NCBI RefSeq assembly: GCF_003046175.1
Contig: NZ_PZZM01000001.1
Location: 2,187,001-2,251,000 of the forward strand
DNA: 64,000 nucleotides
Direction of reading: 5' to 3'
Source of the DNA: Bosea sp. 124
Lineage (GTDB): Bacteria > Pseudomonadota > Alphaproteobacteria > Rhizobiales > Beijerinckiaceae
Part shown: positions 1 to 64,000 of the stretch, piece by piece
How positions within the stretch are numbered: position 1 is the stretch's first letter
Layout: the number at the start of each line of letters is the position of its first letter
Made by a program: the position numbers and the translations under genes
Notes under the pieces: model-generated
Told to the model about the DNA's origin: nothing
Database searches by the model: none
Seen by the model: the letters and a program-made list of their open reading frames with translations, nothing else

Positions 1-459
1 ATGGTTGGTCTTGAGCTTCCCTCGGTCGACCGCCCAGCTCAACATCGCGGAAATTGTCGTAAGGCGGTTGTCGCCCTCACGTTTCCCGGAAGCGCGCACG
101 ATCTCGTCGCGCCACTCCAGGAGGTCCTCCTTTACGCGCTGGTCGTCGAGAGCCTTGATGGGCATAGAGCCGAATCTCGGCTCCGCCTTCGTCAACATCC
201 GCTTATATTCCGCCTGGGTTGAGGCGGCGAGCTCGGCGAACTCCACCGAACCTGTGTAGGCACGGACGAGGTCGTTGAAGGTGCCTTTGGGGCGTTGGAT
301 CGTGGCCTGCTGAGCCTTTGTATAGGTAGCCAGAAACTGGGCTGTCCCAGGTTTGCCCTCCAGCTTTTCCCCGGTTGCGCGGTGGTAGTGGTACGTCCGG
401 AAGGTCCCGTCTGCGAGACGCTTACGGACGGTGTTAACGCCCTTCAGCTTCACGCGCAC
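1..459 (-). CDS. Tyrosine recombinase/phage-type integrase, N-terminal part
   Basis: The minus-strand frame is open from the window edge to a GTG at 459 (a second GTG is at 453). The 153 visible residues show an integrase N-terminal arm (VRVKLKGVNTVRKRLADGT, then RTYHYHRATGEKLEG) and a SAM-like core-binding region. The latter contains EYKRML, GSMPIKAL and an LTTISAMLSWAVDRG helix. The catalytic R-H-R-Y domain lies beyond the left edge and cannot be checked. The start overlaps the end of the upstream small gene by 26 bases, so the two are probably co-transcribed. There is no ATG start, so the GTG choice rests on where the similarity begins. It is the probable integrase of the island. Confidence 0.75.
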   Translation of the reverse strand, partial: MRVKLKGVNTVRKRLADGTFRTYHYHRATGEKLEGKPGTAQFLATYTKAQQATIQRPKGTFNDLVRAYTGSVEFAELAASTQAEYKRMLTKAEPRFGSMPIKALDDQRVKEDLLEWRDEIVRASGKREGDNRLTTISAMLSWAVDRGKLKTNH

Positions 460-652
460 GGCGCTGCCTCCACTGGTCCAGAGGATTTGCAGCTTGGGCG
501 TGGGCGCCCACGTCCACAGCGGCCGGGGAGATGATGATGGCCCCGTCTTCCGTGATCTTTACCTGGCCGATCGGCAAGCCGGCCGCGAGGACACCCGCGA
601 CGGCACGCTTCACATCCGCTTGTCTGAATGGGGTTTTTCTAGCCATGGTCAT
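434..652 (-). CDS. Small hypothetical protein upstream of integrase
   Basis: This 72-residue protein starts MTMARKTPF and contains VKRAVAGVLAAGL and a short beta-like stretch (VKITEDGAIIISP), then an Arg-rich tail. Small proteins of this kind often precede integrases in alphaproteobacterial islands, and an excisionase- or regulator-like role is only a guess. The coding end overlaps the integrase start, which suggests translational coupling. An alternative start is the second Met at 646. I recognise no defined domain. Confidence 0.55.
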   Translation of the reverse strand: MTMARKTPFRQADVKRAVAGVLAAGLPIGQVKITEDGAIIISPAAVDVGAHAQAANPLDQWRQRRAREAEGR

Positions 653-1049
653 AACGACCGAGGCTCTTGACCGCGGGTTCTACCCGGTTACTGTTTTCCG
701 ACATCCCGAGAGCTCACAGAATGAGCATCGGCCGAAGGCCGATGCGGTTCCGTGCTCTCGAGTTCAGGCTAGGGTTTGCACATACCTAGCAAGGGAGGCG
801 TTACGCGGTTCCGGGCGCACTACCTGCGGGCGCACTCTGGCTGGCCCCTTCTCGCAATCCACTCACCACGCCCCGGCATGCCCTGCGGCTGACGGAAGCG
901 GAACCTTCGGCGGGCATTGCTGCGTGTTTCGACAGCTTAACCGCCGTTTGGAAGGCTGCTCTTCCTTCCTAACACTCCCGGTGCAACATCGGACGGGCCA
1001 TGATGTCCCGTCCGAATCGATGAGCTTCAGAACATAGCACGAACGCGAC
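653..1049. other. Non-coding stretch, no gene seen
   Basis: No credible coding frame was found on either strand. It includes the perfect hairpin at 725-745 and should contain the promoter of the small gene and integrase on the minus strand. Confidence 0.5.
725..745. repeat. Perfect 9-bp hairpin
   Basis: GCATCGGCC, loop GAA, GGCCGATGC. There is no T-run on either side, so it is not a standard intrinsic terminator. It could be an operator or a small repetitive palindrome. Confidence 0.5.
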
Positions 1050-1931
1050 TTATTTCGTAGCGGTAGTCGTGTTTATCAGGCGCTGTGCTTTGTAGCCCTG
1101 GTTGAGGGCAACCCAGCCCCAGGCCGGACGATCGGCTGCGGCATCGCGGACGACGAAGTCGTGGACGATGTGCTCGACGATGGTCAGCAGGCGCCCACCA
1201 TCGCGGCGCGGCTTGAAGACATAGAGTTCGTCGGCCCGGCTGACGCGTTCTGCCTCGCCGGTGTTGTAGCCGGTGAGGCGCATGGCTTCGCGCGGGTCGA
1301 GACCGAGGTCGGCGCAGTGCTTTCGGCCTGTAGGAGACGAGATCCAGCGGCCGAGGGCCGCCGGACTGAGTCGCTCATGAAGCTCCTTCTCGAAGGTGAT
1401 GAGCGAGAGCCCCTGCGGCAGGACGACGCGGATGACGCGCGGGCGGGCGTCGATCGGCGCGCCCGGGATCGGCTTGCGCGAGGGGTGGATGAGGACGAGG
1501 CGCCAGTTGTCGTAGCCCGGATCGCAGGCAAGGCCAGATTCAGCCTCGTACATGCCGGCATAGCGCTCGAGGTTGATGTCCTCGATCCGGGCGAGCGCGT
1601 TCTCGGACGCCGTCGCGGAGATCTTGAACAGCGGCAGCGCGAAGCGCCGCGCCAGGCCGTGGAGGCCCGTCGGCTGGTCCGGCGCTTTCAGCGTGTCACC
1701 GGAGCCGGCGACATAGACATAGGCGACGTGGCCGGGCTGGTAGGCCTCGGCGAACTCCGGGTCGAGGAAGGTATGTTCGGGGAGCGGCGCGAGATCCTTG
1801 CCGCCGATGGCGGGCCAGCGCGTCTCGACATAGTGCGTGACGGCGGCCGTGCTGCCCTCCTCGCGGATGCGGCGGGGCGTCGCCGGGATGGCGTGGCCAT
1901 CGCTGTTCGTCATGGTCATCATGATTTTCAT
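1050..1931 (-). CDS. Uncharacterised protein of the AAA+/IWPA cluster
   Basis: This 293-residue soluble protein has no signal peptide or membrane segment. The frame is open further upstream, but the ATG at 1931 (MKIMMTMT) is chosen because an AGGACGACAGGAC ribosome site sits just before it and longer starts would overlap the ATPase gene. Notable stretches are HVAYVYVAGSGDTLKAPD near residue 75 and, in the C-terminal half, ELYVFKPRRDGGRLLTIVEH. It is last in a minus-strand operon and starts 43 bases after the AAA+ gene ends, so it is a likely partner or client of that ATPase. I do not recognise the family. Confidence 0.7.
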   Translation of the reverse strand: MKIMMTMTNSDGHAIPATPRRIREEGSTAAVTHYVETRWPAIGGKDLAPLPEHTFLDPEFAEAYQPGHVAYVYVAGSGDTLKAPDQPTGLHGLARRFALPLFKISATASENALARIEDINLERYAGMYEAESGLACDPGYDNWRLVLIHPSRKPIPGAPIDARPRVIRVVLPQGLSLITFEKELHERLSPAALGRWISSPTGRKHCADLGLDPREAMRLTGYNTGEAERVSRADELYVFKPRRDGGRLLTIVEHIVHDFVVRDAAADRPAWGWVALNQGYKAQRLINTTTATK

Positions 1932-1974
1932 GTCCTGTCGTCCTGGGCTTCCCGGGGGCATTCCCGTTTTCGCC

Positions 1975-3201
1975 TCAATCCCGTTTCCTCTCTTCCTTCG
2001 CGACCGACTGGATGAACCCGATCGGCCTCCTTGCGGCCTCCTTGCTTGCCAGCAGGACCTGCTCGGCGCCGCGGATGTCCGCGGCGACGAGGTGCCGCCG
2101 CCCCGCTTCACAGGCAAGGCCCATGGCGATGGGCCACAGCCGCGACAGCATGCGCGGATTGTGGCGGACGCAGGCCTTAAACAGCGTCGTGTCTGGCTCA
2201 GCGAAGCTGCCGCCGACCCGCAAATTCGACTCCTGGAAGATGCTCAGCTGGATCGCGAGCATCTCGGCGTCCTTCAGCTCGACCTGGAAGACGATCAGCC
2301 GATCGACGATGCTGTCGGCCAGGGGATCGAGGCTGTTGGCGGTCGCAAACCAGAAGATGTGGTCGGCCCTGACCGCCAAGTCGACGAACTCGTCGACGAA
2401 GCGGGCAGCGTTCTCGCGCTCCAGAAGCGAGTGCAGGACATTCGTGGGGGTCTCGCTCGGGTTGATCGGCGAGGCCTTCTCGATCTCATCGATGACAATG
2501 AGCGGACAGGCATGGCTGCCCTCGATCAGAAGTTTTGCGACCTTGCCGGGGCCTGAGGACTTCCAGACTGGTGTCAGGCCTGAGAAGGCCGAGCCCCGAT
2601 CCGTCATCAGGTTCATGGCAATGACCTCCGAGGGGACGCCGAGCGCATCGGCGAGTTGCCGGGCGTAAAATGTCTTGCCGATTCCAGGTGCGCCGACCAC
2701 GACGGCGGGATCCAGCCGCAGCGGCGTTCCGGTCGCCGCGCTCAGGCCAGCCGCCCGAGCAATCCAGGACGTCACATCCCTGAACTGCGGGCAGATCGCA
2801 TCGAGACCGTTGATCCGCGCGATCATCGCCTCATCAGCGATAACGAGCTTGCGCCAAGGCCCGCGCTCGTCGACATGCATGCGCCTCCACAATCGGGCCT
2901 GACGCGACTGAGCTGCGTCCTCGTCGTTGCCCACCTCGGCAGGATCGCCGACGAAGCCATCGCCAAGACCGAGACGGCGGGCCAGGCGGTCGGCATCATA
3001 GATTTCGATCGCCGGGCCGGCAGGTACCAGTGCGCCGTCAGGCGATACCGCCGGCTCATCCAGCGGCTCTGGCGATGAGCTTTCGGGACGTTGCCCTTGG
3101 AGATGGGCAAGCAGGACTCGGTTCTTATGGTCGCGCCAGCTCTCGACGTGCTCGGCGTCGTCGAAGGCGGTTGGCGTCACGCTGCTCATGACCGGGCTCA
3201 C
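1975..3201 (-). CDS. AAA+ ATPase
   Basis: This 408-residue ATPase has a central AAA+ module with Walker A GAPGIGKT at about residues 170-177, Walker B LIVIDE at about 234-239, sensor-1 Asn in FATANS (about 289) and a candidate arginine finger in IVDRL (about 301). The first 160 residues are an acidic, poorly conserved N-terminal region. The arrangement recalls Lon/MoxR-type single-domain AAA+ proteins, but no protease or zinc motif is present. Its start overlaps the stop of the upstream gene by 4 bases (ATGA), so the two are translationally coupled. It probably remodels a target supplied by the neighbouring paralogs or by the 1050-1931 protein, which is inference. Confidence 0.85.
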   Translation of the reverse strand: MSPVMSSVTPTAFDDAEHVESWRDHKNRVLLAHLQGQRPESSSPEPLDEPAVSPDGALVPAGPAIEIYDADRLARRLGLGDGFVGDPAEVGNDEDAAQSRQARLWRRMHVDERGPWRKLVIADEAMIARINGLDAICPQFRDVTSWIARAAGLSAATGTPLRLDPAVVVGAPGIGKTFYARQLADALGVPSEVIAMNLMTDRGSAFSGLTPVWKSSGPGKVAKLLIEGSHACPLIVIDEIEKASPINPSETPTNVLHSLLERENAARFVDEFVDLAVRADHIFWFATANSLDPLADSIVDRLIVFQVELKDAEMLAIQLSIFQESNLRVGGSFAEPDTTLFKACVRHNPRMLSRLWPIAMGLACEAGRRHLVAADIRGAEQVLLASKEAARRPIGFIQSVAKEERKRD

Positions 3202-4136
3202 AGCTCAACGCCGCCGAGAACCGTCACGAAGGGCGGTCCCTGCCGGGCGATACGACGCCCGACGCCGATCGCGATCTCGACGAGCGCGCGCATGGAATCA
3301 GGATCGGATAAGCGCTCTGAGATGAGCCGTTCCACCCCCATCTTCACGACGAGGTCGTCGGAGCCGCGTGCTGGCCAAAGCCCGATACGGCAGAGCCGTG
3401 CATAGGCGAGGATGAGGGCGCCACGCCGCGCCGCATACCAGAACGGCCCCGGCTCCTCGGCGTCCGACCAGGCTTCGATCGCGGCGAAGAGCTGCCGTGT
3501 ACCATCAAGCAAGGCGCTCAGATCGGGAGGCGCTTTGAACCAGGTCTCCAGGGCATGAGCATCCTCGATGTGGTAGACGCCGGCACCCGTCTCGGTCTCA
3601 TCCCGCTCCGGCAGGACGGCGCCGCAAAAGCGACGCGCCGCCATCTCCATGCCGACAGGGACGCGCCCGCCTAATGTGAGCCGCATGCCGCCCGGGCGAT
3701 AGGTCGCTCGTAACGCCCGTTTCATGAGCGCTGGATCGTGGCGGCCGTCGCCACCGCCGTACTGCCGGGCCCGCTGCTGCGCGACCATAGCCTGAGCGAA
3801 GTCATCCTCGGGGGCGCTCGGCGGGACCAGCAGCATCGCGATCTCGCCGGCATGAGCGAGGATCGCAAGCGCATTGGCGGTATCGACCCGGTCCTCGAGC
3901 AATAAGGGATCGACCTCGGCTAGCGCGAGGAAGCGCTCGTATTGCTGCGCATGCAGCAGCGCCCGGCCACGCAGGTCGAGCAGCGACGGCAGCCGCTCCA
4001 GCAGCGCGGCATGGCGCTCCAGCGTGTCAGGCCTCTCCGGCAGGAGCATGTCGAGCGCAGCGAGCTCGTCGATGACGGGCATGCTGCCGGTCGTGAAGAC
4101 GAGGTCACGCAGGGACGGCGCGGTGTTGTCGGTCAT
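3198..4136 (-). CDS. IWPA-family paralog 1, function unknown
   Basis: This 312-residue, mainly helical protein has no membrane or signal segment. The C-terminal third carries RGALILAYARLCRIGLWPA, then an AK/VK-type helix and a DP motif. These align with the three other members of this tandem family (starts near 5199, 6327 and 7449). The middle shares VDTANALAILAHAG...LLVPP with paralog 2. AAGGAC lies about 10 bases upstream of the ATG. It overlaps the AAA+ gene. I know no characterised relative, and it may be an adaptor or structural subunit for the ATPase. Confidence 0.75.
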   Translation of the reverse strand: MTDNTAPSLRDLVFTTGSMPVIDELAALDMLLPERPDTLERHAALLERLPSLLDLRGRALLHAQQYERFLALAEVDPLLLEDRVDTANALAILAHAGEIAMLLVPPSAPEDDFAQAMVAQQRARQYGGGDGRHDPALMKRALRATYRPGGMRLTLGGRVPVGMEMAARRFCGAVLPERDETETGAGVYHIEDAHALETWFKAPPDLSALLDGTRQLFAAIEAWSDAEEPGPFWYAARRGALILAYARLCRIGLWPARGSDDLVVKMGVERLISERLSDPDSMRALVEIAIGVGRRIARQGPPFVTVLGGVEL

Positions 4137-4198
4137 GATCTGGATTGTCCTTGGGGTCGGCCTGTCCGCCCCTTCACGGTCCGCCCCGTCATGACGAA

Positions 4199-4221
4199 AG
4201 GCGCGCCATGTGGGCGCGCCT
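4199..4221 (-). terminator. GC-rich hairpin between paralogs 1 and 2
   Basis: Arms AGGCGCGCC and GGCGCGCCT, 9 bp, loop ATGTG. Read on the minus strand it is followed by TTTCGTC, a weak T-tract. It lies after the stop of paralog 2 and before the start of paralog 1, so it may attenuate read-through or protect the mRNA end. Confidence 0.5.
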
Positions 4222-4254
4222 CCTGATGGTTAGGTCCGGATCGGTGGGAAGCGG

Positions 4255-5199
4255 TCAGCCGGCCGCGTCGATGTTGAGGAACCGCGTCGACTGTCCGGCG
4301 ACCATTTCACCCTGCTCGAGCGCGATCTCGAAGAGCGCTCCGAGACGCTCGGGGTCGGTCGTTCGGGCTCGCACGAGATCGCGGGCGGCGAGCTTTGCCT
4401 CGACATCGCGCTGATCTCGGGCGGGCCAGAGCGCGACGCGCAGCAGGCGCGCGTAGCTGAGGATGATGGCGCCTTCGGTCGCATCCTCGACGACCCTCGC
4501 CGGCAGCCCGCTCGTGGCGAAGCCTTCGGTGTTGTGCAGCAGCTGGCAGGCAGCTTTGTACCAGCGCATGAGGTCCTGCCGCTTCGCGAAGAAGGCCTTC
4601 AGGCTGGCGGCGTGCTCGAGCGGATGAACGGCCGGCGTGCCACCAGGCGTGGCCGCGAGCGGCTTCGGCTGCAGGGCGCTCGCCCGGCGAGCCATTGTCT
4701 CGATCATCGTGCGGATGCCGGCGGCGTCGCTCGGCAGGTCCTGACCGCCGGGCTCGAGCTTCAGCGCGCTGGTCGCGCGGCGCGCCAGCGCGAGTTCCTC
4801 GCCATCGCCATGGCGCTTGGTATGGCGAAGCAGATGGAAGCCGAAGTTTCTGCCGGCCCAGGCGTCGTCGATGCTACGAGGCGGCAGAAGCAGGAGCGAG
4901 AGGTTCGCGGCGTTGACGAGCACCGTCAGCGCATTGGCGACGTCGATCCAGTCATCGACCAGCTCGGGCTCGCGGGCGAGACCCTTGATCAGCCGGCGAA
5001 CCTGGTCGGCATTGGCCTGCGCGCAGCCCCTGATCGGAAGCAGATCCGGAAGGGCGTTGCGCCAGTTGGCGAGCGTCTCGATCTCGGTCTCCGCCTGTCG
5101 GAACCGGGCCTCGAGCGCGAGAAGGTCGTCGGTGATCTGATGCTGCGTGGTGTCGAGGACGATGCTGCTGAGCAGGTCGCTGCGGTTGGTGGTGATCAT
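4255..5199 (-). CDS. IWPA-family paralog 2, function unknown
   Basis: This protein is 314 residues from the ATG at 5199 (MITTNRSDLL). A longer form from 5220 adds seven residues and also has a plausible AGGAG site. It matches paralog 1 in the middle (DVANALTVLV, LLLLPP) and at the C-terminus (EGAIILSYARLLRVALWPA, then DVEAKLAARDLV and TDPERLGALFEIA). The short N-terminal MTTN/MITTN start is shared with paralog 4. It is mostly helical and soluble. Function is unknown, and the similarity to its neighbours shows local duplication. Confidence 0.75.
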   Translation of the reverse strand: MITTNRSDLLSSIVLDTTQHQITDDLLALEARFRQAETEIETLANWRNALPDLLPIRGCAQANADQVRRLIKGLAREPELVDDWIDVANALTVLVNAANLSLLLLPPRSIDDAWAGRNFGFHLLRHTKRHGDGEELALARRATSALKLEPGGQDLPSDAAGIRTMIETMARRASALQPKPLAATPGGTPAVHPLEHAASLKAFFAKRQDLMRWYKAACQLLHNTEGFATSGLPARVVEDATEGAIILSYARLLRVALWPARDQRDVEAKLAARDLVRARTTDPERLGALFEIALEQGEMVAGQSTRFLNIDAAG

Positions 5200-5268
5200 G
5201 TTGCTTGGCCTTAATTCCATGGGGGTGATCTGCTCCTGGCAGTCGCTGTTCCTCAGTCTTCCCCAATC

Positions 5269-5300
5269 AAAAAGGGCAGCGCCGTTGCAGGCGCTGCCCT
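5269..5300 (-). terminator. Intrinsic terminator after paralog 3
   Basis: A 10-bp perfect stem (GGGCAGCGCC / GGCGCTGCCC), extended by one A-T pair, with a 6-base loop. On the minus strand it is followed directly by five T residues (complement of 5269-5273). This is a textbook rho-independent terminator inside what otherwise looks like one operon. Confidence 0.75.
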
Positions 5301-5328
5301 CGCTGTCATTTCATGCGCGGCTGGGCTG

Positions 5329-6327
5329 CTAAACCAGCTCGGACCAATCGAAGTTGAGCCGGTCACGAGCGTCCGCAGGCAAGGACTTGACCCATGCCGC
5401 GTCGGCCGTGACGTGGCGTACCGCCGCCTGCATGTGGATGGGATCGCCGATCTCCCCGCGCAGATTGATCAGCGCGACGATCTCCTGCTTCGTCGCCAGT
5501 GCGGCGCGGTTGTGAATCGGCCAGATCATGACCTGCGCCCCCGCCAGGTAGCCGGCGATGCGCGCGGCATCGGCTGCGACCATCAGCTCGCTCGCATTCT
5601 CCGGCCCGCGCTGGGCCAGCGCGATCAGCCGGTCGCAGGTCTCGAACATCTTGCGGGCCCGCACCAGGAGATGATCGAGATCGGGCGCGGCCTTCGCGAA
5701 GGCGACCCAGGCGGTGACCTGGGTATGAGCGTAGGCCGGCGGGCCTCCACGCAGTTCAAGCCCCTGCGTGAGGTCCCAGCGCTCGAGCGGCCAGATGGCC
5801 AGCCCGCGGCTGTCGCCCTGCGGCGGGGTGGGCGCCGCTGGCAGCATCAGCGACGGCACGCTGAAGGCCGCCCGCTTCCAGCGGATGCGGCGTGCCAGCG
5901 TCGCGTCGATCGTCGAGACGTAGGTCTTGTCGCGGCGATGGTGCAGTGCGCCGGTCTGCTCGGCGAGCGCCAGTTTGGCCTCGGCCCCCTCGAGGTCGTC
6001 GGCCGGCCAGATCGCGGTCAGCGCAACCAGGCTCAGGCTCATGATCTTGAGCCCGGCGCAGGCGAAGTCGTAGTCGCGGTCGCCGAGCTCTTTCGAGAGG
6101 CTGAGCCGGAACTCCTCGTTTGACAGGCTCTTGGCGTTGCGCGCCGCAGCCTTCAGGTCGATTGGCTGGCGGCGGAAGGCCACCAGCTCCGCGATGCTCG
6201 GATCTTCGCGACTGATGATCTCGACCGCCATCGCGATCGGGTCGCGCAGCGTCCGGTCGCCCGGCCCATCCACCGGGCCACCGGTGCGCGGGCTAAGCGA
6301 GCGCCCGCCCTGGTCATTCTTGCTCAT
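5329..6327 (-). CDS. IWPA-family paralog 3, function unknown
   Basis: This protein is 332 residues from the ATG at 6327 (MSKNDQGGRS). The frame is open 90 bases further upstream, but that stretch contains the intergenic hairpin at 6393-6418, so the shorter start is preferred. It is closest to paralog 4: both have a DP.(I/L)AEL(V/I)A..R N-terminal block, an (I/V)AIWP-type motif in the first half, and the C-terminal block GYLAGAQVMIWP...DPIHMQAAVRHV...W(V/I). The motif therefore occurs twice per protein, suggesting an internal repeat. Confidence 0.75.
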   Translation of the reverse strand: MSKNDQGGRSLSPRTGGPVDGPGDRTLRDPIAMAVEIISREDPSIAELVAFRRQPIDLKAAARNAKSLSNEEFRLSLSKELGDRDYDFACAGLKIMSLSLVALTAIWPADDLEGAEAKLALAEQTGALHHRRDKTYVSTIDATLARRIRWKRAAFSVPSLMLPAAPTPPQGDSRGLAIWPLERWDLTQGLELRGGPPAYAHTQVTAWVAFAKAAPDLDHLLVRARKMFETCDRLIALAQRGPENASELMVAADAARIAGYLAGAQVMIWPIHNRAALATKQEIVALINLRGEIGDPIHMQAAVRHVTADAAWVKSLPADARDRLNFDWSELV

Positions 6328-6392
6328 GCTAAACTCTTTTCTCGTGGGTCGCGACCATCCGGCCGCACTCTCCCTCCGGTCCTGAAATCGCA

Positions 6393-6418
6393 GATGGCGC
6401 CCCCACAGGGGCGCCATC
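6393..6418 (-). terminator. GC-rich hairpin between paralogs 3 and 4
   Basis: An 11-bp perfect stem (GATGGCGCCCC / GGGGCGCCATC) with loop CACA. It lies between the stop of paralog 4 and the start of paralog 3. There is no strong T-tract, so attenuation or RNA stabilisation is as likely as termination. Confidence 0.5.
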
Positions 6419-6447
6419 GACCTGTCATCTCCTCATTGCCTGTGTCG

Positions 6448-7449
6448 TCAGACAATCGGCATCCACGCCGGATCAAGCACGAGCGTGCCGCCGAACCGGA
6501 AGCGCTTGGCGATCCAGTTGGCTTCGCTGACGAGATGCCGGATCGCTGCCTGCTGATGCAGGGGATCGCATCGGCAAGCGCGATCGTTGATCAGCGCGAC
6601 CAACCTGAGTTTGGCCTGCGCATCGGCCGAGTGGAGCATCGCCGGCCAAATTGCCGCCCGCGCCGCGGCGAGATAGCCGAGAATGCGAGCGCCCTCCGCG
6701 GCCCGGCGCATCGGCGCGCTGTCGAGTTCGTTACGATTGGCGATCACCGTGAGGCGATCGGCGATGGTGATCATGGTGCTGAAGCGGTCGACCAGCGTGG
6801 TCAGGTCGGGATAGGCCTTGACGAAGGCGCCCCACCGGGCGATCGCGCGGCCATCCAGCGTCGCCGGGCCCCCGGTCAGCGGCACCGCGTCGACGAGGTC
6901 GAACCGCGACAGCGGCCAAGTCGCTAGATCCCGGTCAGAGGGCGCCGGCACAGCCGGGCCCGGAGGCACCACGAGCGCACCGACGTCGAAGGCCGCGCGG
7001 TGCAGCCTGATGCGAATTGCATCTTCGACCGAGAGCATCGGCGCGACCTCGAAGTCAGTGTCGCCATAGTGCGGCTGCGTCTCCCGGGCGAGCGCCCGCT
7101 TGGCGTCGGCGTCTTCGATCGTGTCGGTCGGCCAGATCGCGACGATGGCGGCGCCGCTCAAGCCGACGATCTGCAGTCCGACCTGCGCCATCTTATCCTC
7201 CTTGGTCTGCTCAAGGCCGTAGGGCAGTCGCCCCGCCTCGTCGTTGCACCGCTTCGCCTCGATCGCGAATCGCCGGAGGTCGGGTGCGTGCTCGCGCACC
7301 GCGATCAGCTCGGCGAGCGAGGGATCGTTGCCGATGCCACGGATCGCCTCGTCGAGCGGGTCGCGGATCGGTCCGAGCGGCCGGTCGCCCCCGCCCTCGT
7401 CATCGGTCGACATCGGCGTAATGCTCCGATCCTGGTCATTGGTCGTCAT
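6448..7449 (-). CDS. IWPA-family paralog 4, function unknown
   Basis: This protein is 333 residues from the ATG at 7449 (MTTNDQDRS), with AGGAAT about 10 bases upstream. A start at 7473 is also open. It has two copies of the family motif: GAAIVAIWPTDTIEDADAK in the first half and GARILGYLAAARAAIWPA, then AKLRLVALIND, DPLHQQAA and SEANWIAKR, at the C-terminus. It is the first of the tandem four and follows the exonuclease gene. No catalytic signature was recognised. Confidence 0.75.
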   Translation of the reverse strand: MTTNDQDRSITPMSTDDEGGGDRPLGPIRDPLDEAIRGIGNDPSLAELIAVREHAPDLRRFAIEAKRCNDEAGRLPYGLEQTKEDKMAQVGLQIVGLSGAAIVAIWPTDTIEDADAKRALARETQPHYGDTDFEVAPMLSVEDAIRIRLHRAAFDVGALVVPPGPAVPAPSDRDLATWPLSRFDLVDAVPLTGGPATLDGRAIARWGAFVKAYPDLTTLVDRFSTMITIADRLTVIANRNELDSAPMRRAAEGARILGYLAAARAAIWPAMLHSADAQAKLRLVALINDRACRCDPLHQQAAIRHLVSEANWIAKRFRFGGTLVLDPAWMPIV

Positions 7450-7514
7450 GGTCGGTTTATTCCTGTGGGTCACAGCCCCATCGGCTGCGCTTCACCTCCA
7501 TCTTTCCGAAATTG

Positions 7515-7542
7515 GAGAAGGCGCCGTCGCCGGCGCCTTCTC
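7515..7542 (-). terminator. GC-rich hairpin after exonuclease I gene
   Basis: An 11-bp perfect stem (GAGAAGGCGCC / GGCGCCTTCTC) with loop GTCGCC, between the exonuclease stop (7570) and the paralog 4 start (7449). There is no T-tract. It belongs to the same series as the hairpins at 4199, 5274 and 6393. Confidence 0.5.
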
Positions 7543-7569
7543 GTCGTCACCCGCCTTGGCCTGGTCGGT

Positions 7570-8976
7570 TCAGGCCGCGAGCCGGAAAAACCGGTTCTGC
7601 TCATTAAGCCAGCGCTCGATCGCGTCGAGATGCGCATGCCGCGCGGCATGATCGGCAGGAAGCGTCTGGCGCAGGGTTACGACCTCGCTGAGGGCCTTCG
7701 GCAGCGTCAGCCATGGCACATCGGCCTGCGTCGTCAGCCGCTCGCGAAGCCACGCCTGGCCTTTCTGCCAGCCTGCTGGTGACAGCGATTGCGGCGCCTC
7801 CAGCAGCGTCAGCCGGTTGGCGAAGGCTTTGAGCCGCTCGTCGCTGAACCCGGCCGCGATCGCAGCCCTGTCCGACCAGGGCGAGGCGTGCCAGCGCGCG
7901 CTGGCGCGGGCATCGTCGTTGGAGAGGAAGCCGCCCCCGTACAGCGTTGCCTCGGGATAGGGCGAGGGCTCGCGGTCAGCGAAGCGATTGGCCAGGGCCG
8001 TAGCGAGGTTCGACCCGAAGCTGGCATGCTCCCGGATACGGGCGGCGCGCTCGTTGTAGAGCGCGAGATCCCGCTGGTCAGGCAGCAGGGCGTGGCAGCC
8101 CTGCTCGTAGCTCACCAGGATCGGCTGGGCGTTGGTCTTGATCGTCCGGATCGGGCGAACCCCGCGCTGCGAGAACAGTGCGATGATCTCCTCGCTGGGC
8201 AACTCGAGATAGCTTGCCGGATCGACCGTCAGGTCGACCGCCGCCCACGAGGTCGCGACGGTCGGGTTTACCGTCACGCCGACGACCGGAGTCAGGCGGG
8301 AGGCGCCGCCGAGCAGCAGGACCTCGCCCCCGGCGAGCATCCGGTTCGGCAGGCCCTTGTCGGCCAGGCCAAGCAGGGTCGCCACGGTCACCGGTGCGAC
8401 CTCGCGCAGGTGCCGGAACAGGACCAGCGTCGCCCTGGTGTCGGCAAGCGCGTCATGGGCCTCGTCCTCCGACAAGCCGATGCCGTTGGCCCGGCAGATG
8501 TCGCCGAGTTTGAAGCTCGGTTTGCCCGTTGCCCCGAGCGGTACGGTCAATGCCGCCGGCTCCAGCATCGCCACCGCCCTGACCATGGTCAGCAGGTCGG
8601 CACGGCGATGGCCGTTCAGCTGCGTTGCATAGGGCGGCAGGAGATGGGTGAAGAAGGCATGCCGGAGCACCTCCTCGTCGAAGCGGATCGTATTGTAGCC
8701 GATCACGGTCGCGGGCGCCGAGGACGCCAACGCCTTCGCGATCACGTTCAGCATCTCGGTCAACGACAGCGGCGCCTGCTCGAGCTGTTCGGGCCGGACG
8801 CCGGTGGTCAGCAGCGCGCCCGGCGACGGCACGATATGGGCCGGCAGGCGGCAGCGCAGCGATATCTCGGCAAGCGGCACGAGATTCTCATCGGTATGGA
8901 TCAAAGCCGCCTGCAGCGGCACATTCCATTGCGGCTCGAGACCGCTGGTCTCGAGGTCGTAGATCACGAAGGACAT
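7570..8976 (-). CDS. sbcB: Exodeoxyribonuclease I (SbcB-type DnaQ-family 3'-5' exonuclease)
   Basis: This 468-residue protein digests single-stranded DNA 3' to 5' in the family. The DEDDh exonuclease core is visible: D7 and E9 in YDLETSG, the IGYNTIRFDEEVLRHAF motif around residue 94, and HDALADTRA near residue 183, supplying the last His and Asp. The C-terminal half matches the ExoI SH3-like/helical region. Length is near the usual 470-480. It is an extra, island-borne copy rather than a housekeeping context, lying directly upstream of the four IWPA paralogs. That suggests a role in the cluster's DNA-related task or in protecting the element. Confidence 0.88.
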   Translation of the reverse strand: MSFVIYDLETSGLEPQWNVPLQAALIHTDENLVPLAEISLRCRLPAHIVPSPGALLTTGVRPEQLEQAPLSLTEMLNVIAKALASSAPATVIGYNTIRFDEEVLRHAFFTHLLPPYATQLNGHRRADLLTMVRAVAMLEPAALTVPLGATGKPSFKLGDICRANGIGLSEDEAHDALADTRATLVLFRHLREVAPVTVATLLGLADKGLPNRMLAGGEVLLLGGASRLTPVVGVTVNPTVATSWAAVDLTVDPASYLELPSEEIIALFSQRGVRPIRTIKTNAQPILVSYEQGCHALLPDQRDLALYNERAARIREHASFGSNLATALANRFADREPSPYPEATLYGGGFLSNDDARASARWHASPWSDRAAIAAGFSDERLKAFANRLTLLEAPQSLSPAGWQKGQAWLRERLTTQADVPWLTLPKALSEVVTLRQTLPADHAARHAHLDAIERWLNEQNRFFRLAA

Positions 8977-8988
8977 GGTTCTCAGTCC

Positions 8989-9453
8989 TCAGTGCCGGCT
9001 CGGCGAGCCGGGTGACATCGGCACCTTGCTCAGATTGATGCCGAGCTCGCGCGCGTCCTGCTGCATCGCCGCCTCGACCATCACCGCGGTCCGCGTGCGC
9101 AGGATCTCGTCCTCGTCGAAGGCCATCGCCTCGTAGACCATGATCTTGCGCTCGAAGTGCTCCGTCGTGCGCGCCGGCGCCTCCGCCAGCATGAAGGCAT
9201 AGAAGCGCGCATGGACCCGCGCACCCTCCGCCATCTGCAGGGCAGTCAGACCACCATGCTCCGGAAACGACCGCTCCGGCTGTTGTTCGAGCAGCAGCGC
9301 GTGCGCCAGGGCCTCCTGCCAGAGCGAGAAAAACCGCTCCGGCTGATCGGTCGTCATCCCGTAACCGCGGTGGTAGCGCGACAGATGCTTAGCGCTTGGG
9401 CGCGCTTCATCGATGGCGGTGTTGCCGCCGTCCTTCGTTTTCTCCATACCCAT
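8989..9453 (-). CDS. Hypothetical protein upstream of exonuclease I
   Basis: This 154-residue protein starts at the ATG at 9453 (MGMEKTKDGG). The frame continues to 9528. It contains RYHRGYGMTTDQPERFF, a helical middle (LWQEALAHALLLEQQPE) and an ARVHARFYAFMLAE helix. No signal or membrane segment is seen. It ends 12 bases before the exonuclease start, so it is probably the first gene of the same minus-strand operon. Family not recognised. Confidence 0.65.
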   Translation of the reverse strand: MGMEKTKDGGNTAIDEARPSAKHLSRYHRGYGMTTDQPERFFSLWQEALAHALLLEQQPERSFPEHGGLTALQMAEGARVHARFYAFMLAEAPARTTEHFERKIMVYEAMAFDEDEILRTRTAVMVEAAMQQDARELGINLSKVPMSPGSPSRH

Positions 9454-9582
9454 AACCCGTTCCGGTTCGTCTCTCCCGGAACGGCTTGTCGGCTCAGGTT
9501 CGCGGGGGTTCCCAGGACTGGGTTCCACTTCAAGTCCTTCTATTCCGGCTTCGCTTCGCGTGAGGGCGCCAATGCACTATTC

Positions 9583-9626
9583 TGGCCCACAGCCGACATC
9601 TGGAATGTCCGCTGCCCGGCGACTTG
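9583..9626. repeat. Dispersed ~42-bp element, copy 1
   Basis: The stretch from GGCCCACAGC to CCCGGCGACTTG resembles 21562-21603, sharing GGCCC at one end and the core TGG(A/G)ATGTCCGCT. The core can fold on itself (GCGGAC.. / ..GTCCGC in copy 2). It could be a short dispersed palindromic repeat or the remnant of a lost gene end. Confidence 0.4.
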
Positions 9627-9661
9627 ACGCGGCCTACTGTCGGGCTACCTGTCGCGCTTCT

Positions 9662-10431
9662 CTACGCGCGCATCCATCCCCATTTGACGAAGTTGTGCTG
9701 GCCTTCAGCCGAGGCGAGAAACTCCACGAGCCGCTTGGCTTCCGGTCGCATCTGCCCACGCTTCGTCAGGGCTATGCCCGTGTCGCGATAGATCCGAAGG
9801 TCCGGCTCGACCTCGACGACGTCCGCGAGGGTGGGGTTGGCGACCTGCCAGATCGTCCAGATCAGCCAGGCGTCGAGCGAACTGTCCTCGACCCACGCCT
9901 TCCGGGCGTCGGCACTGTTCTTGGCGACCTTCGCGATATTGGAGCGAAACGCTTTGACGTCGGCGATGCGGCCGAGCCGGCCGGCGACATCCTCCCACAG
10001 GCCTTGCTGGCCCGCGCCATTTACGACGAGAATGCGGTGTCCGGGCTCGAGCAAGGCCTTCGCGCCGCCGATTGTTTTCGGATTGCCAGGCCGGACCAGT
10101 ATCGCGGAGGCGCGCAGGTAAAGCGGTTGGACGGTTGACGGATCGATGTCAGGCAGCGCCTCGATGAAGTCCGACATCATCACCTCGAAGCCACTGAAGA
10201 TTGTGTCGGCGTCTTTGGTCGCCTTGTCCTTCCAGGCTGGAAGCGGGCCGGCTTCAACCTGCACCTCAATGCCCTGCGCCCTGCCGAAGGTTGCGGCAGC
10301 CTCCTTCATCGCGGGCATCGGGCCGCCCGGCCCGTAGACGCGCAGGGGGCGGGCGCACTGGCGGGCGTCGTGAGCCCGGCGGCAAGCGCCGCGCCGAGAA
10401 TCCCGATACCGCGACGGCTGAGATGGGTCAT
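9662..10431 (-). pseudogene. AcfC-like extracellular solute-binding protein, frameshifted
   Basis: The gene begins at 10431 with MTHLSRRGIGILGAALAAGL, a signal peptide with a possible Tat RR. It then needs a one-base shift at the C/G homopolymer 10345-10349 to continue as LRVYGPGGPMPAMKEAA... to the stop at 9662. The mature part has the AcfC/sulfate-like binding-protein pattern: DTIFSGFEVMM, LYLRASAILVRPGNP, LVVNGAGQQGLWED and SSLDAWLIWTIWQ. With the shift repaired the protein is about 256 residues. It is either a recent pseudogene or a homopolymer sequencing error. Next to a YeiH-type transporter it may have bound a sulfur oxyanion or a sulfonate. Confidence 0.75.
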
Positions 10432-10465
10432 GCGTCGATCCTTTCTAGAGGTTGCGAGCGTTGGC

Positions 10466-11563
10466 TCACGCCACGCCGATGAGGTGGATGAGGCCGAGCG
10501 AGATGGCGGCGAGCGCCAGCAGCGAGAGAACGACGGCGCCCGTGACCCGCGGTCCGGCCTTGGCAACCGAGCGGATGTCGACACCGAGGCCGAGCGCCGC
10601 CATCGAGACGATCGTGAGCAGGTTGGCTACCGTCGCCAGCGGCGTGAGGAACCCGGCGGGGATAAGGCCGGCCGAACGGAGCGCCGCCATCACCAGAAAA
10701 CCGACGATGAACCAAGGCACGAGATGGTGGACGGCGATCCGCTTGGGCGCCGGGCGATTGCCGGCGGTCACATGCGGAGCAGGTTCGTCGGTCTCCTCGC
10801 GCAGGCGTCCGGACAGCATCGACAGGATCAGCACGACCGGGCCGAGCATCATCACGCGAACGAGCTTGACCAGAGTGCCGACCTGGATCGCCGCAGCCCC
10901 AGCGGGAGCCGTCGCCGCGATCACCTGCGGGACGGCATAGACCGTCAGTCCAGACAGCACGCCGAACTGATGGATGCTGAGGCCCAGCGCCGGGATCAGG
11001 AGAGGCAAGCAAAGGACGACGATGACGCCGAGCACCGCCGTGAAGGCGATCGAGGCCGCGACATCGTCTCCGTCGGCGCCGATGACGGGTGCCACCGCCG
11101 CAATGGCCGAGTTGCCGCAGATCGAGTTTCCGCAGGCGACGAGGATGGCCATCCGCTGTGGCAGACCGAGCAGGCGGCCGATGGCGTAGCTCAGCCCGAT
11201 CGCGACGAAGACGACGGCTGCGATGCCCACGAGGAGGGCCGCGCCGGCCGCGGCGATCGTCGCAGCGCTGAGCGAGGCGCCGAGCAACACCACCGCGATT
11301 TCCAGCAGTGTCTTGGCCGAGAACGAAATGCCGGGCCGCCAACGACTGTCGGGCGTCCACAGCGACCGGATCACTGTTCCGACCAGGATCGCCATGACGA
11401 GTGCTTCTAGCCAGGCTCGGCCGAAAAAGCCTGCCTCGACATGTTCGATCCCCAGCGCAAAGGCCGAGACGCCCACGCAGAGCAGAACTCCGGGCCAGAT
11501 GCGCAGGGCACCGCCCGTCGAAGAGGAATTCAAAGGTGTTTTCGTCTGGCTAGGCAGGGTCAT
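10466..11563 (-). CDS. yeiH: YeiH/UPF0324 family membrane transporter
   Basis: The ORF is open to 11620 (384 residues). The ATG at 11563 (MTLPSQTKTPL) gives 365 residues and is the likelier start. It is an integral membrane protein with about ten hydrophobic helices, for example WPGVLLCVGVSAFALG and VGIAAVVFVAIGLSYAIG. The family-typical GNSICGNSAIAAVAPVIGA is split in the membrane core. UPF0324 proteins are annotated as putative sulfate exporters. The gene diverges from a LysR gene, the same arrangement as yeiE-yeiH in enterobacteria. With sulfite-oxidase genes nearby, export of sulfate or sulfite is a reasonable inference. Confidence 0.82.
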   Translation of the reverse strand: MTLPSQTKTPLNSSSTGGALRIWPGVLLCVGVSAFALGIEHVEAGFFGRAWLEALVMAILVGTVIRSLWTPDSRWRPGISFSAKTLLEIAVVLLGASLSAATIAAAGAALLVGIAAVVFVAIGLSYAIGRLLGLPQRMAILVACGNSICGNSAIAAVAPVIGADGDDVAASIAFTAVLGVIVVLCLPLLIPALGLSIHQFGVLSGLTVYAVPQVIAATAPAGAAAIQVGTLVKLVRVMMLGPVVLILSMLSGRLREETDEPAPHVTAGNRPAPKRIAVHHLVPWFIVGFLVMAALRSAGLIPAGFLTPLATVANLLTIVSMAALGLGVDIRSVAKAGPRVTGAVVLSLLALAAISLGLIHLIGVA

Positions 11564-11674
11564 CGCGGCATCCGTTCGTTCGATGCGTAACGTGTCGCTC
11601 ACCGCGATCAAGTTATCCAACAGGTTGTTTTTCTTGTCTCAATCGATAGGATAGATTGATGACGCGGGCTGAGG

Positions 11675-11866
11675 TCAGCCCTTGGCTGCGAACCAGAGGA
11701 AGATGGCGCCGACGACGATGATCGCGCCGAAAACCGTGCCCGCGAGGACATAGAGGATGCGCTTGCCCTTCGGCCCCTGGCGCGCACTGTCGTTCGTGAG
11801 GTGCGCAGGATGAGCGTCGGAATGGTGCAGCGGCGGCTGGTTGTGATCGGGTTCGATGCTTGTCAT
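11675..11866 (-). CDS. Small single-pass membrane protein
   Basis: This 63-residue protein has a His/Pro-rich N-terminal tail (DHNQPPLHHSDAHPAHL) followed by one transmembrane helix (ILYVLAGTVFGAIIVVGAIF) close to the C-terminus. It sits between yeiH and the LysR gene and is read toward yeiH, so it may share the yeiH promoter. Its histidines could bind a metal, but no function is known. Confidence 0.6.
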   Translation of the reverse strand: MTSIEPDHNQPPLHHSDAHPAHLTNDSARQGPKGKRILYVLAGTVFGAIIVVGAIFLWFAAKG

Positions 11867-11940
11867 GGGGTATGCTCGCTGTCGGGAGGGATCATGAGGA
11901 GACGCACAGGCCGTGCGAAATATTCCGGCGAGGCGTTCCG

Positions 11941-12855
11941 ATGACCCTTGAACAACTGCGGATCTTCGTCGCGGTTGCGGAGCGCGAGCACGTGACGCGC
12001 GCCGCCGCCGATCTCAACCTGACGCAGTCGGCGACCAGCGCGGCGATTGCGGCGCTGGAACATCGCCACGCGGTCAAGCTGTTCGATCGCGTCGGCAGGC
12101 GGATCGCGCTGACCGATGCCGGGCGCCTTTTTCTTCTGGAGGCTCGGTCCATCCTCGCCCGTGCTGCCGCCGGCGAGCAGATCCTGTCCGATCTCGCCGG
12201 GCTGAAACGCGGTCGGCTCTCCTTCGCCGCGAGCCAGACGATCGGAAATTACTGGCTGCCGCAAAGGCTTGCCGCGTTTCGCAAACGCCACCCCGGCATC
12301 GAGACGCCGCTTGTCATCGGCAACACCGAGACTGTCGCCGCCGCCATTCATGACGGTCTCGCCGATATCGGGCTCGTCGAGGGCGAGATCGACGATCCCC
12401 ACCTCACGCAGGAGGTCGTTGCCAAAGACGCGATGAGCATCGTTGTCGCGCCCGAGCACCCCTGGTCCGCAAGGGATGTCGTCACTCCAGAAGAGTTCGG
12501 CGAGACATCTTGGGTCTTGCGCGAACCGGGCTCGGGTACCCGGCAGCTTCTGGAGACGGTGCTGCGGAGAGTGGGGCAGACGATCGCGGACCTCGACATC
12601 GCGCTCGAACTGCCCTCCAACGAAGCCGTGCGCGCCGCGGTCGAGGCCGGCGCCGGCGCCAGTCTGATGTCGCGGCTCGTCGTCGCCACGGCGCTGCGAT
12701 CCGGTGTCTTGCTCGAAATCCCGGTCGAGATACCGCCGCGCCGCTTCCTGATGCTTCGCCACAAGGAACGCTATGTCGGACGGGCAGCGCAGGCTTTTCG
12801 CGCGCTGCTCGACTTGGAGACTTTAGCGAACGCGAGCGAGCACTCGGCCTCATGA
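11941..12855 (+). CDS. LysR-family regulator, YeiE-like
   Basis: This 304-residue protein starts at the ATG at 11941 (MTLEQLRIFVAVAERE). The frame is open upstream, but the winged helix-turn-helix begins here: AAADLNLTQSATSAAIAAL, residues about 17-35, then FDRVGRRIALTDAG. The effector domain follows, including GRLSFAASQTIGNYWLPQRL. Divergence from yeiH and the family pattern point to YeiE, reported in enterobacteria as a sulfite-responsive regulator. It would therefore control yeiH and possibly the sulfite genes. Its stop overlaps the next start (ATGA). Confidence 0.85.
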   Translation: MTLEQLRIFVAVAEREHVTRAAADLNLTQSATSAAIAALEHRHAVKLFDRVGRRIALTDAGRLFLLEARSILARAAAGEQILSDLAGLKRGRLSFAASQTIGNYWLPQRLAAFRKRHPGIETPLVIGNTETVAAAIHDGLADIGLVEGEIDDPHLTQEVVAKDAMSIVVAPEHPWSARDVVTPEEFGETSWVLREPGSGTRQLLETVLRRVGQTIADLDIALELPSNEAVRAAVEAGAGASLMSRLVVATALRSGVLLEIPVEIPPRRFLMLRHKERYVGRAAQAFRALLDLETLANASEHSAS

Positions 12856-13433
12856 CGGAGGAATGGGTCGGAGATCCGACGCATATAGCGCCACTGAACC
12901 GCTATGCCGCCGCGCTACGGGCGCGGCATGGTGACGTGCCCCGCTTCGATTCCCTGGATGGCGGCATCGACGCGCGTGTGCTCGTGCTGCTGGAGACGCC
13001 CGGACCGGCTTCGGCGTCGACCGAGACGACATCACGCGACAATCCCACCGGAACGGCGCGCAACCTGACCCGCTTTCTCGACGAACTTCCATTGTCGAGA
13101 CGGGATACCGTCATCTGGAACGCGGTACCGTGGCGGCTGCCACGACGTGGGGGCAAGCTCGGGCGGCCGACCCGCAAGGATATCGAAATGGCGGCGCAGG
13201 ACTTGCCAGCGCTGCTCGCGCTCTTGCCGAGACTGCAGGTCGTCGCTCTCGCCGGCCGCGTCGCGGAGAGCCTTCGGACGGCCCTGGTTGCGGCAAAGCC
13301 GGAGTTGCGCCTGATAGCGATTCCCCATCCAAGCCCGACGCATCTCGCAGCATCGCCCGCCGCCAGGGAAAATCTGTTCGGCGAAGGATTGCGCCGGGAG
13401 ATCGCTGTCGCCCTCGCGGACGATGCGAGTTAG
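12852..13433 (+). CDS. Uracil-DNA glycosylase superfamily protein
   Basis: This 193-residue protein begins at the ATG at 12852, overlapping the LysR stop. UDG-fold motifs are LVLLETPGPAS (near residue 37), ARNLTRFL, IWNAVPWRLP and the C-terminal HPSPTHLA loop, which corresponds to the DNA-minor-groove leucine loop of the superfamily. The usual catalytic Asp/Asn cannot be assigned confidently, so it may excise uracil or another damaged base. Its coupling to a LysR gene is unusual. Sulfite deaminates cytosine to uracil, so a UDG in a sulfite-handling locus is chemically sensible (inference). Confidence 0.75.
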   Translation: MTEEWVGDPTHIAPLNRYAAALRARHGDVPRFDSLDGGIDARVLVLLETPGPASASTETTSRDNPTGTARNLTRFLDELPLSRRDTVIWNAVPWRLPRRGGKLGRPTRKDIEMAAQDLPALLALLPRLQVVALAGRVAESLRTALVAAKPELRLIAIPHPSPTHLAASPAARENLFGEGLRREIAVALADDAS

Positions 13434-13463
13434 TTTGGCGGAGTTGAAAGAAGGAACGCTACC

Positions 13464-13979
13464 CTGCGCGATGCGGTCGAAACGGCACTAAGGCAGAACT
13501 GGCAGCGACTCTTCGGTTATGCCCTGCGTCTCAGCGGCAATCGCGATTCAGCTGCCGACCTGCTGCAATCCTGCGCGATGAAGGCACTGGCGAGCGAGAC
13601 CGTGCCCGACGCATCAGGCATTCGGGCGTGGCTCTTCGCAATCCTGCGCAACGGCTTCTTCGACGATCGCAGAAGGGCTTCAGTGCGAGCCGAGGATATA
13701 GGCATGGAGATCGGGCTGGAGACGCCGTGGCGGCACGACGATCGGCTGATCGCGGAGATCACGGTCAAGCAGGCGTTGGAACGGCTGGATGCGACGCACC
13801 GCGACATTATCGAACTGATCGATCTCGCCGGTTTTCGCTATGCGGAGGCAGCGGAAATCCTTGGCGTCCCGGTCGGGACCGTGATGAGCCGGTTGAGCCG
13901 CGCGCGCCTGGCGCTGCTCGACGAGATCGGCGAGCGGAACGTGACACCGTTTCAAACGGGGCGTCGCCATGTCGGATGA
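13464..13979 (+). CDS. ECF RNA polymerase sigma factor
   Basis: About 171 residues. Region 2 is visible upstream of the first ATG (LFGYALRLSGNRDSAADLLQ, then WLFAILRNGFFDDRRR). Region 4 is near the end (LDATHRDIIELIDLAGFRYA, ILGVPVGTVMSRLSRARLAL). The ATG at 13578 would cut off half of region 2, so translation must begin earlier. The frame is open from 13434 but has no ATG, GTG or TTG. The CTG at 13464, eight bases after AAGGA, is the best candidate. The gene overlaps its anti-sigma by 11 bases. It probably drives the GGAAT-N17-CGT promoters at 14798 and 18873. Confidence 0.82.
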   Translation: MRDAVETALRQNWQRLFGYALRLSGNRDSAADLLQSCAMKALASETVPDASGIRAWLFAILRNGFFDDRRRASVRAEDIGMEIGLETPWRHDDRLIAEITVKQALERLDATHRDIIELIDLAGFRYAEAAEILGVPVGTVMSRLSRARLALLDEIGERNVTPFQTGRRHVG

Positions 13980-14772
13980 CGATAGCGAAATGATGGACGA
14001 GCAGGCCGTGTCCTGGGAGCGGCTCAACGCCTATGTCGACGGAGAACTGGCGCCGGCAGATGCGGCGGCTGTCGCCTCGGCCGTGGCACAGGATCCCGGC
14101 CTCGCCAGGAGAGTCGCCACGCTGGCGAGGCTGAAAGCCAATGTGACGGGCCTGCCACAGGCGGGGCCGCCGCCCTTCGCCATTCCGGAACGCGGAATGG
14201 AAACGAGAGGAACTGCACGCCGTCTGGCGGCGATCGCCGCAACGATCGCTCTCATCGCCGGTATGGGCTCTGCCATCTGGTTTGCATCGTCAGGAGCGCG
14301 CGATATGAGCGCGACGCTGATGGCGCATCGTCCCTGGCTGGCAGGTGGCGAGGCTCCTGCGACGGCTGCTCTCTCCATCGAACTCGCCGGCGCACGGTCG
14401 GGCGCTCTGCCGGACCTGTCCGCCGCGTCACTGCGTCTGGTACGCCTCGACGTCAAACCCGAGCCTGCCCGAAATGGCGAGGTTTTTGCGGGCTACGAAG
14501 GGCCGAACGGCTGTCGTGTCGGACTCTGGGTTTCGCCGGAAGCATCGACGAATGCCGTGGAGCCCGTCCGGTCGGAGAAGAACGGCATCTCGATCCGCGC
14601 TTGGCGCAGCGGCGATCTGGGCTACGCCATGGTCGGCATCGGCATCGACGAGGCGCGTCTCGATCTTATCGCCGCGCTGGCCGCGAAGTCGCTCAGGAAC
14701 GACGGTCCTGCCTCGCAGCAAGTCGCCGCGCTGAACGAGAGCAGAGCCAAGGGTCGGCCCTGCGTGGCCTGA
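13969..14772 (+). CDS. Anti-sigma factor, membrane-anchored
   Basis: This 267-residue protein has a cytoplasmic N-terminal anti-sigma module (WERLNAYVDGELAPADAAAV), and no zinc-binding HxxxCxxC motif is present. A single transmembrane helix near residues 86-106 (LAAIAATIALIAGMGSAIWF) precedes a periplasmic C-terminal domain, so a periplasmic cue could release the sigma factor. The 11-base overlap with the sigma gene and the position ahead of sulfite oxidase fit an autoregulated signalling pair. Confidence 0.85.
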   Translation: MSDDDSEMMDEQAVSWERLNAYVDGELAPADAAAVASAVAQDPGLARRVATLARLKANVTGLPQAGPPPFAIPERGMETRGTARRLAAIAATIALIAGMGSAIWFASSGARDMSATLMAHRPWLAGGEAPATAALSIELAGARSGALPDLSAASLRLVRLDVKPEPARNGEVFAGYEGPNGCRVGLWVSPEASTNAVEPVRSEKNGISIRAWRSGDLGYAMVGIGIDEARLDLIAALAAKSLRNDGPASQQVAALNESRAKGRPCVA

Positions 14773-14797
14773 GCTCTTACGATTTTCGTTCGAGATT

Positions 14798-14823
14798 GGA
14801 ATAATTCGACGTGGTCGTGCGTC
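14798..14823 (+). promoter_or_regulatory. Candidate ECF-sigma promoter for sulfite oxidase gene 1
   Basis: GGAAT at 14798-14802, exactly 17 bases, then CGTC at 14820-14823. The same pattern and much of the spacer (GGAATAA, GACG, GTGCGT) recur on the minus strand at 18873-18898. The position, about 37 bases before the chosen start codon, suits a promoter and argues against the longer start at 14824. Confidence 0.6.
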
Positions 14824-14859
14824 TTGACTGCCGAGGAATATGTCCTCGGGAGAAACGCC

Positions 14860-16185
14860 ATGCGCGAAGAAGCAGTCACGCGGGATGCCGCGTCCAATGA
14901 CCACTCAAATTCCCACATCGTCGAAGCACCTCCGACCTCCCGCCGCAGCATTCTGCTCGGCGGCAGCGTTGCCGCGATCGGCGTCGCGGCCGGCCTCGGC
15001 GCACCGCTCGGCTCGCGATCGCATGGCGGGATGTCGTCCGCCTCGGCTCAAGGCGCGCCGCCTGCCGCGCCGAAGGGGCCGCAGCCTTTCGATTATCCGG
15101 GCAAGGACAAGGGCCTGGCGTTGCTGGGCGACCGGCCGCTCGTCGCCGAGACGCCCGAAAGCCTGCTCGACGACGACACCACGCCGGTCTCGAAATTCTT
15201 CATCCGTAACAACGGGCAGCTTCCCGAGGAGACGAAGGACGCCGATGCCTGGTCGCTCAAGATCGAGGGCGAGGTCGACAAGCCGCTGACGCTGACGCTG
15301 GGCGAGCTGAAGAAGCGCTTCACCGCCCACAACTTCCGCATGGTGCTGGAATGCGGCGGCAACGGCCGCTCATTCTACCAGCCAGCGGCCCGCGGCAACC
15401 AGTGGACGAACGGCGGCGCCGGCTGCGCCGAATGGACCGGCGTGCGCCTCGCCGATGTGCTGAAAGCCGCGGGCCTGAAGGACAGCGCCAAGTTCACCGG
15501 GCATTTCGGCGCCGACCCGCATCTTTCCGGCGACACCACGAAGGACGCGATATCGCGCGGCATGCCGATCGAGAAAGCGCTGGAGCCGCATTCGCTGATC
15601 GTGTGGGCGATGAATGGCGAGCCGCTGCCGCATATCCATGGCGGCCCCTTGCGCCTCGTCGTGCCGGGCTGGCCCGCTTCGCTCTCGTCGAAATGGCTCA
15701 ACCGCATCCTCGTGCGTGCCACGCCGCATGATGGTCAGGGCATGGGCGGGACCTCCTATCGCGTGCCGACCGTGCCGATCGTCCCCGGCTCGAACGCCGA
15801 CGGCAAGACCAACTTCACCGACCTGACCTCGATGCCGGTCCGCGCCATCATCACGGCCCCGGCGAACGGCACGCGCCTGCCGGCAGCCGCCCGCGATGTC
15901 TCGCTGCGCGGCGCGGCCTGGGCCGGCGATCACGAGGTCGCCAAGGTCGAGGTCTCGTCCGACGGCGGGCAGCGCTGGCATGCGATGACCCTGGCCAAGC
16001 CGAAGAATCGCTACGACTGGGTGCGCTGGACCGGCTCGCTCAAGCTGCCGAGCGAGGGCTATTTCGAGCTCTGGGTGAAGGCGACGGATTCGCGAGGCGT
16101 AGCCCAACCTCATGTCGCCACGAACTGGAACCCGCAGGGCTACGGCTCGAACCCGATGCACCGCATCGCCGTGCTGGTGGGCTGA
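14860..16185 (+). CDS. sorA: Sulfite oxidase family molybdopterin protein (SorA-like), Tat-exported
   Basis: 441 residues from the ATG at 14860, with GGGAGAAACGCC just upstream. The Tat signal is SRRSILLGGSVAAIG. The molybdopterin domain carries the Mo-ligating Cys in MVLECGGNGRSFY and family motifs GAGCAEWTGVRLADVL, HSLIVWAMNGEPLP and GGPLRLVVPGWP. A C-terminal dimerisation domain follows (SSDGGQRWHAM, YFELWVKATDSRG). The family oxidises sulfite to sulfate in the periplasm and passes electrons to a c-type cytochrome, here encoded three bases downstream. Confidence 0.88.
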   Translation: MREEAVTRDAASNDHSNSHIVEAPPTSRRSILLGGSVAAIGVAAGLGAPLGSRSHGGMSSASAQGAPPAAPKGPQPFDYPGKDKGLALLGDRPLVAETPESLLDDDTTPVSKFFIRNNGQLPEETKDADAWSLKIEGEVDKPLTLTLGELKKRFTAHNFRMVLECGGNGRSFYQPAARGNQWTNGGAGCAEWTGVRLADVLKAAGLKDSAKFTGHFGADPHLSGDTTKDAISRGMPIEKALEPHSLIVWAMNGEPLPHIHGGPLRLVVPGWPASLSSKWLNRILVRATPHDGQGMGGTSYRVPTVPIVPGSNADGKTNFTDLTSMPVRAIITAPANGTRLPAAARDVSLRGAAWAGDHEVAKVEVSSDGGQRWHAMTLAKPKNRYDWVRWTGSLKLPSEGYFELWVKATDSRGVAQPHVATNWNPQGYGSNPMHRIAVLVG

Positions 16186-16187
16186 CG

Positions 16188-16541
16188 ATGGCGGCTTTCC
16201 AAGCACTGAAGGCGGTGGCGTTCGCCGCCGCCCTTCTCACCGTCCCGGTCTGCGCCTTCGCGCAGGCCGAGGACACGCCGGAATCCATTCCGGACTTTCC
16301 CGGGCGCGACGAGACCTTCGGCTACTGCGTCGGCTGCCATTCGATGAAGGTCGTCGGCCGCCAGGGCATGAACCGCGCCCGCTGGGACGAAACCCTGACC
16401 TGGATGACCGACAAGCACGCCATGCCCGCACCCGACGACGAGATGCGCAAGGTGCTGCTCGACTATCTCGAAAAGGCGTTTCCGCCCGAGGCGCCGAAGC
16501 AGGGCGGCGGATGGATCAGCCCGTTCGCGCCGCAGAAGTGA
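16188..16541 (+). CDS. sorB: c-type cytochrome, SorB-like electron acceptor
   Basis: 117 residues with a Sec signal peptide (VAFAAALLTVPVCAFAQA). There is one haem site, CVGCH near residue 47, and a likely axial Met in the KHAMPAP stretch. It starts just after the sulfite oxidase stop, the usual sorAB order, so it should be the direct electron acceptor. It is short, like SorB proteins. Confidence 0.82.
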   Translation: MAAFQALKAVAFAAALLTVPVCAFAQAEDTPESIPDFPGRDETFGYCVGCHSMKVVGRQGMNRARWDETLTWMTDKHAMPAPDDEMRKVLLDYLEKAFPPEAPKQGGGWISPFAPQK

Positions 16542-16551
16542 GGAAAGCCGT

Positions 16552-16944
16552 GTGATGATGAAGATGATGCTGGCTCTCATTGCCCTCGGCCTGCTTGCGC
16601 AGGCTCCGGCCAGGGCGCAGGACGCCGCCGCCGGCGAGAAGACCTACGCCCAGTGCCGCGCCTGCCACCAGATCGGCGAGACTGCGAAAAACACGGTCGG
16701 TCCGGTGATGAACGGTGTCATCGGGCGCAAGGCGGCGGAGCGCGAAGGCTACGGCTACAGCAACGCCATGAAGGCGTCCGGCCTGACCTGGGACGAGGCC
16801 ACCTTCGCCGACTACATCAAGGACCCGAAGACGAAGGTGCCCGGCACCAAGATGATCTATGCCGGGCTGAAGGACGACAAGCGCATCGCCGATCTTGTCG
16901 CCTATCTCAAGCAGTTCGACGCCGAAGGGAAGAAGGCGCCCTGA
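16552..16944 (+). CDS. Class I cytochrome c (c2/c550 type)
   Basis: 130 residues with a signal peptide (MMLALIALGLLAQAPARAQ). The haem-binding CRACH lies near residue 36. NTVGPVMNGVIGRKA and VPGTKMIYAGLKDD supply the family loop and the axial Met. The C-terminal helix is RIADLVAYLKQF. It is the third gene of the sor operon and probably carries electrons from SorAB to a terminal oxidase. Confidence 0.88.
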   Translation: MMMKMMLALIALGLLAQAPARAQDAAAGEKTYAQCRACHQIGETAKNTVGPVMNGVIGRKAAEREGYGYSNAMKASGLTWDEATFADYIKDPKTKVPGTKMIYAGLKDDKRIADLVAYLKQFDAEGKKAP

Positions 16945-16966
16945 GCTTCTTTGTCGGGAAGAGGTC

Positions 16967-18400
16967 CTATGGCAACTGCATCTGCAGCGGCTGACCCGGC
17001 GCATCGGCCGTGCCGGGCACGATGACGAGGTATTTGCGCACATCCGGCGCGGCCTCCTGCACGACCTGCCGGATCGGGCCGATCGCGTTGACGATCGCGG
17101 CGCCCGCAGGGTTGGTCATGAAGCTCGCGACGGGCTGCAGCGGACCCGCACCCTTCGCGTCGTTTGCCAGCGCCAGCACATACGCCTTCTTCGGTTCGAG
17201 GCCGGTCACGGCCGCCTGCAGCATCTGAACCAGCCCCTGGTTGAACAGCGTCACCTGCGTCGCGGCCTTGCCGTCCGCGCCAGCCAGCGAAAGCTGGGCG
17301 GAGTTGGCCGCCGCAGCCAGCGGCTGGAGATTGGCCAGGCCGTCGCCCTTCGTGACCGCGTTGGGAACATAGGCGACGCCCTGGGGCGCCTGTCCGAGCG
17401 GGATCGTCGCGATCACGCTGTTGCTGGCCGTGTCGATCACGGCCGCCGCATCGGCATTCTCCAGCCCGACATAGACACGCGTGCCGTCGCCGGACGGCCA
17501 GAGGCCGTGCGGAAGGGCGCCGACAGGGATGCTGGCGACCTGCTCGAAGCCGTCGGTGCGGAAGACCTTGATCAGGTTCAGCCCGCCGACCGTGACATAG
17601 GCGAACTGCTCCTTGCCCTTGCGGACGATGTTGACGTGGTTCGTGATCGGACCGGTATCGAGCACCTTAAGCGACTGGAACGGGGGCTTGGCGTTGAACA
17701 CCATCGTCTTGCCGACATCCTTCAGCGTCAGCCAGATTTGAGCACCGTCAGGGGTGGCCGCGATATCGGGGCAGAACGGGCTGTCCTGCTTCATGCTGCC
17801 GACGACCTTCTTGGTGGCCGTGTCGATGACCACCGTCTCGGGACTGAAGCTGGAGCAGACATAGCCATAGCGGCCATCGGGCGAGAAGATCGTCATGCCC
17901 GGGCCGTTTGGCACCTTGATCCGCGTGGTCGGCGCGAAGCTCTTGCCGTCGAGCACCTGAATGTAGTCCTCGCCGCGCACGGCGACCCAGACTTCCTTGC
18001 CGTCGGGACGGAAGAAGGCCTCGTGCGGCGAGCGGCCGACATAGGTCGTGTGCTTCACCACATTGGTTTCGGTATCGATGAAGCTCACGGAATTCGAGCC
18101 GATCGAGATCACTGCGAGCGTCTTGCGGTCGGGCGAGAAGCCCATGCCGTGAACCAGCACCTGGCCGCGATAGAGCGGGCTGAGGTTTGCCGGCGTCGGC
18201 TCGCCGAGCTTGATCACGCCGAGCAGCTTGTTCTGCGACGGGTCGACCACCGAGACCGTGTTGGAGAACTGGTCGGAGGTGTAGAAGCGGTCGCTCTTGC
18301 TGATCGCGATATCGGGAGCCTCGGCGCGACCGGGCGCCTGGCCGGCGAAGGCAGGAAGGGCGGTCGAGAGCAGCAGCAGCGCTGCAAGGCGCGTGATCAT
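16967..18400 (-). CDS. Periplasmic YVTN/YncE-type beta-propeller protein
   Basis: 477 residues with a signal peptide (LAALLLLSTALPAFAGQ). Repeated propeller blades read like FYTSDQFSNTVSVVDP, LAVISIGSNSVSFIDT, YGYVCSSFSPETVVIDT, and further similar blades to about residue 330. A C-terminal alanine-rich segment follows, with no known domain recognised. Its start overlaps the stop of the DUF305 gene by 4 bases. Both are read from the minus-strand GGAAT box at 18898. Role unknown, perhaps a scaffold or metal/redox-related periplasmic protein. Confidence 0.8.
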   Translation of the reverse strand: MITRLAALLLLSTALPAFAGQAPGRAEAPDIAISKSDRFYTSDQFSNTVSVVDPSQNKLLGVIKLGEPTPANLSPLYRGQVLVHGMGFSPDRKTLAVISIGSNSVSFIDTETNVVKHTTYVGRSPHEAFFRPDGKEVWVAVRGEDYIQVLDGKSFAPTTRIKVPNGPGMTIFSPDGRYGYVCSSFSPETVVIDTATKKVVGSMKQDSPFCPDIAATPDGAQIWLTLKDVGKTMVFNAKPPFQSLKVLDTGPITNHVNIVRKGKEQFAYVTVGGLNLIKVFRTDGFEQVASIPVGALPHGLWPSGDGTRVYVGLENADAAAVIDTASNSVIATIPLGQAPQGVAYVPNAVTKGDGLANLQPLAAAANSAQLSLAGADGKAATQVTLFNQGLVQMLQAAVTGLEPKKAYVLALANDAKGAGPLQPVASFMTNPAGAAIVNAIGPIRQVVQEAAPDVRKYLVIVPGTADAPGQPLQMQLP

Positions 18401-18840
18401 GGCTTCATGTCCTTGTGATCGTGATGACCGTGCGCCCGCGTCGGGGCGCCTGCGGCCTGGCCCGGAGCGGCGGGTTTTTCGTCGAGGATCCGCTGCATCA
18501 CTGCGATCTCCTGCCGCTGTTCGACGATGATACCTTGGGCGAGACGGCGCAGGCGCTCGTCGCGTCCGAAGCGCAGCTGGATCTCGGCCATCTCGACCGC
18601 ACCCTGGTGATGCGGGATCATCATCGCGGCGAAGTCGCGGTCGGGGTCGCCGGTCGGTTTTGCCGCCGCCATGCCCTCATGCATGCGCGCCATCGATCGA
18701 TTCATGGCATCGCTGAAAGCCTTCATGTCGGTGTCGGCGATGCCCGCGGCGTTGATCGTCGATGCCCTTGGGGTTTCGGCTGCGTGGCCCACGCAGCCCA
18801 TCGCGAGCAGGCCGACGACGGCTAGTTGGAGCGTTCGCAT
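18397..18840 (-). CDS. DUF305 family periplasmic protein
   Basis: 147 residues with a lipoprotein-like signal (LAVVGLLAMGCVGHA; Cys at about 16). The DUF305 signature is FAAMMIPHHQGAVEMAE, followed by a second helix ending in EIAVMQRIL. The tail is His-rich (HGHHDHKDMKP), suggesting metal binding. DUF305 proteins commonly sit beside copper genes. GGAGGAACG precedes the ATG. A second DUF305 gene lies at 27584. Confidence 0.85.
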   Translation of the reverse strand: MRTLQLAVVGLLAMGCVGHAAETPRASTINAAGIADTDMKAFSDAMNRSMARMHEGMAAAKPTGDPDRDFAAMMIPHHQGAVEMAEIQLRFGRDERLRRLAQGIIVEQRQEIAVMQRILDEKPAAPGQAAGAPTRAHGHHDHKDMKP

Positions 18841-18872
18841 CGTTCCTCCATTGCGATGTCATCTGGAGGGAA

Positions 18873-18898
18873 AACGCACGGGCGTCGTCGTTTATTCC
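18873..18898 (-). promoter_or_regulatory. Candidate ECF-sigma promoter for DUF305/beta-propeller operon
   Basis: On the minus strand, GGAAT (18898-18894), 17 bases, then CGTT (18876-18873). It matches the box in front of sulfite oxidase gene 1 in spacing and in several spacer positions. It lies 33 bases before the DUF305 start. Confidence 0.6.
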
Positions 18899-19006
18899 CT
18901 ACGATCTGCCGATGGCGGGACACGAGCGTGTGAACGCGCGTATGGGCGCTGCCATACCGGAACCATGCGGCCGACGGCGTGTTGCTCGGGATTGGAGGAA
19001 CATCCC

Positions 19007-20140
19007 ATGCAGCACCGTCGAGAATTCTTCCAGCACAGCGCGGCTTTCCTCGCGTTGTCAGGATTTCCCTTTCCAGCATTTTCAGAAGAATTGTCGATGA
19101 TCGTTCATCGAAAGACGCCGCTGAATGCTGAACCCCGGCCTCCGCGACTGGCGTCGTTCATCACTCCGCAGAAGGATTTTTACGTCCGCAATCACGGCAA
19201 CGTGCCGAAACTTTCGGCCGAGACCTACAGCGTCAAGGTCGGGACCATCGAGTTCAGCATCCCAGATCTGCAGAAGATGCCGCAGCGCAAGGTTACTGCC
19301 GTGATGCAATGCGCCGGCAACCGCCGCGCCGACATGGGCGAATACAAGCACGTCTCCGGCGATGCCTGGCGCGTTGGCGCGATCGGGAACGCGGAATGGA
19401 CCGGCGTCTCGCTGTCGGAGGTTCTCAGGAAGGCGTCGATGGGCGGCAAGGCCCATGTCGCCTTCGCCTGCCACGACGACTGCGAGGAGGACAGGGAGAA
19501 GTTCAAATACGGCGTCTCGATCCCGATGCAGAAAGCGATGTCCGAGGACACGATCCTGGCCTGGGCGATGAACGGCGAACAGCTGACTGCCGAGCATGGC
19601 TTCCCGCTTCGCCTCGTCGTGCCGGGTTATGCCGGCGTCCGCTGTCCCAAGTGGATCGCCTCGATCGACGAGCAGGAGCAACCGTCGGACAACCATATCC
19701 AGCAGAAGGCCTACAAGCTTTTCGGTCCCGACGTGATCAAGGAGAAGGCGGATTTCAGCACGGCGCCGGTCGTCAACGAGATGCCGCTGAATTCCGTCAT
19801 TCTGGAGCCGATCGAGGGCGCTGCCGTCAGGACCGGTAAGACGGTTGTCTCGGGCTTTGCAATTTGCACGATGAGCTCCGTTTCGAAAATCGAAGCTTCG
19901 GGTGATGGCGGCAAGACCTGGACGCCGGCGCAGATCAAGCGCGAAGGCGACAGCAAGTGGTCATGGGTGCATTGGAGTGCTGAGCTGAACCTCAAGCGAG
20001 GCGACCATCAGCTCGTCGTCCGCGCTTTCGACGGACAAGGCAAGGGCCAGCCGGAGTCGGCCGCACCGATCTACAACTTCCCCGGTTACCTCATGACCGC
20101 CTGGCACCGCGTGACTGTCCACGCAAAGGATGCAGCATGA
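19007..20140 (+). CDS. Second sulfite oxidase family molybdopterin protein
   Basis: 377 residues from the ATG at 19007, with GGAGGAAC as the ribosome site. The Tat-like signal is QHRREFFQHSAAFLALSG. The Mo-ligating Cys is in AVMQCAGNRRADM, followed by GAIGNAEWTGVSL, TILAWAMNGEQL, FPLRLVVPGYAGVRCPKW and the C-terminal immunoglobulin-like domain (GDGGKTWTPAQI). It is shorter and clearly diverged from the 14860 copy. It is closer in layout to SorA/SoxC-like enzymes, so the substrate could be sulfite or another small sulfur compound. It overlaps the next gene by 4 bases. Confidence 0.85.
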   Translation: MQHRREFFQHSAAFLALSGFPFPAFSEELSMIVHRKTPLNAEPRPPRLASFITPQKDFYVRNHGNVPKLSAETYSVKVGTIEFSIPDLQKMPQRKVTAVMQCAGNRRADMGEYKHVSGDAWRVGAIGNAEWTGVSLSEVLRKASMGGKAHVAFACHDDCEEDREKFKYGVSIPMQKAMSEDTILAWAMNGEQLTAEHGFPLRLVVPGYAGVRCPKWIASIDEQEQPSDNHIQQKAYKLFGPDVIKEKADFSTAPVVNEMPLNSVILEPIEGAAVRTGKTVVSGFAICTMSSVSKIEASGDGGKTWTPAQIKREGDSKWSWVHWSAELNLKRGDHQLVVRAFDGQGKGQPESAAPIYNFPGYLMTAWHRVTVHAKDAA

Positions 20141-20664
20141 AACCCGCATTTGCGCTTGCCGTCCTCATGGCGATCTCGACGCCTGTCTACGCTCAACCAT
20201 CGGGTGGGAAGACCGGCGTCAACGCCGTTATCGGCAGGAGTATTTCGACGACGGATTTTGTGACCGAACTCGCCCTGAGCGACATGTTCGAAACGAAATC
20301 AAGCGAGTTGGCAGCGGTCCGGGGAGATCAAAAGGCGCGCGACTTCGCGGCGACGATGATCGAGGACCATCAGAAGTCTTCATCCGAGTTGTCGCTCATC
20401 GTGAAGCCCCATATCGACCAGACGCCGCTGCCTTTGAAACTCGACAAGGGCCATCAGGCCAGGATCGATAAGCTGAAGAAGCTGGACGGCGCCGAATTCA
20501 CAAAGGCCTATTTCAAGGAGCAGGTCGCGGCGCACGAGGCTGCGGTATCGCTCCTCGAGCGCTTCGGAAAGTCCGGCAGCGATGCTGAACTGAAGGCGTT
20601 CGCCGAGAAGCTGCTTCCGGGCATTCGGCACCATCTCGAGATGGCGAAGTCCAACGCGACCTGA
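20137..20664 (+). CDS. DUF4142 family periplasmic protein
   Basis: 175 residues with a signal peptide (FALAVLMAISTPVYAQ). It is helical and ferritin-like in pattern, with DFVTELALSDMFETKSSELA, FAATMIEDHQKSSSEL and a final AEKLLPGIRHHLEMAK, as in DUF4142. Its ATG overlaps the stop of the second sulfite oxidase, so the two are made together. Function is unknown. Confidence 0.82.
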   Translation: MKPAFALAVLMAISTPVYAQPSGGKTGVNAVIGRSISTTDFVTELALSDMFETKSSELAAVRGDQKARDFAATMIEDHQKSSSELSLIVKPHIDQTPLPLKLDKGHQARIDKLKKLDGAEFTKAYFKEQVAAHEAAVSLLERFGKSGSDAELKAFAEKLLPGIRHHLEMAKSNAT

Positions 20665-20849
20665 CCTCGTTACCCTGTCCGGGATCGTCATTCGGACATG
20701 GTGAACATTCGGCGCGTAATAGGCGGACAGCAAAGCGATCGCGCCATGGCGGAAGTTTGGATCAGCGCGTCCTTTTTCACGATTGCGTCTCGGCGACTCT
20801 CGGGCTGGGTCTGTGTCGCGGCCGTCCGCGGACGCTGCTCCCAGTGAGG

Positions 20850-21322
20850 TCAGCGGTCTTGCGCGATAGACGGCGGCTGCATGAACTCGATCGTCGCGCC
20901 GTCAGCGCCAAGAGCGTGGATCACCTGCGTTCCGGCGCGTGCGCCGCTCGTGATCGGCTGCGGCGTGCCTTGTGCCCTCCAGCCGTAGGAGCCCATCCGC
21001 GCAAGGACTGCATCGATGTCATCGACCACAAAGGCTAGATGCGCGAAGCCAGGGTCGAACGGCTTGGCCGGAACGCTTGGCCGATCCAGACCCCGATACT
21101 CTAGGAGTTCGATCGTCTGATCGGCCAGCGAGACGATTGCCATGCGGACCTGCGCCCATGCGCTCCTGTCACCTGACCGAGGAACGCGCCTCCCATCTCG
21201 CCAGTCCGTACGAGCCGCGCGCCGAGCCCCTCGACCCAGAACCGAACGGCCTCGTCGAGGGAGGCGACCGCGAAGCCGACATGATCGGCACGCTGCACGT
21301 GGATGTTTGCCTGGTCCGTCAT
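20850..21322 (-). pseudogene. VOC (glyoxalase/bleomycin resistance-like) protein, frameshifted
   Basis: The N-terminal half (from 21322: MTDQANIHVQRADHVGFAVA, GGAFLGQVTGA) and the C-terminal half (WAQVRMAIVSLADQTIELLEY, FAHLAFVVDDIDAVLARM, GATIEFMQPP, ending at 20850) lie in different minus-strand frames. A single-base indel near 21155-21165 would join them into one VOC protein of about 157 residues. It is either decayed or a sequencing error. Substrate unknown. Confidence 0.75.
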
Positions 21323-21839
21323 GTGCTCCGACTATCAGAAAACCGACCGTTCGTCCGCTGAGGGCCGTTAGCAATCCTGAACCAACTTCGCCTGGCGACG
21401 TCCGCTTCCTGGCAGGGCTCGAACGGCAGCTATTGGCGCGAGGCCGCACCGGCGCCACGTTAACACCCGGCGGTTCCGCCCTGAGCATGTCAAGGGCACT
21501 ATTGTCCGAAATGTTGCCGGCGTGCTTTGGACATGGCGATATCCGTCGAACGGGCAAGATTGGCCCCTTGCGGACGTTTGGGATGTCCGCTTACCGGCAG
21601 TTGGTTTTGGTGACGTGCAGCGCCATGGCGATGTCGAACCGGGCCGGGCGATAATCAGCCGCTCGGGCGTCGATGGTTACTGCTGGATGAACTGATGCCG
21701 CGCCGGCTCATAAGACAGGCAGCACGCGAGCTCAGGGAAGCTGCCTTGGTACCGAGAACGCAATTCCCCCGGCTCTCTTGACCTTCCCATGTGGGAAGCT
21801 CCATCTGTCGGTCTAGACCAAGCAAATCGGTGGAATGGC
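21323..21839. other. Non-coding stretch
   Basis: No credible gene. It contains the second copy of the ~42-bp dispersed element (21562-21603) and presumably the promoter of the metal-efflux operon. Confidence 0.5.
21562..21603. repeat. Dispersed ~42-bp element, copy 2
   Basis: Starts GGCCCCTTGCGGACG and includes GGGATGTCCGCTTACCGGC. GCGGAC and GTCCGC form a hairpin around TTTGGG. It is similar to 9583-9626. Confidence 0.4.
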
Positions 21840-22268
21840 GTGAGGTTGATCAACGCACTCGCAAGCGTACTGAAGGCGACCGCCCTGGTCGCCCTTCTGG
21901 CGCTTGCTTGGGCCACATCCGCCACTGCGCATTCCGGCCACGCCCAGCCATCCAACGGCATCGTCACCACTTCGTCCCAGGTTCAGCTTGGTGTGTCGGT
22001 GGATGCACCCCTGGTCGAGGCCGCTGCCGTCTGTCGATCGGAGCCGAAGCACGCTTGGACCCGGACGGACGAAGGCAGGCGCGACGGCACGTCGGGCCGA
22101 GCCTGTTGCGGCACGATGTGCACCGTCGCCCTCATCGAACGCGGCATCGCCCCTATGCCCCTGCGAACCCATCACGGCATTCGGCTGTCCCCGCCACCGG
22201 AGACGCCCCTCCTCGCGAGGTCCCCGGGCCTCCACGCCAAGCCGCCACGAACCCTCGACATCGCCTGA
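21840..22268 (+). CDS. Small secreted protein of the metal-efflux operon
   Basis: 142 residues from a GTG at 21840. The frame is open from 21789, but the signal peptide (VLKATALVALLALAWATSAT) fits the GTG start best. The mature part begins HSGHAQPS and has a cysteine cluster (RACCGTMCTVALIERG) plus further His residues, consistent with a periplasmic metal-binding protein. It sits 63 bases upstream of the CzcB-like gene. The Pro-rich C-terminal end looks poorly conserved, and its true end could be affected by a frame error. Confidence 0.55.
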   Translation: MRLINALASVLKATALVALLALAWATSATAHSGHAQPSNGIVTTSSQVQLGVSVDAPLVEAAAVCRSEPKHAWTRTDEGRRDGTSGRACCGTMCTVALIERGIAPMPLRTHHGIRLSPPPETPLLARSPGLHAKPPRTLDIA

Positions 22269-22331
22269 TCGACGGCCGGCATCCCGCCGCGCCGCCGGGA
22301 ATGCCGTGCCGATGTCAGTGGGTTCCTTATC

Positions 22332-24029
22332 ATGTTCTCGTTCTGCCGCAGCCTTGCTCGCTGCCTTATCGCGCCGTTGGCGCTCGCTTCTCTTCTGTCG
22401 GCTACCGCCGCGGCCCATGAGGGCCACGACCATGGCGCCCCGGCCGCGGCGGTGTCGGCTCCCGGGACGCCCCGCCTGGCGCTCCACTCCGACGCCTATG
22501 AACTCGTCGGCGTTTTGCGCACGGGCCGGCTGACGCTGTTCCTGGACCGCTATGCTGGAAACGAACCGGTCGTCGACGCGCGCATCGCGGTCACGATCGG
22601 AGCGGGCGCCGAGGTCGTGGCGACGCCGACGCCGGATGGCACCTACGTCCTGGCGTCTGACCAGCTTGCGGGCGCCGGCCCGCTGGAGCTGGTCGTCGCG
22701 ATAACCCATCCCGGAGGCGATGATCTCCTGATCGGAACGCTGGATCGACCGGCGGCTTCAGCTGGGCCAGCCGTGCCAGCCGGGTCGGCGCCGACCGAGC
22801 GGGCCGCTAGCGTCGCCATCGCCGGCAAGCATGTGCCGGTGCTTCATCTGGCCACCGGCGCGGCCCTGGCGTTCGGGCTACTGCTCGGCGTCGGCTTGCG
22901 CAGCGCCCGTCCGGTCATCCCGGCGATCGGGCTCGTCGTGCTGCTGCTGATCGCGGGCACGGCGATCGCGACCGCCCATGAGGGCCATGATCACGGCGAG
23001 GCCGCCAAGGTCGCACTTCCGGCGAGCGACACGCCCCGCAGGCTCGCGGACGGGGCGGTCTTCGCGCCCAAGTCGACCCAGCGGCTCCTTGGCGTTCGCA
23101 CGCAGGTCGCCAAGCCCGAGGAGGCCGGCAGGACCGTCGCCCTGGTCGGGCGCGTGATCGCCGATCCCAATCGCTCCGGCCAGGTCCAGAGCATCACCGG
23201 CGGGCGGATCTTGGCGCCGGCGGAGGGTCTGCCGCGGCTCGGACAGACCGTCCGGCCCGGCGACGTCCTGGCGACCGTCGAGCAGGCCGTGCCGCAGGCT
23301 GACCGTACCACCATCGCCGAGCGCGTCGGCGAGATCGAGCAGCAGATCGCGATGGTCGAGGCGAAGCTCAAGCGCTCGCGTGGGCTGGCCGAACGGGCCA
23401 TCGCCCCGCAGAGCCAGGTCATCGACGCCGAGATCGAGCTGGCCGGCCTGACGAAGCGGCGCGAGATCGTCGGTCGCATCCGGGTCGAACCCGAGGTGCT
23501 GCGCGCGCCGCTGGGCGGCGTCGTCTCGGCCGTCCGGGTCGTGGCCGGGCAGGTCGTCGGATCGCAGGACGTCCTGTTCCAGGTTCTCGATCCCGGCGGG
23601 CTGTGGGTCGAGGCGCTGTCCTATGGCGACGTCGACCTGTCCCAATTCGGCGGCGCCTCGGCCACGTTGCCGGGCGGCAAGCCCCTCGCGCTCTCCTTCC
23701 GCGGCTTCGGGCGGGCGCTGCAGCAGCAGGCGACGGTGGTGCAGTTCTCCATCGAGGACGCTCCGGCCACGCTGGCGATCGGGCAGCCCGTCCGCGTGAC
23801 GGCCCAGAACGGGGCCAGCGTCGCCGGCATCATCGTCCCGCGCGACGCGGTCGTGCGAGGCGGCAACGGCGAGGCGCTGGTCTGGCGCCACACCGACCCC
23901 GAGCGTTTCGAGCCCAAGCCGGTCCGCACCGAGCCGTTCGACGCGACGCGGGTCGTGATCCGGGCCGGTATCGCGACGGGAGACCGGATAGTGGTCCGCG
24001 GCGCCGAACACCTCAACCAGATCCGCTGA
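22332..24029 (+). CDS. czcB: CzcB-like RND efflux periplasmic adaptor, N-terminally extended
   Basis: 565 residues. The signal peptide is followed by AHEGHDHG (residues about 28-35), a beta-rich domain, a proline-rich linker, two hydrophobic helices (about 176-220) and a second AHEGHDHG. Then comes a standard HlyD/CzcB adaptor: AVFAPKSTQRLLGVRTQVA, the lipoyl half (LAPAEGLPRLGQTVRPGDVL), a helical hairpin, LRAPLGGVVSAVRVVAGQVV, and a C-terminal barrel. It looks like a fusion of a small metal-binding membrane protein with the adaptor. It bridges the CzcA-like pump to an outer-membrane channel, and none is encoded here. Confidence 0.85.
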   Translation: MFSFCRSLARCLIAPLALASLLSATAAAHEGHDHGAPAAAVSAPGTPRLALHSDAYELVGVLRTGRLTLFLDRYAGNEPVVDARIAVTIGAGAEVVATPTPDGTYVLASDQLAGAGPLELVVAITHPGGDDLLIGTLDRPAASAGPAVPAGSAPTERAASVAIAGKHVPVLHLATGAALAFGLLLGVGLRSARPVIPAIGLVVLLLIAGTAIATAHEGHDHGEAAKVALPASDTPRRLADGAVFAPKSTQRLLGVRTQVAKPEEAGRTVALVGRVIADPNRSGQVQSITGGRILAPAEGLPRLGQTVRPGDVLATVEQAVPQADRTTIAERVGEIEQQIAMVEAKLKRSRGLAERAIAPQSQVIDAEIELAGLTKRREIVGRIRVEPEVLRAPLGGVVSAVRVVAGQVVGSQDVLFQVLDPGGLWVEALSYGDVDLSQFGGASATLPGGKPLALSFRGFGRALQQQATVVQFSIEDAPATLAIGQPVRVTAQNGASVAGIIVPRDAVVRGGNGEALVWRHTDPERFEPKPVRTEPFDATRVVIRAGIATGDRIVVRGAEHLNQIR

Positions 24030-24041
24030 GGCAAAGGCGCG

Positions 24042-27000
24042 ATGTTCAACCTCCTCGTCTCGGCCAGCCTGCGCAACCGGCTCTTCGTCATTGCGGCTGC
24101 GCTCGTCCTTATCGCTTATGGCTCCTATGTGCTGCCGCGTGTTCCGGTGGATGTCTTCCCCGATCTCAACCGCCCGACCGTCACGCTGATGACGGAAGCC
24201 GAGGGGCTCGCCCCACAGGAGGTCGAGCAGCTCGTCACCTACCCGCTGGAGACGGCGATGAACGGCATGCCGGGCGTGTTGCGCGTCCGCTCGGTATCGG
24301 GCGTCGGGCTCTCGATCACCTATGTCGAGTTCGACTGGGGGACCGACATCTACCGCTCGCGCCAGCTCGTCGCCGAGCGCCTGTCCCTTGTTCGCGAGCA
24401 GTTGCCGCGCGGCGTCGCCCCGCAGATGGGCCCGGTCTCCTCCATCATGGGCGAGATCATGCTGGTGGCGGTGACGGCCGAGAAGGCCTCGCCGATGGAG
24501 GTGCGCGAGATCGCGGACTTTACGATCCGGCCGCAGCTCCTCAACATCGCCGGTGTCTCGCAGGTCATCCCGATCGGCGGGGAGGTCCGCCAGTACCGGA
24601 TCACCCCGGACGTCGCGGCCCTGCAGGCACTGGACGTCACTCACGAGCAGGTCGAGGCGGCAGTCACGCGCTTCGGCACCAACACCGGCGGCGGGTTCGT
24701 CGATCAGCAGGGCCGGGAGTACCTCATCCGCAACGTCGGGCTGACACGCCGGCTGGAGGATCTGCGTAACACGGTCGTCGTTCAGCGTCAGGGCCAGCCG
24801 GTTCTGCTGCACCAGGTCGCGGCCGTCGAGTTCGCCGCGCGGGTCAAGCGCGGCGACGCCGGATACCAGGGCAAGCCGGCGGTGATCATCGGCATCCAGA
24901 AGCAGCCCGAGGCCGACACCGTGTCGCTGACCAGGCAGGTCGAGGCGTCGTTGGCCGAGATCCAGAAGACGCTGCCCGCCGGCATCTCGGCGACGAACGT
25001 GCAGTTCCGGCAGGCCACCTTCATCGAGACCTCGATCGCCAATGTCGAGCGCGTGCTGCTGGAGGCGGCGGGCGTCGTCGCCGTCATCCTGCTGCTCTTC
25101 CTGATGAACGTCCGGGCGACCCTGATCTCGCTGACCGCGATCCCGGTCTCGATCCTGACGACGGTCCTGGTCTTCAAGTTCTTCGGCCTGACGATCAACA
25201 CGATGACGCTGGGCGGGCTGGCCATCGCCATCGGCGAACTCGTCGATGACGCGGTCGTCGACGTCGAGAACATCCTGCGGCGCCTGAAGCAGAACCGGGA
25301 GAGCGCTGCGCCGAAGCCGGTGCTGGCGGTCATCGCGGCGGCCTCGCAGGAGGTCCGGTCCGGCATCGTCTACGCGACCGCGATCATCATCCTGGTTTTC
25401 ATCCCGCTCTTCGCCCTGTCGGGCATCGAGGGGCGGCTCTTCGCGCCGCTGGGGGTCGCCTACATCGTCTCGATCCTAGCGTCGCTGGTCGTCTCGATCA
25501 CGCTGACGCCGGTGATGGCGTATTATCTCCTGTCGGGCGCGAAGAGCGGCCATGAGCGCGACTCCTTCGTCGTGCGCCATCTCAAGCGCGGCAACGCGGC
25601 GCTGCTGCGAAGGGCCTTCGGGGCGCGTGGCCTGATCCTGTCGGTCGTGGGCATCGGCGTGGCATTGGCCGTGTACGGGGCGACGCTGCTGCCGCGGACG
25701 TTCCTGCCGCCCTTCAACGAGGGCACGCTGGTGGTCTCGCTGCAATACAACCCCGGCATCTCGCTGGCCGAAAGCCATCGCCTGGGGCTCATCGCCGAGC
25801 AGCTCGCCCTCAAGGTGCCGGAGGTGAAGTCCATCGGCCGCCGCACCGGTCGCGCCGAACTCGACGAGCACGCTGAGGGTGTCCATTCCTCGGAGGTCGA
25901 TATCGACCTGCACAGGTCCGACCGGCCCAAGGAGGCGATTTATGCCGACATCCGCGCGGCGCTGAGCGTCCTGCCGGTATCGGTCAACATCGGCCAGCCC
26001 ATCGGCCACCGGCTCGACCACATGCTCTCTGGGGTGAGGGCCCAGATCGCCCTGAAAATCTATGGCGAGGATCTCGACACAATCCGCAGCCTGGCCGAGA
26101 CGCTGCGCGAGCGCCTCGCCGCCGTGCCCGGCCTCGTGGATCTCCAGGTCGAGCGGCAGGTTCGCATCCCGCAGCTGCGCATCGACGTCGACCATGAGAA
26201 GGCGGCGCTCTATGGCCAGACGCCAGCAAGCGTCACGCAGGTGCTGGAGACCCTCTCCAACGGTCGCACGGTCTCACAGATCGTAGAGGGCAACCGCCGC
26301 TACGACGTCGTGCTGCGCCTGTCCGACCAGGATCGTTCGACTAACGGCCTGGAGGACCTCCTCATCGCGACGCCGTCCGGCCACGTGCCGTTGCGCATGA
26401 TCGCCTCGGTCTCCGAGACGGACGGCCCCAACCAGATCCAGCGCGAGAACGGTCAGCGCCGCATCGCGGTCTACGGCAACGGCGACGGCCAGCGCGACAT
26501 GACGGCGATCATCGCCGACATCCGCGGGGTCGTCGCGCAGACGCCGCTGCCTCAGGGCTATGTCACCCGCATGGAGGGCACCTTCCAGGCGCAGGAGGAG
26601 GCGACGCTGCGGATCGGGCTACTGAGCCTCGTATCGCTCGCGCTGATCTTTGTGGTGCTGTTCACCCGCTACCAGTCGGCGGTGCTGGCGCTGATCATCA
26701 TGGGCAACATCCCGCTCGCGCTGATCGGCAGCGTCGTCGCTCTGCATCTCGCCGGGCAGCCGCTCTCGGTCGCCTCGATGGTTGGCTTCATCACGCTCGC
26801 CGGCATCTCGGCCCGCAACGGCATCCTCAAGGTGTCGCACTACATCAACCTGGCCCTCCACGAAGGCGAGAGCTTCGGGCGGGACCTCGTCATCCGCGGC
26901 AGCCTGGAACGCCTGACGCCGGTGCTGATGACCGCGCTCTCGGCAGGGTTGGCACTGGTCCCGCTGCTCTACGGCGCCGACCAGCCCGGCCGGGAAATCC

Positions 27001-27167
27001 TGCATCCGGTCGCCGTCACGATCTTCGGGGGCCTGATATCGGCGACGATCATCGACACGGTGCTGACGCCGCTCCTCTTCCTCGCCTTCGGCCGCAAGGC
27101 GCTGGAACGCATCGCGGCTGGCCGCGCCTCGGAAGGCGGGCAACTGACGCCTGCCGAAACCTACTGA
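24042..27167 (+). CDS. czcA: CzcA/CusA-family heavy-metal RND efflux pump
   Basis: 1041 residues, the normal length for heavy-metal RND pumps. N-terminal helix RLFVIAAALVLIAYGSY, then VPVDVFPDLNRPTVTLMTEA and the porter domain. TM4 carries IAIGELVDDAVVDVENILRR, with acidic proton-relay residues. A second membrane bundle starts near residue 855 (LLSLVSLALIFVVLFTRY), with GNIPLALIGSVVAL and GFITLAGISARNGIL. It exports a divalent or monovalent metal in exchange for protons, but the metal cannot be told from sequence alone. It starts 12 bases after the adaptor gene. Confidence 0.92.
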   Translation: MFNLLVSASLRNRLFVIAAALVLIAYGSYVLPRVPVDVFPDLNRPTVTLMTEAEGLAPQEVEQLVTYPLETAMNGMPGVLRVRSVSGVGLSITYVEFDWGTDIYRSRQLVAERLSLVREQLPRGVAPQMGPVSSIMGEIMLVAVTAEKASPMEVREIADFTIRPQLLNIAGVSQVIPIGGEVRQYRITPDVAALQALDVTHEQVEAAVTRFGTNTGGGFVDQQGREYLIRNVGLTRRLEDLRNTVVVQRQGQPVLLHQVAAVEFAARVKRGDAGYQGKPAVIIGIQKQPEADTVSLTRQVEASLAEIQKTLPAGISATNVQFRQATFIETSIANVERVLLEAAGVVAVILLLFLMNVRATLISLTAIPVSILTTVLVFKFFGLTINTMTLGGLAIAIGELVDDAVVDVENILRRLKQNRESAAPKPVLAVIAAASQEVRSGIVYATAIIILVFIPLFALSGIEGRLFAPLGVAYIVSILASLVVSITLTPVMAYYLLSGAKSGHERDSFVVRHLKRGNAALLRRAFGARGLILSVVGIGVALAVYGATLLPRTFLPPFNEGTLVVSLQYNPGISLAESHRLGLIAEQLALKVPEVKSIGRRTGRAELDEHAEGVHSSEVDIDLHRSDRPKEAIYADIRAALSVLPVSVNIGQPIGHRLDHMLSGVRAQIALKIYGEDLDTIRSLAETLRERLAAVPGLVDLQVERQVRIPQLRIDVDHEKAALYGQTPASVTQVLETLSNGRTVSQIVEGNRRYDVVLRLSDQDRSTNGLEDLLIATPSGHVPLRMIASVSETDGPNQIQRENGQRRIAVYGNGDGQRDMTAIIADIRGVVAQTPLPQGYVTRMEGTFQAQEEATLRIGLLSLVSLALIFVVLFTRYQSAVLALIIMGNIPLALIGSVVALHLAGQPLSVASMVGFITLAGISARNGILKVSHYINLALHEGESFGRDLVIRGSLERLTPVLMTALSAGLALVPLLYGADQPGREILHPVAVTIFGGLISATIIDTVLTPLLFLAFGRKALERIAAGRASEGGQLTPAETY

Positions 27168-27186
27168 GAGAACAAGGAGAACCAAC

Positions 27187-27561
27187 ATGCTCAAATCGAT
27201 CGCCGTCCTGGCCATCGTCGGCTTCGCGTCGACCGCCGGGGCCCATGAGGTCTCGAAGGGTCCCAACGGCGGGCCCGTGGTCGACGTCGCGGGCCACCAT
27301 GTCGAGATGGTGGCGAAGGGGACCGAGTTCGTCCTCTACCTCACCGACGCCGCCGACAAGCCGCTCGCCTCCGCGGGAACGAAGTCGGCCCGCGCCATCG
27401 TCCAGGATGCCGGCAAGACCGCGACCGTCGCGCTGTCGGCCGTCGAACCCAACAAGCTCGTCGGCAGCCTCGCCCAATCTCTCGGCAAGGGCGCACGCGT
27501 CGTTGTCTCCGCCACGCTCGCCGATGGCCACGCGCTGCAAGCGCGCTTCACCCACGACTGA
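27187..27561 (+). CDS. Small periplasmic protein of the efflux operon
   Basis: 124 residues with a signal peptide (MLKSIAVLAIVGFASTAGA), then HEVSKGPNGGPVVDVAGHHVEMV, a beta-rich fold. Similar small proteins accompany CzcCBA/CusCBA loci and may bind metal through the N-terminal His residues. AAGGAG lies ahead of the ATG. Confidence 0.75.
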   Translation: MLKSIAVLAIVGFASTAGAHEVSKGPNGGPVVDVAGHHVEMVAKGTEFVLYLTDAADKPLASAGTKSARAIVQDAGKTATVALSAVEPNKLVGSLAQSLGKGARVVVSATLADGHALQARFTHD

Positions 27562-27583
27562 CCCCGAAGAAGGAACCGAACCG

Positions 27584-28018
27584 ATGAAACGCTCGATCCC
27601 CACCACGCTGATCCTCCTCGCCCTCGCCGGTCCCGCCTTCGCGCAATCGTCCCATCAGGGGCATGGCGCAGCTCCCGCGGCCGGCGCCGCGACCATGGGC
27701 ATGATGAACATGGATTCCATGCAGTCCATGATGAAGACGATGATGCCGGCGGCAGGCGACGCCGCCTCGACGAAGGACTTCAAGGCCGCCGACATGAAGA
27801 TGATGCACGCCATGGCCGTGCCCTACACCGGCAATCCGGACGTCGACTTCCGCACCAAGATGATCCCGCACCATCAGGGCGCGATCGACATGGCCAAGGT
27901 CGCCTTGGCTCATGCCAAGGACGAGACGACGAAGACGCTCGCCGCTCAGATCATCAAGGACCAGGAGCGCGAGATCGCCGAAATGCGCGAGTGGCTGGCC
28001 AAGAACGCCCCGAAGTAA
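27584..28018 (+). CDS. DUF305 family periplasmic protein, Met/His-rich
   Basis: 144 residues with a signal peptide (TTLILLALAGPAFAQ), then a His/Ala stretch and a strikingly Met-rich segment (MGMMNMDSMQSMMKTMM), typical of copper ligands. The DUF305 signature FRTKMIPHHQGAIDMAK follows and the protein ends EIAEMREWLAKN. AAGAAGGAACC precedes the ATG. The context points to copper handling in the periplasm. Confidence 0.88.
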   Translation: MKRSIPTTLILLALAGPAFAQSSHQGHGAAPAAGAATMGMMNMDSMQSMMKTMMPAAGDAASTKDFKAADMKMMHAMAVPYTGNPDVDFRTKMIPHHQGAIDMAKVALAHAKDETTKTLAAQIIKDQEREIAEMREWLAKNAPK

Positions 28019-28142
28019 TCGTAGGCTCCGTCGCGGACGGAGATCCATCGAAGCGTGGTGAGACGCCATCCTAATGCCAACGAGCCGGGCCAACAGGCCC
28101 GTCTCCCCCAGGCCGCTCGTCATCGAGCAGAAAGCCGGCCCC

Positions 28143-30500
28143 ATGACGCATCACGATCACCACCATGGCGAACCTGGGCATCACCATCGCTCATCGTCGT
28201 CAGCCCCCGGCGTGAAGGACCCGGTCTGCGGGATGACGGTCGATCCGGCCACCGCCAAGCACGAGGCGGTCCATGATGGCCAGACGTATCATTTCTGCTC
28301 CGCGGGCTGCGAGACCAAGTTCAAGGCGGCGCCGGAGCGTTACTTGTCGGAGGGCGAGGACCCTGCCACCGGGCCAGCGCCGGCCGGAGCGATCTACACC
28401 TGCCCGATGCACCCCCAGATCAGGCAGCCAACGCCGGGAAACTGTCCGATCTGCGGCATGGCGCTGGAGCCGGAGATCGCGACGGGCGAGGCTGGGCCTG
28501 GCGCCGAACTGCGCGACATGACGCGCCGCTTCTGGGTCGGCCTTGGGCTGGCCCTTCCCGTGTTCCTCCTGGAGATGGGAGGGCATCTCCTCGACCTGCA
28601 CATGTGGCTCGGTCCGCAGCGCTCGAACTGGATACAGCTCGCTCTGGCGACGCCCGTGGTGCTGTGGGCCGGCTGGCCCTTCTTCGAGCGAGGCTGGCAG
28701 TCGATCGTGAACCGCAGCCTGAACATGTTCACGCTGATCGCGATGGGCATCGGCGTGGCCTGGATCTACAGCGTCGTCGCGACCGTCGCCCCTGGCATCT
28801 TTCCGGCGACGTTCCGATCCGTCGAAGGGTCGGTGGCGGTCTATTTCGAGGCGGCGGCGGTGATCACCGTGCTCGTCCTGCTCGGGCAGGTTCTCGAACT
28901 GCGGGCGCGCGAGCAGACCGGCGGCGCCATCCGGGCCTTGCTCGACCTGGTGCCGAAGACGGCGCGCCGCGTGCGCGACGACGGCAGCGACGAGGACATC
29001 GGCCTCGATGCCGTCGTCGTCGGTGATCGGTTGCGCGTCCGTCCCGGCGAGACCGTTCCGGTCGACGGCGAGCTCATCGAGGGCCGAAGCTCGATCGACG
29101 AGGCGATGGTGACGGGCGAGTCGATGCCGGTCACGAAGGAGGTCGGTTCGGCGCTGATCGGCGGCACGCTGAACCGCAGCGGCGGCTTCATCATGCGCGC
29201 GAGCAAGATCGGCAGTGACACCATGCTCTCGCGCATCGTCTCCATGGTCGCCCAGGCTCAGCGCTCGCGCGCGCCGATCCAACGCCTCGCCGATCAGGTC
29301 TCCGGCTGGTTCGTGCCGCTGGTGATCGGCGTCGCGGTGATCGCCTTCGGGGCCTGGATGCTTTGGGGGCCTGAGCCACGCTTCGCCCACGGGCTCGTCG
29401 CCGCCGTTGCCGTTCTGATCATCGCCTGCCCCTGCGCGCTGGGGCTCGCCACGCCGATGTCGATCATGGTCGGCGTCGGCCGCGGTGCCAGTCTCGGCGT
29501 GCTTATCAAGAACGCCGAGGCGCTGGAACGTTTCGAGAAGATCGACACGCTTGTCATCGACAAGACCGGGACGCTGACCGAGGGCCGGCCGAAGCTGACG
29601 AGCCTGAAGGTTGCGGAGGGCTTCGGCGAGGACGAGGTGCTTCGCCTTGCCGCCACCCTGGAACGCTCCAGCGAGCATCCGCTCGCCGAGGCTATCGTCG
29701 AGGCTGCCAAGGAACGCGGACTCGCGCTCGGCGAGGCCCAAGGCTTCGATAGCCCCGTGGGCAAGGGTGTCACCGGCATCGTCGAAGGCCGCTCCCTGGT
29801 CATCGGGAGCCATCGCATCATGGGCGACGCCGGCATCGATATCGCAACGCTTGCTGCGGAAGCGGAGGCGCTTCGCGGCGATGGCGCCACCGTCATCGTG
29901 GTCGCGATCGACGGTGAGGCCGCCGGGCTGCTGGCGATTGCCGATCCCGTCAAGCAAACCACGCCCGCGGCGATCAAGGCCCTCCAGGCTGCCGGCATCC
30001 GCGTAGTCATGCTCACGGGAGACAACCGGACGACCGCCGAGGCCGTGGCTCGCCGTCTCGGCATCGCCGAGGTCGAGGCCGAGGTGCTGCCGGAAGAGAA
30101 GAGCGGCGTCGTCGCCAAGTTGCGGTCTCAGGGTCGGATCGTCGCGATGGCAGGCGACGGCGTCAACGATGCGCCCGCTCTCGCCGCCGCCGACATCGGC
30201 GTCGCGATGGGAACCGGCACCGACGTCGCCATCGAGAGCGCCGGGGTCACCCTGCTCAAGGGCGATCTGCAGGGCATCGTGACGGCGCTCCAGCTCAGCC
30301 GGGCGACGATGGGCAACATCCGTCAGAACCTGTTCTTCGCCTTCGTCTACAACGCCGCGGGGGTTCCGATTGCAGCGGGGCTGCTCTACCCCTTCTTCGG
30401 CATCCTGCTGTCACCGATCATCGCGGCTGCCGCCATGGCCCTCTCGTCGGTCAGCGTGATCGGCAACGCGCTCAGGTTGCGGAGTGTCTCGCTGGGCTGA
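28143..30500 (+). CDS. copA: Copper-type P1B ATPase with YHS and CPMHP metal-binding domains
   Basis: 785 residues from the ATG at 28143 ([15 protein letters not shown]); the frame opens at 28074. The domains in order are a His-rich tail, a YHS domain ([19 protein letters not shown]...[12 protein letters not shown]), a heavy-metal-binding domain ([21 protein letters not shown]), and the P1B core. The core carries the actuator motif MVTGESMPV, the ion-channel CPC in [15 protein letters not shown], the phosphorylation site DKTGTLTEG, the SEHPLAEAI motif and the hinge [10 protein letters not shown]. It pumps Cu(I) (possibly Ag) out of the cytoplasm. The classical HMA domain is absent and replaced by the YHS/CPMHP pair. 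Confidence 0.93.
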
Positions 30501-30757
30501 GAGCAAGCGTCGGCCGTAGTTATGATGGCAGGCGCTTACGCGTTTGGATTCGAAAGGGCTGCTTCATTTGCGGAGTAGCGCTTCGGCTCGGGCCAGCGAA
30601 CTTCTGGTTTCTGGCATGAAGTCGAGTTCCGCTTATGGCGCATCTCGCCTTGACCAGCGCCCGGCGCTTCTAGCGAACCGATCGTCTAACCCGAAAGCGC
30701 TTCATCCCTCTTTCCGCCGCGCTGAACCACGTGCAAAGCTCCGTCAGGCATCGGCCG

Positions 30758-31414
30758 TTACAGCGCCTTGGCCCGCTCCCAGGGCGCTGTCATCCAGATC
30801 TCGACCTCATCCGGACGAGTTAGGATCACCGGCATGGCCTTGGGGTGAATGGCGCCTACCTCGGCGTTGGGATCCGTCGTGAGGAAGGCGTAGAGGTCGG
30901 TCGTCTCAACGCCGCTCTTGATCTTCCTGACGCCTGTCCAGCCTGCCGTCCAGATGCCGGCAAAGAAGGCGAGTGGGCGGTCTTCCCCGAGAGCGAACCA
31001 GACATCCTGCTTAGCTCCGTGATCGAACTCGCTGAACGATGTCAGCGGCACCACGCAGCGGTTCGCCACTCCCAGCCATGGCTTCCAGTGCGAAGACGCG
31101 GTGTTGCGGACGTTCGTTGTCCCGCCATCTGGCTCCCTTCGCAAGAGCTCGTCGAAGTCGACGCCCTTTCCCTTGGCCTCCAGCTTCCCGGCACGCTTCT
31201 TTGCTGCCTCGAAGATCGCCTTCTTCGACGACGGCATTCCCCAGCGTACCATGGCGAGCTCACGCACACCGTCAGGAGCATTTCTGACGATCGGCGCGGG
31301 ATAGTCCGGGTAGATGCCCGGAAGGGGCGGCAGGTTGCCGGTGGTGTCCCGCATGGCCCGCGCCAGGTCGCGGATCGCTTGCTGGCCCTTCGTCATCGAG
31401 TAAAGATTGCACAT
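30758..31414 (-). CDS. SRAP-family (YedK/HMCES) abasic-site protein
   Basis: 218 residues. Family hallmarks are Cys2 immediately after Met (MCNLYSMTKG), the Asn in NVRNTASSHW, the RCVVPLTSFSEF loop (acidic Glu) and the C-terminal IHPKAMPVIL carrying the active-site His. SRAP proteins crosslink to abasic sites in single-stranded DNA and are linked to SOS. It sits beside umuDC-type genes. AGGA is positioned 7 bases before the ATG. The CATG at the start is shared with the divergent gene at 31413. Confidence 0.88.
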   Translation of the reverse strand: MCNLYSMTKGQQAIRDLARAMRDTTGNLPPLPGIYPDYPAPIVRNAPDGVRELAMVRWGMPSSKKAIFEAAKKRAGKLEAKGKGVDFDELLRREPDGGTTNVRNTASSHWKPWLGVANRCVVPLTSFSEFDHGAKQDVWFALGEDRPLAFFAGIWTAGWTGVRKIKSGVETTDLYAFLTTDPNAEVGAIHPKAMPVILTRPDEVEIWMTAPWERAKAL

Positions 31415-31658
31415 GCTGTTTTCCTGGCTCGCCCGGCGCCGCGCATATCAGGCTTTCGTCGACGCCGAGGCAACCCGGCTCGTCGATGCGGAAGGCGGAG
31501 CGGGCTACTACAAGGCACGTCAAGTTGCGCGTCTTGCCCGCGAGCGCGGCGATGTTCCCACCGCGAGATTATGGGGCCGGGTCGCCCGCCAGGTCGCCGA
31601 TCGAACCGGTTTGGTTCCCGGGCATTCCAAGATCGGGCTTCCCGAGAGCGAGTGGTAG
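31413..31658 (+). CDS. Hypothetical protein divergent from SRAP gene
   Basis: 81 residues (MLFSWLARRRAYQAFVDAEA...). It is Arg/Ala-rich and helical, with YKARQVARLARERGDVPTAR and LWGRVARQVADRTG. Two further residues are possible from the ATG at 31407. It reads like a genuine small cytoplasmic protein, often seen near DNA-repair genes in rhizobia. Its start codon shares the CATG tetranucleotide with SRAP on the other strand, which leaves no room for separate promoters. Confidence 0.55.
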   Translation: MLFSWLARRRAYQAFVDAEATRLVDAEGGAGYYKARQVARLARERGDVPTARLWGRVARQVADRTGLVPGHSKIGLPESEW

Positions 31659-31659
31659 C

Positions 31660-31980
31660 TCAGGACTTCAAAGCGGTCGCCCATTCCGCGTAAGGCGTGT
31701 TTCTGGCCAGGTGCCGGTTAAAATCCGGCGCGCCGTCTTCCCACCAGACCGAACCGCGCTCGCCCAAGGCGACCTTAGCCGCGTCGACGGCTTTTCGCGC
31801 GGCACTGATCTCGCCGTTCCCGCGCTTGGCCTCTTTCACGGCCCGCCGAGCATCCATCAGATCCGCGACGAGCCGAAGACGACGCTCCTCCGGGATGGCC
31901 GGGTTCGTCGATCGCCACAGCCGGCCGGCGACCAGGAAGTATCGACCATCCGGGGTCGTCGGAAAGGCGCGGCTGCTCAA
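31660..31980 (-). CDS. Hypothetical protein downstream of umuC
   Basis: 106 residues. The N-terminal stretch DGRYFLVAGRLWRSTNPAIP is followed by helices (RLRLVADLMDARRAVKEAKR) and a C-terminal segment with WWEDGAPDFNRHLARNTPYA. Its start overlaps the stop of the 96-residue gene, so it belongs to the umuDC operon. Small proteins with this VAGRLWR...NP pattern recur in rhizobial genomes. Function is unknown. Confidence 0.7.
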   Translation of the reverse strand: MSSRAFPTTPDGRYFLVAGRLWRSTNPAIPEERRLRLVADLMDARRAVKEAKRGNGEISAARKAVDAAKVALGERGSVWWEDGAPDFNRHLARNTPYAEWATALKS

Positions 31981-32267
31981 TCCGGGTACTCGCTCGCAAA
32001 CCTATCGTAAGCGTCCTCGTCAGTACCGTCGCCGCATATCGCCTGCTCAATCTCGCGATCATCGACAAGCACGCCGCCGAAATGGCCGATGAAGGCACGC
32101 GCCAGACGCGGGTCCTCGAACGCGATGCGGATTGTCTCCGACCCTGGGAAGCGGTCTAGAACCCGAAAGCTAATCTCCCATTCTGCGCACCAGCTTTCGA
32201 TCCGCCGGAGCCGCCCGGCGGCGTCCCTCGCCGCAAGCTTCATCTCGACCTGATGATCGTACCCCAT
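31977..32267 (-). CDS. Hypothetical partner gene of umuC
   Basis: 96 residues ([19 protein letters not shown]...). It has a compact alpha/beta pattern with TIRIAFEDPRLARAFIGHFG near residue 46. Its ATG overlaps the umuC stop (TGATG), so translation is coupled. A decayed relative of its C-terminal half follows the umuC pseudogene at 35.7 kb, which shows the two genes travel as a unit. Confidence 0.72.
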   Translation of the reverse strand: MGYDHQVEMKLAARDAAGRLRRIESWCAEWEISFRVLDRFPGSETIRIAFEDPRLARAFIGHFGGVLVDDREIEQAICGDGTDEDAYDRFASEYPD

Positions 32268-33547
32268 CACGCTCTCCCGACCACCGGCACTTCCTCCAGC
32301 CGCGTCGTGTACCGCGGCGACCGCATATCGAATCTCGTGACCCAGGCCTTCTTCTGGCGAGCGATGCCTGCCGCTGCGGGAAAGACAACGCCACGTCCTA
32401 GCTTCCGGTTGCAGGCGTCCAGGGCCTCCATCAGCCGACCAGACCTCTCCCGATCGAGAGCGCCGATCAGCGCCCGCTGCGAGGCCTCCAGCGGCACGAG
32501 GTCGACCGTCATCAGACCAGCCTTGGCGTATCGGTAGCCGGACTTCCAGATTCGCCGGGCGCCCCACTTGGCCGCGCGGACGAGAACGAGAGTGTCGTTG
32601 CTCGCCTCGGGGAAATCGACGGTCGTCGAGACGGAGCGCGAGGGCCCGCGATCGTGCGGCGACGTGTGGAAAAACACCGTGACGTGATCCGTCGCCAGAC
32701 CGTGGTGACGCAGTTTCTCGCCAAGCCTGGTCGCATGGGCGGCGATGGCCTCCTGCATCATGTCCAGGCTCTCGACGCGGCCGGCGAAGCTGCGGGTGAC
32801 GGCGCATCCCTTCCGGGTCGGCGCGATCGTCTCCAGATCGATGCAGGGGGTTCCTTGAAGCTCATGGATAATGCGCTCGCCGACGACCGTCAGGCTCTTC
32901 CGGGCGAGCTTGGGGTCGAGCGCGGCAACGTCGGCAGCGGTTCGACACCCGAAGGCGGCAAGCTTGGCCTGGGTCGCGCGGCCGATGCCCCAGACGTCAT
33001 CCAGATCGACCAGACGCAGCCATTCCAGCCGGGCCTCATCGCTGGTCAGGTCGCAGACGCCGCGCAACTGCGGGGTACTCTTGGCGATCCTGTTGGCGAG
33101 CTTGGCTAGGGTCTTGGTCGGGCCGATACCGACGCAGGTCGGGACGCCCGTCCAGGTCGACACCGTCGAGCGCAGGTCCCGCCCCATCTCCTCGCGCTGA
33201 CCAGGCGCCACCGGGGTCATGTCGAGGAAGCTCTCGTCGATCGAGTAGACCTCGATGTCGGACGCGAACCGCTCATAGACCGTGTTCATCCGGCGGCTCA
33301 TGTCGCCGTAGAGGGTGTAGTTCGACGAGAACACGACCACCCCCTCACGCCCGCAGAGGTCGCGGATCGTGAACATCGGCGCGCCCATCTTGATCCCGAG
33401 CGCCTTAGCCTCGGCCGTGCGCGCGACCGCGCAGCCGTCGTTGTTCGAGAGCACGATCACTGGACGCCGGCGCAGCTTCGGATCGAAGACCCGCTCGCAG
33501 GAGCAGTAGAAGCTGTTCCCGTCGATCAGGGCGAACGACCGGGTCAC
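32267..33547 (-). CDS. umuC: Y-family DNA polymerase, UmuC-like
   Basis: 426 residues. The N-terminal catalytic motif is [17 protein letters not shown] (first Asp), and the palm motif [12 protein letters not shown] supplies the paired Asp-Glu. A helix-hairpin-helix [19 protein letters not shown] and a C-terminal UmuC domain follow. Length matches UmuC (about 420). It would perform error-prone translesion synthesis with the UmuD-like protein just upstream, whose stop it overlaps. Controlled by the SOS box at 33988. Confidence 0.92.
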
Positions 33548-33972
33548 CGGCGGAAGCGCCGCACGGAGTTAGTCACGACGCCAAAGATGTCGATTTCGGC
33601 GTCCGGCCCAGGGTTGTAGTCGGGGTAGTGCCGATTGCCGAAGGCGAGACTCGATCGACCGCCCGTAATTCTGAAGATCTTGATGCTGCGCTCGCCGTTG
33701 ACGTCTACAACGACGGCGTCACCGTCCTTGGGAGCAAGGCTGCGATCGACAGTGATCAGGCTGCCGTCAAAGATTCCGACGTCCATGGCGCTATCGCCGG
33801 CCACCGTCATGATGAACGTAGCCGGGGCGTTCTGGATGAGCGCCCGCGACAGGTCGATAGGCTGGTCCAGGTAGTCGTCCGCGGGGCTCGGGAAGCCCGC
33901 CCGTACCGCCTTCAGGTAGACAGGCAGGAAGATAGGCGGACCGAGGACGGCGGGCGACATGTGCATTGGCAT
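33544..33972 (-). CDS. umuD: UmuD-like self-cleaving S24 peptidase
   Basis: 142 residues. The cleavage site Ala25-Gly26 is in [10 protein letters not shown], nucleophile Ser61 in [10 protein letters not shown] and Lys98 in [10 protein letters not shown]. These positions agree within one residue with E. coli UmuD (24/25, 60, 97). RecA-stimulated cleavage would activate it for the polymerase. A start at 33960 (MSPAVL) is also possible. Confidence 0.92.
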
Positions 33973-33987
33973 GAGTTCCTATGACGA

Positions 33988-34002
33988 GAACATAATAGGA
34001 AC
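33988..34002. promoter_or_regulatory. SOS (LexA) box of the umuDC operon
   Basis: Perfect alphaproteobacterial direct repeat GAAC-N7-GAAC (GAACATAATAGGAAC; GTTC-N7-GTTC on the gene strand), centred about 23 bases upstream of the umuD start. LexA repression and DNA-damage induction are expected. Confidence 0.85.
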
Positions 34003-34012
34003 ATCAGCATAG

Positions 34013-34349
34013 CCGTTCGGAGTCAATGTGGGGATTTCGCCACAGGGGCCACAGGGACGTGCCGAGCCGCAAGCGGTGTTGAGAACAGCTGCGCAGATCG
34101 CGCAGGCGTTTGAGATTGTGGGAGCAGCCCGGCAGCCGGGAAAGCTTCGATAGATTCATGGGGGCGTCCCTCTCTATTGAAATCGGGACAGCCTTTCTCT
34201 GTGATATCTCCGGCCGAGGTCCGGCCGTTTAGGCCGTCGGCTTACAGCGGAGCGATAGGGACGGCGAGCGTCAGAAACGACGTAAGGGGCCCACTGCTCG
34301 GACGCCTTACTGTTCTAACAGCTGGATGTAGCAGGCCGATAGGTGGAGG
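34013..34349. other. Non-coding stretch
   Basis: No gene seen. It separates the umuDC promoter from the convergent-side hypothetical gene. A short inverted motif (CGGCCGAGGTCCGGCCG) lies near 34211. Confidence 0.4.
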
Positions 34350-34853
34350 CTACGCCAGTAGTCCCCGTCGGCGAAGCTCGGCCTCAATCGCCTGCCGCCG
34401 CAAGACCTCGAGCCTGTCATCCAACAGGGTAAGCTCACCCCTCTTCTCTGCGACCTCTTCCTCGGCGGAGTCGATCCTCGCCCGTGTTTCCTTCGCCGTC
34501 TGCTTGAGTTCATCAAGGTCTTCGTCGAGACCCTTGAGATCGTACTCAAGTTCGTCCCTCCGCTGCGTATAGATCTCCTCGATGTAAGCCTCCATCCCCT
34601 CGATGAAAACATCAGCGTCTTCGAAGTAGAAGTCTTCCTTCGAAAGCTCTCTCAGGCTCCGCTGAACATCGTCTTCGGAAAGGATTTTGTAGCCGTGACT
34701 GAAACGCTCCCCCTGGTGGAAGGCCGCCAGTTCGTCGATCAGCTTCACGCATTTGTTATACGCGTCGCTCGTTCCTTCCAAATAGACATCTCGCTCCTCA
34801 GCTCTTTCAGTCCACGCCATCCAGAAGCGCAAAACTTCCTTCGAATCCGACAT
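34350..34853 (-). CDS. Hypothetical acidic coiled-coil protein
   Basis: 167 residues from the ATG at 34853 (MSDSKEVLRFWMAWTERAEE). The C-terminal half is a long charged coiled coil: ELEYDLKGLDEDLDELKQTA through EEEVAEKRGELTLLDDRLEV. No membrane or signal segment. It looks less GC-rich than its neighbours. Longer starts would run into the umuC pseudogene and are rejected. Role unknown, perhaps regulatory or structural cargo. Confidence 0.65.
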   Translation of the reverse strand: MSDSKEVLRFWMAWTERAEERDVYLEGTSDAYNKCVKLIDELAAFHQGERFSHGYKILSEDDVQRSLRELSKEDFYFEDADVFIEGMEAYIEEIYTQRRDELEYDLKGLDEDLDELKQTAKETRARIDSAEEEVAEKRGELTLLDDRLEVLRRQAIEAELRRRGLLA

Positions 34854-35174
34854 AACGCTACTCCAAACCAGACTTTGTTGGTAACCACGATAAGATCCAG
34901 GAAGGCGAGCCACAGGGCGGCCGGTCCGAATCAGGTTCGCCTTCAAGGATGGTGAAATCGGTTTTGGGCAGCAAGTTCCTTTTTTGTTCCCTGATTTTCG
35001 GCCTGACGAGAAGGTCGCCTCCATCGGAGAGATGACTTCCGACGCGGCGACGCACGGTCGGCAGTGCTTCCGCCCATCGGCGCCCGATTTTCGCTTGTCG
35101 CCATTACGGTGAGCGAGCAGCAGAACAAGGCAAGTCGCGGCTGGGCTGCAACCGCCACGCCATGTTGTCGACCC
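34854..35174. other. Non-coding stretch upstream of umuC pseudogene
   Basis: No gene seen. It probably includes the promoter of the 34350 gene and degraded sequence left of the umuC remnant. Confidence 0.4.
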
Positions 35175-35829
35175 TGCATCGATCGCCATGTCACGCCAAC
35201 CGCGCTCGCCAAGACCCACCGGCTCGCGCGAACTGCGCGAGATCGTGTCTACGTAGACGCGCGTTCCCACCTGCATCGGTATCTGGCCGACTAAGACGCT
35301 GGCCAACAACATCGCGAAGACGACGCCGCAACAGCGGGGCGTCTGCAACCTGCAGCAACGAGGCCCGCCGGATTGGGTCCCGCTCGTCGAGATCGCCGAC
35401 GTATGGGGCATCGGCGGCGCGTCGCAAGCCAAGCTAGGCGGGATGGGCTGCCGGACGGTCGCGGACTTCGCCGCCCTCGATCTCAAGCTCGCCAGGAAAA
35501 CGTTGACCGTCGTGGGCGAGCGGATCATCCACGAGCTTCGCGGCACGCCCTGCAACGACCTAGAGACCGTGGCGCCGACCCGGAAGGGTTGTGCGGTGAC
35601 GCGCGCCTTTGCCTAGCGCGTGGACGATCTCCACATGATGCTGAAGGCTATCGCCGCGCATTCTACGCGGCTAGGCGAGAAGCTCCGTCACCACGGCTTG
35701 GCCAAGCGCGAGATTCCGCATCAAGTCTGGGTCCTGATGGAGCCGGTGCACGAACTTATTCGCGTCAGCTTCCTACAGACCGCCGACGCCCAAGCCTTTC
35801 GCGAGCATTTCAGGGCGAGACTTGTCTGA
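35175..35829 (+). pseudogene. Decayed umuC fused to the tail of its partner gene
   Basis: The plus strand encodes a damaged copy of umuC residues about 110-290. Recognisable stretches are VPTCIGI(W)[46 protein letters not shown] and [12 protein letters not shown]. Stops include a TAG inside CAVTRAFA, and there are frame breaks and small deletions. After RHHGLA it runs in frame into IRVSFLQTADAQAFREHF, which resembles the second half of the 31977-32267 protein. So a whole umuC-partner cassette was present and has lost both ends and the join between the genes. It is inverted relative to the intact copy. Confidence 0.85.
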
Positions 35830-35902
35830 ATTCCGGAACTGGCCGGCTAGGAGAAGCCATCAAACTCGAACAGTGGAGCCAGTTTTCCGCGCTGACCAGC
35901 TA

Positions 35903-36187
35903 TCAGAAATGCTCGTGCTCAACCACATGCTCCGCGACTACGTCCGAAAGTGCGCCACGGCGAACCGTGATCTCCCGCTCGGCGAGATAAGCCACCGCTC
36001 TCGCGTCATCGCCGTCCCACAGGATTCCACCGTAATTCTGGGCGTAGGCTAACAATCCGTTATAGGTATTTACACCTAATCCACGAGCCAGCGCCTCGAG
36101 CGTGTGCCCGTGGCCTGCAGGGGCGAAAACCTCCCGAGCGTGCCACTTCATCTCATACAGCGAATTCTCATCCAATCGGACCAGCAT
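35903..36187 (-). CDS. Hypothetical protein
   Basis: 94 residues from the ATG at 36187 (MLVRLDENSLYEMKWHAREV), which has a strong GGAGAGGGAAC site; the frame is open to 36280. Features are HTLEALARGLGVNTYNGLLA, GILWDGDDARAVAYLAER and an acidic C-terminus. LEALARGLGVNTYNGLLAY reads like a helix-turn-helix-sized segment with a domain seen in small plasmid proteins, but I cannot name it. Confidence 0.65.
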   Translation of the reverse strand: MLVRLDENSLYEMKWHAREVFAPAGHGHTLEALARGLGVNTYNGLLAYAQNYGGILWDGDDARAVAYLAEREITVRRGALSDVVAEHVVEHEHF

Positions 36188-36280
36188 TGTTCCCTCTCCG
36201 ACTAAAATTGACACGCCAAGACGGTAATGCGGCTCTCCAGAAGCGCAATCCCCCGAAGGCATCGTGTCGCGTATTTTCAC

Positions 36281-36623
36281 ATTTTGGGAGACAAGAGGTG
36301 CTCTGCGTACCTACCTCTTGTAGGCCCAGAAGGGCATCGTCGCATCAAGGGAATTGACAGCTAGGTTTTTGATCATATTATTTGCCTACGGAACCGTCCG
36401 GTTGGCGAGGATTAGCGGGCTGACAATCTGCATTCCGAGCTGCTCGATGAGCGATGTCGCTTGTTGAGGAAGATCGCGGCGGGGCGGCTCGGACGTAGAA
36501 GCGCCAGGAGTCTAGCGCATGCGTACCGGCGACTCGCAGGGCATATAGCCACGCCTGCGTTTGAGGGCTCCGAGTGCTTCACGAAGCGATGAAGCGCCCC
36601 CGCATCGGAGCGATCGTCGCGTC
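36281..36623. other. Non-coding stretch with promoter
   Basis: AT-richer DNA between divergent genes. It contains the strong promoter at 36354-36381. No small gene is convincing here. Confidence 0.5.
36354..36381 (+). promoter_or_regulatory. Sigma-70-type promoter
   Basis: TTGACA at 36354-36359, 16 bases, then TATTAT at 36376-36381. It is a near-consensus housekeeping promoter, reading toward the HTH gene at 36624. Confidence 0.5.
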
Positions 36624-36902
36624 ATGTCGTCCCTTACCGAACAGACCAAATCCGTCAAAGAGTTTCCCCGCAAGGCAATCCGATCGCAGGAACTAGCCGA
36701 CCTTCTCTGCATCTCGCTGGCAGCGCTGAGCTCACAGCGCCGGCGCCGGACGGGCCCCCCTGTAGTGCTGCGCGAGGGGTGTCACCCTTACTATTCCCGT
36801 GACGAGGTGCTCGCGTGGCTGCTGGCACAAGAGCAGCGAAATGCCCAGCGGTCTGCCTCCAAAATCACTCCCGACCCTTCACTCGATTGCGCTGAGCAGT
36901 GA
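36624..36902 (+). CDS. Small helix-turn-helix DNA-binding protein
   Basis: 92 residues from the ATG at 36624 (MSSLTEQTKS). The HTH of excisionase/AlpA type is RSQELADLLCISLAALSSQR, followed by the GPPVVLREGCHPYYSRDEVL wing and AWLLAQEQRNA. It probably regulates mobilisation or excision. The last 38 bases overlap the 3' end of the convergent relaxase gene. Confidence 0.72.
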   Translation: MSSLTEQTKSVKEFPRKAIRSQELADLLCISLAALSSQRRRRTGPPVVLREGCHPYYSRDEVLAWLLAQEQRNAQRSASKITPDPSLDCAEQ

Positions 36903-38646
36903 CGAGCTGACGGCCAATTCGGGCCATCACCTTTGCTGCTTCGACTTCATTTGCACGTCGCAGTGTGCCCTCAGCAGCGAAAGCATCCGACGATCGGCCT
37001 CCGTTCCAAGATTGGATATGGCGACGTTGTCTGACACTGCCTGTCTGAGCAAGAGACGCCAGGCCGGCGTACACCTCGCCGCCCAGCACGCGCTGCAGGA
37101 CATCTTGACCAATCGGGGTCGGACGCCCCGCAAGAACATCCAGCGCCATCGCGGCGAGTGCGCGGTGGGTCTTCGGGACTACGGCGAAATCGAAGGCAGT
37201 CTGGCGCTCCTCACGCTGTGAGGACGCAGCCGGAGGGGGCTCCGCCGCCCCACCCTCGGCCGGTTGGGAATATTGAGGTCGATGCCGAGCATTTGCATGC
37301 ATGCCTACCAGTCGGTCCCTTCCTCGAGACAGATCAGCGGGACGGTGACGTTGGGCGACCAGTGCCTGGGCTTCGGCACGGCGAGCTTGACCGTACCCGC
37401 GCAGCGCACCTATCGCTACGATACCTGCCCCGAGCGCGACAGTCAGGCCCGCGCCCGTCAGAAGAACACCCGTTGCCGCCATTGCGAATGCGACCCGGCG
37501 CGCAGGGCGCGACTGCAGCAAGCGGGCTGCCTTGAATGCGCGGTTGATCCTGAGTTGGCGCACGCGTGCCTCCTCTCGGCGCATTGCCTGCGCCTCACGG
37601 CGCTGCGCTGCCTGTGATGAACGGCGGGAAGAGATTTCCTCATCGGCAGGCTTCCGCGATCGCCACATGCGGGAAAAGATGTCATTGAACTCGCCGTCGA
37701 TCGCGGTCTCTAACCGACCACGATCAATCTCGCGGATCAGGGCGCGGTCAGCCTGTTTCAATGTCCTGGCTGCACCCTCGACGCGGGCTTGCGAGATAAG
37801 CGGGGCATCGCGGCGCAGATCTTCCACTACGGACGGCTCCAGAGCCACGCGGCCGTCGGAGGCGATGGTGATGGAGCCAAGAAGAGGCAACGCCATACCA
37901 CTCCCGTCATGGACGGCCATGAGGGTTGCCTTCCTGGTGCCGATCGCGACGGAGAGGCCATATCGGGCGAGAGCCTGGCGGAGCGAGCCGAAGCGTATGG
38001 CCTCGCCGACGGCAGAGAGAAGCCGGCCACGAAATTCGCCCAAGGGCAGCTTTGCGCGGGCCGCCTGCTGGCGATCCGCCTCAGCGTTTCGATCACGTCG
38101 ACGGACAGGCTGATGGCCTTCCAGGATCTCAGCTTCGCGGATTTTACCTCGGGCTCGCAGATCGGCCGCATTCCGCTGGATGCGGGGACCAGGGGTTATC
38201 TTTTCACCGAATTGAATCTCGAGGCGGCGGCTGACCAACTCGTCGCGAGCATAGTTGTCCTTGGAGCTGAGGACACGTCCCGTAGCAGGATCAACGGCGC
38301 TGAAGAGCAGGTGAAAGTGCGGCGGCCTGTCACCTTTGTCATGCTCGATCAGCCGCATGGGATGATTTCGGGCAATGCCGTTTTCGCGCCTGATGCATGC
38401 GATGGCGCGTAAAAGCTGCCTTCGGTCGAGAGGGCGCGAGGGGGAGAGCTTGAAATGAGCCAACGTGATTTTCGCCCGTGAATGGGCGGCGGTCAGAGCT
38501 GATGAAAAAGCGAGGAACTGGCGTAGGTCGCCCGGGCAACCGCGGTCGAGATCTCGGTGCTCGACGACCCGCCGGTTATTCGACGTGCTCAGCAGGTGAT
38601 CTGCACGCCTAGGATCGTCTTTCACATAGCGAGACCGGCCGATCAC
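36865..38646 (-). CDS. MobA-type relaxase
   Basis: 593 residues. The relaxase domain is near the N-terminus: AKITLAHFKLSPSRPL, an ALTAAHSRA block and the metal-binding PPHFHLLFSAVDP (the HxH of motif III, about residue 109). The candidate Tyr nucleophile in the first 35 residues is Y7. A hydrophobic pair of helices near residue 400 (VAFAMAATGVLLTGAGLTVA) suggests membrane contact. It nicks oriT and pilots the strand in conjugation. Its start overlaps the MobC stop, and oriT is expected just upstream. Confidence 0.82.
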   Translation of the reverse strand: MIGRSRYVKDDPRRADHLLSTSNNRRVVEHRDLDRGCPGDLRQFLAFSSALTAAHSRAKITLAHFKLSPSRPLDRRQLLRAIACIRRENGIARNHPMRLIEHDKGDRPPHFHLLFSAVDPATGRVLSSKDNYARDELVSRRLEIQFGEKITPGPRIQRNAADLRARGKIREAEILEGHQPVRRRDRNAEADRQQAARAKLPLGEFRGRLLSAVGEAIRFGSLRQALARYGLSVAIGTRKATLMAVHDGSGMALPLLGSITIASDGRVALEPSVVEDLRRDAPLISQARVEGAARTLKQADRALIREIDRGRLETAIDGEFNDIFSRMWRSRKPADEEISSRRSSQAAQRREAQAMRREEARVRQLRINRAFKAARLLQSRPARRVAFAMAATGVLLTGAGLTVALGAGIVAIGALRGYGQARRAEAQALVAQRHRPADLSRGRDRLVGMHANARHRPQYSQPAEGGAAEPPPAASSQREERQTAFDFAVVPKTHRALAAMALDVLAGRPTPIGQDVLQRVLGGEVYAGLASLAQTGSVRQRRHIQSWNGGRSSDAFAAEGTLRRANEVEAAKVMARIGRQLVTAQRNRVKGRE

Positions 38647-39026
38647 GACTGGCCCCGCCCGAGCACGGCCATGATGGCAGTGATGGCGGTATGCAGGTCG
38701 AGCCTGATACGCTCAAGCTCGTCATGTCGCCACGGCAGCGGCTTGCCTTGGTTCAGATGCGCGGCAATCTGGTTGACATTGTTGCCGACCATGCCGAGTT
38801 GACCTAGGCCTTGCCGCAGCAATTCGGCATTCGCGACCCGGCGCCGGACCGTGGCGGTCCGGGCCATGAGGCCGATCTCCCGCTCGATGATGCGCCGCGC
38901 CATCTGGCCGGGTGTCAGTCCCATCGCGGCAGCGATCGCCACCAATTTGTCCGCCTCTTCCCTCGCTATGCGGAACACAAAGGGGCGGCTCTTCTCGTAC
39001 TTCTTGGCTTGCTTTTGGTCTGTCAT
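38643..39026 (-). CDS. MobC/TraJ-like relaxosome accessory protein
   Basis: 127 residues. N-terminal basic stretch KKYEKSRPFVFRIAREEADK, an RHH-like GLTPGQMARRIIEREIGL and the MobC signature RQGLGQLGMVGNNVNQIAAHLNQG. It helps the relaxase recognise oriT and melt it. It overlaps the relaxase by 4 bases. Confidence 0.85.
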   Translation of the reverse strand: MTDQKQAKKYEKSRPFVFRIAREEADKLVAIAAAMGLTPGQMARRIIEREIGLMARTATVRRRVANAELLRQGLGQLGMVGNNVNQIAAHLNQGKPLPWRHDELERIRLDLHTAITAIMAVLGRGQS

Positions 39027-39376
39027 CGACAGGCCTTCCGTGCGTTAGCGCGGACAACCCGCTTTCGCGGCGGGGGTCCACGGGGGCGGAGCCCCTTGGC
39101 CAGCAGACATGTAGGACGCTCGCGTCGTAAACATGTCGTCACTGGCATACTGTAGCTTATCTTACGTCGAGTAAAACTCGCCGGTATTATAGCTCAAATA
39201 TAGCGGTGACGTTGTCAGCAAAAAAAGCTGATCCATAACTCGCAACGGTACAGATAATGTTCTTTTGACGCGTTTGACGATTTTGCCGCCTTCGCGCTGA
39301 ACGCCCTGTATGCCGACTTAATCAAAGTGCAACCAGGAAATCATGCTGCCATTATAGGCGCTCGGAGGATGGCACA
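39027..39376. other. Probable origin of transfer (oriT)
   Basis: This 350-bp non-coding gap divides the MobC-relaxase operon (minus) from TraK/TraL/TraM-like genes (plus), the same arrangement as RP4 oriT between traJIH and traKLM. It contains a nested inverted repeat at 39106-39137 (GACATGT / ACATGTC outside, GACGC / GCGTC inside), a GGGGGCGGAGCCCC stem at 39082-39095 and an AT-rich stretch after 39150. The nick site cannot be placed. Confidence 0.6.
39106..39137. repeat. Nested inverted repeat in the oriT region
   Basis: Outer arms GACATGT (39106-39112) and ACATGTC (39131-39137), inner arms GACGC (39115-39119) and GCGTC (39122-39126). It is a good candidate for relaxosome or repressor binding. 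Confidence 0.55.
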
Positions 39377-39754
39377 TTGAGCAACCAGCGCACCGACAGT
39401 TTGGCTCGCCTGGCACCGCAGGCTGCGCGACAGTCGCTGAAAAGCGACTTCTTCGCGATCATGCCTGCGATCGAGGCAGCACTCAATCGCCGAGTCGCAT
39501 GGAAGGCCATTTTGGCCGACCTCGAGGCAAACGGCTTCGCGATCAAGCCGGAACTCGCCTCAAACTATGCCGCGCAGTACCGGCGTCGTTTTAGGCCGGC
39601 GGGCGTGCCTGGCAAGGCGGGTCGTCCTCGCAAATCTGACGTGGCGGCTCCCCACGTCATCCAGACAAGGATCATGCCGGTTCTCATCACCAACGCTGGC
39701 CGGCCTGCGCCGCGCAGCGTGGCGAACCTCAAGCGTCCTGCTGATCTCGACTGA
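39377..39754 (+). CDS. TraK-like oriT-binding protein
   Basis: 125 residues from a TTG at 39377, with GGAGGATGG nearby. The helical pattern DFFAIMPAIEAALNRRVAWK and GFAIKPELASNYAAQYRRRF, followed by a basic GRPRKS tail, resembles RP4 TraK. RP4 TraK also has an N-terminal helical segment followed by a basic end and wraps oriT. Position (first plus-strand gene after oriT, followed by a ParA/TraL-like gene) agrees. Sequence identity to TraK is low by eye. Confidence 0.6.
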   Translation: MSNQRTDSLARLAPQAARQSLKSDFFAIMPAIEAALNRRVAWKAILADLEANGFAIKPELASNYAAQYRRRFRPAGVPGKAGRPRKSDVAAPHVIQTRIMPVLITNAGRPAPRSVANLKRPADLD

Positions 39755-39802
39755 CCCGGTCGAGACAAAAAACCAACGCCCCATCCCAACCCAGAGGATC
39801 CA

Positions 39803-40048
39803 ATGATCACCAGTACGACCCATCCGCCTTCTGACCGCTTGAAGTACGTCCTTGCGGCGAAGGGCGGCACCGGAAAGAGCATCCTCTTTAATCTGCTGAG
39901 CAGCACCGCCGCCGTCAATAAGGGGAAGTGCGCGATCGGCCTCTTCGACATCGACCCTGCCACCTCCACCCTGCGGCGCTACCTCATGCGGCAGGAGAGG
40001 CGCCGGCTCTGGGGCCGCCGCCGCAACGCGGGCACCCCGCGTGCCTGA
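39803..40048 (+). pseudogene. Truncated ParA/TraL-like ATPase
   Basis: 81 residues: KYVLAAKGGTGKSILFNLLS, LFDIDPATSTLRRYLMRQ and then an Arg-rich run-out. It aligns with the first 60 residues of the intact gene 115 bases downstream, including the Walker A and the FD(I/V)(D/E)PA.(S/P)TLRRY block. It lacks everything after. It keeps the MinD-type Walker A with its signature Lys (KGGTGKS). It is a tandem duplicate cut short, probably non-functional or with a new short role. Confidence 0.75.
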
Positions 40049-40162
40049 GCGCGTTCGGCGTCAGACCTCTTACTCCATCCCAACGTGGCGTTGACCACCG
40101 CGAGCGCTCCCGGGCGCTGCACGACGGCGACGCCCATCTCCATCTCAGAAAGGTATCTTGTC

Positions 40163-40852
40163 ATGACCACTAACAAGGCCGCGTCCAGCGGTAAGAAGTA
40201 CATCTTCGCTGCGGCTGGCGGCGGCGGAAAGAGCACGCTCGCGATGTTGATGACGAGCACGGCCATCTTCAAGAAGCTCGAGATCGACATCTTCGACGTC
40301 GAGCCTGCCAACCCGACGCTGCGGCGCTACTTCAAGTCGATGCCGCCCGAGCACGCTTTGGAGGACGACCGGCCCGAGGCCGTGGTGCCGTTTCTCGAGA
40401 GCAGGGTGTTCGGCAGCAACCGCCCGGCGGTCGTGGACCTCGGCGCGAACATGGAGGGCCACGTCCTGCGGTGGATCAATGACCGGGGCGCGGCCGTCGC
40501 GGAGGACATCCGGTTCATCATTCCTCTCAGCAAGAGGGACGGCATTACCGCCGCGGCGCGCATCGCGCTTAACTGCGGGGCTGCGTCGGTCCTCTTGGTG
40601 CACAATGAGGCGGGTGGGCTCGATGCCGAGGCCGCCATTGCCGACCCGGCGTTCGCCAGGCTCACCGAGGAGGTCATCCACTTCGCCCGGCTGCCGCAGC
40701 TCGGCACGACTATGGCGGATGTCCATCGGACGAGTACGCCGCCTCATCTCATGCTCGCCGGCAAGAACCGGTTCGAGGCCCAGGGCGCCCTGACGATGAT
40801 CAGGGCGGTTGAGGAGACCTTCTCCGATCACCCGGACTTCAGGCCCTGGTGA
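40163..40852 (+). CDS. ParA/TraL-like ATPase
   Basis: 229 residues from the ATG at 40163 (MTTNKAASSGKK). The P-loop IFAAAGGGGKSTLAMLMTST lacks the signature Lys found in ParA/MinD proteins (Ala replaces it). DIFDVEPANPTLRRYF, VVDLGANMEGHVLRW, FIIPLSKRDGI and SVLLVHNEAGGL complete a P-loop fold. By position it corresponds to RP4 TraL (StbB-like), linked to transfer or positioning of the DNA. The absent signature Lys means ATP use should not be assumed. Confidence 0.75.
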   Translation: MTTNKAASSGKKYIFAAAGGGGKSTLAMLMTSTAIFKKLEIDIFDVEPANPTLRRYFKSMPPEHALEDDRPEAVVPFLESRVFGSNRPAVVDLGANMEGHVLRWINDRGAAVAEDIRFIIPLSKRDGITAAARIALNCGAASVLLVHNEAGGLDAEAAIADPAFARLTEEVIHFARLPQLGTTMADVHRTSTPPHLMLAGKNRFEAQGALTMIRAVEETFSDHPDFRPW

Positions 40853-40859
40853 GGTCCGC

Positions 40860-41483
40860 GTGGCGCGCTTTACCGAAAAGCTGAGGAAGAGTGCCGGCGT
40901 GCGAGACGGTGATCCTGTCGCGCCCGTCTTCGACGCAGTCGACCTTGTGGCGGATCGGGTTGATCAAGCGATCGGCGCGTTACAAGACGAAGCCACGCGG
41001 CGGCGCCGCCGCGATCTCGTGCGCGGCATCGGTCTCGCCGGAGCTGCGGTGGCTCTAATTGGCGGCCTGGCTTTTGGTGGGGCGGCCATCGCGATCCGTT
41101 CGGCGGAGGAGAAAAGCGCCGAGCGGCTCCGACTCCTCGATGACGAACGCGCACGTAGCTTCGACGCTCGCGTCGAGACGCGGGCCGCCTCGGTCGCCTT
41201 CGACGTCGTTACGCAGGCCAATAGTCGCGCCGCTGCGGCCGAAGCCCTGTTGGAGGTTGCGCGGGACAGAGTGGCCGCGTTAGTCGGCGGCACCGATCCG
41301 GGACTGCGTGACCTACTCAAGGCGACTGCGACGGCGAAGCGCGACGACATCGCGATCGTACTTCGGCTCATGCGCCACCAAGACCCCAACGTCCGGAAAA
41401 CCTGCGACGCGCTGACTGCAGTTTCACCGGCCATGGCCGTCAGACTGCTCGAATATTTCACGGCCAACAAAGGCCAACTCTAA
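40860..41483 (+). CDS. TraM-like membrane-anchored protein
   Basis: 207 residues from a GTG at 40860 (MARFTEKLRKSAGVRD), GAGG just upstream. A cytoplasmic basic segment (ATRRRRRDLVRG) leads to one transmembrane helix (IGLAGAAVALIGGLAFGGAA, about 56-78), then a helical tail with LRLLDDERARSFDARVETRA. It starts 8 bases after the ATPase stop. It occupies the TraM position of an RP4-like traKLM operon. The match is by layout rather than by sequence. Confidence 0.6.
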   Translation: MARFTEKLRKSAGVRDGDPVAPVFDAVDLVADRVDQAIGALQDEATRRRRRDLVRGIGLAGAAVALIGGLAFGGAAIAIRSAEEKSAERLRLLDDERARSFDARVETRAASVAFDVVTQANSRAAAAEALLEVARDRVAALVGGTDPGLRDLLKATATAKRDDIAIVLRLMRHQDPNVRKTCDALTAVSPAMAVRLLEYFTANKGQL

Positions 41484-41503
41484 CGAAAAAGGAGACCTGC
41501 GTA

Positions 41504-41710
41504 ATGGATTTCAACAACGAACTCGACCGGGACCGCGACTTCGACGACATGTGGTTTCACCATTCTGCCCAGCTTGTCACCATGCGGAACATCTCGCCTA
41601 TGCGGGCTGCCGCAACGTCCCTGGCTCTCCTTCGCCGGGTTTTTGCCGAGGACAAGGGTTTCGAGAGTTGGCTCATTCGGAAGGGCATTCCTGTTTCCGT
41701 GTCGAACTAG
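41504..41710 (+). CDS. Small hypothetical protein
   Basis: 68 residues (MDFNNELDRDRDFDDMWFHH...), with an acidic start and a helical LRRVFAEDKGFESWLIRKG end. AAGGAGACCTGC supplies a strong ribosome site. It is last in the traKLM-like operon. Unknown role. Confidence 0.6.
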   Translation: MDFNNELDRDRDFDDMWFHHSAQLVTMRNISPMRAAATSLALLRRVFAEDKGFESWLIRKGIPVSVSN

Positions 41711-41816
41711 CCATCAACGTCCAAATTTAGGGGCCCGCGTGATGAACCGCGCAGGCTCCTTTGTTTGTGGGAAAGCATGCATGTCTGTCACCGAAGCGAT
41801 GGACCAGGTTCGGTAT

Positions 41817-42647
41817 TTACCGCGCAGCGGCGCGCTGCTCCCTGATCACTTGGGCCACGCGGTGGGCCAACATAATCCGATGTTTGAAGTGCAACCTGAA
41901 AAGCACCTTGCCCAGGTAAGCGCCAGGATCGTCGAGCACGCGCTCTCGATCAGACGCCAACTTCAAGATCCGCCAAGGCTTAAGCGGGCCCGAAGATAAC
42001 GCGGGGAATCTAAACGACCCCTCGATCTGGACCCCGGCGGGGCGGCAGTCCAACTCGTCGAAAAGAAGAGCGAGCAGGACGTTGACGAGACTCAGCTCGA
42101 TCTCGTTGCCCCTCTCGCTCCTGGCAGAGATGCAGGCCGACACCCGGGTTTGCCCGGTGTAGTAGTGCGCGCTGTGAATGATCCACTCTACCGAGACGGG
42201 TTGGCCGCTCTGAATTGCAGCATTGATCTGCGGATCGATCAGGAGCAGGGGCTTCAACAGGGACTTCAACGTCCTTGCGGTCTCGCGATTGGCAGCGTCT
42301 GCGGAGAGATCAGAGCCTGCCGAAGGGCGCGGCGCCTGATCGACATACTGAGCGGCCAGCAGGTGCGGCTTTCGGTCTTCCCCGTCGTCGTGGAGCCTCT
42401 TTGCCACGCGATCGGCGGTGCTGAAGATGGGATGGCGCAGGGTGTAGCGCGCGGGCCAAATCTCCGACGCCGCGTTCTGCACTGCCAAAAGCGCGTCGTT
42501 ATCGTCGGCTGCATACCCACTCCACTGGAGCCATCCCGGCCGCTCGGCGCTGTCCATCAAGGATGAAAGCCAAGGCCGCCGGGCGCGCGGATAGTCCATA
42601 GGAGCCTCGAACTTCTTAACATGCGGCGCGGCCATTGTGATCTCCAT
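41817..42647 (-). CDS. Hypothetical protein of the mobilisation module
   Basis: 276 residues from the ATG at 42647 (MEITMAAPHVKKF); 42665 and 42635 are alternatives. Alpha/beta with VEWIIHSAHYYTGQTRVSAC and GNEIELSLVNVLLALLFDEL, ending in Arg/Leu-rich helices (FRLHFKHRIMLAHRVAQVIR). No signal or membrane segment. It lies between the traKLM-like operon and the repeat-rich non-coding region. Not recognised; a replication accessory role is possible by position only. Confidence 0.6.
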   Translation of the reverse strand: MEITMAAPHVKKFEAPMDYPRARRPWLSSLMDSAERPGWLQWSGYAADDNDALLAVQNAASEIWPARYTLRHPIFSTADRVAKRLHDDGEDRKPHLLAAQYVDQAPRPSAGSDLSADAANRETARTLKSLLKPLLLIDPQINAAIQSGQPVSVEWIIHSAHYYTGQTRVSACISARSERGNEIELSLVNVLLALLFDELDCRPAGVQIEGSFRFPALSSGPLKPWRILKLASDRERVLDDPGAYLGKVLFRLHFKHRIMLAHRVAQVIREQRAAAR

Positions 42648-43110
42648 GCGGCGTAGTTGCGGCAATATTCGATAGCGCGTCGGTGAGAATCACCACAAAG
42701 AACATATCATGAACAAAGAAGTCGGAGCATGTCATAGATGCGTCGTAAGCCCAAAAATCAGATTATAGTTAATGACGTTAGTTGTTACTTAATCGATTGT
42801 TTTGTAATTATCACTCAATACTAAAAAACTGGCAGTTTTAGGCGTTGCGGCCGATGAGAATATGCGTCAATAACGTACCGCTGCTCTCTCATCGCCTTCT
42901 TGAATCACTTCCGCCTCTCTGCTTGCCAAGGGCTCTCCTCCCGATGGCGACCGAGCGAAAAGAAGATTCACAGCGTCCGCGATGATGCGCTCTACCCTGT
43001 ATGGCCGTGGCATGGAGATCTGCTCGGGCAAAGTGTCACGCCGTGCGCGTGCCCGAAGGAGGACTTCTGCCTGGCCGGCGGGGGCCTCGCGTCACCTTCA
43101 GGATCCCCGT

Positions 43111-43600
43111 GGGCGATGCCCCGTCGGCAAGGGGGCGCGAGGAAGGCGATGGTGCCCTGTCGACGCAGGAGCCGTCCTTCCCTCGCGCCACCATCACGGG
43201 GTCGTGCCGGGCGATGCCCCGTCGGCAAGGGGGCGCGAGGGAGGCGATGGGCCTGATCGACACAGGAGCCGTCCTTCCCTCGCGCCACCATCACGGGGGG
43301 CCTGCCGGTCGTCACCCCTTCGGCAAGGGGCGCGAGGAAGGCGATGGGCCTGATCGACACAGGAGCCGTCCTTCCCTCGCGCCACCATCACGGGCTCGCG
43401 CCGGGCGATGCCCCGTCGGCAAGGGAGCGCGAGGAAGGCGATGGTGCCCTGTCGACGCAGCAGCCGTCCTTCCCTCGCGCTCTTCTTCGTCAGGGAACTG
43501 GGAGGCCAGCCCCTAGCCCGTCCTGGGACGGTGCCGGCCCGGTAAGGGCGCGAGGGAAGGATGGGTCTTGATCGAGAAGGTTCAACCCTCTCCTCGCGCC
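43111..43600. repeat. Tandem ~97-bp hairpin repeats
   Basis: Four units begin at 43111, 43209, 43307 and 43403 (periods 98, 98, 96), the last incomplete, plus a diverged fifth at about 43530-43600. Each carries GGCGCGAGG(G)AAGG and, about 30 bases later, CCTTCCCTCGCGCC. Together these form a 13-14 bp stem. The loops fall into two types, TGCCCTGTCGACGCAG and GGCCTGATCGACACAG. Conserved arms with alternating loops imply selection on the hairpin. Confidence 0.85.
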
Positions 43601-43651
43601 AAAACCGACCAGGTCAAATGACACCGCTCCTCAATGGCACGGTGGGCGTCG

Positions 43652-43710
43652 ATTTAATTAATTGGAGGTGGCGGGGGCCAAAGGCCCCCGCCACCTCCAA
43701 TTAATTAAAT
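43652..43710. repeat. Perfect 28-bp palindrome with 3-base loop
   Basis: Left arm 43652-43679 (AT-rich outer half ATTTAATTAATTGG, then GC-rich AGGTGGCGGGGGCC), loop AAA, right arm 43683-43710, the exact reverse complement. It could extrude as a cruciform or fold in single-stranded DNA, like primase-recognition hairpins of IncQ-type plasmids. Confidence 0.9.
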
Positions 43711-43750
43711 TGCCACCGCGCACCATGAGGGCGCAATTTTGGAATGCAAC

Positions 43751-43782
43751 GGGCAATTGATAATTTTCCATTCGAATTGCCC
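43751..43782. repeat. Inverted repeat next to the large palindrome
   Basis: GGGCAATT (43751-43758) and AATTGCCC (43775-43782), with a 16-base AT-rich spacer. Confidence 0.6.
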
Positions 43783-43801
43783 AGGCCATTACCTAGAATG
43801 T

Positions 43802-43824
43802 GCCACGGCCAGTTTGGCCGTGGC
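43802..43824. repeat. 10-bp hairpin near repA end
   Basis: GCCACGGCCA, loop GTT, TGGCCGTGGC. On the plus strand it is followed by AATTAAAA. Part of the same palindrome cluster, possibly a weak terminator for either strand. Confidence 0.55.
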
Positions 43825-43920
43825 AATTAAAAGCGGGATCTTGACCGACATAAGGAGATTGGCGCGCTCAAAATCCGCATAAGCCCCGCCCGGGGGGCTG
43901 CAAAAAAGACGCCAGGCCGT

Positions 43921-45114
43921 CTAACTTGATTCAGATTCGGACCTACCAGCAGGCCTATAAAATTTAACCCGTGCACCACGCTTTCCCGTTGGGCCAAGGT
44001 CAAATTCCTCGAGCAACTTCTGACTGACGAGAGCCTCGAAGGTCTTAACCAGCCAAAGCTGATCGAGTTTGGGATCAAGATTCAGCGCTTCGGCCACCAC
44101 GCGGCCCAGCCACAGCTCATCATTGACCGCCGTCTTCCATGTCAATTCGGCGGCAAGATCCAGGATGATTCCCACCTCATCTTCGGCTGCCGGATCTGTT
44201 CGTGCCGGGCGGACCGGTACGGCAACGGCCGTCCTGCGGATGCGGCCGCTCTTTGGCTGGACTGGAACAAGATCATGCTTCGGATAAAGCTCGATGACGC
44301 CCACATGGTCACCTATCATTCGCGGTCCATTCGCCTGAGGCCCATTTAACAGAGTCCGAGTTCCGAGAGTGACCACATGGCTTCCCTCGGTTCGATGGAA
44401 GTTTGACTTCGTCTCCACGATGCGCACGTGCTTGCCGCCGGGACGGAGGTCCAGGCGCTCGATGACCTCTGCGTCATATACGGGCACCAAGGTCCGGATG
44501 TAGCGGGCAGCGTCGCGGAGCGCGCTTGCACCGCGGGCACCATCACTCCCTTCTCTGGTGTCCTTGGCTTGATGATGCACGAGATGCACTGCGCATTCGC
44601 CCTCACGCGCAATCCGCTTCCAGGCCCTCGCGACCTTGTCGATTTTTGAGTTATCGTTCTCTGACACAGCGTGCGTGCAAATGAACGGATCGACGATAAC
44701 GACATCGATTTTACCCTTGATCGCATTGATAAGGTCTTCGATGACAGCGTCATTTAAGCCGTCAGGCCCGGCAATCTGAATCTGTTGCCTGTCGACACAG
44801 TCGACGTGGAGGTTTTTGCTCCGCCATGCGTGATGTGCAGCGCAAGCTGCCGCGATCCGCCGGTCCATTTCCTCCTTGTCATCCTCGGCACTGAGATACC
44901 AAACCCTCAGGTTCATCGGCTGGTGGCCAAACAACGAAAACCCACCCGCCATCGAGACCGCTTCTGTGATGCAAAGCGTGGATTTTCCTAGTCCGCCCGG
45001 TCCAACCGTTAGAGAAACCTGCCCCATCTGATAGGCCGGACCGCAAAGGAAATTCCGTTGAGGGATCTCGTGGTCATCGAGCCACGTGTAGGGAGTAGGG
45101 GTGAGCGAAGTCAT
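43921..45114 (-). CDS. RepA-like AAA (RecA-fold) hexameric helicase
   Basis: 397 residues. Walker A GPGGLGKST near residue 37-45 (VSLTVGPGGLGKSTLCITEA), VWYLSAEDDKEEMDRR, Walker B DVVIVDPFICTH and VHLVHHQAKDT with the GARGASALRDAARYI block. These are hallmarks of RSF1010 RepA and related AAA_25 ATPases. A winged-helix-like tail follows (LVKTFEALVSQKLLEEFDLG). It would unwind the origin, and the repeat-rich region just downstream is a natural target. Confidence 0.82.
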   Translation of the reverse strand: MTSLTPTPYTWLDDHEIPQRNFLCGPAYQMGQVSLTVGPGGLGKSTLCITEAVSMAGGFSLFGHQPMNLRVWYLSAEDDKEEMDRRIAAACAAHHAWRSKNLHVDCVDRQQIQIAGPDGLNDAVIEDLINAIKGKIDVVIVDPFICTHAVSENDNSKIDKVARAWKRIAREGECAVHLVHHQAKDTREGSDGARGASALRDAARYIRTLVPVYDAEVIERLDLRPGGKHVRIVETKSNFHRTEGSHVVTLGTRTLLNGPQANGPRMIGDHVGVIELYPKHDLVPVQPKSGRIRRTAVAVPVRPARTDPAAEDEVGIILDLAAELTWKTAVNDELWLGRVVAEALNLDPKLDQLWLVKTFEALVSQKLLEEFDLGPTGKRGARVKFYRPAGRSESESS

Positions 45115-45634
45115 GATGGCTCCTGACAGATGTAAATGCCAAAAAGCCGATAGACCCGTTGAGATATCGCTGATTTTTTGCGTGTAAGAGAAGTTAATGG
45201 ATCGGTCAGCTCGCCATCAAATTTCGAATGGCGATGGGTTCACGCAGCGCCTCAGGCTCCGCGCCCAGACGCCCTTGTGACAACAGCACGTCAGACGCGC
45301 ACGAGCATGGCGGCCTGACGCGCAAATGCTGGCGGAAAGCGGGGGCGTCAGCAAGCGGGCTTGGCTTCGCCAGGCAGCGGAGCAACGTTCCGGAGGCAGT
45401 AGGTCCCGCGTCCCGTCTTCTGCGTCGCCATGCTGACGTTCCTGCGCTACCTTGTTGAACCGGTCACGTTGCCGGCGAATTGCAGCCAGCAGACCGGAGA
45501 ACGCAGCATTCTCCCGCCCCGGCCGACTGGCGTCTGATATGCCCGATTCTTTTGCAGAGGCGGTCTACCGACCGCCGGGGTAGCACCGCGGCGTCGACGC
45601 AGCTACGACAGAGGCTCAGGCACGGGACACGATT
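45115..45634. other. Non-coding stretch
   Basis: About 520 bp between the helicase gene and the defence genes. No gene seen. It probably carries the repA promoter and the junction between the transfer module and the defence module. Confidence 0.45.
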
Positions 45635-45904
45635 TTGAAGAGACTGCAGGACGGTCAGTATCCATTTCGGGAAGAATATTACCCGCTGACCGCCATGGTG
45701 ATGACCGAGGCGCCGCCGGAGCTGGAGGTGTTTCTGGCAGCGCAGGCGAAAGCCAGCGGCATCAAGATTGTCCGCGACGAACCGGTGGAGCTGGTCTGCG
45801 CGGCGCCGGACATGGAAACCAACCGGTTTATGGTGTTCTGGCCGTCCGGTTCGGAGCGCATGCACCTTCTGGTGCCGAGGCATCTGGCCACGGGCTTGGC
45901 CTGA
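45635..45904 (+). CDS. Hypothetical protein upstream of methyltransferase
   Basis: 89 residues from a TTG at 45635. The pattern LTAMVMTEAPPELEVFLAAQ, IVRDEPVELVCAAPDM and NRFMVFWPSGSERMHLLV is alpha/beta. It ends 108 bases before the methyltransferase. It could be a control protein or the tail of a truncated gene. Its family is not recognised and no strong ribosome site is visible. Confidence 0.4.
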   Translation: MKRLQDGQYPFREEYYPLTAMVMTEAPPELEVFLAAQAKASGIKIVRDEPVELVCAAPDMETNRFMVFWPSGSERMHLLVPRHLATGLA

Positions 45905-46011
45905 CTGGGCCAGCAGGCACCGAAACCTCCTGTTAAAACCTGCCCAATAAAAGAACAATTCATGAACATCGGCATTGCCCGGCGGGAAGGCTGGTGCCAG
46001 ACTGACGGCAA

Positions 46012-47298
46012 ATGACACAGATAAAGCGAATCGGCTCCCGCATGCGCCCCAGCCAGAAAACCGAGTTCACCCGCCTGCATGAGCAGGCCGGCATGACGTT
46101 CGAGGAAGCCGTCGCCTTTCTGGCGGTGTCGGAGAGAACGGCACAGCGTTACCAGAGCGGCGAGCGCGAGCCGACCCGCTTGGGTCTGCGGATGCTGAAA
46201 CAGGCAGCTGCGAAGCGATGTGCGCCGATCGAGACCGGTCGGCCGGCATTCCGGTTCATCGACCTGTTCGCCGGCATCGGCGGGCTGCGCATGGGGTTCG
46301 AGACCATCGGCGGGCGCTGCGTGTTTACGTCCGAGTGGGATCTGCATTCGCAGAAAACTTACGCGATGAATTTCCCCGACAATCACCCGATCGCGGGCGA
46401 CATCCGGGAGTTCTCGAAAGATCCCGGCACCATTCCCGAGCACGACGTGCTGCTGGCGGGCTTTCCCTGTCAGCCGTTCTCGATTGCCGGCGTTTCCAAG
46501 AAAAACTCACTGGGCCGGCCGCACGGATTCCTGTGCGACACACAGGGCACCCTGTTCTTCGACACCGCCCAGATCATTGCCCACCACAAGCCGGCGGCGT
46601 TTCTCCTGGAGAACGTGAAGAACCTTGAGGGGCATGATGGTGGACGAACCTTCGCCACCATCATGAACGTCCTGAAAAACGAGCTGGGCTATCACGTTCA
46701 GCACCGGGTCATCAGTTCGGAGCCCTGGGTTCCCCAGAAGCGCCAGCGGGTGTTTATCGTCGGTTTCCGCGAGCCGAATGACTTTGATTTGAAGGCACTT
46801 AAGCTGCCGTTGGCCGAGAACGGGCCAAAGCTGGGCTCGATCCTGCTGCCGCCCGACCAGGTCGATCCGAAATACACCCTCACGCCCAAGCTCTGGCAGT
46901 ATCTCCAGGAATACAAGAAGAAGCACAATGCCGCCGGCAACGGCTTCGGCTTCAGCCTGTTCGGCCCGAATGATGTCTCCCGGACCCTCTCGGCGCGGTA
47001 TTACAAGGACGGGTCCGAGGTCCTGATCGACCAGCCCGGCCAGCGTCCCCGGCGCCTGACGCCCCAGGAGTGCGCCAGGCTGATGGGCTTCGAGCGCCCC
47101 GGCCAACCGTTCCGGATTCCGGTATCCGACACCCAGGCCTATCGCCAGTTCGGCAATGCGGTGGTGGTGCCGGTGGTGGAGTTCGTGGCCGCTGCCATGC
47201 GGCCCTACATCGAGGCCGCCCTGGCCAAACAGGCCGCGCGACCCGCACCCCAGGCCTATGTCCGTGAACGCGCGGAGCCGATCGCTGCTCATGGCTGA
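46012..47298 (+). CDS. DNA (cytosine-5) methyltransferase of a type II R-M system
   Basis: 428 residues. An N-terminal helix-turn-helix (TFEEAVAFLAVSERTAQRYQ, residues 29-48) may regulate its own gene. The C5-MTase motifs follow: I FIDLFAGIGGLRMGFE, IV AGFPCQPFS with catalytic Cys153, VI LLENVKNLEGH, VIII QKRQRVFIVGF and X QFGNAVVVPVVEF. With Vsr and an MvaI/BcnI-type nuclease it forms a complete system; by analogy with Dcm and MvaI it may recognise CCWGG or CCSGG. A start at M11 is also possible. Confidence 0.92.
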   Translation: MTQIKRIGSRMRPSQKTEFTRLHEQAGMTFEEAVAFLAVSERTAQRYQSGEREPTRLGLRMLKQAAAKRCAPIETGRPAFRFIDLFAGIGGLRMGFETIGGRCVFTSEWDLHSQKTYAMNFPDNHPIAGDIREFSKDPGTIPEHDVLLAGFPCQPFSIAGVSKKNSLGRPHGFLCDTQGTLFFDTAQIIAHHKPAAFLLENVKNLEGHDGGRTFATIMNVLKNELGYHVQHRVISSEPWVPQKRQRVFIVGFREPNDFDLKALKLPLAENGPKLGSILLPPDQVDPKYTLTPKLWQYLQEYKKKHNAAGNGFGFSLFGPNDVSRTLSARYYKDGSEVLIDQPGQRPRRLTPQECARLMGFERPGQPFRIPVSDTQAYRQFGNAVVVPVVEFVAAAMRPYIEAALAKQAARPAPQAYVRERAEPIAAHG

Positions 47299-47746
47299 CA
47301 CGGTCTCGCCCGAGGTTCGCAGCCGGATGATGTCCGGTATTCGCGGGCGTGACACCAAGCCGGAAATGATATTGCGGAAGGGGCTGCATGCGGCCGGCTT
47401 CCGGTTCCGTCTGCACGACCGGGCGTTGCCAGGCCGGCCGGATATGGTGTTCCCGCGCCGGCGGGCGGTTCTCTTTGCCCATGGCTGCTTCTGGCATGGG
47501 CACGACTGCCACCTGTTCCGCTGGCCGGCATCCCGCGATGAGTTCTGGCGGACGAAGATCCGCCGGAACCAAGAAGTCGACGAGCGTGCTACAGAGCACC
47601 TGGGCGCCGCCGGCTGGCGCCATGGCGTCGTCTGGGAGTGCGCTTTGAAGGGCAGGACCCGGCTGCCGCTCGCGGACGTGATCGAGGCCTGTGCCTCGTG
47701 GCTGCGCAGCGACGTGCCGACGCTGGAAATCCGGGGCCTCGCATGA
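47291..47746 (+). CDS. vsr: Very-short-patch repair endonuclease (Vsr)
   Basis: 151 residues from the ATG at 47291. It repairs T:G mismatches arising from 5-methylcytosine deamination. Catalytic Asp51 (GRPDMVFP), His64 (FAHGCF) and His69 (WHGHDCH) fall at exactly the E. coli Vsr positions. The N-terminal RSRMMSGIRGRDTKPEM is also canonical. It overlaps the methyltransferase by 8 bases and the endonuclease start by 4, so one transcript serves all three. Confidence 0.95.
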   Translation: MADTVSPEVRSRMMSGIRGRDTKPEMILRKGLHAAGFRFRLHDRALPGRPDMVFPRRRAVLFAHGCFWHGHDCHLFRWPASRDEFWRTKIRRNQEVDERATEHLGAAGWRHGVVWECALKGRTRLPLADVIEACASWLRSDVPTLEIRGLA

Positions 47747-49074
47747 GCAACGCCCTGCCCAATCTCAGCCTTGAAATGCTCCGGCGGATGATGGTCGCCC
47801 ATGGCGTCCAGCAGCTGCTCGTGAAGGAGCTTGCCGCAAACGACAACTCCAAGAACCAGCCCTATCTGGGCGGCAGCCTCGACATCCTGAACCTGTTGCC
47901 CATGGGCGAGGTCCGGGAGGAAACCACGGCCGCCGGCCGGAGCGGGCTGAAGGCGCCGCTGCCGTTTTCATGGCTGAGGGAAGACGGAACGCTTACCGAG
48001 GCGCCGAACACCCAGCTGATCCTCTATCCGCAGTATCCGGAGATCCGCCTGTCGGGCTTCCTGAAAGGGACGCGCGGCGGCCCCAATGAGCTGATGACCG
48101 CCCGCCAGGCGGGGCGCCTTTTGTTTTTTGGCATCACGGCCGATCGCCGGATTATTGGCTGGGTTACGGCGCCGGACAGCCCGCTTGCCGATGAAATCCG
48201 GGCCCTTGGCGAGCTGCAGCGCACCGGCATCTTCCAGCACGTCCCGATCGGCACGGCCGACACCTCTCGGGACCGGCTGCTGCGAAAGCTGCGCGATATC
48301 CATGGTCTCGGCTGGTTGCCTTCGCAGCGGCTCTATACCGGCGGTGTGGTCGGTCCTTGCACCGGCACCAACTGCGGCGGCTACACCCTGGAATCCCACC
48401 TCGACATCGTGCCGAACGGCCGCGCCGAGCCCGACTTTGAGGGTTGGGAAATCAAGGGGCACACGGTCACCGACTTCGTCCGGTATTCCAGCGGGCCGCT
48501 GACGCTGATGACCCCCGAGCCAACAGGCGGCTATTACAAATCGGACGGGCCCGAGGCGTTCGTCAGGAAATACGGCTATGCCGACAAGGCCGGCCGGCCC
48601 GATCGCCTGAACTTCGGCGGTATTCACAAGCTCGGGGAGACCCATGCCGGCACCGGCCTGACCATGCAGTTCATCGGCTACGATCCGGCCAAAAACCGCA
48701 TCACGGACCCAAAGGGCGGGTTCACGCTGGCAGATGCTGCCGGCAACGAGGCAGCGACATGGCATTTCGCCGGGTTGCTGGCCCATTGGAACAAGAAGCA
48801 CGCCAAGGCGGCATATGTGCCGTTCAAGGCCCGCATGGAGCCTGATCAGCAGTACAGCTATGGCGCCCGCGTCCGGCTCGGCGAGGACACCGACTTCCTG
48901 CGCTTCCTGCAGGCGATGGCGCTGCGGAAGGTGTATTACGATCCGGGCATCAAGGTGGAAGGGGCATCGACCGCTCGGCCGACCGTGAAGCGGCGAAGCC
49001 AGTTCCGCATCCGCTCGAATGACATTCCGTCCCTCTATGCGTCGATGACCGAAACAGACGTCATGGTGGTGTGA
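47743..49074 (+). CDS. MvaI/BcnI-family type II restriction endonuclease
   Basis: 443 residues from the ATG at 47743, overlapping vsr (ATGA). The nuclease core is YTLESHLDIVPNG (Glu in ESHL), PDFEGWEIKGHTV (Asp and E-x-K of the PD-(D/E)XK signature), then GGYYKSDGPEAFVRKYGY and FGGIHKLGETHAG. This arrangement is that of MvaI/BcnI-like enzymes, which cleave CCWGG or CCSGG as monomers. Longer than MvaI (about 250), with an extra N-terminal half of about 170 residues. Its order MTase-Vsr-REase is compact and complete. Confidence 0.85.
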   Translation: MSNALPNLSLEMLRRMMVAHGVQQLLVKELAANDNSKNQPYLGGSLDILNLLPMGEVREETTAAGRSGLKAPLPFSWLREDGTLTEAPNTQLILYPQYPEIRLSGFLKGTRGGPNELMTARQAGRLLFFGITADRRIIGWVTAPDSPLADEIRALGELQRTGIFQHVPIGTADTSRDRLLRKLRDIHGLGWLPSQRLYTGGVVGPCTGTNCGGYTLESHLDIVPNGRAEPDFEGWEIKGHTVTDFVRYSSGPLTLMTPEPTGGYYKSDGPEAFVRKYGYADKAGRPDRLNFGGIHKLGETHAGTGLTMQFIGYDPAKNRITDPKGGFTLADAAGNEAATWHFAGLLAHWNKKHAKAAYVPFKARMEPDQQYSYGARVRLGEDTDFLRFLQAMALRKVYYDPGIKVEGASTARPTVKRRSQFRIRSNDIPSLYASMTETDVMVV

Positions 49075-49078
49075 CCGG

Positions 49079-50101
49079 ATGGATCTCGATGGCATCGCAA
49101 AACTTGCCCAGAGCTGCTTTGCCAGCAATCCGGTGATCGTGCTCGGAAGTGGGGCTTCCGCAGCTCACCAACTCCCGGGAATGGACGCGCTCAGGGACCA
49201 CCTGACCGCCAACATTGTCGCGGAGGGCGCCGAGGAAATCGCATCGTGGAACGCCGTCAGGCAGTCGTTGGATGCGGGGGAGCATCTGGAGCAGGCGCTG
49301 ATCGGCAAGGATTTGCCTGTGGCACTGACGCGAAAGATTGTTGCCGGAACCTGGCAGTGCATCAACATCGGCGACAAGGCGTTATTCCAGCGCGCCATGA
49401 CCGCGGACGAAGCATTTCCTTTGGGTTCCCTGCTGGCCGCTCTCTTTCGCAGCAGCAACAAGACAGTCGATATCGTCACTACAAACTATGACCGCGTCGC
49501 CGAGTATGCCTGCAATTCGGCAGATCTACTGTTCTCGGCAGGCTTTGTACCTGGCTACCTTCAGGCGCGTGAAGGCGTCGACCCGGTGTGCTTCTCGCGA
49601 GCCGGCAAGCAAATGAGGGCTGTCAGGATATGGAAGGTTCACGGCTCGCTTGACTGGTTTGAAAGAGCCGATGGCAGCACTGTTGCCGCGCCACTTTTCG
49701 ATCTTCCAAACGCTGCGCTTACACCCCTCATCGTCACGCCGGGGTTCAACAAGTTTGAGCGCACCCATGATGAACCATTTCGTTCTGCGATTCAGGGCGC
49801 CGACAGGGCCCTCGAGAATGCAGAAGCGTTCTTGTGCGCAGGCTTCGGATTCAGGGACACCCACATCGAACCCAAGATGCTGGGCCGATGCAGGCAGAAA
49901 AGCCTCCCCGTAACCGTTCTGGCGCGGTCGCTTACCGACGAGGCCCGCACGTTTCTGCGGATGAAGGCCGGCGCCAAATACCTTGGCATTGAGCGTAATG
50001 GTACCGGGTCGAAAATATATGTAGCCGAGCATCCGGATGGAATTGATATTGCAGATCAAGATTTCTGGTCTTTGGACGGATTTCAAAAACTAGTAATTTG
50101 A
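49079..50101 (+). CDS. SIR2-domain protein of a SIR2-HerA defence system
   Basis: 340 residues. NAD-binding VIVLGSGASAAHQLPGMDAL, catalytic Asn136 in IVTTNYDRVAEYA and His188 in KVHGSLDWF; Cys-type zinc ligands are absent, as in SIR2_2 defence proteins. In such systems the SIR2 protein destroys NAD+ or DNA when triggered by phage. It begins 4 bases after the endonuclease stop and ends 9 bases before the herA-like gene. AT content is higher than in the R-M genes. Confidence 0.88.
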   Translation: MDLDGIAKLAQSCFASNPVIVLGSGASAAHQLPGMDALRDHLTANIVAEGAEEIASWNAVRQSLDAGEHLEQALIGKDLPVALTRKIVAGTWQCINIGDKALFQRAMTADEAFPLGSLLAALFRSSNKTVDIVTTNYDRVAEYACNSADLLFSAGFVPGYLQAREGVDPVCFSRAGKQMRAVRIWKVHGSLDWFERADGSTVAAPLFDLPNAALTPLIVTPGFNKFERTHDEPFRSAIQGADRALENAEAFLCAGFGFRDTHIEPKMLGRCRQKSLPVTVLARSLTDEARTFLRMKAGAKYLGIERNGTGSKIYVAEHPDGIDIADQDFWSLDGFQKLVI

Positions 50102-50110
50102 GGGGGAAAC

Positions 50111-51865
50111 ATGCCGATTTTTGATTTTAAGGACGAAGACGCATTAGGCTGCGTCATTTCAGTCGATACAGCTACTGTGACCATTCGCGTCGATGCCATC
50201 GATCGCCTACGCCGGATTCAGGTCAATCGGCTTACGGTTTTGCAAAGCAGCCGGGCCGGGCAGCACCTCATTGGGATCGTGACCCGGATAACCCGGCGGG
50301 CGGATGATCGCGCCGACGAGCCGATTGGTGAAGTCGATCCGATTGACCAGGTGCTCCCTCAGAATAACCTCGTCAGGATCACATTGATCGGTACGCTGCT
50401 GGACCGCGTTGGAACGAAAGAGAACGTGTTCCGGCGGACGCTGGAGACGGTGCCCGAAATTGATGCGAACTGCTTTGCCCTCGAGGGCGAGCGTCTGACA
50501 CAGTTTATGCAGGTCATCTCGAATGTCGGAGCTGACGGTCCACGCCTGTCGCTGGGCTCGTTCACCCTTGACGATGAGGCGGTTGCCTACCTGAACGGGA
50601 ACAAGCTTTTCCAGCGCCATGCCGTCATTGTCGGTGGCACCGGTTCCGGCAAATCGTGGACGACAGCACGCTTGCTGGATCAGGTCGCCCAGCTGCCTCA
50701 GGCCAATGTCATCCTTTTCGACATCCATGGCGAATATAAGCCACTTGTGGGCGATGAATTCCGCCACTACCGCATTGCGGGGCCCGTCGATCTCGAGAAG
50801 GGAACCGGGCTGGCCGAGGGCGTATTGCACCTTCCATACTGGTTGCTCGGCTACGAGGCGCTGATCTCTCTGTTCGTTGACCGGACAGACCAGAATGCCC
50901 CCAACCAGTCGATGATGATGACGCGCTGCATCACGGACGCCAAAAGAGCCACGCTCGCGGATCCGGCACACGCCGATATTCTAGCGAACTTCACGATCGA
51001 TAGCCCTGTCCCGTTCGATATCTCAGCGGTTCTGACTGAGCTTGGCCGACTCAACGAAGAAATGGTGCCCGGCGCCAAGGCCGGGACCGAGAAGCAAGGG
51101 CCGTACTTTGACAAGCTCAGTCGCCTTATTGCGAGGCTGGAGGCCAAACGTCAGGATCGGCGCCTCGGGTTCATTTTCCAGCCCCCCGCGCAGTGCATGG
51201 ATATGGGCTGGCTCGCCGAGGTGGTTCATCTGCTGATCTGCGGCCGTGGCGCGCAGGCGGATGCCAAGGGCGGCATCAAAATCATCGACTTTTCCGAGGT
51301 TCCCTCTGACGTCCTGCCGTTGATGGTCAGCCTTCTGGCCCGGCTGGTGTTTACGACCAATCAGTGGACAGAACAGGCCGATCGGCACCCGATAGCGCTC
51401 CTGTGCGATGAAGCTCATCTTTATATCCCGGAGCGCGCCGCTGCCGACAGCAGCGACGCCGTTTCGGTCGAAATTTTTGAACGGATTGCGAAAGAGGGTC
51501 GGAAATATGGGATCGGGCTGGTTGTCATCAGTCAGCGCCCGGCCGAGGTAAACCGTACCGTACTCAGCCAGTGCAACAACGTCATCGCCATGAGGCTGAC
51601 CAACGGCGACGACCAAACCGTCATCCGCAGGTTGCTGCCTGACAGTCTCGGCAGCTTCGGCGACCTGTTGCCTGTGCTAGACATCGGCGAGGCGCTTGTC
51701 GTGGGTGATGCGAGCCTGCTGCCAACGCGCGTGCGCGTTGCCGAGCCACGTCACAAGCCGAACAGCCAGACCGTAGCGTTCTGGGACTGCTGGAACGAGG
51801 GGGCATTCAAGGGTGATGCGCCGAAGTCAGTCAAAGCGTGGAGGCGACAGAGCTTTCAGGTCTAA
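50111..51865 (+). CDS. herA: HerA-like hexameric ATPase/translocase of SIR2-HerA system
   Basis: 584 residues. An N-terminal HAS-barrel-like region (QSSRAGQHLIGIVTRITRRA), Walker A VGGTGSGKS at about 174-182, VILFDIHGEYKPL, Walker B LLCDEAHLYIPE near residue 434 and SQRPAEVNRTVLSQCNN. The FtsK/HerA fold forms a hexameric ring around DNA. Paired with the SIR2 gene it forms the known anti-phage complex in which HerA oligomers control the NADase or nuclease activity. A GGGGGAAAC ribosome site precedes the ATG. Confidence 0.92.
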   Translation: MPIFDFKDEDALGCVISVDTATVTIRVDAIDRLRRIQVNRLTVLQSSRAGQHLIGIVTRITRRADDRADEPIGEVDPIDQVLPQNNLVRITLIGTLLDRVGTKENVFRRTLETVPEIDANCFALEGERLTQFMQVISNVGADGPRLSLGSFTLDDEAVAYLNGNKLFQRHAVIVGGTGSGKSWTTARLLDQVAQLPQANVILFDIHGEYKPLVGDEFRHYRIAGPVDLEKGTGLAEGVLHLPYWLLGYEALISLFVDRTDQNAPNQSMMMTRCITDAKRATLADPAHADILANFTIDSPVPFDISAVLTELGRLNEEMVPGAKAGTEKQGPYFDKLSRLIARLEAKRQDRRLGFIFQPPAQCMDMGWLAEVVHLLICGRGAQADAKGGIKIIDFSEVPSDVLPLMVSLLARLVFTTNQWTEQADRHPIALLCDEAHLYIPERAAADSSDAVSVEIFERIAKEGRKYGIGLVVISQRPAEVNRTVLSQCNNVIAMRLTNGDDQTVIRRLLPDSLGSFGDLLPVLDIGEALVVGDASLLPTRVRVAEPRHKPNSQTVAFWDCWNEGAFKGDAPKSVKAWRRQSFQV

Positions 51866-51889
51866 TGAAGACTGATTGATCAGCTCAAC

Positions 51890-52783
51890 TCAGAGATCAA
51901 AGGCGGACCTGCCGACAACGTTATGCATATCTTCACAGAACTGGGTCAAAGGCCTGTAGAGGGCCGTGCCATTGATATTTACAGCGTATTGGCGGTTGCC
52001 ATCCGCATCGAGTTTTAAATTGAGTATATCCAGCGTTGTGTCAGGCATGTAGATCGCCGAAAAGCCCATACGCTTGTAAAGCTGCATGCGGCGCTTGGTC
52101 CAGAATTCGCTGGGAGTGTCGAAAAACCCAAACCCGATGCCTTCAATCGAATTTGCAGAATACAGAAGCCGCTCTTTGGCCTTCTCTGATTTTACAGAAA
52201 TAACGAGGTTAGTTGGCGCGCAGGGTATAAGAATATCGCCGAGCGCCTTCAGATCATTCATTTTGCCCTCATTGAGCAAAATGTGTCCTGGCATTCGCCA
52301 GACTGGCCAGTTCTTATTGTCCAGTTCCATGGCCGGTATCCCGGCAGACGTCAGGACTTCGCTGCAAAGCAACTCCATGATGGTACCGCCCATCCCTTGG
52401 AAATCGCGCGCGGGCGGGTAGGCCCAGCCGAGCGTTTTCGGATGCTGTACCTTGAATGCTTCGACAACGTTTGCATCCGTGATGCGGCCACCGACGGAAA
52501 GTTCGCACAGATGGACGATCGCATGGGCAGACGGCGCGAGGTCGACTTGATTGTACAGGCATGGGCAGGACCGCAGCAGGCGCCTTAAGGCCGCTGCATT
52601 GGTCGTTGGAGCACTTTGCAGGATGGCAGGCTTGGAAGGCGGCGCTCCGAACAGGCTGTTCAGACTGGAAAGGAGAGCTGACTTTTCGATTCCGGGACGC
52701 AGCTTTAGTTCTGGACGATCGAGGGTTTCGGCCCAGGATGAAACTGGCGAGCCCAACGGGCAATAGGGATGTAGGCAAAGCAT
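51890..52783 (-). CDS. Unknown protein with PD-(D/E)XK-like residues
   Basis: 297 residues. After a Pro-rich N-terminus, GWAYPPARDFQGMGGTIMEL (Glu139) and LGDILIPCAPTNLVISVKSE (Asp183, Lys198) give an E...D...(S)VK pattern spaced like a PD-(D/E)XK nuclease. RMQLYKRMGFSAIYMPDTTL and a C-terminal FCEDMHNVVGRSAFDL follow. It is convergent with herA, alone on the minus strand in the defence island, and less GC-rich than its neighbours. It could be a nuclease or restriction-like effector; no match is recognised. Confidence 0.65.
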   Translation of the reverse strand: MLCLHPYCPLGSPVSSWAETLDRPELKLRPGIEKSALLSSLNSLFGAPPSKPAILQSAPTTNAAALRRLLRSCPCLYNQVDLAPSAHAIVHLCELSVGGRITDANVVEAFKVQHPKTLGWAYPPARDFQGMGGTIMELLCSEVLTSAGIPAMELDNKNWPVWRMPGHILLNEGKMNDLKALGDILIPCAPTNLVISVKSEKAKERLLYSANSIEGIGFGFFDTPSEFWTKRRMQLYKRMGFSAIYMPDTTLDILNLKLDADGNRQYAVNINGTALYRPLTQFCEDMHNVVGRSAFDL

Positions 52784-52858
52784 CTGGCGTTCTCTAAGCG
52801 ACCCGCCAGAGTAGGAGCGAATTGATGAGGAATTTCCTGGAGTTGATGCCGGAGAGCT

Positions 52859-52945
52859 GATTTATGCATAAATCAATACTTTTGCATAAGCACCTCACCC
52901 TTGCCCTGCCCAAGGCTTGCGATATGCAAAAGATACTTGCATAAG
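52859..52945. promoter_or_regulatory. Probable res site upstream of the resolvase
   Basis: It contains a perfect 16-bp palindrome GATTTATGCATAAATC (52859-52874), then ATACTTTTGCATAAG, TATGCAAAAG (its inverse) and GATACTTGCATAAG. The repeated (T)TTGCATAAG units in both orientations just before the resolvase gene are typical of resolvase subsites. Confidence 0.7.
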
Positions 52946-52970
52946 TCAGGGGTCAGCGTAGGCTGTTTCC

Positions 52971-53561
52971 ATGCCGATATATGGATACGCCCGCGTCTCG
53001 ACAGACGGTCAGACCCTCGATGCCCAGCGGGCCGGTTTATTGGCAGCCGGTGCGGAGAAGGTGTTTCAAGAAACCGCCAGCGGCGTGAAGACCGACCGTA
53101 GGGAACTGGCCAGGGCGCTAAAGGTGCTGAACGCGGGTGACACCCTTTTGGTGACCCGCCTCGACCGTCTCGCGCGATCGACGCGCGATCTTCTCAACAT
53201 CCTGGACGGGGTCAGTAAGGCTGGCGCCGGATTCCGGTCCCTGGCCGATGCATGGGCCGACACCACCACCCCGCACGGCCGCCTGATGCTCACGGTCCTG
53301 GACGGGCTTGCCGAGTTCGAGCGCGAGCTGATCAAGGCCCATACCGGCGAGGGTCGCGCCCGTGCGGTGGCACGAGGCCAGCATATGGGCAGGCCAGGCG
53401 CGCTTACCCGCCACCAGCGTGATGAGGCGCTGCAAGCCCTTGAGTCAGGAACGGCCACACAAGCCGATCTGGCCAGACGATTCAACGTAAGCCAGGCAAC
53501 AATCTCCAGGCTGGCACGATCTCCTTCAACTTATGCTTTCCCGCTGCGAAACTCCGGATGA
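52971..53561 (+). CDS. Serine recombinase (resolvase/invertase)
   Basis: 196 residues. The catalytic Ser lies in IYGYARVSTDGQTLDAQ (Ser10). ETASGVKTDRRELARAL, DTLLVTRLDRLARSTRDL, GRLMLTVLDGLAEFERELI and GRARAVARGQHMGRPGAL follow, with a C-terminal HTH (ATQADLARRFNVSQATISRL). Size and motifs match Tn3-type resolvases. It probably resolves dimers or inverts a local segment using the repeats just upstream. The final TGA overlaps the next ATG. Confidence 0.92.
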   Translation: MPIYGYARVSTDGQTLDAQRAGLLAAGAEKVFQETASGVKTDRRELARALKVLNAGDTLLVTRLDRLARSTRDLLNILDGVSKAGAGFRSLADAWADTTTPHGRLMLTVLDGLAEFERELIKAHTGEGRARAVARGQHMGRPGALTRHQRDEALQALESGTATQADLARRFNVSQATISRLARSPSTYAFPLRNSG

Positions 53562-54739
53562 ACGAGAACAACCCGTATGGATTTCGCCGCAAATCCACAG
53601 GCCGTCATCGTATCAAGCAAATTGATGGTGTCATCATCGAGTGCAGCTCGCGCGTCGCCAAAAGCGGAAGTCAGGCCCACTGGTTCAAGATCGGCACCGA
53701 GGGCTACACACTTTTCGCCGAAGATGATCTTTCGCCGGTCGTGGTGGGTGATCGCGTTCAATTTGATTACGAGATCCGCCGATATCGGTCGGGATCGCGC
53801 CAGGAATATTATGCAGTTATCGCGGACACTTTGACGGTTCTGACACCCAGCCAGCTCGGATCGCCCGTCTCAGGCAGCGTTTACGTCCTGAGCAATCCGT
53901 CGATGCCAGACCTTCTGAAGGTTGGCTTCACGACAGGCGCCGTTTCGAAACGAGCGGCGGACCTCTCTGGCGTAACCGGTGTTCCGACCGGGTTCACGAT
54001 CGAGTGGGTCCAGCCAGTAACGGGAGATGCGCGAGCGGTTGAGCAGCGAGCCCACGCCCATTTGGCCGCGCACAGGACCGGCAAGGAGTTCTATCGAGTG
54101 CCCCTGCAGGTGGCGAAAAATGCTGTGATAAGCAGTTTTGCCGAGCTTTATCCGAATGAAGCCATGACCATGCATCAAGCCTTTTCGGAGCGTGCTGCGG
54201 CCGAGCTGGAACGGCGCGCCAAGCTGGTCGCGATCGCGGCGCGCAAGGCCGAACATCTTAGAATGGCTGACGAGCGGAAGACTTACGAGGCATCCCATAA
54301 AGGGCAATGGCGATTGCACGGCATTGTCGAGGTCGTTCTAAGGGATTTTGATCAGGAGCCAGAGCGCCGCCACCCGTCGTTGTGGACCAGATTGATAGGG
54401 GTCAAATTCGAGGACTATGCCGAGTTCAATATCGAGGCCAGACAACAGGCGGACGAAATCGTCTGGCATTTCGACGCCTTATGGCGCTCGCGCGAGAAGG
54501 GATATGGCGTAACATCCCAGTACGCCTCCCCCGATGAAGCGCAAACAGCCCTGCTGGAGAAAGTCGAACGTCTCTGCATAAGAAACTATAGAGCGACGAT
54601 TAAGGTGCCGAATAAATTGATTGTTAATCCGCCGGAGCTTCCATCGAACTATCGCAATCCTCGCGTAACACTTCAGATCCCATCCATTGATGAACTAATC
54701 TTCCGGCCGGAAGAGATTGCGCCTCGGCGCCGCAGGTAG
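53558..54739 (+). CDS. GIY-YIG (T5orf172) domain protein
   Basis: 393 residues. N-terminal CSD/OB-like beta domain (HWFKIGTEGYTLFAEDDLSP, VVVGDRVQFDYEIRR, about 25-90), then a T5orf172/GIY-YIG nuclease-like domain at about 105-190: GSVYVLSNPSMPDLLKVGFT, LSGVTGVPTGFTIEW, VEQRAHAHLAAHR, GKEFYRV. A helical linker (ERRAKLVAIAARKAEHLRMA) and an unknown C-terminal domain follow. Its ATG overlaps the resolvase stop, so both are made together. It may be a defence or element-encoded nuclease. Confidence 0.82.
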   Translation: MNENNPYGFRRKSTGRHRIKQIDGVIIECSSRVAKSGSQAHWFKIGTEGYTLFAEDDLSPVVVGDRVQFDYEIRRYRSGSRQEYYAVIADTLTVLTPSQLGSPVSGSVYVLSNPSMPDLLKVGFTTGAVSKRAADLSGVTGVPTGFTIEWVQPVTGDARAVEQRAHAHLAAHRTGKEFYRVPLQVAKNAVISSFAELYPNEAMTMHQAFSERAAAELERRAKLVAIAARKAEHLRMADERKTYEASHKGQWRLHGIVEVVLRDFDQEPERRHPSLWTRLIGVKFEDYAEFNIEARQQADEIVWHFDALWRSREKGYGVTSQYASPDEAQTALLEKVERLCIRNYRATIKVPNKLIVNPPELPSNYRNPRVTLQIPSIDELIFRPEEIAPRRRR

Positions 54740-55063
54740 ACGCAGCGCGCCGGGCTCAAATGGTCCGCGTTGCAGAGCAGAGCGCGCGTCGATTCTACTC
54801 GACACTAATTATGGTCTCTCTACGTTCTCAATTTGCGTCATGATAATCACCCCTCTCGGGGATGGGGTTGCGACATCATGCGGGCGTTATGGAAGGCTGG
54901 AATACGTATTGGCGCACCACCGGGTCCACTTGCTCCCCTTGCGGGAGATCACGGACGATCGAGGCACGAATTTGGTTTGCACTCGACCCGCTATCGCATT
55001 GAAACTAAACGCTTCGTTTTTTACCGGGTTTGCAAAATTTCCCAATGCAATCAATGAATCTCC
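54740..55063. other. Island end, no gene seen
   Basis: About 320 bp between the GIY-YIG gene and the tRNA fragment. No convincing gene. It lies at the island-chromosome junction. Confidence 0.5.
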
Positions 55064-55113
55064 TTAGACTACGAATCTGAGGGTCAGAGGTTCGAATCCT
55101 TTCGGGCGCGCCA
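55064..55113 (+). other. Orphan 3' half of tRNA-Arg(ACG): island attachment scar
   Basis: Bases 55064-55080 form an anticodon stem-loop with stems TTAGA and TCTGA and loop CTACGAA, anticodon ACG. The T arm (AGAGG-TTCGAAT-CCTTT) and acceptor 3' strand CGGGCGC-G plus encoded CCA follow. There is no D arm or 5' half upstream. A tRNA-directed island leaves just such a 3' piece at its far end while the intact tRNA sits at the other end. Confidence 0.85.
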
Positions 55114-55360
55114 TTTACCAAATCCATGACGATTCTGGACATTCGACGGACCGTCCTCGCCGGTCTGTGACGGGTGTGAGTGGCCCTGGCGAGCGTGTTT
55201 CGCCGCGTCCGATTACTCCAGAGACGCTCTGAACGCTTATAACAACGTCGCGTGACCCCGGCCGCATGCGGTCGAGCGGCAATGCTGTCGTTTCGGCGGC
55301 GCGCTGTCTTCTCTGCCGATGCCGAAAGGCGCTCTGGGCGCGGCCAGGCGGCGGATATCG

Positions 55361-56254
55361 CTACCGGCTGTCGCGATTGGTCAGGTGTTTGAGAAGCAGG
55401 CGCACGGGGGCGGGCAATGTCCGGCTGTCCTGGACGCAGATGTTCCATTGGCGCAGGGCCCAGGGTTCGTCGAGCGGCCGCGCCACGACATTGCCGCTGG
55501 CCAGATAGCGCGCGGCGCAGACTTCCGGCACCAGGCCGACGCCAAGCTGGGCCTCGACCATGCTGCAGACCGTCTCGAAGCCGTTGACCCTGACCGGCAT
55601 TTTCAGCGGGCGCGACAGTTCGGACGCGGCCCGCAGCACGAGCGAGTCGAGGTAGCTGCCCTTGCTGGGGCCGATGAGGTCATGACTGGCCAGAGCCTCG
55701 AAGCGGATTTCGGCATGTCTGGCGAGGGGGTGGCCGGCATGCATCAGAACGACCAGGCGGTCCGACGTGTAGGGGATGATCCGTAGGCCGGCGCGCGGGA
55801 CGACGCCGCCGAAGACGCCGATATCGGCGGAGTTCTCGGCAACGGCCTCGACGGCCTGCTGGCTGGTTCCTTCCTGCAGATCGATGCGAATGGCCGCATG
55901 CGTGGCGAGGAACTCCCGCAGGTCGGATGGCAGATGCTGGATGATGGTCGAGACGCTGGCGGAAATACGGACATGGCCGCTGACGCCGCTGGCATGATGG
56001 GCGAGCTCGATCTCCATCTGCTTCATGTCGCGCATCAGCACCCGGGAATGGTGCAGCAGCGAATGCGCGGCCGGCGTCAGCTCCAGACCCTTCGAGTTCC
56101 GGTAGAAGAGCGGTGTATTCAGGCGCACCTCGAGATCCGCGATGCGCTTGCTGACGGCCGATGCTGCGATGTGTTCGCGATCGCCGGCGCGCGCCATGCT
56201 TTGTTCTTCGCAGACGGCGACGAACAGTTCGAGTGACAGCAGATCAAATCGCAC
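55361..56254 (-). CDS. LysR-family transcriptional regulator
   Basis: 297 residues. The winged helix is HIAASAVSKRIADLEVRLNT and TPLFYRNSKGLELTPAAHSL; the effector-binding domain is HVRISASVSTIIQHLPSDLR to the end. Divergent from the amidohydrolase gene 440 bases away, it should control that gene and the transporter that follows, with the pathway substrate as inducer. Confidence 0.85.
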   Translation of the reverse strand: MRFDLLSLELFVAVCEEQSMARAGDREHIAASAVSKRIADLEVRLNTPLFYRNSKGLELTPAAHSLLHHSRVLMRDMKQMEIELAHHASGVSGHVRISASVSTIIQHLPSDLREFLATHAAIRIDLQEGTSQQAVEAVAENSADIGVFGGVVPRAGLRIIPYTSDRLVVLMHAGHPLARHAEIRFEALASHDLIGPSKGSYLDSLVLRAASELSRPLKMPVRVNGFETVCSMVEAQLGVGLVPEVCAARYLASGNVVARPLDEPWALRQWNICVQDSRTLPAPVRLLLKHLTNRDSR

Positions 56255-56694
56255 TTGGCCAACTCCGTATCCGACGGCCGCGTTTCAGGCGACGCGAGAG
56301 CCCCGCAGGCTGCATAGCCCGGACGGAACCATATCGCAGCCGGCGTTTCCATCGCGGTTCGCGATGTGCGCGTTCCGAAAGACGGCTTCTCCCCGGCGGG
56401 CGAATTGTGGACGGTATCGATATTCGCCCGGCGCCGCATTCAAAGCGAGTGCGTCTGTCTGGTCGAAGCATTTCGTCTTGCCTCCTGGCGGGGCGAAGGC
56501 GGGTCCGGTCCTTCAGGGCAACGCTGGTGGCGACAGCGATGACCGGCCGGGGCGCCAGGTGAAATTGTTCTTTCGTGACTCGGGATGTTCGACGCTTCGC
56601 GGTTTGCCCGTCATGTCGTGGCGAGCCCGGCCCATCGTCTGCGTTGGCGACCGCAGTTGCGTTTGACGGCCAATGGTGAAAAGGCGCGCGCCCC
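56255..56694. other. Divergent promoter region, no gene seen
   Basis: 440 bp between the LysR gene and the amidohydrolase gene. It should hold both promoters and LysR sites, but I could not pick a clear operator. Spurious ORFs here have poor composition. Confidence 0.4.
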
Positions 56695-57936
56695 ATGCAG
56701 TCCTATATTTTTGAGAACGCTCGCATTCTCGACGGTTCCGTCGAGGACGGGGTTCACGACCAGTTCGTACGGGTTTCCGGGAACCTGATCGAGGAGGTCT
56801 CCGACAAGCCCATCAAGGATACGAATGCCCGCCGCATCGACCTGCGCGGCAAGACTTTGATGCCCGGCCTGATCGACTGCCATGTGCATCTCAACTGCGG
56901 GGGCCTGCACGAGCCGGACCAGAACGCAGAGCTGCCGAACGAGACGGTCCTCTACCATTCCGTCCGTCTCATGAAGGAGATGCTCAACCGCGGCTTCACC
57001 ACCGTGCGCGATCTCGGCGGGGCGACATTCGCGCAGGTTCAGGCCGTCGAGCAGGGGCTGGTACAGGGGCCGCGCCTGGTCATCTGCGGCAAGGCCATGG
57101 TGCAGACCGGCGGGCACTCCGATTACCGCACGCGCCACGACACGGATAGCGGCAAGCGCCATCTGCGCCAGCTCGGTGCGGTCGGGCGCATCGTCGACGG
57201 CGTCGACGACTGCCGCAAGGCCGCCCGCGACGAAGTGCGCAAGGGCGCTCAGTTCATCAAGGTGATGGCCAATGGCGGCGCGGCATCGTCGCATTTTCCA
57301 CGGCCCTATCTCGGCTTTTCGATGGAAGAGCTGCGCGTCTTCCAGGACGAGGCCGACAAGGCCAAGATGTATTGCTCCGTGCACACGCATACCGACGAGG
57401 CGGTGGCCCGGGCGCTCGAGCTCGGCATCCACTCGATCGAGCACGCCACGCTGATCACGCCGGAAACCGCGGAGACGGCGGCGCGGCAAGGCGCGATCGT
57501 CTGCCCGACGATCTCCGCCTATGAGGCCCAGATTCGCGAGGGTGCGCGACTCGGCCTCGATCCGGGCTTTGTCGAGCGGCTGAAGTGGGTGCGTGCCCGC
57601 GGCCCGGAATCGCTTGAGATCATGCGCGCCGCCGGCGTCAAGCTGGCCTATGGCACCGACGTGCTGGGCTCGATGTACAGCTACCAGTCCGAGGAGTTCA
57701 TGATCCGCAACGAGGTCATCCCGGCGCTGGAGGTGATCAAATCGGCGACGCTGAACGCTGCCGAGCTGGTCCGGATGCCGGGCAAGGTCGGCACGGTCGC
57801 GCCCGGGGCCTTCGCCGATCTCCTGGTGCTGGAGAAGGATCCGCTGAAGGACATCTCCGTGCTGGCCCATCAGGGCCGCTACATGTCGATGATCGTCAAG
57901 AACGGCGAGCTGATCAAGGACGAACTGGCCGCCTGA
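56695..57936 (+). CDS. Amidohydrolase family protein (prolidase/imidazolonepropionase-like)
   Basis: 413 residues. Metal ligands are GLIDCHVHLNCGG (HxH near residue 63), a candidate Lys in KGAQFIKVMANGG, YCSVHTHTDEAV, GIHSIEHATLI and the Asp in LAYGTDVLG. A C-terminal beta sandwich follows (GTVAPGAFADLLVLEKDP). It hydrolyses an amide or cyclic amide bond. The substrate is unknown and is presumably brought in by the ABC transporter downstream. No signal peptide, so cytoplasmic. Confidence 0.9.
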   Translation: MQSYIFENARILDGSVEDGVHDQFVRVSGNLIEEVSDKPIKDTNARRIDLRGKTLMPGLIDCHVHLNCGGLHEPDQNAELPNETVLYHSVRLMKEMLNRGFTTVRDLGGATFAQVQAVEQGLVQGPRLVICGKAMVQTGGHSDYRTRHDTDSGKRHLRQLGAVGRIVDGVDDCRKAARDEVRKGAQFIKVMANGGAASSHFPRPYLGFSMEELRVFQDEADKAKMYCSVHTHTDEAVARALELGIHSIEHATLITPETAETAARQGAIVCPTISAYEAQIREGARLGLDPGFVERLKWVRARGPESLEIMRAAGVKLAYGTDVLGSMYSYQSEEFMIRNEVIPALEVIKSATLNAAELVRMPGKVGTVAPGAFADLLVLEKDPLKDISVLAHQGRYMSMIVKNGELIKDELAA

Positions 57937-58060
57937 TCTGAGGGCCGGGGCTGCGCCCATAACTCAGGCACCGCCCCCGTGCTGCGAGCCGTGCCGCCAG
58001 CCTTGCCTGTGGTGTCGGGCCGCATCGTGGAACGCGATGACAGCGTTCCAAGAAAATTCT

Positions 58061-58088
58061 TCATATGGGCGCCGAGGCGCCCATATGA
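58061..58088. promoter_or_regulatory. 13-bp inverted repeat upstream of the ABC operon
   Basis: TCATATGGGCGCC (58061-58073), two bases GA, GGCGCCCATATGA (58076-58088), a perfect palindrome-like element 48 bases before the permease start. It could be a regulator operator for the ABC operon or a terminator-like stem after the amidohydrolase gene, but it has no T-tract. Confidence 0.6.
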
Positions 58089-58135
58089 TGTCAATAATAA
58101 AGAAAATCTAAAGATTCATCCGCCGGGAGGGCGCA

Positions 58136-59077
58136 TTGGATAGTTCTATTGCCTCGCCTTTGCGCGGAAATGAAGTCGTTCGCACGCGCAGGCGAAAGCG
58201 TTTCGACCTGTTCCCGTATATCCTCCTGCTTCCCATCATCCTTCTGCTTGGCGCCGTCATCGTCTACCCGCTGATCCAGGCGGTGTCGCTGTCGCTGACC
58301 AACGCCTCGCTGCTCAATGTCAGCCGGGCGCGCTTCGTCGGGCTGCAGAACTTCTACAATCTCTTCAACGACCGGATCTTCCTCGAGGGTGCGTGGCGGA
58401 CGGTGCGCTGGGTGGGCGCCGTCGTGATCGGCGAAGTCCTGATCGCGCTGCCGATGGCACTGCTGCTCAACCGCCGCTTCGTCGGTCGCACCTTCGTCCG
58501 CGTCGCGATGATGCTGCCCTACATCACGCCGCCGGCGGTGGTGGCCCTGCTGTTCCTCTACATCGTCGACGGCAATTTCGGCATCTTCAACGAAATCCTC
58601 GTCAAGCTCGGCATCCAGTCCGCCTATACGCCCTGGATGAGCAGCCCGACCGCCAGCTTCTGGGTCGTGGTCTCGGCCATGATCTGGTACGGCACGCCGC
58701 TGATGGTCCTGATCCTGCTGGCGGCGCTGCAGACGATTCCGGCAGATCTCTACGAGGCGGCCGACGTCGACGGCATCGGCAGCTTCGCGCAGTTCTGGCA
58801 CATCACGCTGCCGCATATCCTGCCGAGCCTGGCCTTCATCGCGCTGCTGCGCACGATCTTCATGTCAAACCATATCGACATGATCTTCGTCATGACGACC
58901 GGCGGGCCGGGCTTCGCGAACTATACGGAGGCCGTCTACAGCTTCCACCTCACCAACGAGTTCCGCATCGGCTACGCCTCCGCCGTCGCGGTGATGCTCT
59001 CTCTCGTGCTGATGGTCGGCGCGGCGCTCTATGTCCGCTACCTCGCACGCAACGTCCTGAAGCAGTCCGAGCCATGA
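58136..59077 (+). CDS. ABC transporter permease (MalF/UgpA-type)
   Basis: 313 residues from a TTG at 58136 with GGGAGGGCG upstream. Six hydrophobic helices, starting PYILLLPIILLLGAVIVYPL. The conserved EAA loop is DLYEAADVDGIGSFAQFWHITLP. First permease of a carbohydrate-type (CUT1) importer. Its stop overlaps the next gene's start by 4 bases. Confidence 0.9.
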   Translation: MDSSIASPLRGNEVVRTRRRKRFDLFPYILLLPIILLLGAVIVYPLIQAVSLSLTNASLLNVSRARFVGLQNFYNLFNDRIFLEGAWRTVRWVGAVVIGEVLIALPMALLLNRRFVGRTFVRVAMMLPYITPPAVVALLFLYIVDGNFGIFNEILVKLGIQSAYTPWMSSPTASFWVVVSAMIWYGTPLMVLILLAALQTIPADLYEAADVDGIGSFAQFWHITLPHILPSLAFIALLRTIFMSNHIDMIFVMTTGGPGFANYTEAVYSFHLTNEFRIGYASAVAVMLSLVLMVGAALYVRYLARNVLKQSEP

Positions 59078-59940
59078 GCATGTCGAAGACACGCCGCAAC
59101 CGGGCGAGCAACCTGTGGACCCTCATCGGCGCCGCCGCGATCCTGGTCTATTCGCTGGGACCGTTCATCTGGCTGTTCATCGCCTCGATCACGCCGGAGC
59201 TGAAGGCCGACTTCTTGCGGCCCCAGACCTATGACCGGCAGATCACCTACTTCCCGAGCAACCCGACGATCCAGAATTATTTCGACCTGTTCCAGAACGT
59301 GCCTTTCGCGACCTATCTGCGAAATTCCACGATCATCTCGACCGGGAATATGCTCCTCTCGCTGACGGTGGCCTGCCTCGGCGCCTATGCCTTCGTGCGC
59401 TTCCGCTTTGCCGGCCGCAATTCTCTGCTGGTGAGCATGCTGGTGGCGTACACCATTCCGAGCGTCGTGCTGCTCGTGCCGCTGCTGGTGATCTTCCGGA
59501 GCTATGGGCTGAACAACACGCATCTGGGCATGATCCTGGCCGAATCGACCGCCTCGGCGCCCTTCGTCCTGCTGCTGATGATCAACTATTTCTCGACGCT
59601 GCCGCGAGAGATCGAGGAGGCGGCTCAGGTCGATGGCTGCGGCCGGCTGAAGATCCTGTGGCGCATCGTCCTGCCGCTGTCGCTGCCGGGCCTCGTCGCC
59701 GGAGGGCTGCTCGCCTTCATCATGAGCTGGAACAACTTCCTGTTCGCCTTCCTGCTGACTTCGACCAGCGAGGTGAAGACCTTGCCGATCCTGATGCGGC
59801 AGTTCGCGCAGGGCGAGCCGAATGTCTGGGGCGTCAGCGCGGCGGGCGCGATGCTCAGCGCCCTGCCGGTGGCGATCATCTTCGTGGTGTTCCAGCGCAT
59901 GCTGATGAACGGGCTCGCGGCAGGCGCGGTCAAAGGCTGA
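59074..59940 (+). CDS. ABC transporter permease (MalG/UgpE-type)
   Basis: 288 residues from the ATG at 59074. Six helices (LWTLIGAAAILVYSLGPFIW first). The EAA loop is EIEEAAQVDGCGRLKILWRI. Second permease of the importer. It is followed 48 bases later by the binding-protein gene. Confidence 0.9.
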   Translation: MSMSKTRRNRASNLWTLIGAAAILVYSLGPFIWLFIASITPELKADFLRPQTYDRQITYFPSNPTIQNYFDLFQNVPFATYLRNSTIISTGNMLLSLTVACLGAYAFVRFRFAGRNSLLVSMLVAYTIPSVVLLVPLLVIFRSYGLNNTHLGMILAESTASAPFVLLLMINYFSTLPREIEEAAQVDGCGRLKILWRIVLPLSLPGLVAGGLLAFIMSWNNFLFAFLLTSTSEVKTLPILMRQFAQGEPNVWGVSAAGAMLSALPVAIIFVVFQRMLMNGLAAGAVKG

Positions 59941-59987
59941 CTTAGCCGGCTGTGATGACTTCAAAAAATAAAACGAGGGAGAGGAGC

Positions 59988-61316
59988 ATGACCAAGATGA
60001 CCAAATCGGGAGCTGCCGACAAGGCAAAGGCGGGAACGAAGGCGCTATCGCGGCGCTCGGTTCTCGGAATGATGGGTGCCGCTGCGGGCGGTCTCGCCGT
60101 CGATGGGACATCCGCACTCGCGCAAGCGCCGGCTTCGCCTGCCGTCCGCAAGAAGGTGAAGGTCGTCTACTGGAACTGGGCCGACAATCCCAACCACCAG
60201 AAGATCTCGGTCGACTCGGTGGCGATGTTCAACAAGTCGCAGAACTTCGTCGAGGTCGAACTCGACGCCCAGATGGCCGTCGGCGAAGTCCGCAAGAAGC
60301 TCGTCGTGGCCTATGCCGCCGGCGGCGCGCCGGATATTTGCATGGCCGTGCAGTACTGGGTCCAGGACTTGCACATGAACGGCATCATCGCGCCGCTCGA
60401 CCCCTATTTCGACAAGTGGGACGCCAAGAACGACTACTACCCGAACCTCATCGAGAAGGCGCATTCCAAGCCCGGCCAGCCGCTGCTCTACCTGCCGATC
60501 GCGAACCTCGTCTACTTCCTCTACTACCGCGCCGACTGGACCAAGGAACTCGGGCTGCAGCCGCCGGAAACCTATGACCAGATGCTCGCGCTCGGCAAGG
60601 CGATGACCAGGGCCCCCGATCGCTACGGCTATGCCGTCCGCGGCCAGCCGTACCAGGCGATCGAGATCTGGCTGCCGATCCTGCGCAGCGCCGGCGTCAA
60701 GATGGTCGACGAGAAGGGCAATGTCGATTTCGATTCACCCGCTGCCATCGACATGGTCTCCAAATGGATCGGGCAGCTCACCAAGGACAAGTCTGCTCCG
60801 CCGACCGCGGTCAATGATGGCATGCGCGAAATCTACAGCCTGCTGCAGAACGGCAAGGCGGGGATGTGGGTCTACGCGTCGCAGTCCAGCCCGGCGCTCA
60901 CCACCACGCTGGGCGACAACATCCAGGGTGTCGTCACCCCGCGCATCGGCAGCGAGCATTTCAGCCTCAACAATCCCGAGGGACCTCTGATGACCTCCTC
61001 GTGCAAGGAGAAGGAGGCGGCCTTCGAGTTCATGAAGTTCATGTCTTCAGGCGAGGCCGCGCTGCTTTATACGCGCGACCGCGTCGTCCCGCCTGCCCGC
61101 AGGTCGCTGGCGGCGCTCGACGTCTTCCAGAACAACCGCTTCATCAAGCTCTCGGTCGACACCGAGAAGACCTGGTGGAGCCCGCCCTACGAGCACGAGT
61201 TCTGGGCGCCCTTCCAGGACCGCATCGCGCCCTATTGGCAGGAAGCGCTGCGCGAGACGATCACCCCGAAGCAGTTCTGCGAGCAGGGCGCCCGCCTGCT
61301 GCGCGGCGAAGGCTGA
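59988..61316 (+). CDS. ABC transporter substrate-binding protein, Tat-type signal
   Basis: 442 residues from the ATG at 59988, preceded by GAGGGAGAGGAG; the 59952 start is also open. Tat signal LSRRSVLGMMGAAAGGLAV. CUT1 binding-protein fold with VVYWNWADNPNHQ, YAAGGAPDICMAVQYWVQDL, PGQPLLYLPIANLVYFLYYR and LLQNGKAGMWVYASQSSPAL. It captures the unknown substrate in the periplasm. Confidence 0.88.
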   Translation: MTKMTKSGAADKAKAGTKALSRRSVLGMMGAAAGGLAVDGTSALAQAPASPAVRKKVKVVYWNWADNPNHQKISVDSVAMFNKSQNFVEVELDAQMAVGEVRKKLVVAYAAGGAPDICMAVQYWVQDLHMNGIIAPLDPYFDKWDAKNDYYPNLIEKAHSKPGQPLLYLPIANLVYFLYYRADWTKELGLQPPETYDQMLALGKAMTRAPDRYGYAVRGQPYQAIEIWLPILRSAGVKMVDEKGNVDFDSPAAIDMVSKWIGQLTKDKSAPPTAVNDGMREIYSLLQNGKAGMWVYASQSSPALTTTLGDNIQGVVTPRIGSEHFSLNNPEGPLMTSSCKEKEAAFEFMKFMSSGEAALLYTRDRVVPPARRSLAALDVFQNNRFIKLSVDTEKTWWSPPYEHEFWAPFQDRIAPYWQEALRETITPKQFCEQGARLLRGEG

Positions 61317-61383
61317 GCATGAACGCCGGGCCGGGGCGCTCGCGTGCCCCGGCCCGGTCCCGCATCGAGAAAGTGGTAGACTG

Positions 61384-62436
61384 ATGTCCAATGTGGTTTT
61401 GCGGCGCGTCATCAAGCGCTACGGCGCCGTCGAGGCGGTTCGCGGGATCGATCTCGAGATCGGAGCGGGCAGCTTCGTCGCCCTGGTCGGGCCGTCGGGC
61501 TGCGGCAAGTCGACGACCCTGCGCATGATCGCAGGGTTGGAAGACATCAGCGACGGCGACATCTCGATCGGCGGGCGCGTGGTGACGGACCTTCCGCCGA
61601 AGGACCGCGATATCGCCATGGTGTTCCAGAACTACGCGCTCTATCCGCATATGACGGTGGGCGACAACATGGCCTTCGCCCTGCGCCAGCAGCGCATCGA
61701 CAAGGCCGAGATCAAGGCGCGCGTCGCCAATGCGGCGGGCATCCTCGAATTGACGCCGCTGCTCGACCGCTACCCCAAGCAGCTCTCCGGCGGGCAGCGC
61801 CAGCGTGTGGCGATGGGGCGCGCGATCGTGCGCGATCCCAAGGTGTTTCTGTTCGACGAGCCTTTGTCCAACCTCGACGCCAAGCTGCGCGTGCAGATGC
61901 GCACCGAGATCAAGCGATTGCACCAGCGCCTCAAGGCGACCACCGTCTATGTGACGCATGACCAGATCGAGGCGATGACGCTGGCCGACCAGATCGTCGT
62001 CATGCGCGACGGCATCATCGAACAGGCCGGGCCGCCTCTGGAGCTCTATGATCGGCCCGCCAACAGGTTCGTCGCGCAGTTCATCGGCTCGCCCGCGATG
62101 AACCTGCTGAAGGGTACGCTCGAGGCCGATGGCTTCAGAACGCCCGACGGCATCCTGCTGCCGGCGCCGAACGGAGTGGCTGCTCCAGGCACGAGCGCGA
62201 TCTACGGCATCCGTCCGGAAGACATCTCGCTTGCCGATGACGGCGTCGAGGCCATCGTGGAGGTGATCGAGCCGACCGGCGCCGAGATCCAGATCTTCGC
62301 CAATATCGGCCAGCAGCAGATCTCCGCGGTCGTGCGCCAGCGCATTCGGGCCAGCCCGGGCGATGTCGTGCGGCTCAAGCCGGATTTCGACAGGATCCAT
62401 CTTTTCGATTCTCAGGCGGGCGGCTGCCGGCTCTGA
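61384..62436 (+). CDS. ABC transporter ATP-binding protein (UgpC/MalK-type)
   Basis: 350 residues. Walker [10 protein letters not shown] near residue 37, Q-loop [14 protein letters not shown], signature [16 protein letters not shown], Walker [17 protein letters not shown]-loop [13 protein letters not shown]. The C-terminal TOBE-type regulatory domain begins about residue 235 ([20 protein letters not shown]). It energises the importer encoded just upstream. Confidence 0.94.
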
Positions 62437-62540
62437 AAGCAGCGGCCGGTGCTGAGGCGGTCGACTGTTCCCGATGTTCTTCCCCCTATGAGCCGGCGCG
62501 CGCAGGCGCGGCGGCTCCTCATGATCTTTGGAGTTAGCTT

Positions 62541-63623
62541 ATGAAAATCGCGGTTCTTCCTGGCGACGGCATTGGCCTGGAGATCATGGCGCAGGCGGTC
62601 AGCGTCCTGAAAACGGCGGTCGGCAATTCGGTCGCGCTCGAACTCGTCGAGGCGCCGATCGGGCAGGCCGGCGTCGATGCGGCGGGCGACCCGCTGCCGG
62701 CGGAGACGCTCGAGATCGCGCGCAAGGCCGAGGCGATCCTGTTTGGAGCCGCCGGCGTGCCCGGCGACGAAAAGATCCCCTATGCGATGCGCCCCGGCGC
62801 CAGCCTGCTGCGCCTGCGCAAGCATCTCGACCTGTTCGCGAATTTCCGGCCCGCCATCATGTTCCCGCAGCTCGTCGGCGCGTCGACGCTGCGGCCGGAG
62901 GTGGTCGAGGGGCTCGACCTGCTGATCCTGCGCGAACTGACCGGCGACATCTATTTCGGCGAGCCGCGCGGCTTCCGCACCACGGCCTCGGGCGAGCGCC
63001 AGGGCTTCAACACGATGGTCTACAGCGAATCGGAGGTCGAGCGGATCGCGCATGTGGCGTTCAAGGCCGCCCGCGGCCGCAACCGCAAGGTCTGCTCGGT
63101 CGAGAAGGCGAATGTGCTCGAATGTTCGCAGCTCTGGCGCGACGTCCTGGTTCGCGTCGGCCAGTCCTATCCCGACATCGAGCTGAGCCACATGTTCGTC
63201 GATGCCGCCGCGATGATGCTGATCCGCGCGCCCAAGCAGTTCGACGTCATCGTCACCGGCAACATCTTCGGCGACATTCTCTCCGACTGCGCCGCGATGC
63301 TGACCGGCTCGATCGGCATGCTGCCATCGGCCTCGCTGGGCGTCGGCAACAAGGGCCTGTACGAGCCGGTGCATGGCACGGCGCCCGACATCGCCGGCAA
63401 GGACATCGCCAATCCGCTCGCGCAGATCCTCTCCGCCGGGTTGATGCTGCGCTATTCCTTCGACCGCCCCGATCTCGACGACCGGATCCGCAACGCGGTC
63501 AGCAATGTGCTGTCGGACGGATACCGCACGGTCGATATCTTCGAGCCCGGCACCAAAAAGGTCGGAACGGTGGAGATGGGCGAGGCCGTCGTCGCCGCCT
63601 TGCACAAGCTGCCGCCTCGCTGA
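62541..63623 (+). CDS. 3-isopropylmalate dehydrogenase family enzyme (LeuB-like)
   Basis: 360 residues, the typical family length. [34 protein letters not shown], the Tyr/Lys-bearing [40 protein letters not shown] and [20 protein letters not shown]. It oxidatively decarboxylates a 2-hydroxyacid with NAD+. In this catabolic operon it may act on another 2-hydroxydiacid such as tartrate or a branched malate rather than make leucine, so leuB is not assigned as the symbol. Confidence 0.85.
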
Positions 63624-63684
63624 GGCGAGGCTGCATCGCGCCGCCCGGCCTGGCGGAAGGACATCGTGTCTGTCCGGAGATGAA

Positions 63685-63733
63685 AGCCCTCATCCCGAGG
63701 AGCGCCGCAGGCGCATCTCGACGGATGAGGGCT
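63685..63733. repeat. Hairpin repeat of rhizobial REP type
   Basis: Outer arms AGCCCTCATCC (63685-63695) and GGATGAGGGCT (63723-63733), inner arms CGAG / CTCG and GCGCC / GGCGC. CCTCATCC..GAGGAGCGCCG..GGATGAGG is a common dispersed hairpin in Hyphomicrobiales genomes. It can act as an intrinsic terminator or mRNA stabiliser between the two dehydrogenase genes. Confidence 0.65.
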
Positions 63734-63811
63734 CGTTGAATTTTCAGGCGGTCTCCGAGGCATTGTGCCCGGTTGCCCGCTCAACAGCTATGGATCTGGA
63801 AGGTATCGGCC

Positions 63812-64000
63812 GTGAGCGCACAGCACGTCGTCAAAGTCGCCGATTGCGATCACGGCTCGATCGATATCGAGCAGGAGGTGCTGCGCGAGGTCTGTCCGGC
63901 GCTGCCGTGGCTGAATTGCAAGACCGAGGATGCCGTCATCGCGCAATGCGCCGATGCCGAGGCGCTGTTGATCATGTATGCGCCGCTGACGCGCCGCGTG
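63812..64000 (+). CDS. D-isomer-specific 2-hydroxyacid dehydrogenase, N-terminal part
   Basis: 63 residues from a GTG at 63812 to the window edge. It starts VSAQHVVKVADCDHGSIDIE and contains LINCKTED-like WLNCKTEDAVIAQCADAEAL and LLIMYAPLTRRV. This is the substrate-binding lobe pattern of 2-hydroxyacid dehydrogenases (C-terminal-binding-protein subgroup). The catalytic Arg-Glu-His lie beyond the window. It probably continues the same catabolic pathway. Confidence 0.65.
   Translation, partial: MSAQHVVKVADCDHGSIDIEQEVLREVCPALPWLNCKTEDAVIAQCADAEALLIMYAPLTRRV

Follow-up and report, generated by a model that had tools for sequence, protein, structure and literature searches.

Beside the integrase of a genomic island of Bosea sp. 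124 lies a gene cassette that constitutes an undescribed gene set: its p, g8 and g1 families, their combination and the RNA element that goes with them are absent from the libraries used. We analysed a stretch of 64,000 nucleotides (the window), in which the genes follow each other, by transcription, in the order g8, ExoI, IWPA-family paralogs, AAA+ ATPase and g1 (Table 1). Some of the parts are of known kinds (an ExoI, an AAA protein and, probably, a GIY-YIG protein); the composition of the whole is new. Tentatively, with a probability of about 0.4, we propose that Bosea integrative elements have in this cassette a core module, encoding a nucleic-acid-degrading complex that would exclude phages or competing mobile DNA and whose paralogs would be exchangeable.

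Table 1. Features of the cassette and of its island, in window coordinates unless given as L006 coordinates (window coordinate = L006 coordinate minus 10000).
Feature	Position	Strand	Remarks
tRNA-Arg(ACG)	L006:9290-9366		adjoins integrase, just left of window
Tyrosine integrase, N-terminal part	1..459	-	full ORF L006:9386-10459; PF00589 E 5.9e-17
g1	1050..1931	-	293 aa; start ~1931; probably diverged GIY-YIG (T5orf172-like)
AAA+ ATPase	1975..3201	-	408 aa, Lon-like AAA domain; PF00004 E 5.1e-10
p3, IWPA-family paralog	3198..4136	-	stop overlaps AAA start by 4 nt
RNA leader, p3	4127..4233	-	R1 30.8 bits, E 9.2e-8; hairpin
p4, IWPA-family paralog	4255..5199	-	ORF from 5220; likely start near 5199
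RNA leader, p4	5199..5311	-	R1 32.5 bits, E 2.3e-8; terminator-like 5301-5272
p5, IWPA-family paralog	5329..6327	-	two repeat units; ORF from 6417; likely start MSKNDQ
RNA leader, p5	6318..6428	-	R1 93.8 bits, E 4.4e-30; in seed alignment
p6, IWPA-family paralog	6448..7449	-	two repeat units; ORF from 7473
RNA leader, p6	7440..7550	-	R1 85.3 bits, E 4.6e-27; in seed alignment
ExoI (SbcB-like DEDDh exonuclease)	7570..8976	-	468 aa; PF00929 + PF08411
g8, small protein, first gene	8989..9453	-	allele history follows ExoI (r 0.59, 29 loci)
MobA/VirD2-type relaxase	36865-38646	-	PF03432 exactly at cut-off (24.6 bits)
NikA/MobC-like protein	38643-39026	-	PF21983 and PF05713, both below cut-off
attR	55066..55113	+	48-bp exact repeat of tRNA-Arg 3' half; island right end

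All eight open reading frames of the cluster were found where the original prediction, made from the letters of the window, had placed it, on the minus strand and with a GC3 of coding type. The C-terminal block that it had described in the four tandem genes was borne out in p6 (GARILGY..AIWPA), p4 (GAIILSY..ALWPA) and p3 (GALILAY..GLWPA), with p5 carrying a diverged form (AARIAGY..MIWPI). We therefore reject the description of these as four unrelated unknown genes: they form one family, with an internal duplication that in p6 reaches an E value of 8e-8. The AF2 model of p6 is all helical (pLDDT 82.7), and the IWPA paralogs as a group are helical and gave no significant match to any family; no RNA-binding family was seen among them. 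From alignments, the N-terminal extensions of the longer frames of p6, p5 and p4 appear to be leader sequence read as protein, so that the true starts are probably at 7449, 6327 and 5199, respectively; most close homologs of p6 have about 333 aa. At the head of the cassette, g8 may belong to the p family as a short and distant relative, as judged from a weak profile match (hhalign probability 10.7%) that none of 20 column shuffles reached.

Both the ExoI and the ATPase are what they had been taken for, with PF00929 and PF08411 in the former and an AAA domain in the latter scoring over the Pfam cut-off. The ExoI resembles ExoI/SbcB and the RTasSbcB protein of PADLOC, its best match there (2.1e-83), in having the DEDDh residues (D7, E9, D100, H174 and D179, kept in 17 of 17 members) and the C-terminal ExoI domain (PF08411, 67.2 bits against a cut-off of 27). 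It differs from them in that it scores below the NCBIfam housekeeping equivalog PRK11779 (188.9 bits, with 260 needed), belongs to a separate clade and is accompanied by no reverse transcriptase among the eight cassette proteins in library profile searches. Neither a housekeeping ExoI nor a defence reverse transcriptase (DRT) system is thus a full description. The ATPase keeps its Walker A and B motifs, N289, R301 and R350 in 18 of 18 members. Its best profile match is the AAA+ module of Lon, also among PDB profiles, with Lon models covering residues 167-308 only; unlike the Lon protease, with which it matches in the AAA part only, it has no protease family match in Pfam, and plain Lon was discarded as a full description.

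The last gene, g1, probably encodes a diverged GIY-YIG (T5orf172-like) protein, judging from motif and profile comparisons. The KIGxT...R core motif of GIY-YIG/T5orf172 proteins was found, with K103, T107 and R115 present in 40 of 40 members and the G of the KIGxT core replaced by S or A. The g1 profile matched the KIG..R region of T5orf172 with P 6.4e-4 (reached by 0 of 20 shuffles), in a match spanning 21 columns only. By eye, the Y, KxxxT, R and E positions of g1 align with those of T5orf172/MUG113 GIY-YIG proteins and Slx1, the latter being the sole family in the VIA-align list for g1. The candidate catalytic glutamates are E235, found in all 40 members, and position 181, where 20 members have E and the other 20 have D. 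In contrast to T5orf172 proteins, none of the 40 members matched the Pfam model PF10544 at E <= 10, in a scan where the HMMER filters discard most matches above 0.1.

Consistent with the prediction of an uncharacterised cluster, six of the eight proteins (g1, p3, p4, p5, p6 and g8) had nothing over the Pfam cut-off and nothing in NCBIfam or PADLOC, so that a housekeeping family for every protein, which would have spoken against it, was not what we found. PHROGs gave no match to these six better than E 0.08. PADLOC 2.0 did not recognise the cassette as one system, with a strong match for the ExoI, a weak one for the AAA protein (E >= 0.02) and none at E <= 1 for the other six. A phage origin is not supported either, as no relative of p6 was found in viral contigs, in a scan with this single protein that reaches close relatives only, and no PHROG matched the p proteins better than E 0.08.

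Conservation of the cluster as a unit elsewhere had been the other point on which the prediction could fail. We assembled 41 loci: the window's own, 20 around chosen AAA matches and 20 around further g1 matches. Forty of them are from Bosea and one, L215, is from the order only; the strong AAA matches G031, G034 and G020, on short contigs, were left out, and of the duplicate contigs (L061 = L045, L062 = L219, L232 = L164) only L045, L219 and L232 were counted. All five gene classes were present in 31 of the 41 loci, and in 30 of these they lay on a single strand, which disfavours a chance grouping. Among the rest, four loci are cut by the end of the stretch or contig (L218, L227, L229 and L231), four have partial gene sets (L030, L031, L035 and L220) and two hold lone g1 relatives (L215 and L232). 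Among 67 genomes of the genus, at least 27 had matches to g1 (as many as six in one genome, counting broken pieces); among 397 of the order, at least 2 did, namely our own and one with a distant match (E 3.4e-28). The p profile was found in at least 1 of 385 genomes of the class, which is again our own, with six of its larger number of p genes listed. These counts are lower bounds, since the genome searches score part of the candidates (six per genome in the order and class searches); absences are to be read in the same way, because the search of our own genome listed no T5orf172 match although the island has one. In searches of 5.8 billion proteins, the named matches were mostly from Bosea, with a few MAG records under other names.

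The integrase that had been predicted beside the cluster was found, and the link to an integrase end holds across integrase types. A site-specific recombinase lies within about 10 kb on the g1 side in 26 of the 31 full loci (22 tyrosine and 4 serine recombinases, several of them assigned under the Pfam cut-off, e.g. in L045, L225 and L233, and the integrase of L029 containing a stop). The five full loci with no recognised recombinase are L037, L216, L217, L221 and L234, and in all of these except L221, g1 is at most 4.3 kb from the contig end. A tRNA gene lies on the g1 side in 20 of the 31 (Arg, Leu, Gln, Glu, Gly, Met and Ser among them), accompanied by a recognised recombinase in 19. Taking the integrases themselves as the starting point, g1 is on the same contig, at a distance of up to about 7 kb, for 11 of the 12 long ones (>=54% identity over >=435 residues), the exception being G018:C50, compared with 3 of the remaining 36 integrase rows, which are of lower identity or fragments. 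In our own genome, a single contig of 5.47 Mb, there are 10 places with PF00589, 3 of them no more than 6 kb away from the three cassettes that it carries.

In the window, the cassette is at the tRNA-Arg end of the island, beside the integrase, and the 48-bp tRNA repeat at the other end, whose 19-base core has two copies in the genome, gives the island a length of about 55.7 kb. An empty site was not found, and in the 30 loci compared the right flank does not adjoin the tRNA. With a tRNA attachment site, an integrase, the direct repeats, a relaxase at the cut-off and MobC-like genes, the island resembles integrative mobilisable elements, and the elements carrying the cassette are probably mobilisable; it departs from them in its conserved integrase-side cassette, which fits no system in the libraries tested. 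Other proteins recognised among the 11 scanned from the island are an AAA_25 protein, a T5orf172 protein and a resolvase. The island also holds two gene pairs, a C5 methylase followed by an MvaI/BcnI-type nuclease, and SIR2 followed by HerA.

The genes of the cassette are reassorted between elements. When pairwise identities were compared across 30 loci, Mantel correlations between g1, AAA and ExoI were 0.02-0.14, against 0.69-0.87 in the control, where halves of one gene were compared; the r of 0.14 for g1-AAA and AAA-ExoI is small yet nominally significant (p 0.04 and 0.03, respectively), which counts against this reading. A comparison of the window with L219 (Bosea TND4EK4) gives an example: the p4-p6 DNA is 85-98% identical (mostly 92-98%), while identity is 56-73% on the ExoI and g8 side and at most 56% on the AAA and g1 side. 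In the pairs computed, with at least 74% amino-acid identity, dN/dS was 0.14-0.35, which indicates purifying selection. We list this low dN/dS among the points that speak against our own reading.

The cluster had been predicted to be one minus-strand unit. Its eight genes do share the strand, and their description as a single unit needs care, since each of the spacers preceding p6, p5, p4 and p3 contains a strong hairpin of 11-12 bp; the g8-ExoI and AAA-g1 spacers of the window are short (12 and ~43 nt). The same distribution was seen after the upstream stop in the full loci, with hairpins at most junctions leading into p genes (ExoI-p 24/27, p-p 60/68 and g1-p 5/5), at some of the others (p-AAA 14/27, ExoI-AAA 2/4 and p-g1 2/3), and at none of the g8-ExoI (0/31), AAA-g1 (0/28) and AAA-p (0/3) junctions. 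In the hairpin test, 89 of 100 spacers into p genes passed, in comparison with 1.6% of 1000 dinucleotide shuffles and 5.6% of 339 coding windows. Strict hairpins followed by a T-run occur at 1.93 (sense) and 0.77 (antisense) per 10 kb in cassettes, and at 0.37 outside them.

A hairpin search selects for pairing, so the claim of covariation is based on the RNAalifold consensus of an alignment of 25 leaders (A8) and not on the 89/100 figure. These were selected by eye out of 84 leaders, as aligning the full set with MAFFT had yielded almost no consensus structure. The consensus of A8 consists of two hairpins with 16 pairs, 7 of which have compensatory changes. Paired cells amounted to 98.3% versus 91.3% in shuffles, and the covariation score was 0.361 versus 0.225 (0 of 500 as high in both cases), and did not exceed 0.122 when slid. 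Pair types were no more numerous than in shuffles (19 versus 18.0; 150 of 500). A covariance model (R1) run on the window and 32 loci gave 113 matches, 101 sense and 12 antisense, the 25 seed leaders being included. For 93 of the 101 sense matches, the next gene downstream, within 600 nt, is a p gene. In the window, R1 matched all four spacers, plus one overlap in antisense. We found no R1 match outside the cassettes in the 392 kb searched of these loci, none in 49 other chosen loci (658 kb), and no match at E <= 1 to any of 4227 Rfam models in window positions 900-10400. A 13-base motif at the tail of some leaders has 9 sense matches inside cassettes (two counted twice), none outside them and none in the cassettes of our own genome. 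The leader lies a median of 28 nt past the upstream stop and just ahead of the p start, and this position suggests control in cis.

As to the function of the cassette, we turned to the relatives of its ExoI. A tree of 121 ExoIs places those of the cassettes together in a single clade of 33 leaves (two of them duplicates) with a support of 1.0, nested in a mostly alphaproteobacterial group (support 0.93). Scanning ten neighbouring proteins, we found defence genes (DRT1a, BREX, AbiE or a type I restriction enzyme) near 5 of the 12 ExoIs inspected from this group: DRT1a in L071, BrxA and BrxB in L077, BrxA in L236, AbiEi and AbiEii in L070, and a type I restriction enzyme about 5 kb off in L086; L235 has a PbeA-like protein. 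Besides, four plasmid records and, separately, 7 of 85 loci carry ExoI relatives in HTH-ImmA/IrrE-ExoI operons, with ThiF genes nearby in three of the plasmid records and multiubiquitin genes also near in two of these; in a fifth plasmid record, from Bosea, the ExoI relative is not in such an operon. According to a study on DRT9, the DNA that this system makes is degraded by the ExoI of the host, which is required for its tolerance (PMC12483538); a further paper repeats this (PMC13174585). Nucleases of the ExoI type can therefore join immunity circuits.

Taken together, the defence neighbours of the ExoI relatives and the role of ExoI in DRT9 make the exclusion of foreign DNA the favoured function, with a role in the life cycle of the element as its main rival. 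From the neighbours of its ExoI's relatives, exclusion is most likely the role of the cassette. In the mechanism that we propose, the AAA+ motor would load or remodel the complex, ExoI would digest 3' ends of single-stranded DNA, and g1 might nick or trim DNA in the manner of GIY-YIG enzymes. The helical paralogs would serve as exchangeable scaffold or recognition subunits, and the structured RNA leader that most paralog genes have as their own would probably set the level of each paralog in cis.

One could argue that the cassette instead serves the island itself, processing its excision, its rolling-circle or mobilisation intermediates or its maintenance after transfer, and that this is the reason for its place beside the integrase. 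We hold this main rival to be somewhat less probable than exclusion. The linkage to unrelated recombinase types (tyrosine in 22 and serine in 4 of the 31 full loci), the integrase group with g1 nearby in 11 of 12, and the relaxase and MobC-like genes of the same island fit such a role, as do the MobA/MobL relaxases found near g8 in L028, L042 and L044. But 40 of the 67 genomes of the genus had no g1 match, in a search that scored part of the candidates, defence genes often adjoin the relatives of the ExoI, and a core life-cycle module does not need the swapping of paralog arrays.

The leader gives rise to another reading, in which the two-hairpin RNA acts in trans as the partner of the p proteins and the cassette encodes an RNA-protein complex. 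A covarying element whose next gene downstream is a p gene in 93 of 101 sense matches, with none outside the cassettes and 0 in 658 kb, is what it would predict; yet the place of the leader, after a stop and before a p start, suits a terminator, a processing site or a leader acting in cis, some copies have a T-rich, terminator-like tail, and no RNA-binding family was seen in p, so we hold it to be improbable. More speculative still is an RNA-protein conflict system, where each paralog would be bound to its own two-hairpin RNA and swapped paralog-RNA units would retarget the AAA+/ExoI/GIY-YIG-like complex; we regard it as a long shot. An ordinary cargo operon, for instance in stress response or DNA repair, with intercistronic regulation only, is equally hard to favour. 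The integrase flank would then be a cargo hot spot, the hairpins that precede most p genes would adjust the stoichiometry, and other cargo is indeed present on the island. The content of cargo hot spots is variable, while the cassette keeps its gene classes from one recombinase to another, with a tRNA on that side in 20 of 31 full loci and a recombinase in 19 of these.

Phage satellites, too, have defence hot spots at their integrase ends, where anti-phage genes of variable content lie by the integrase. The Bosea cassette differs in that the same set recurs beside different integrases. If the exclusion reading is true, these islands have in common, as an entire class, a fixed and modular complex that acts on DNA, and most of its protein families, like the RNA element, lie outside the libraries used. 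It would offer a test system for the ways in which mobile elements keep each other out or govern their own DNA: one and the same cassette is available for comparison with different integrases and attachment sites, the natural swaps of paralog blocks are ready variants, and the RNA leader would be a handle on the expression of several related subunits from one gene array.

Between p5 and p4, two of the IWPA-family paralogs of the cassette, we found a strong terminator-like hairpin with a T-rich tail, a feature that may split transcription of the operon.

Cassettes and relatives of their genes were also found at other loci. In a second island of Bosea sp. 124, genes of the ABC-3C type (CTD10 and DUF2326) are flanked by the integrase and the cassette. 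Locus L218 of genome G455 carries a tandem pair of cassettes within a single stretch; in the second of these, g1 is split in two pieces and the cassette is cut off by the end of the stretch. Regarding ExoI, four alphaproteobacterial plasmids (L163, L254, L255 and L256) each carry an HTH-ImmA/IrrE-ExoI operon, with multiubiquitin and ThiF genes divergent from it on L163 and L255. At another locus, the ExoI relative is immediately followed by a DRT1a reverse transcriptase. Besides, a g1 relative stands alone on plasmid pNBC550 (Bosea sp. NBC_00550), two genes downstream of repC.

Close to the right end of the window's island we detected a gene encoding a T5orf172 protein (E 4.8e-12). Hence, if g1 is a GIY-YIG protein, each island end carries a GIY-YIG-type gene. 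At the end opposite the cassette, a C5 methylase and an MvaI/BcnI-type nuclease, followed by SIR2 and HerA, are defence genes.

Coordinates of the features
Feature	Position	Strand
Terminator-like hairpin	window 5272-5301	-
C5 methylase to HerA	window 46012-51865	+
T5orf172 gene	window 53558-54739	+
ABC-3C type genes	L028:1392-4302	
ExoI relative, DRT1a	L071:10001-15103	
Lone g1 relative	L164:11806-12669
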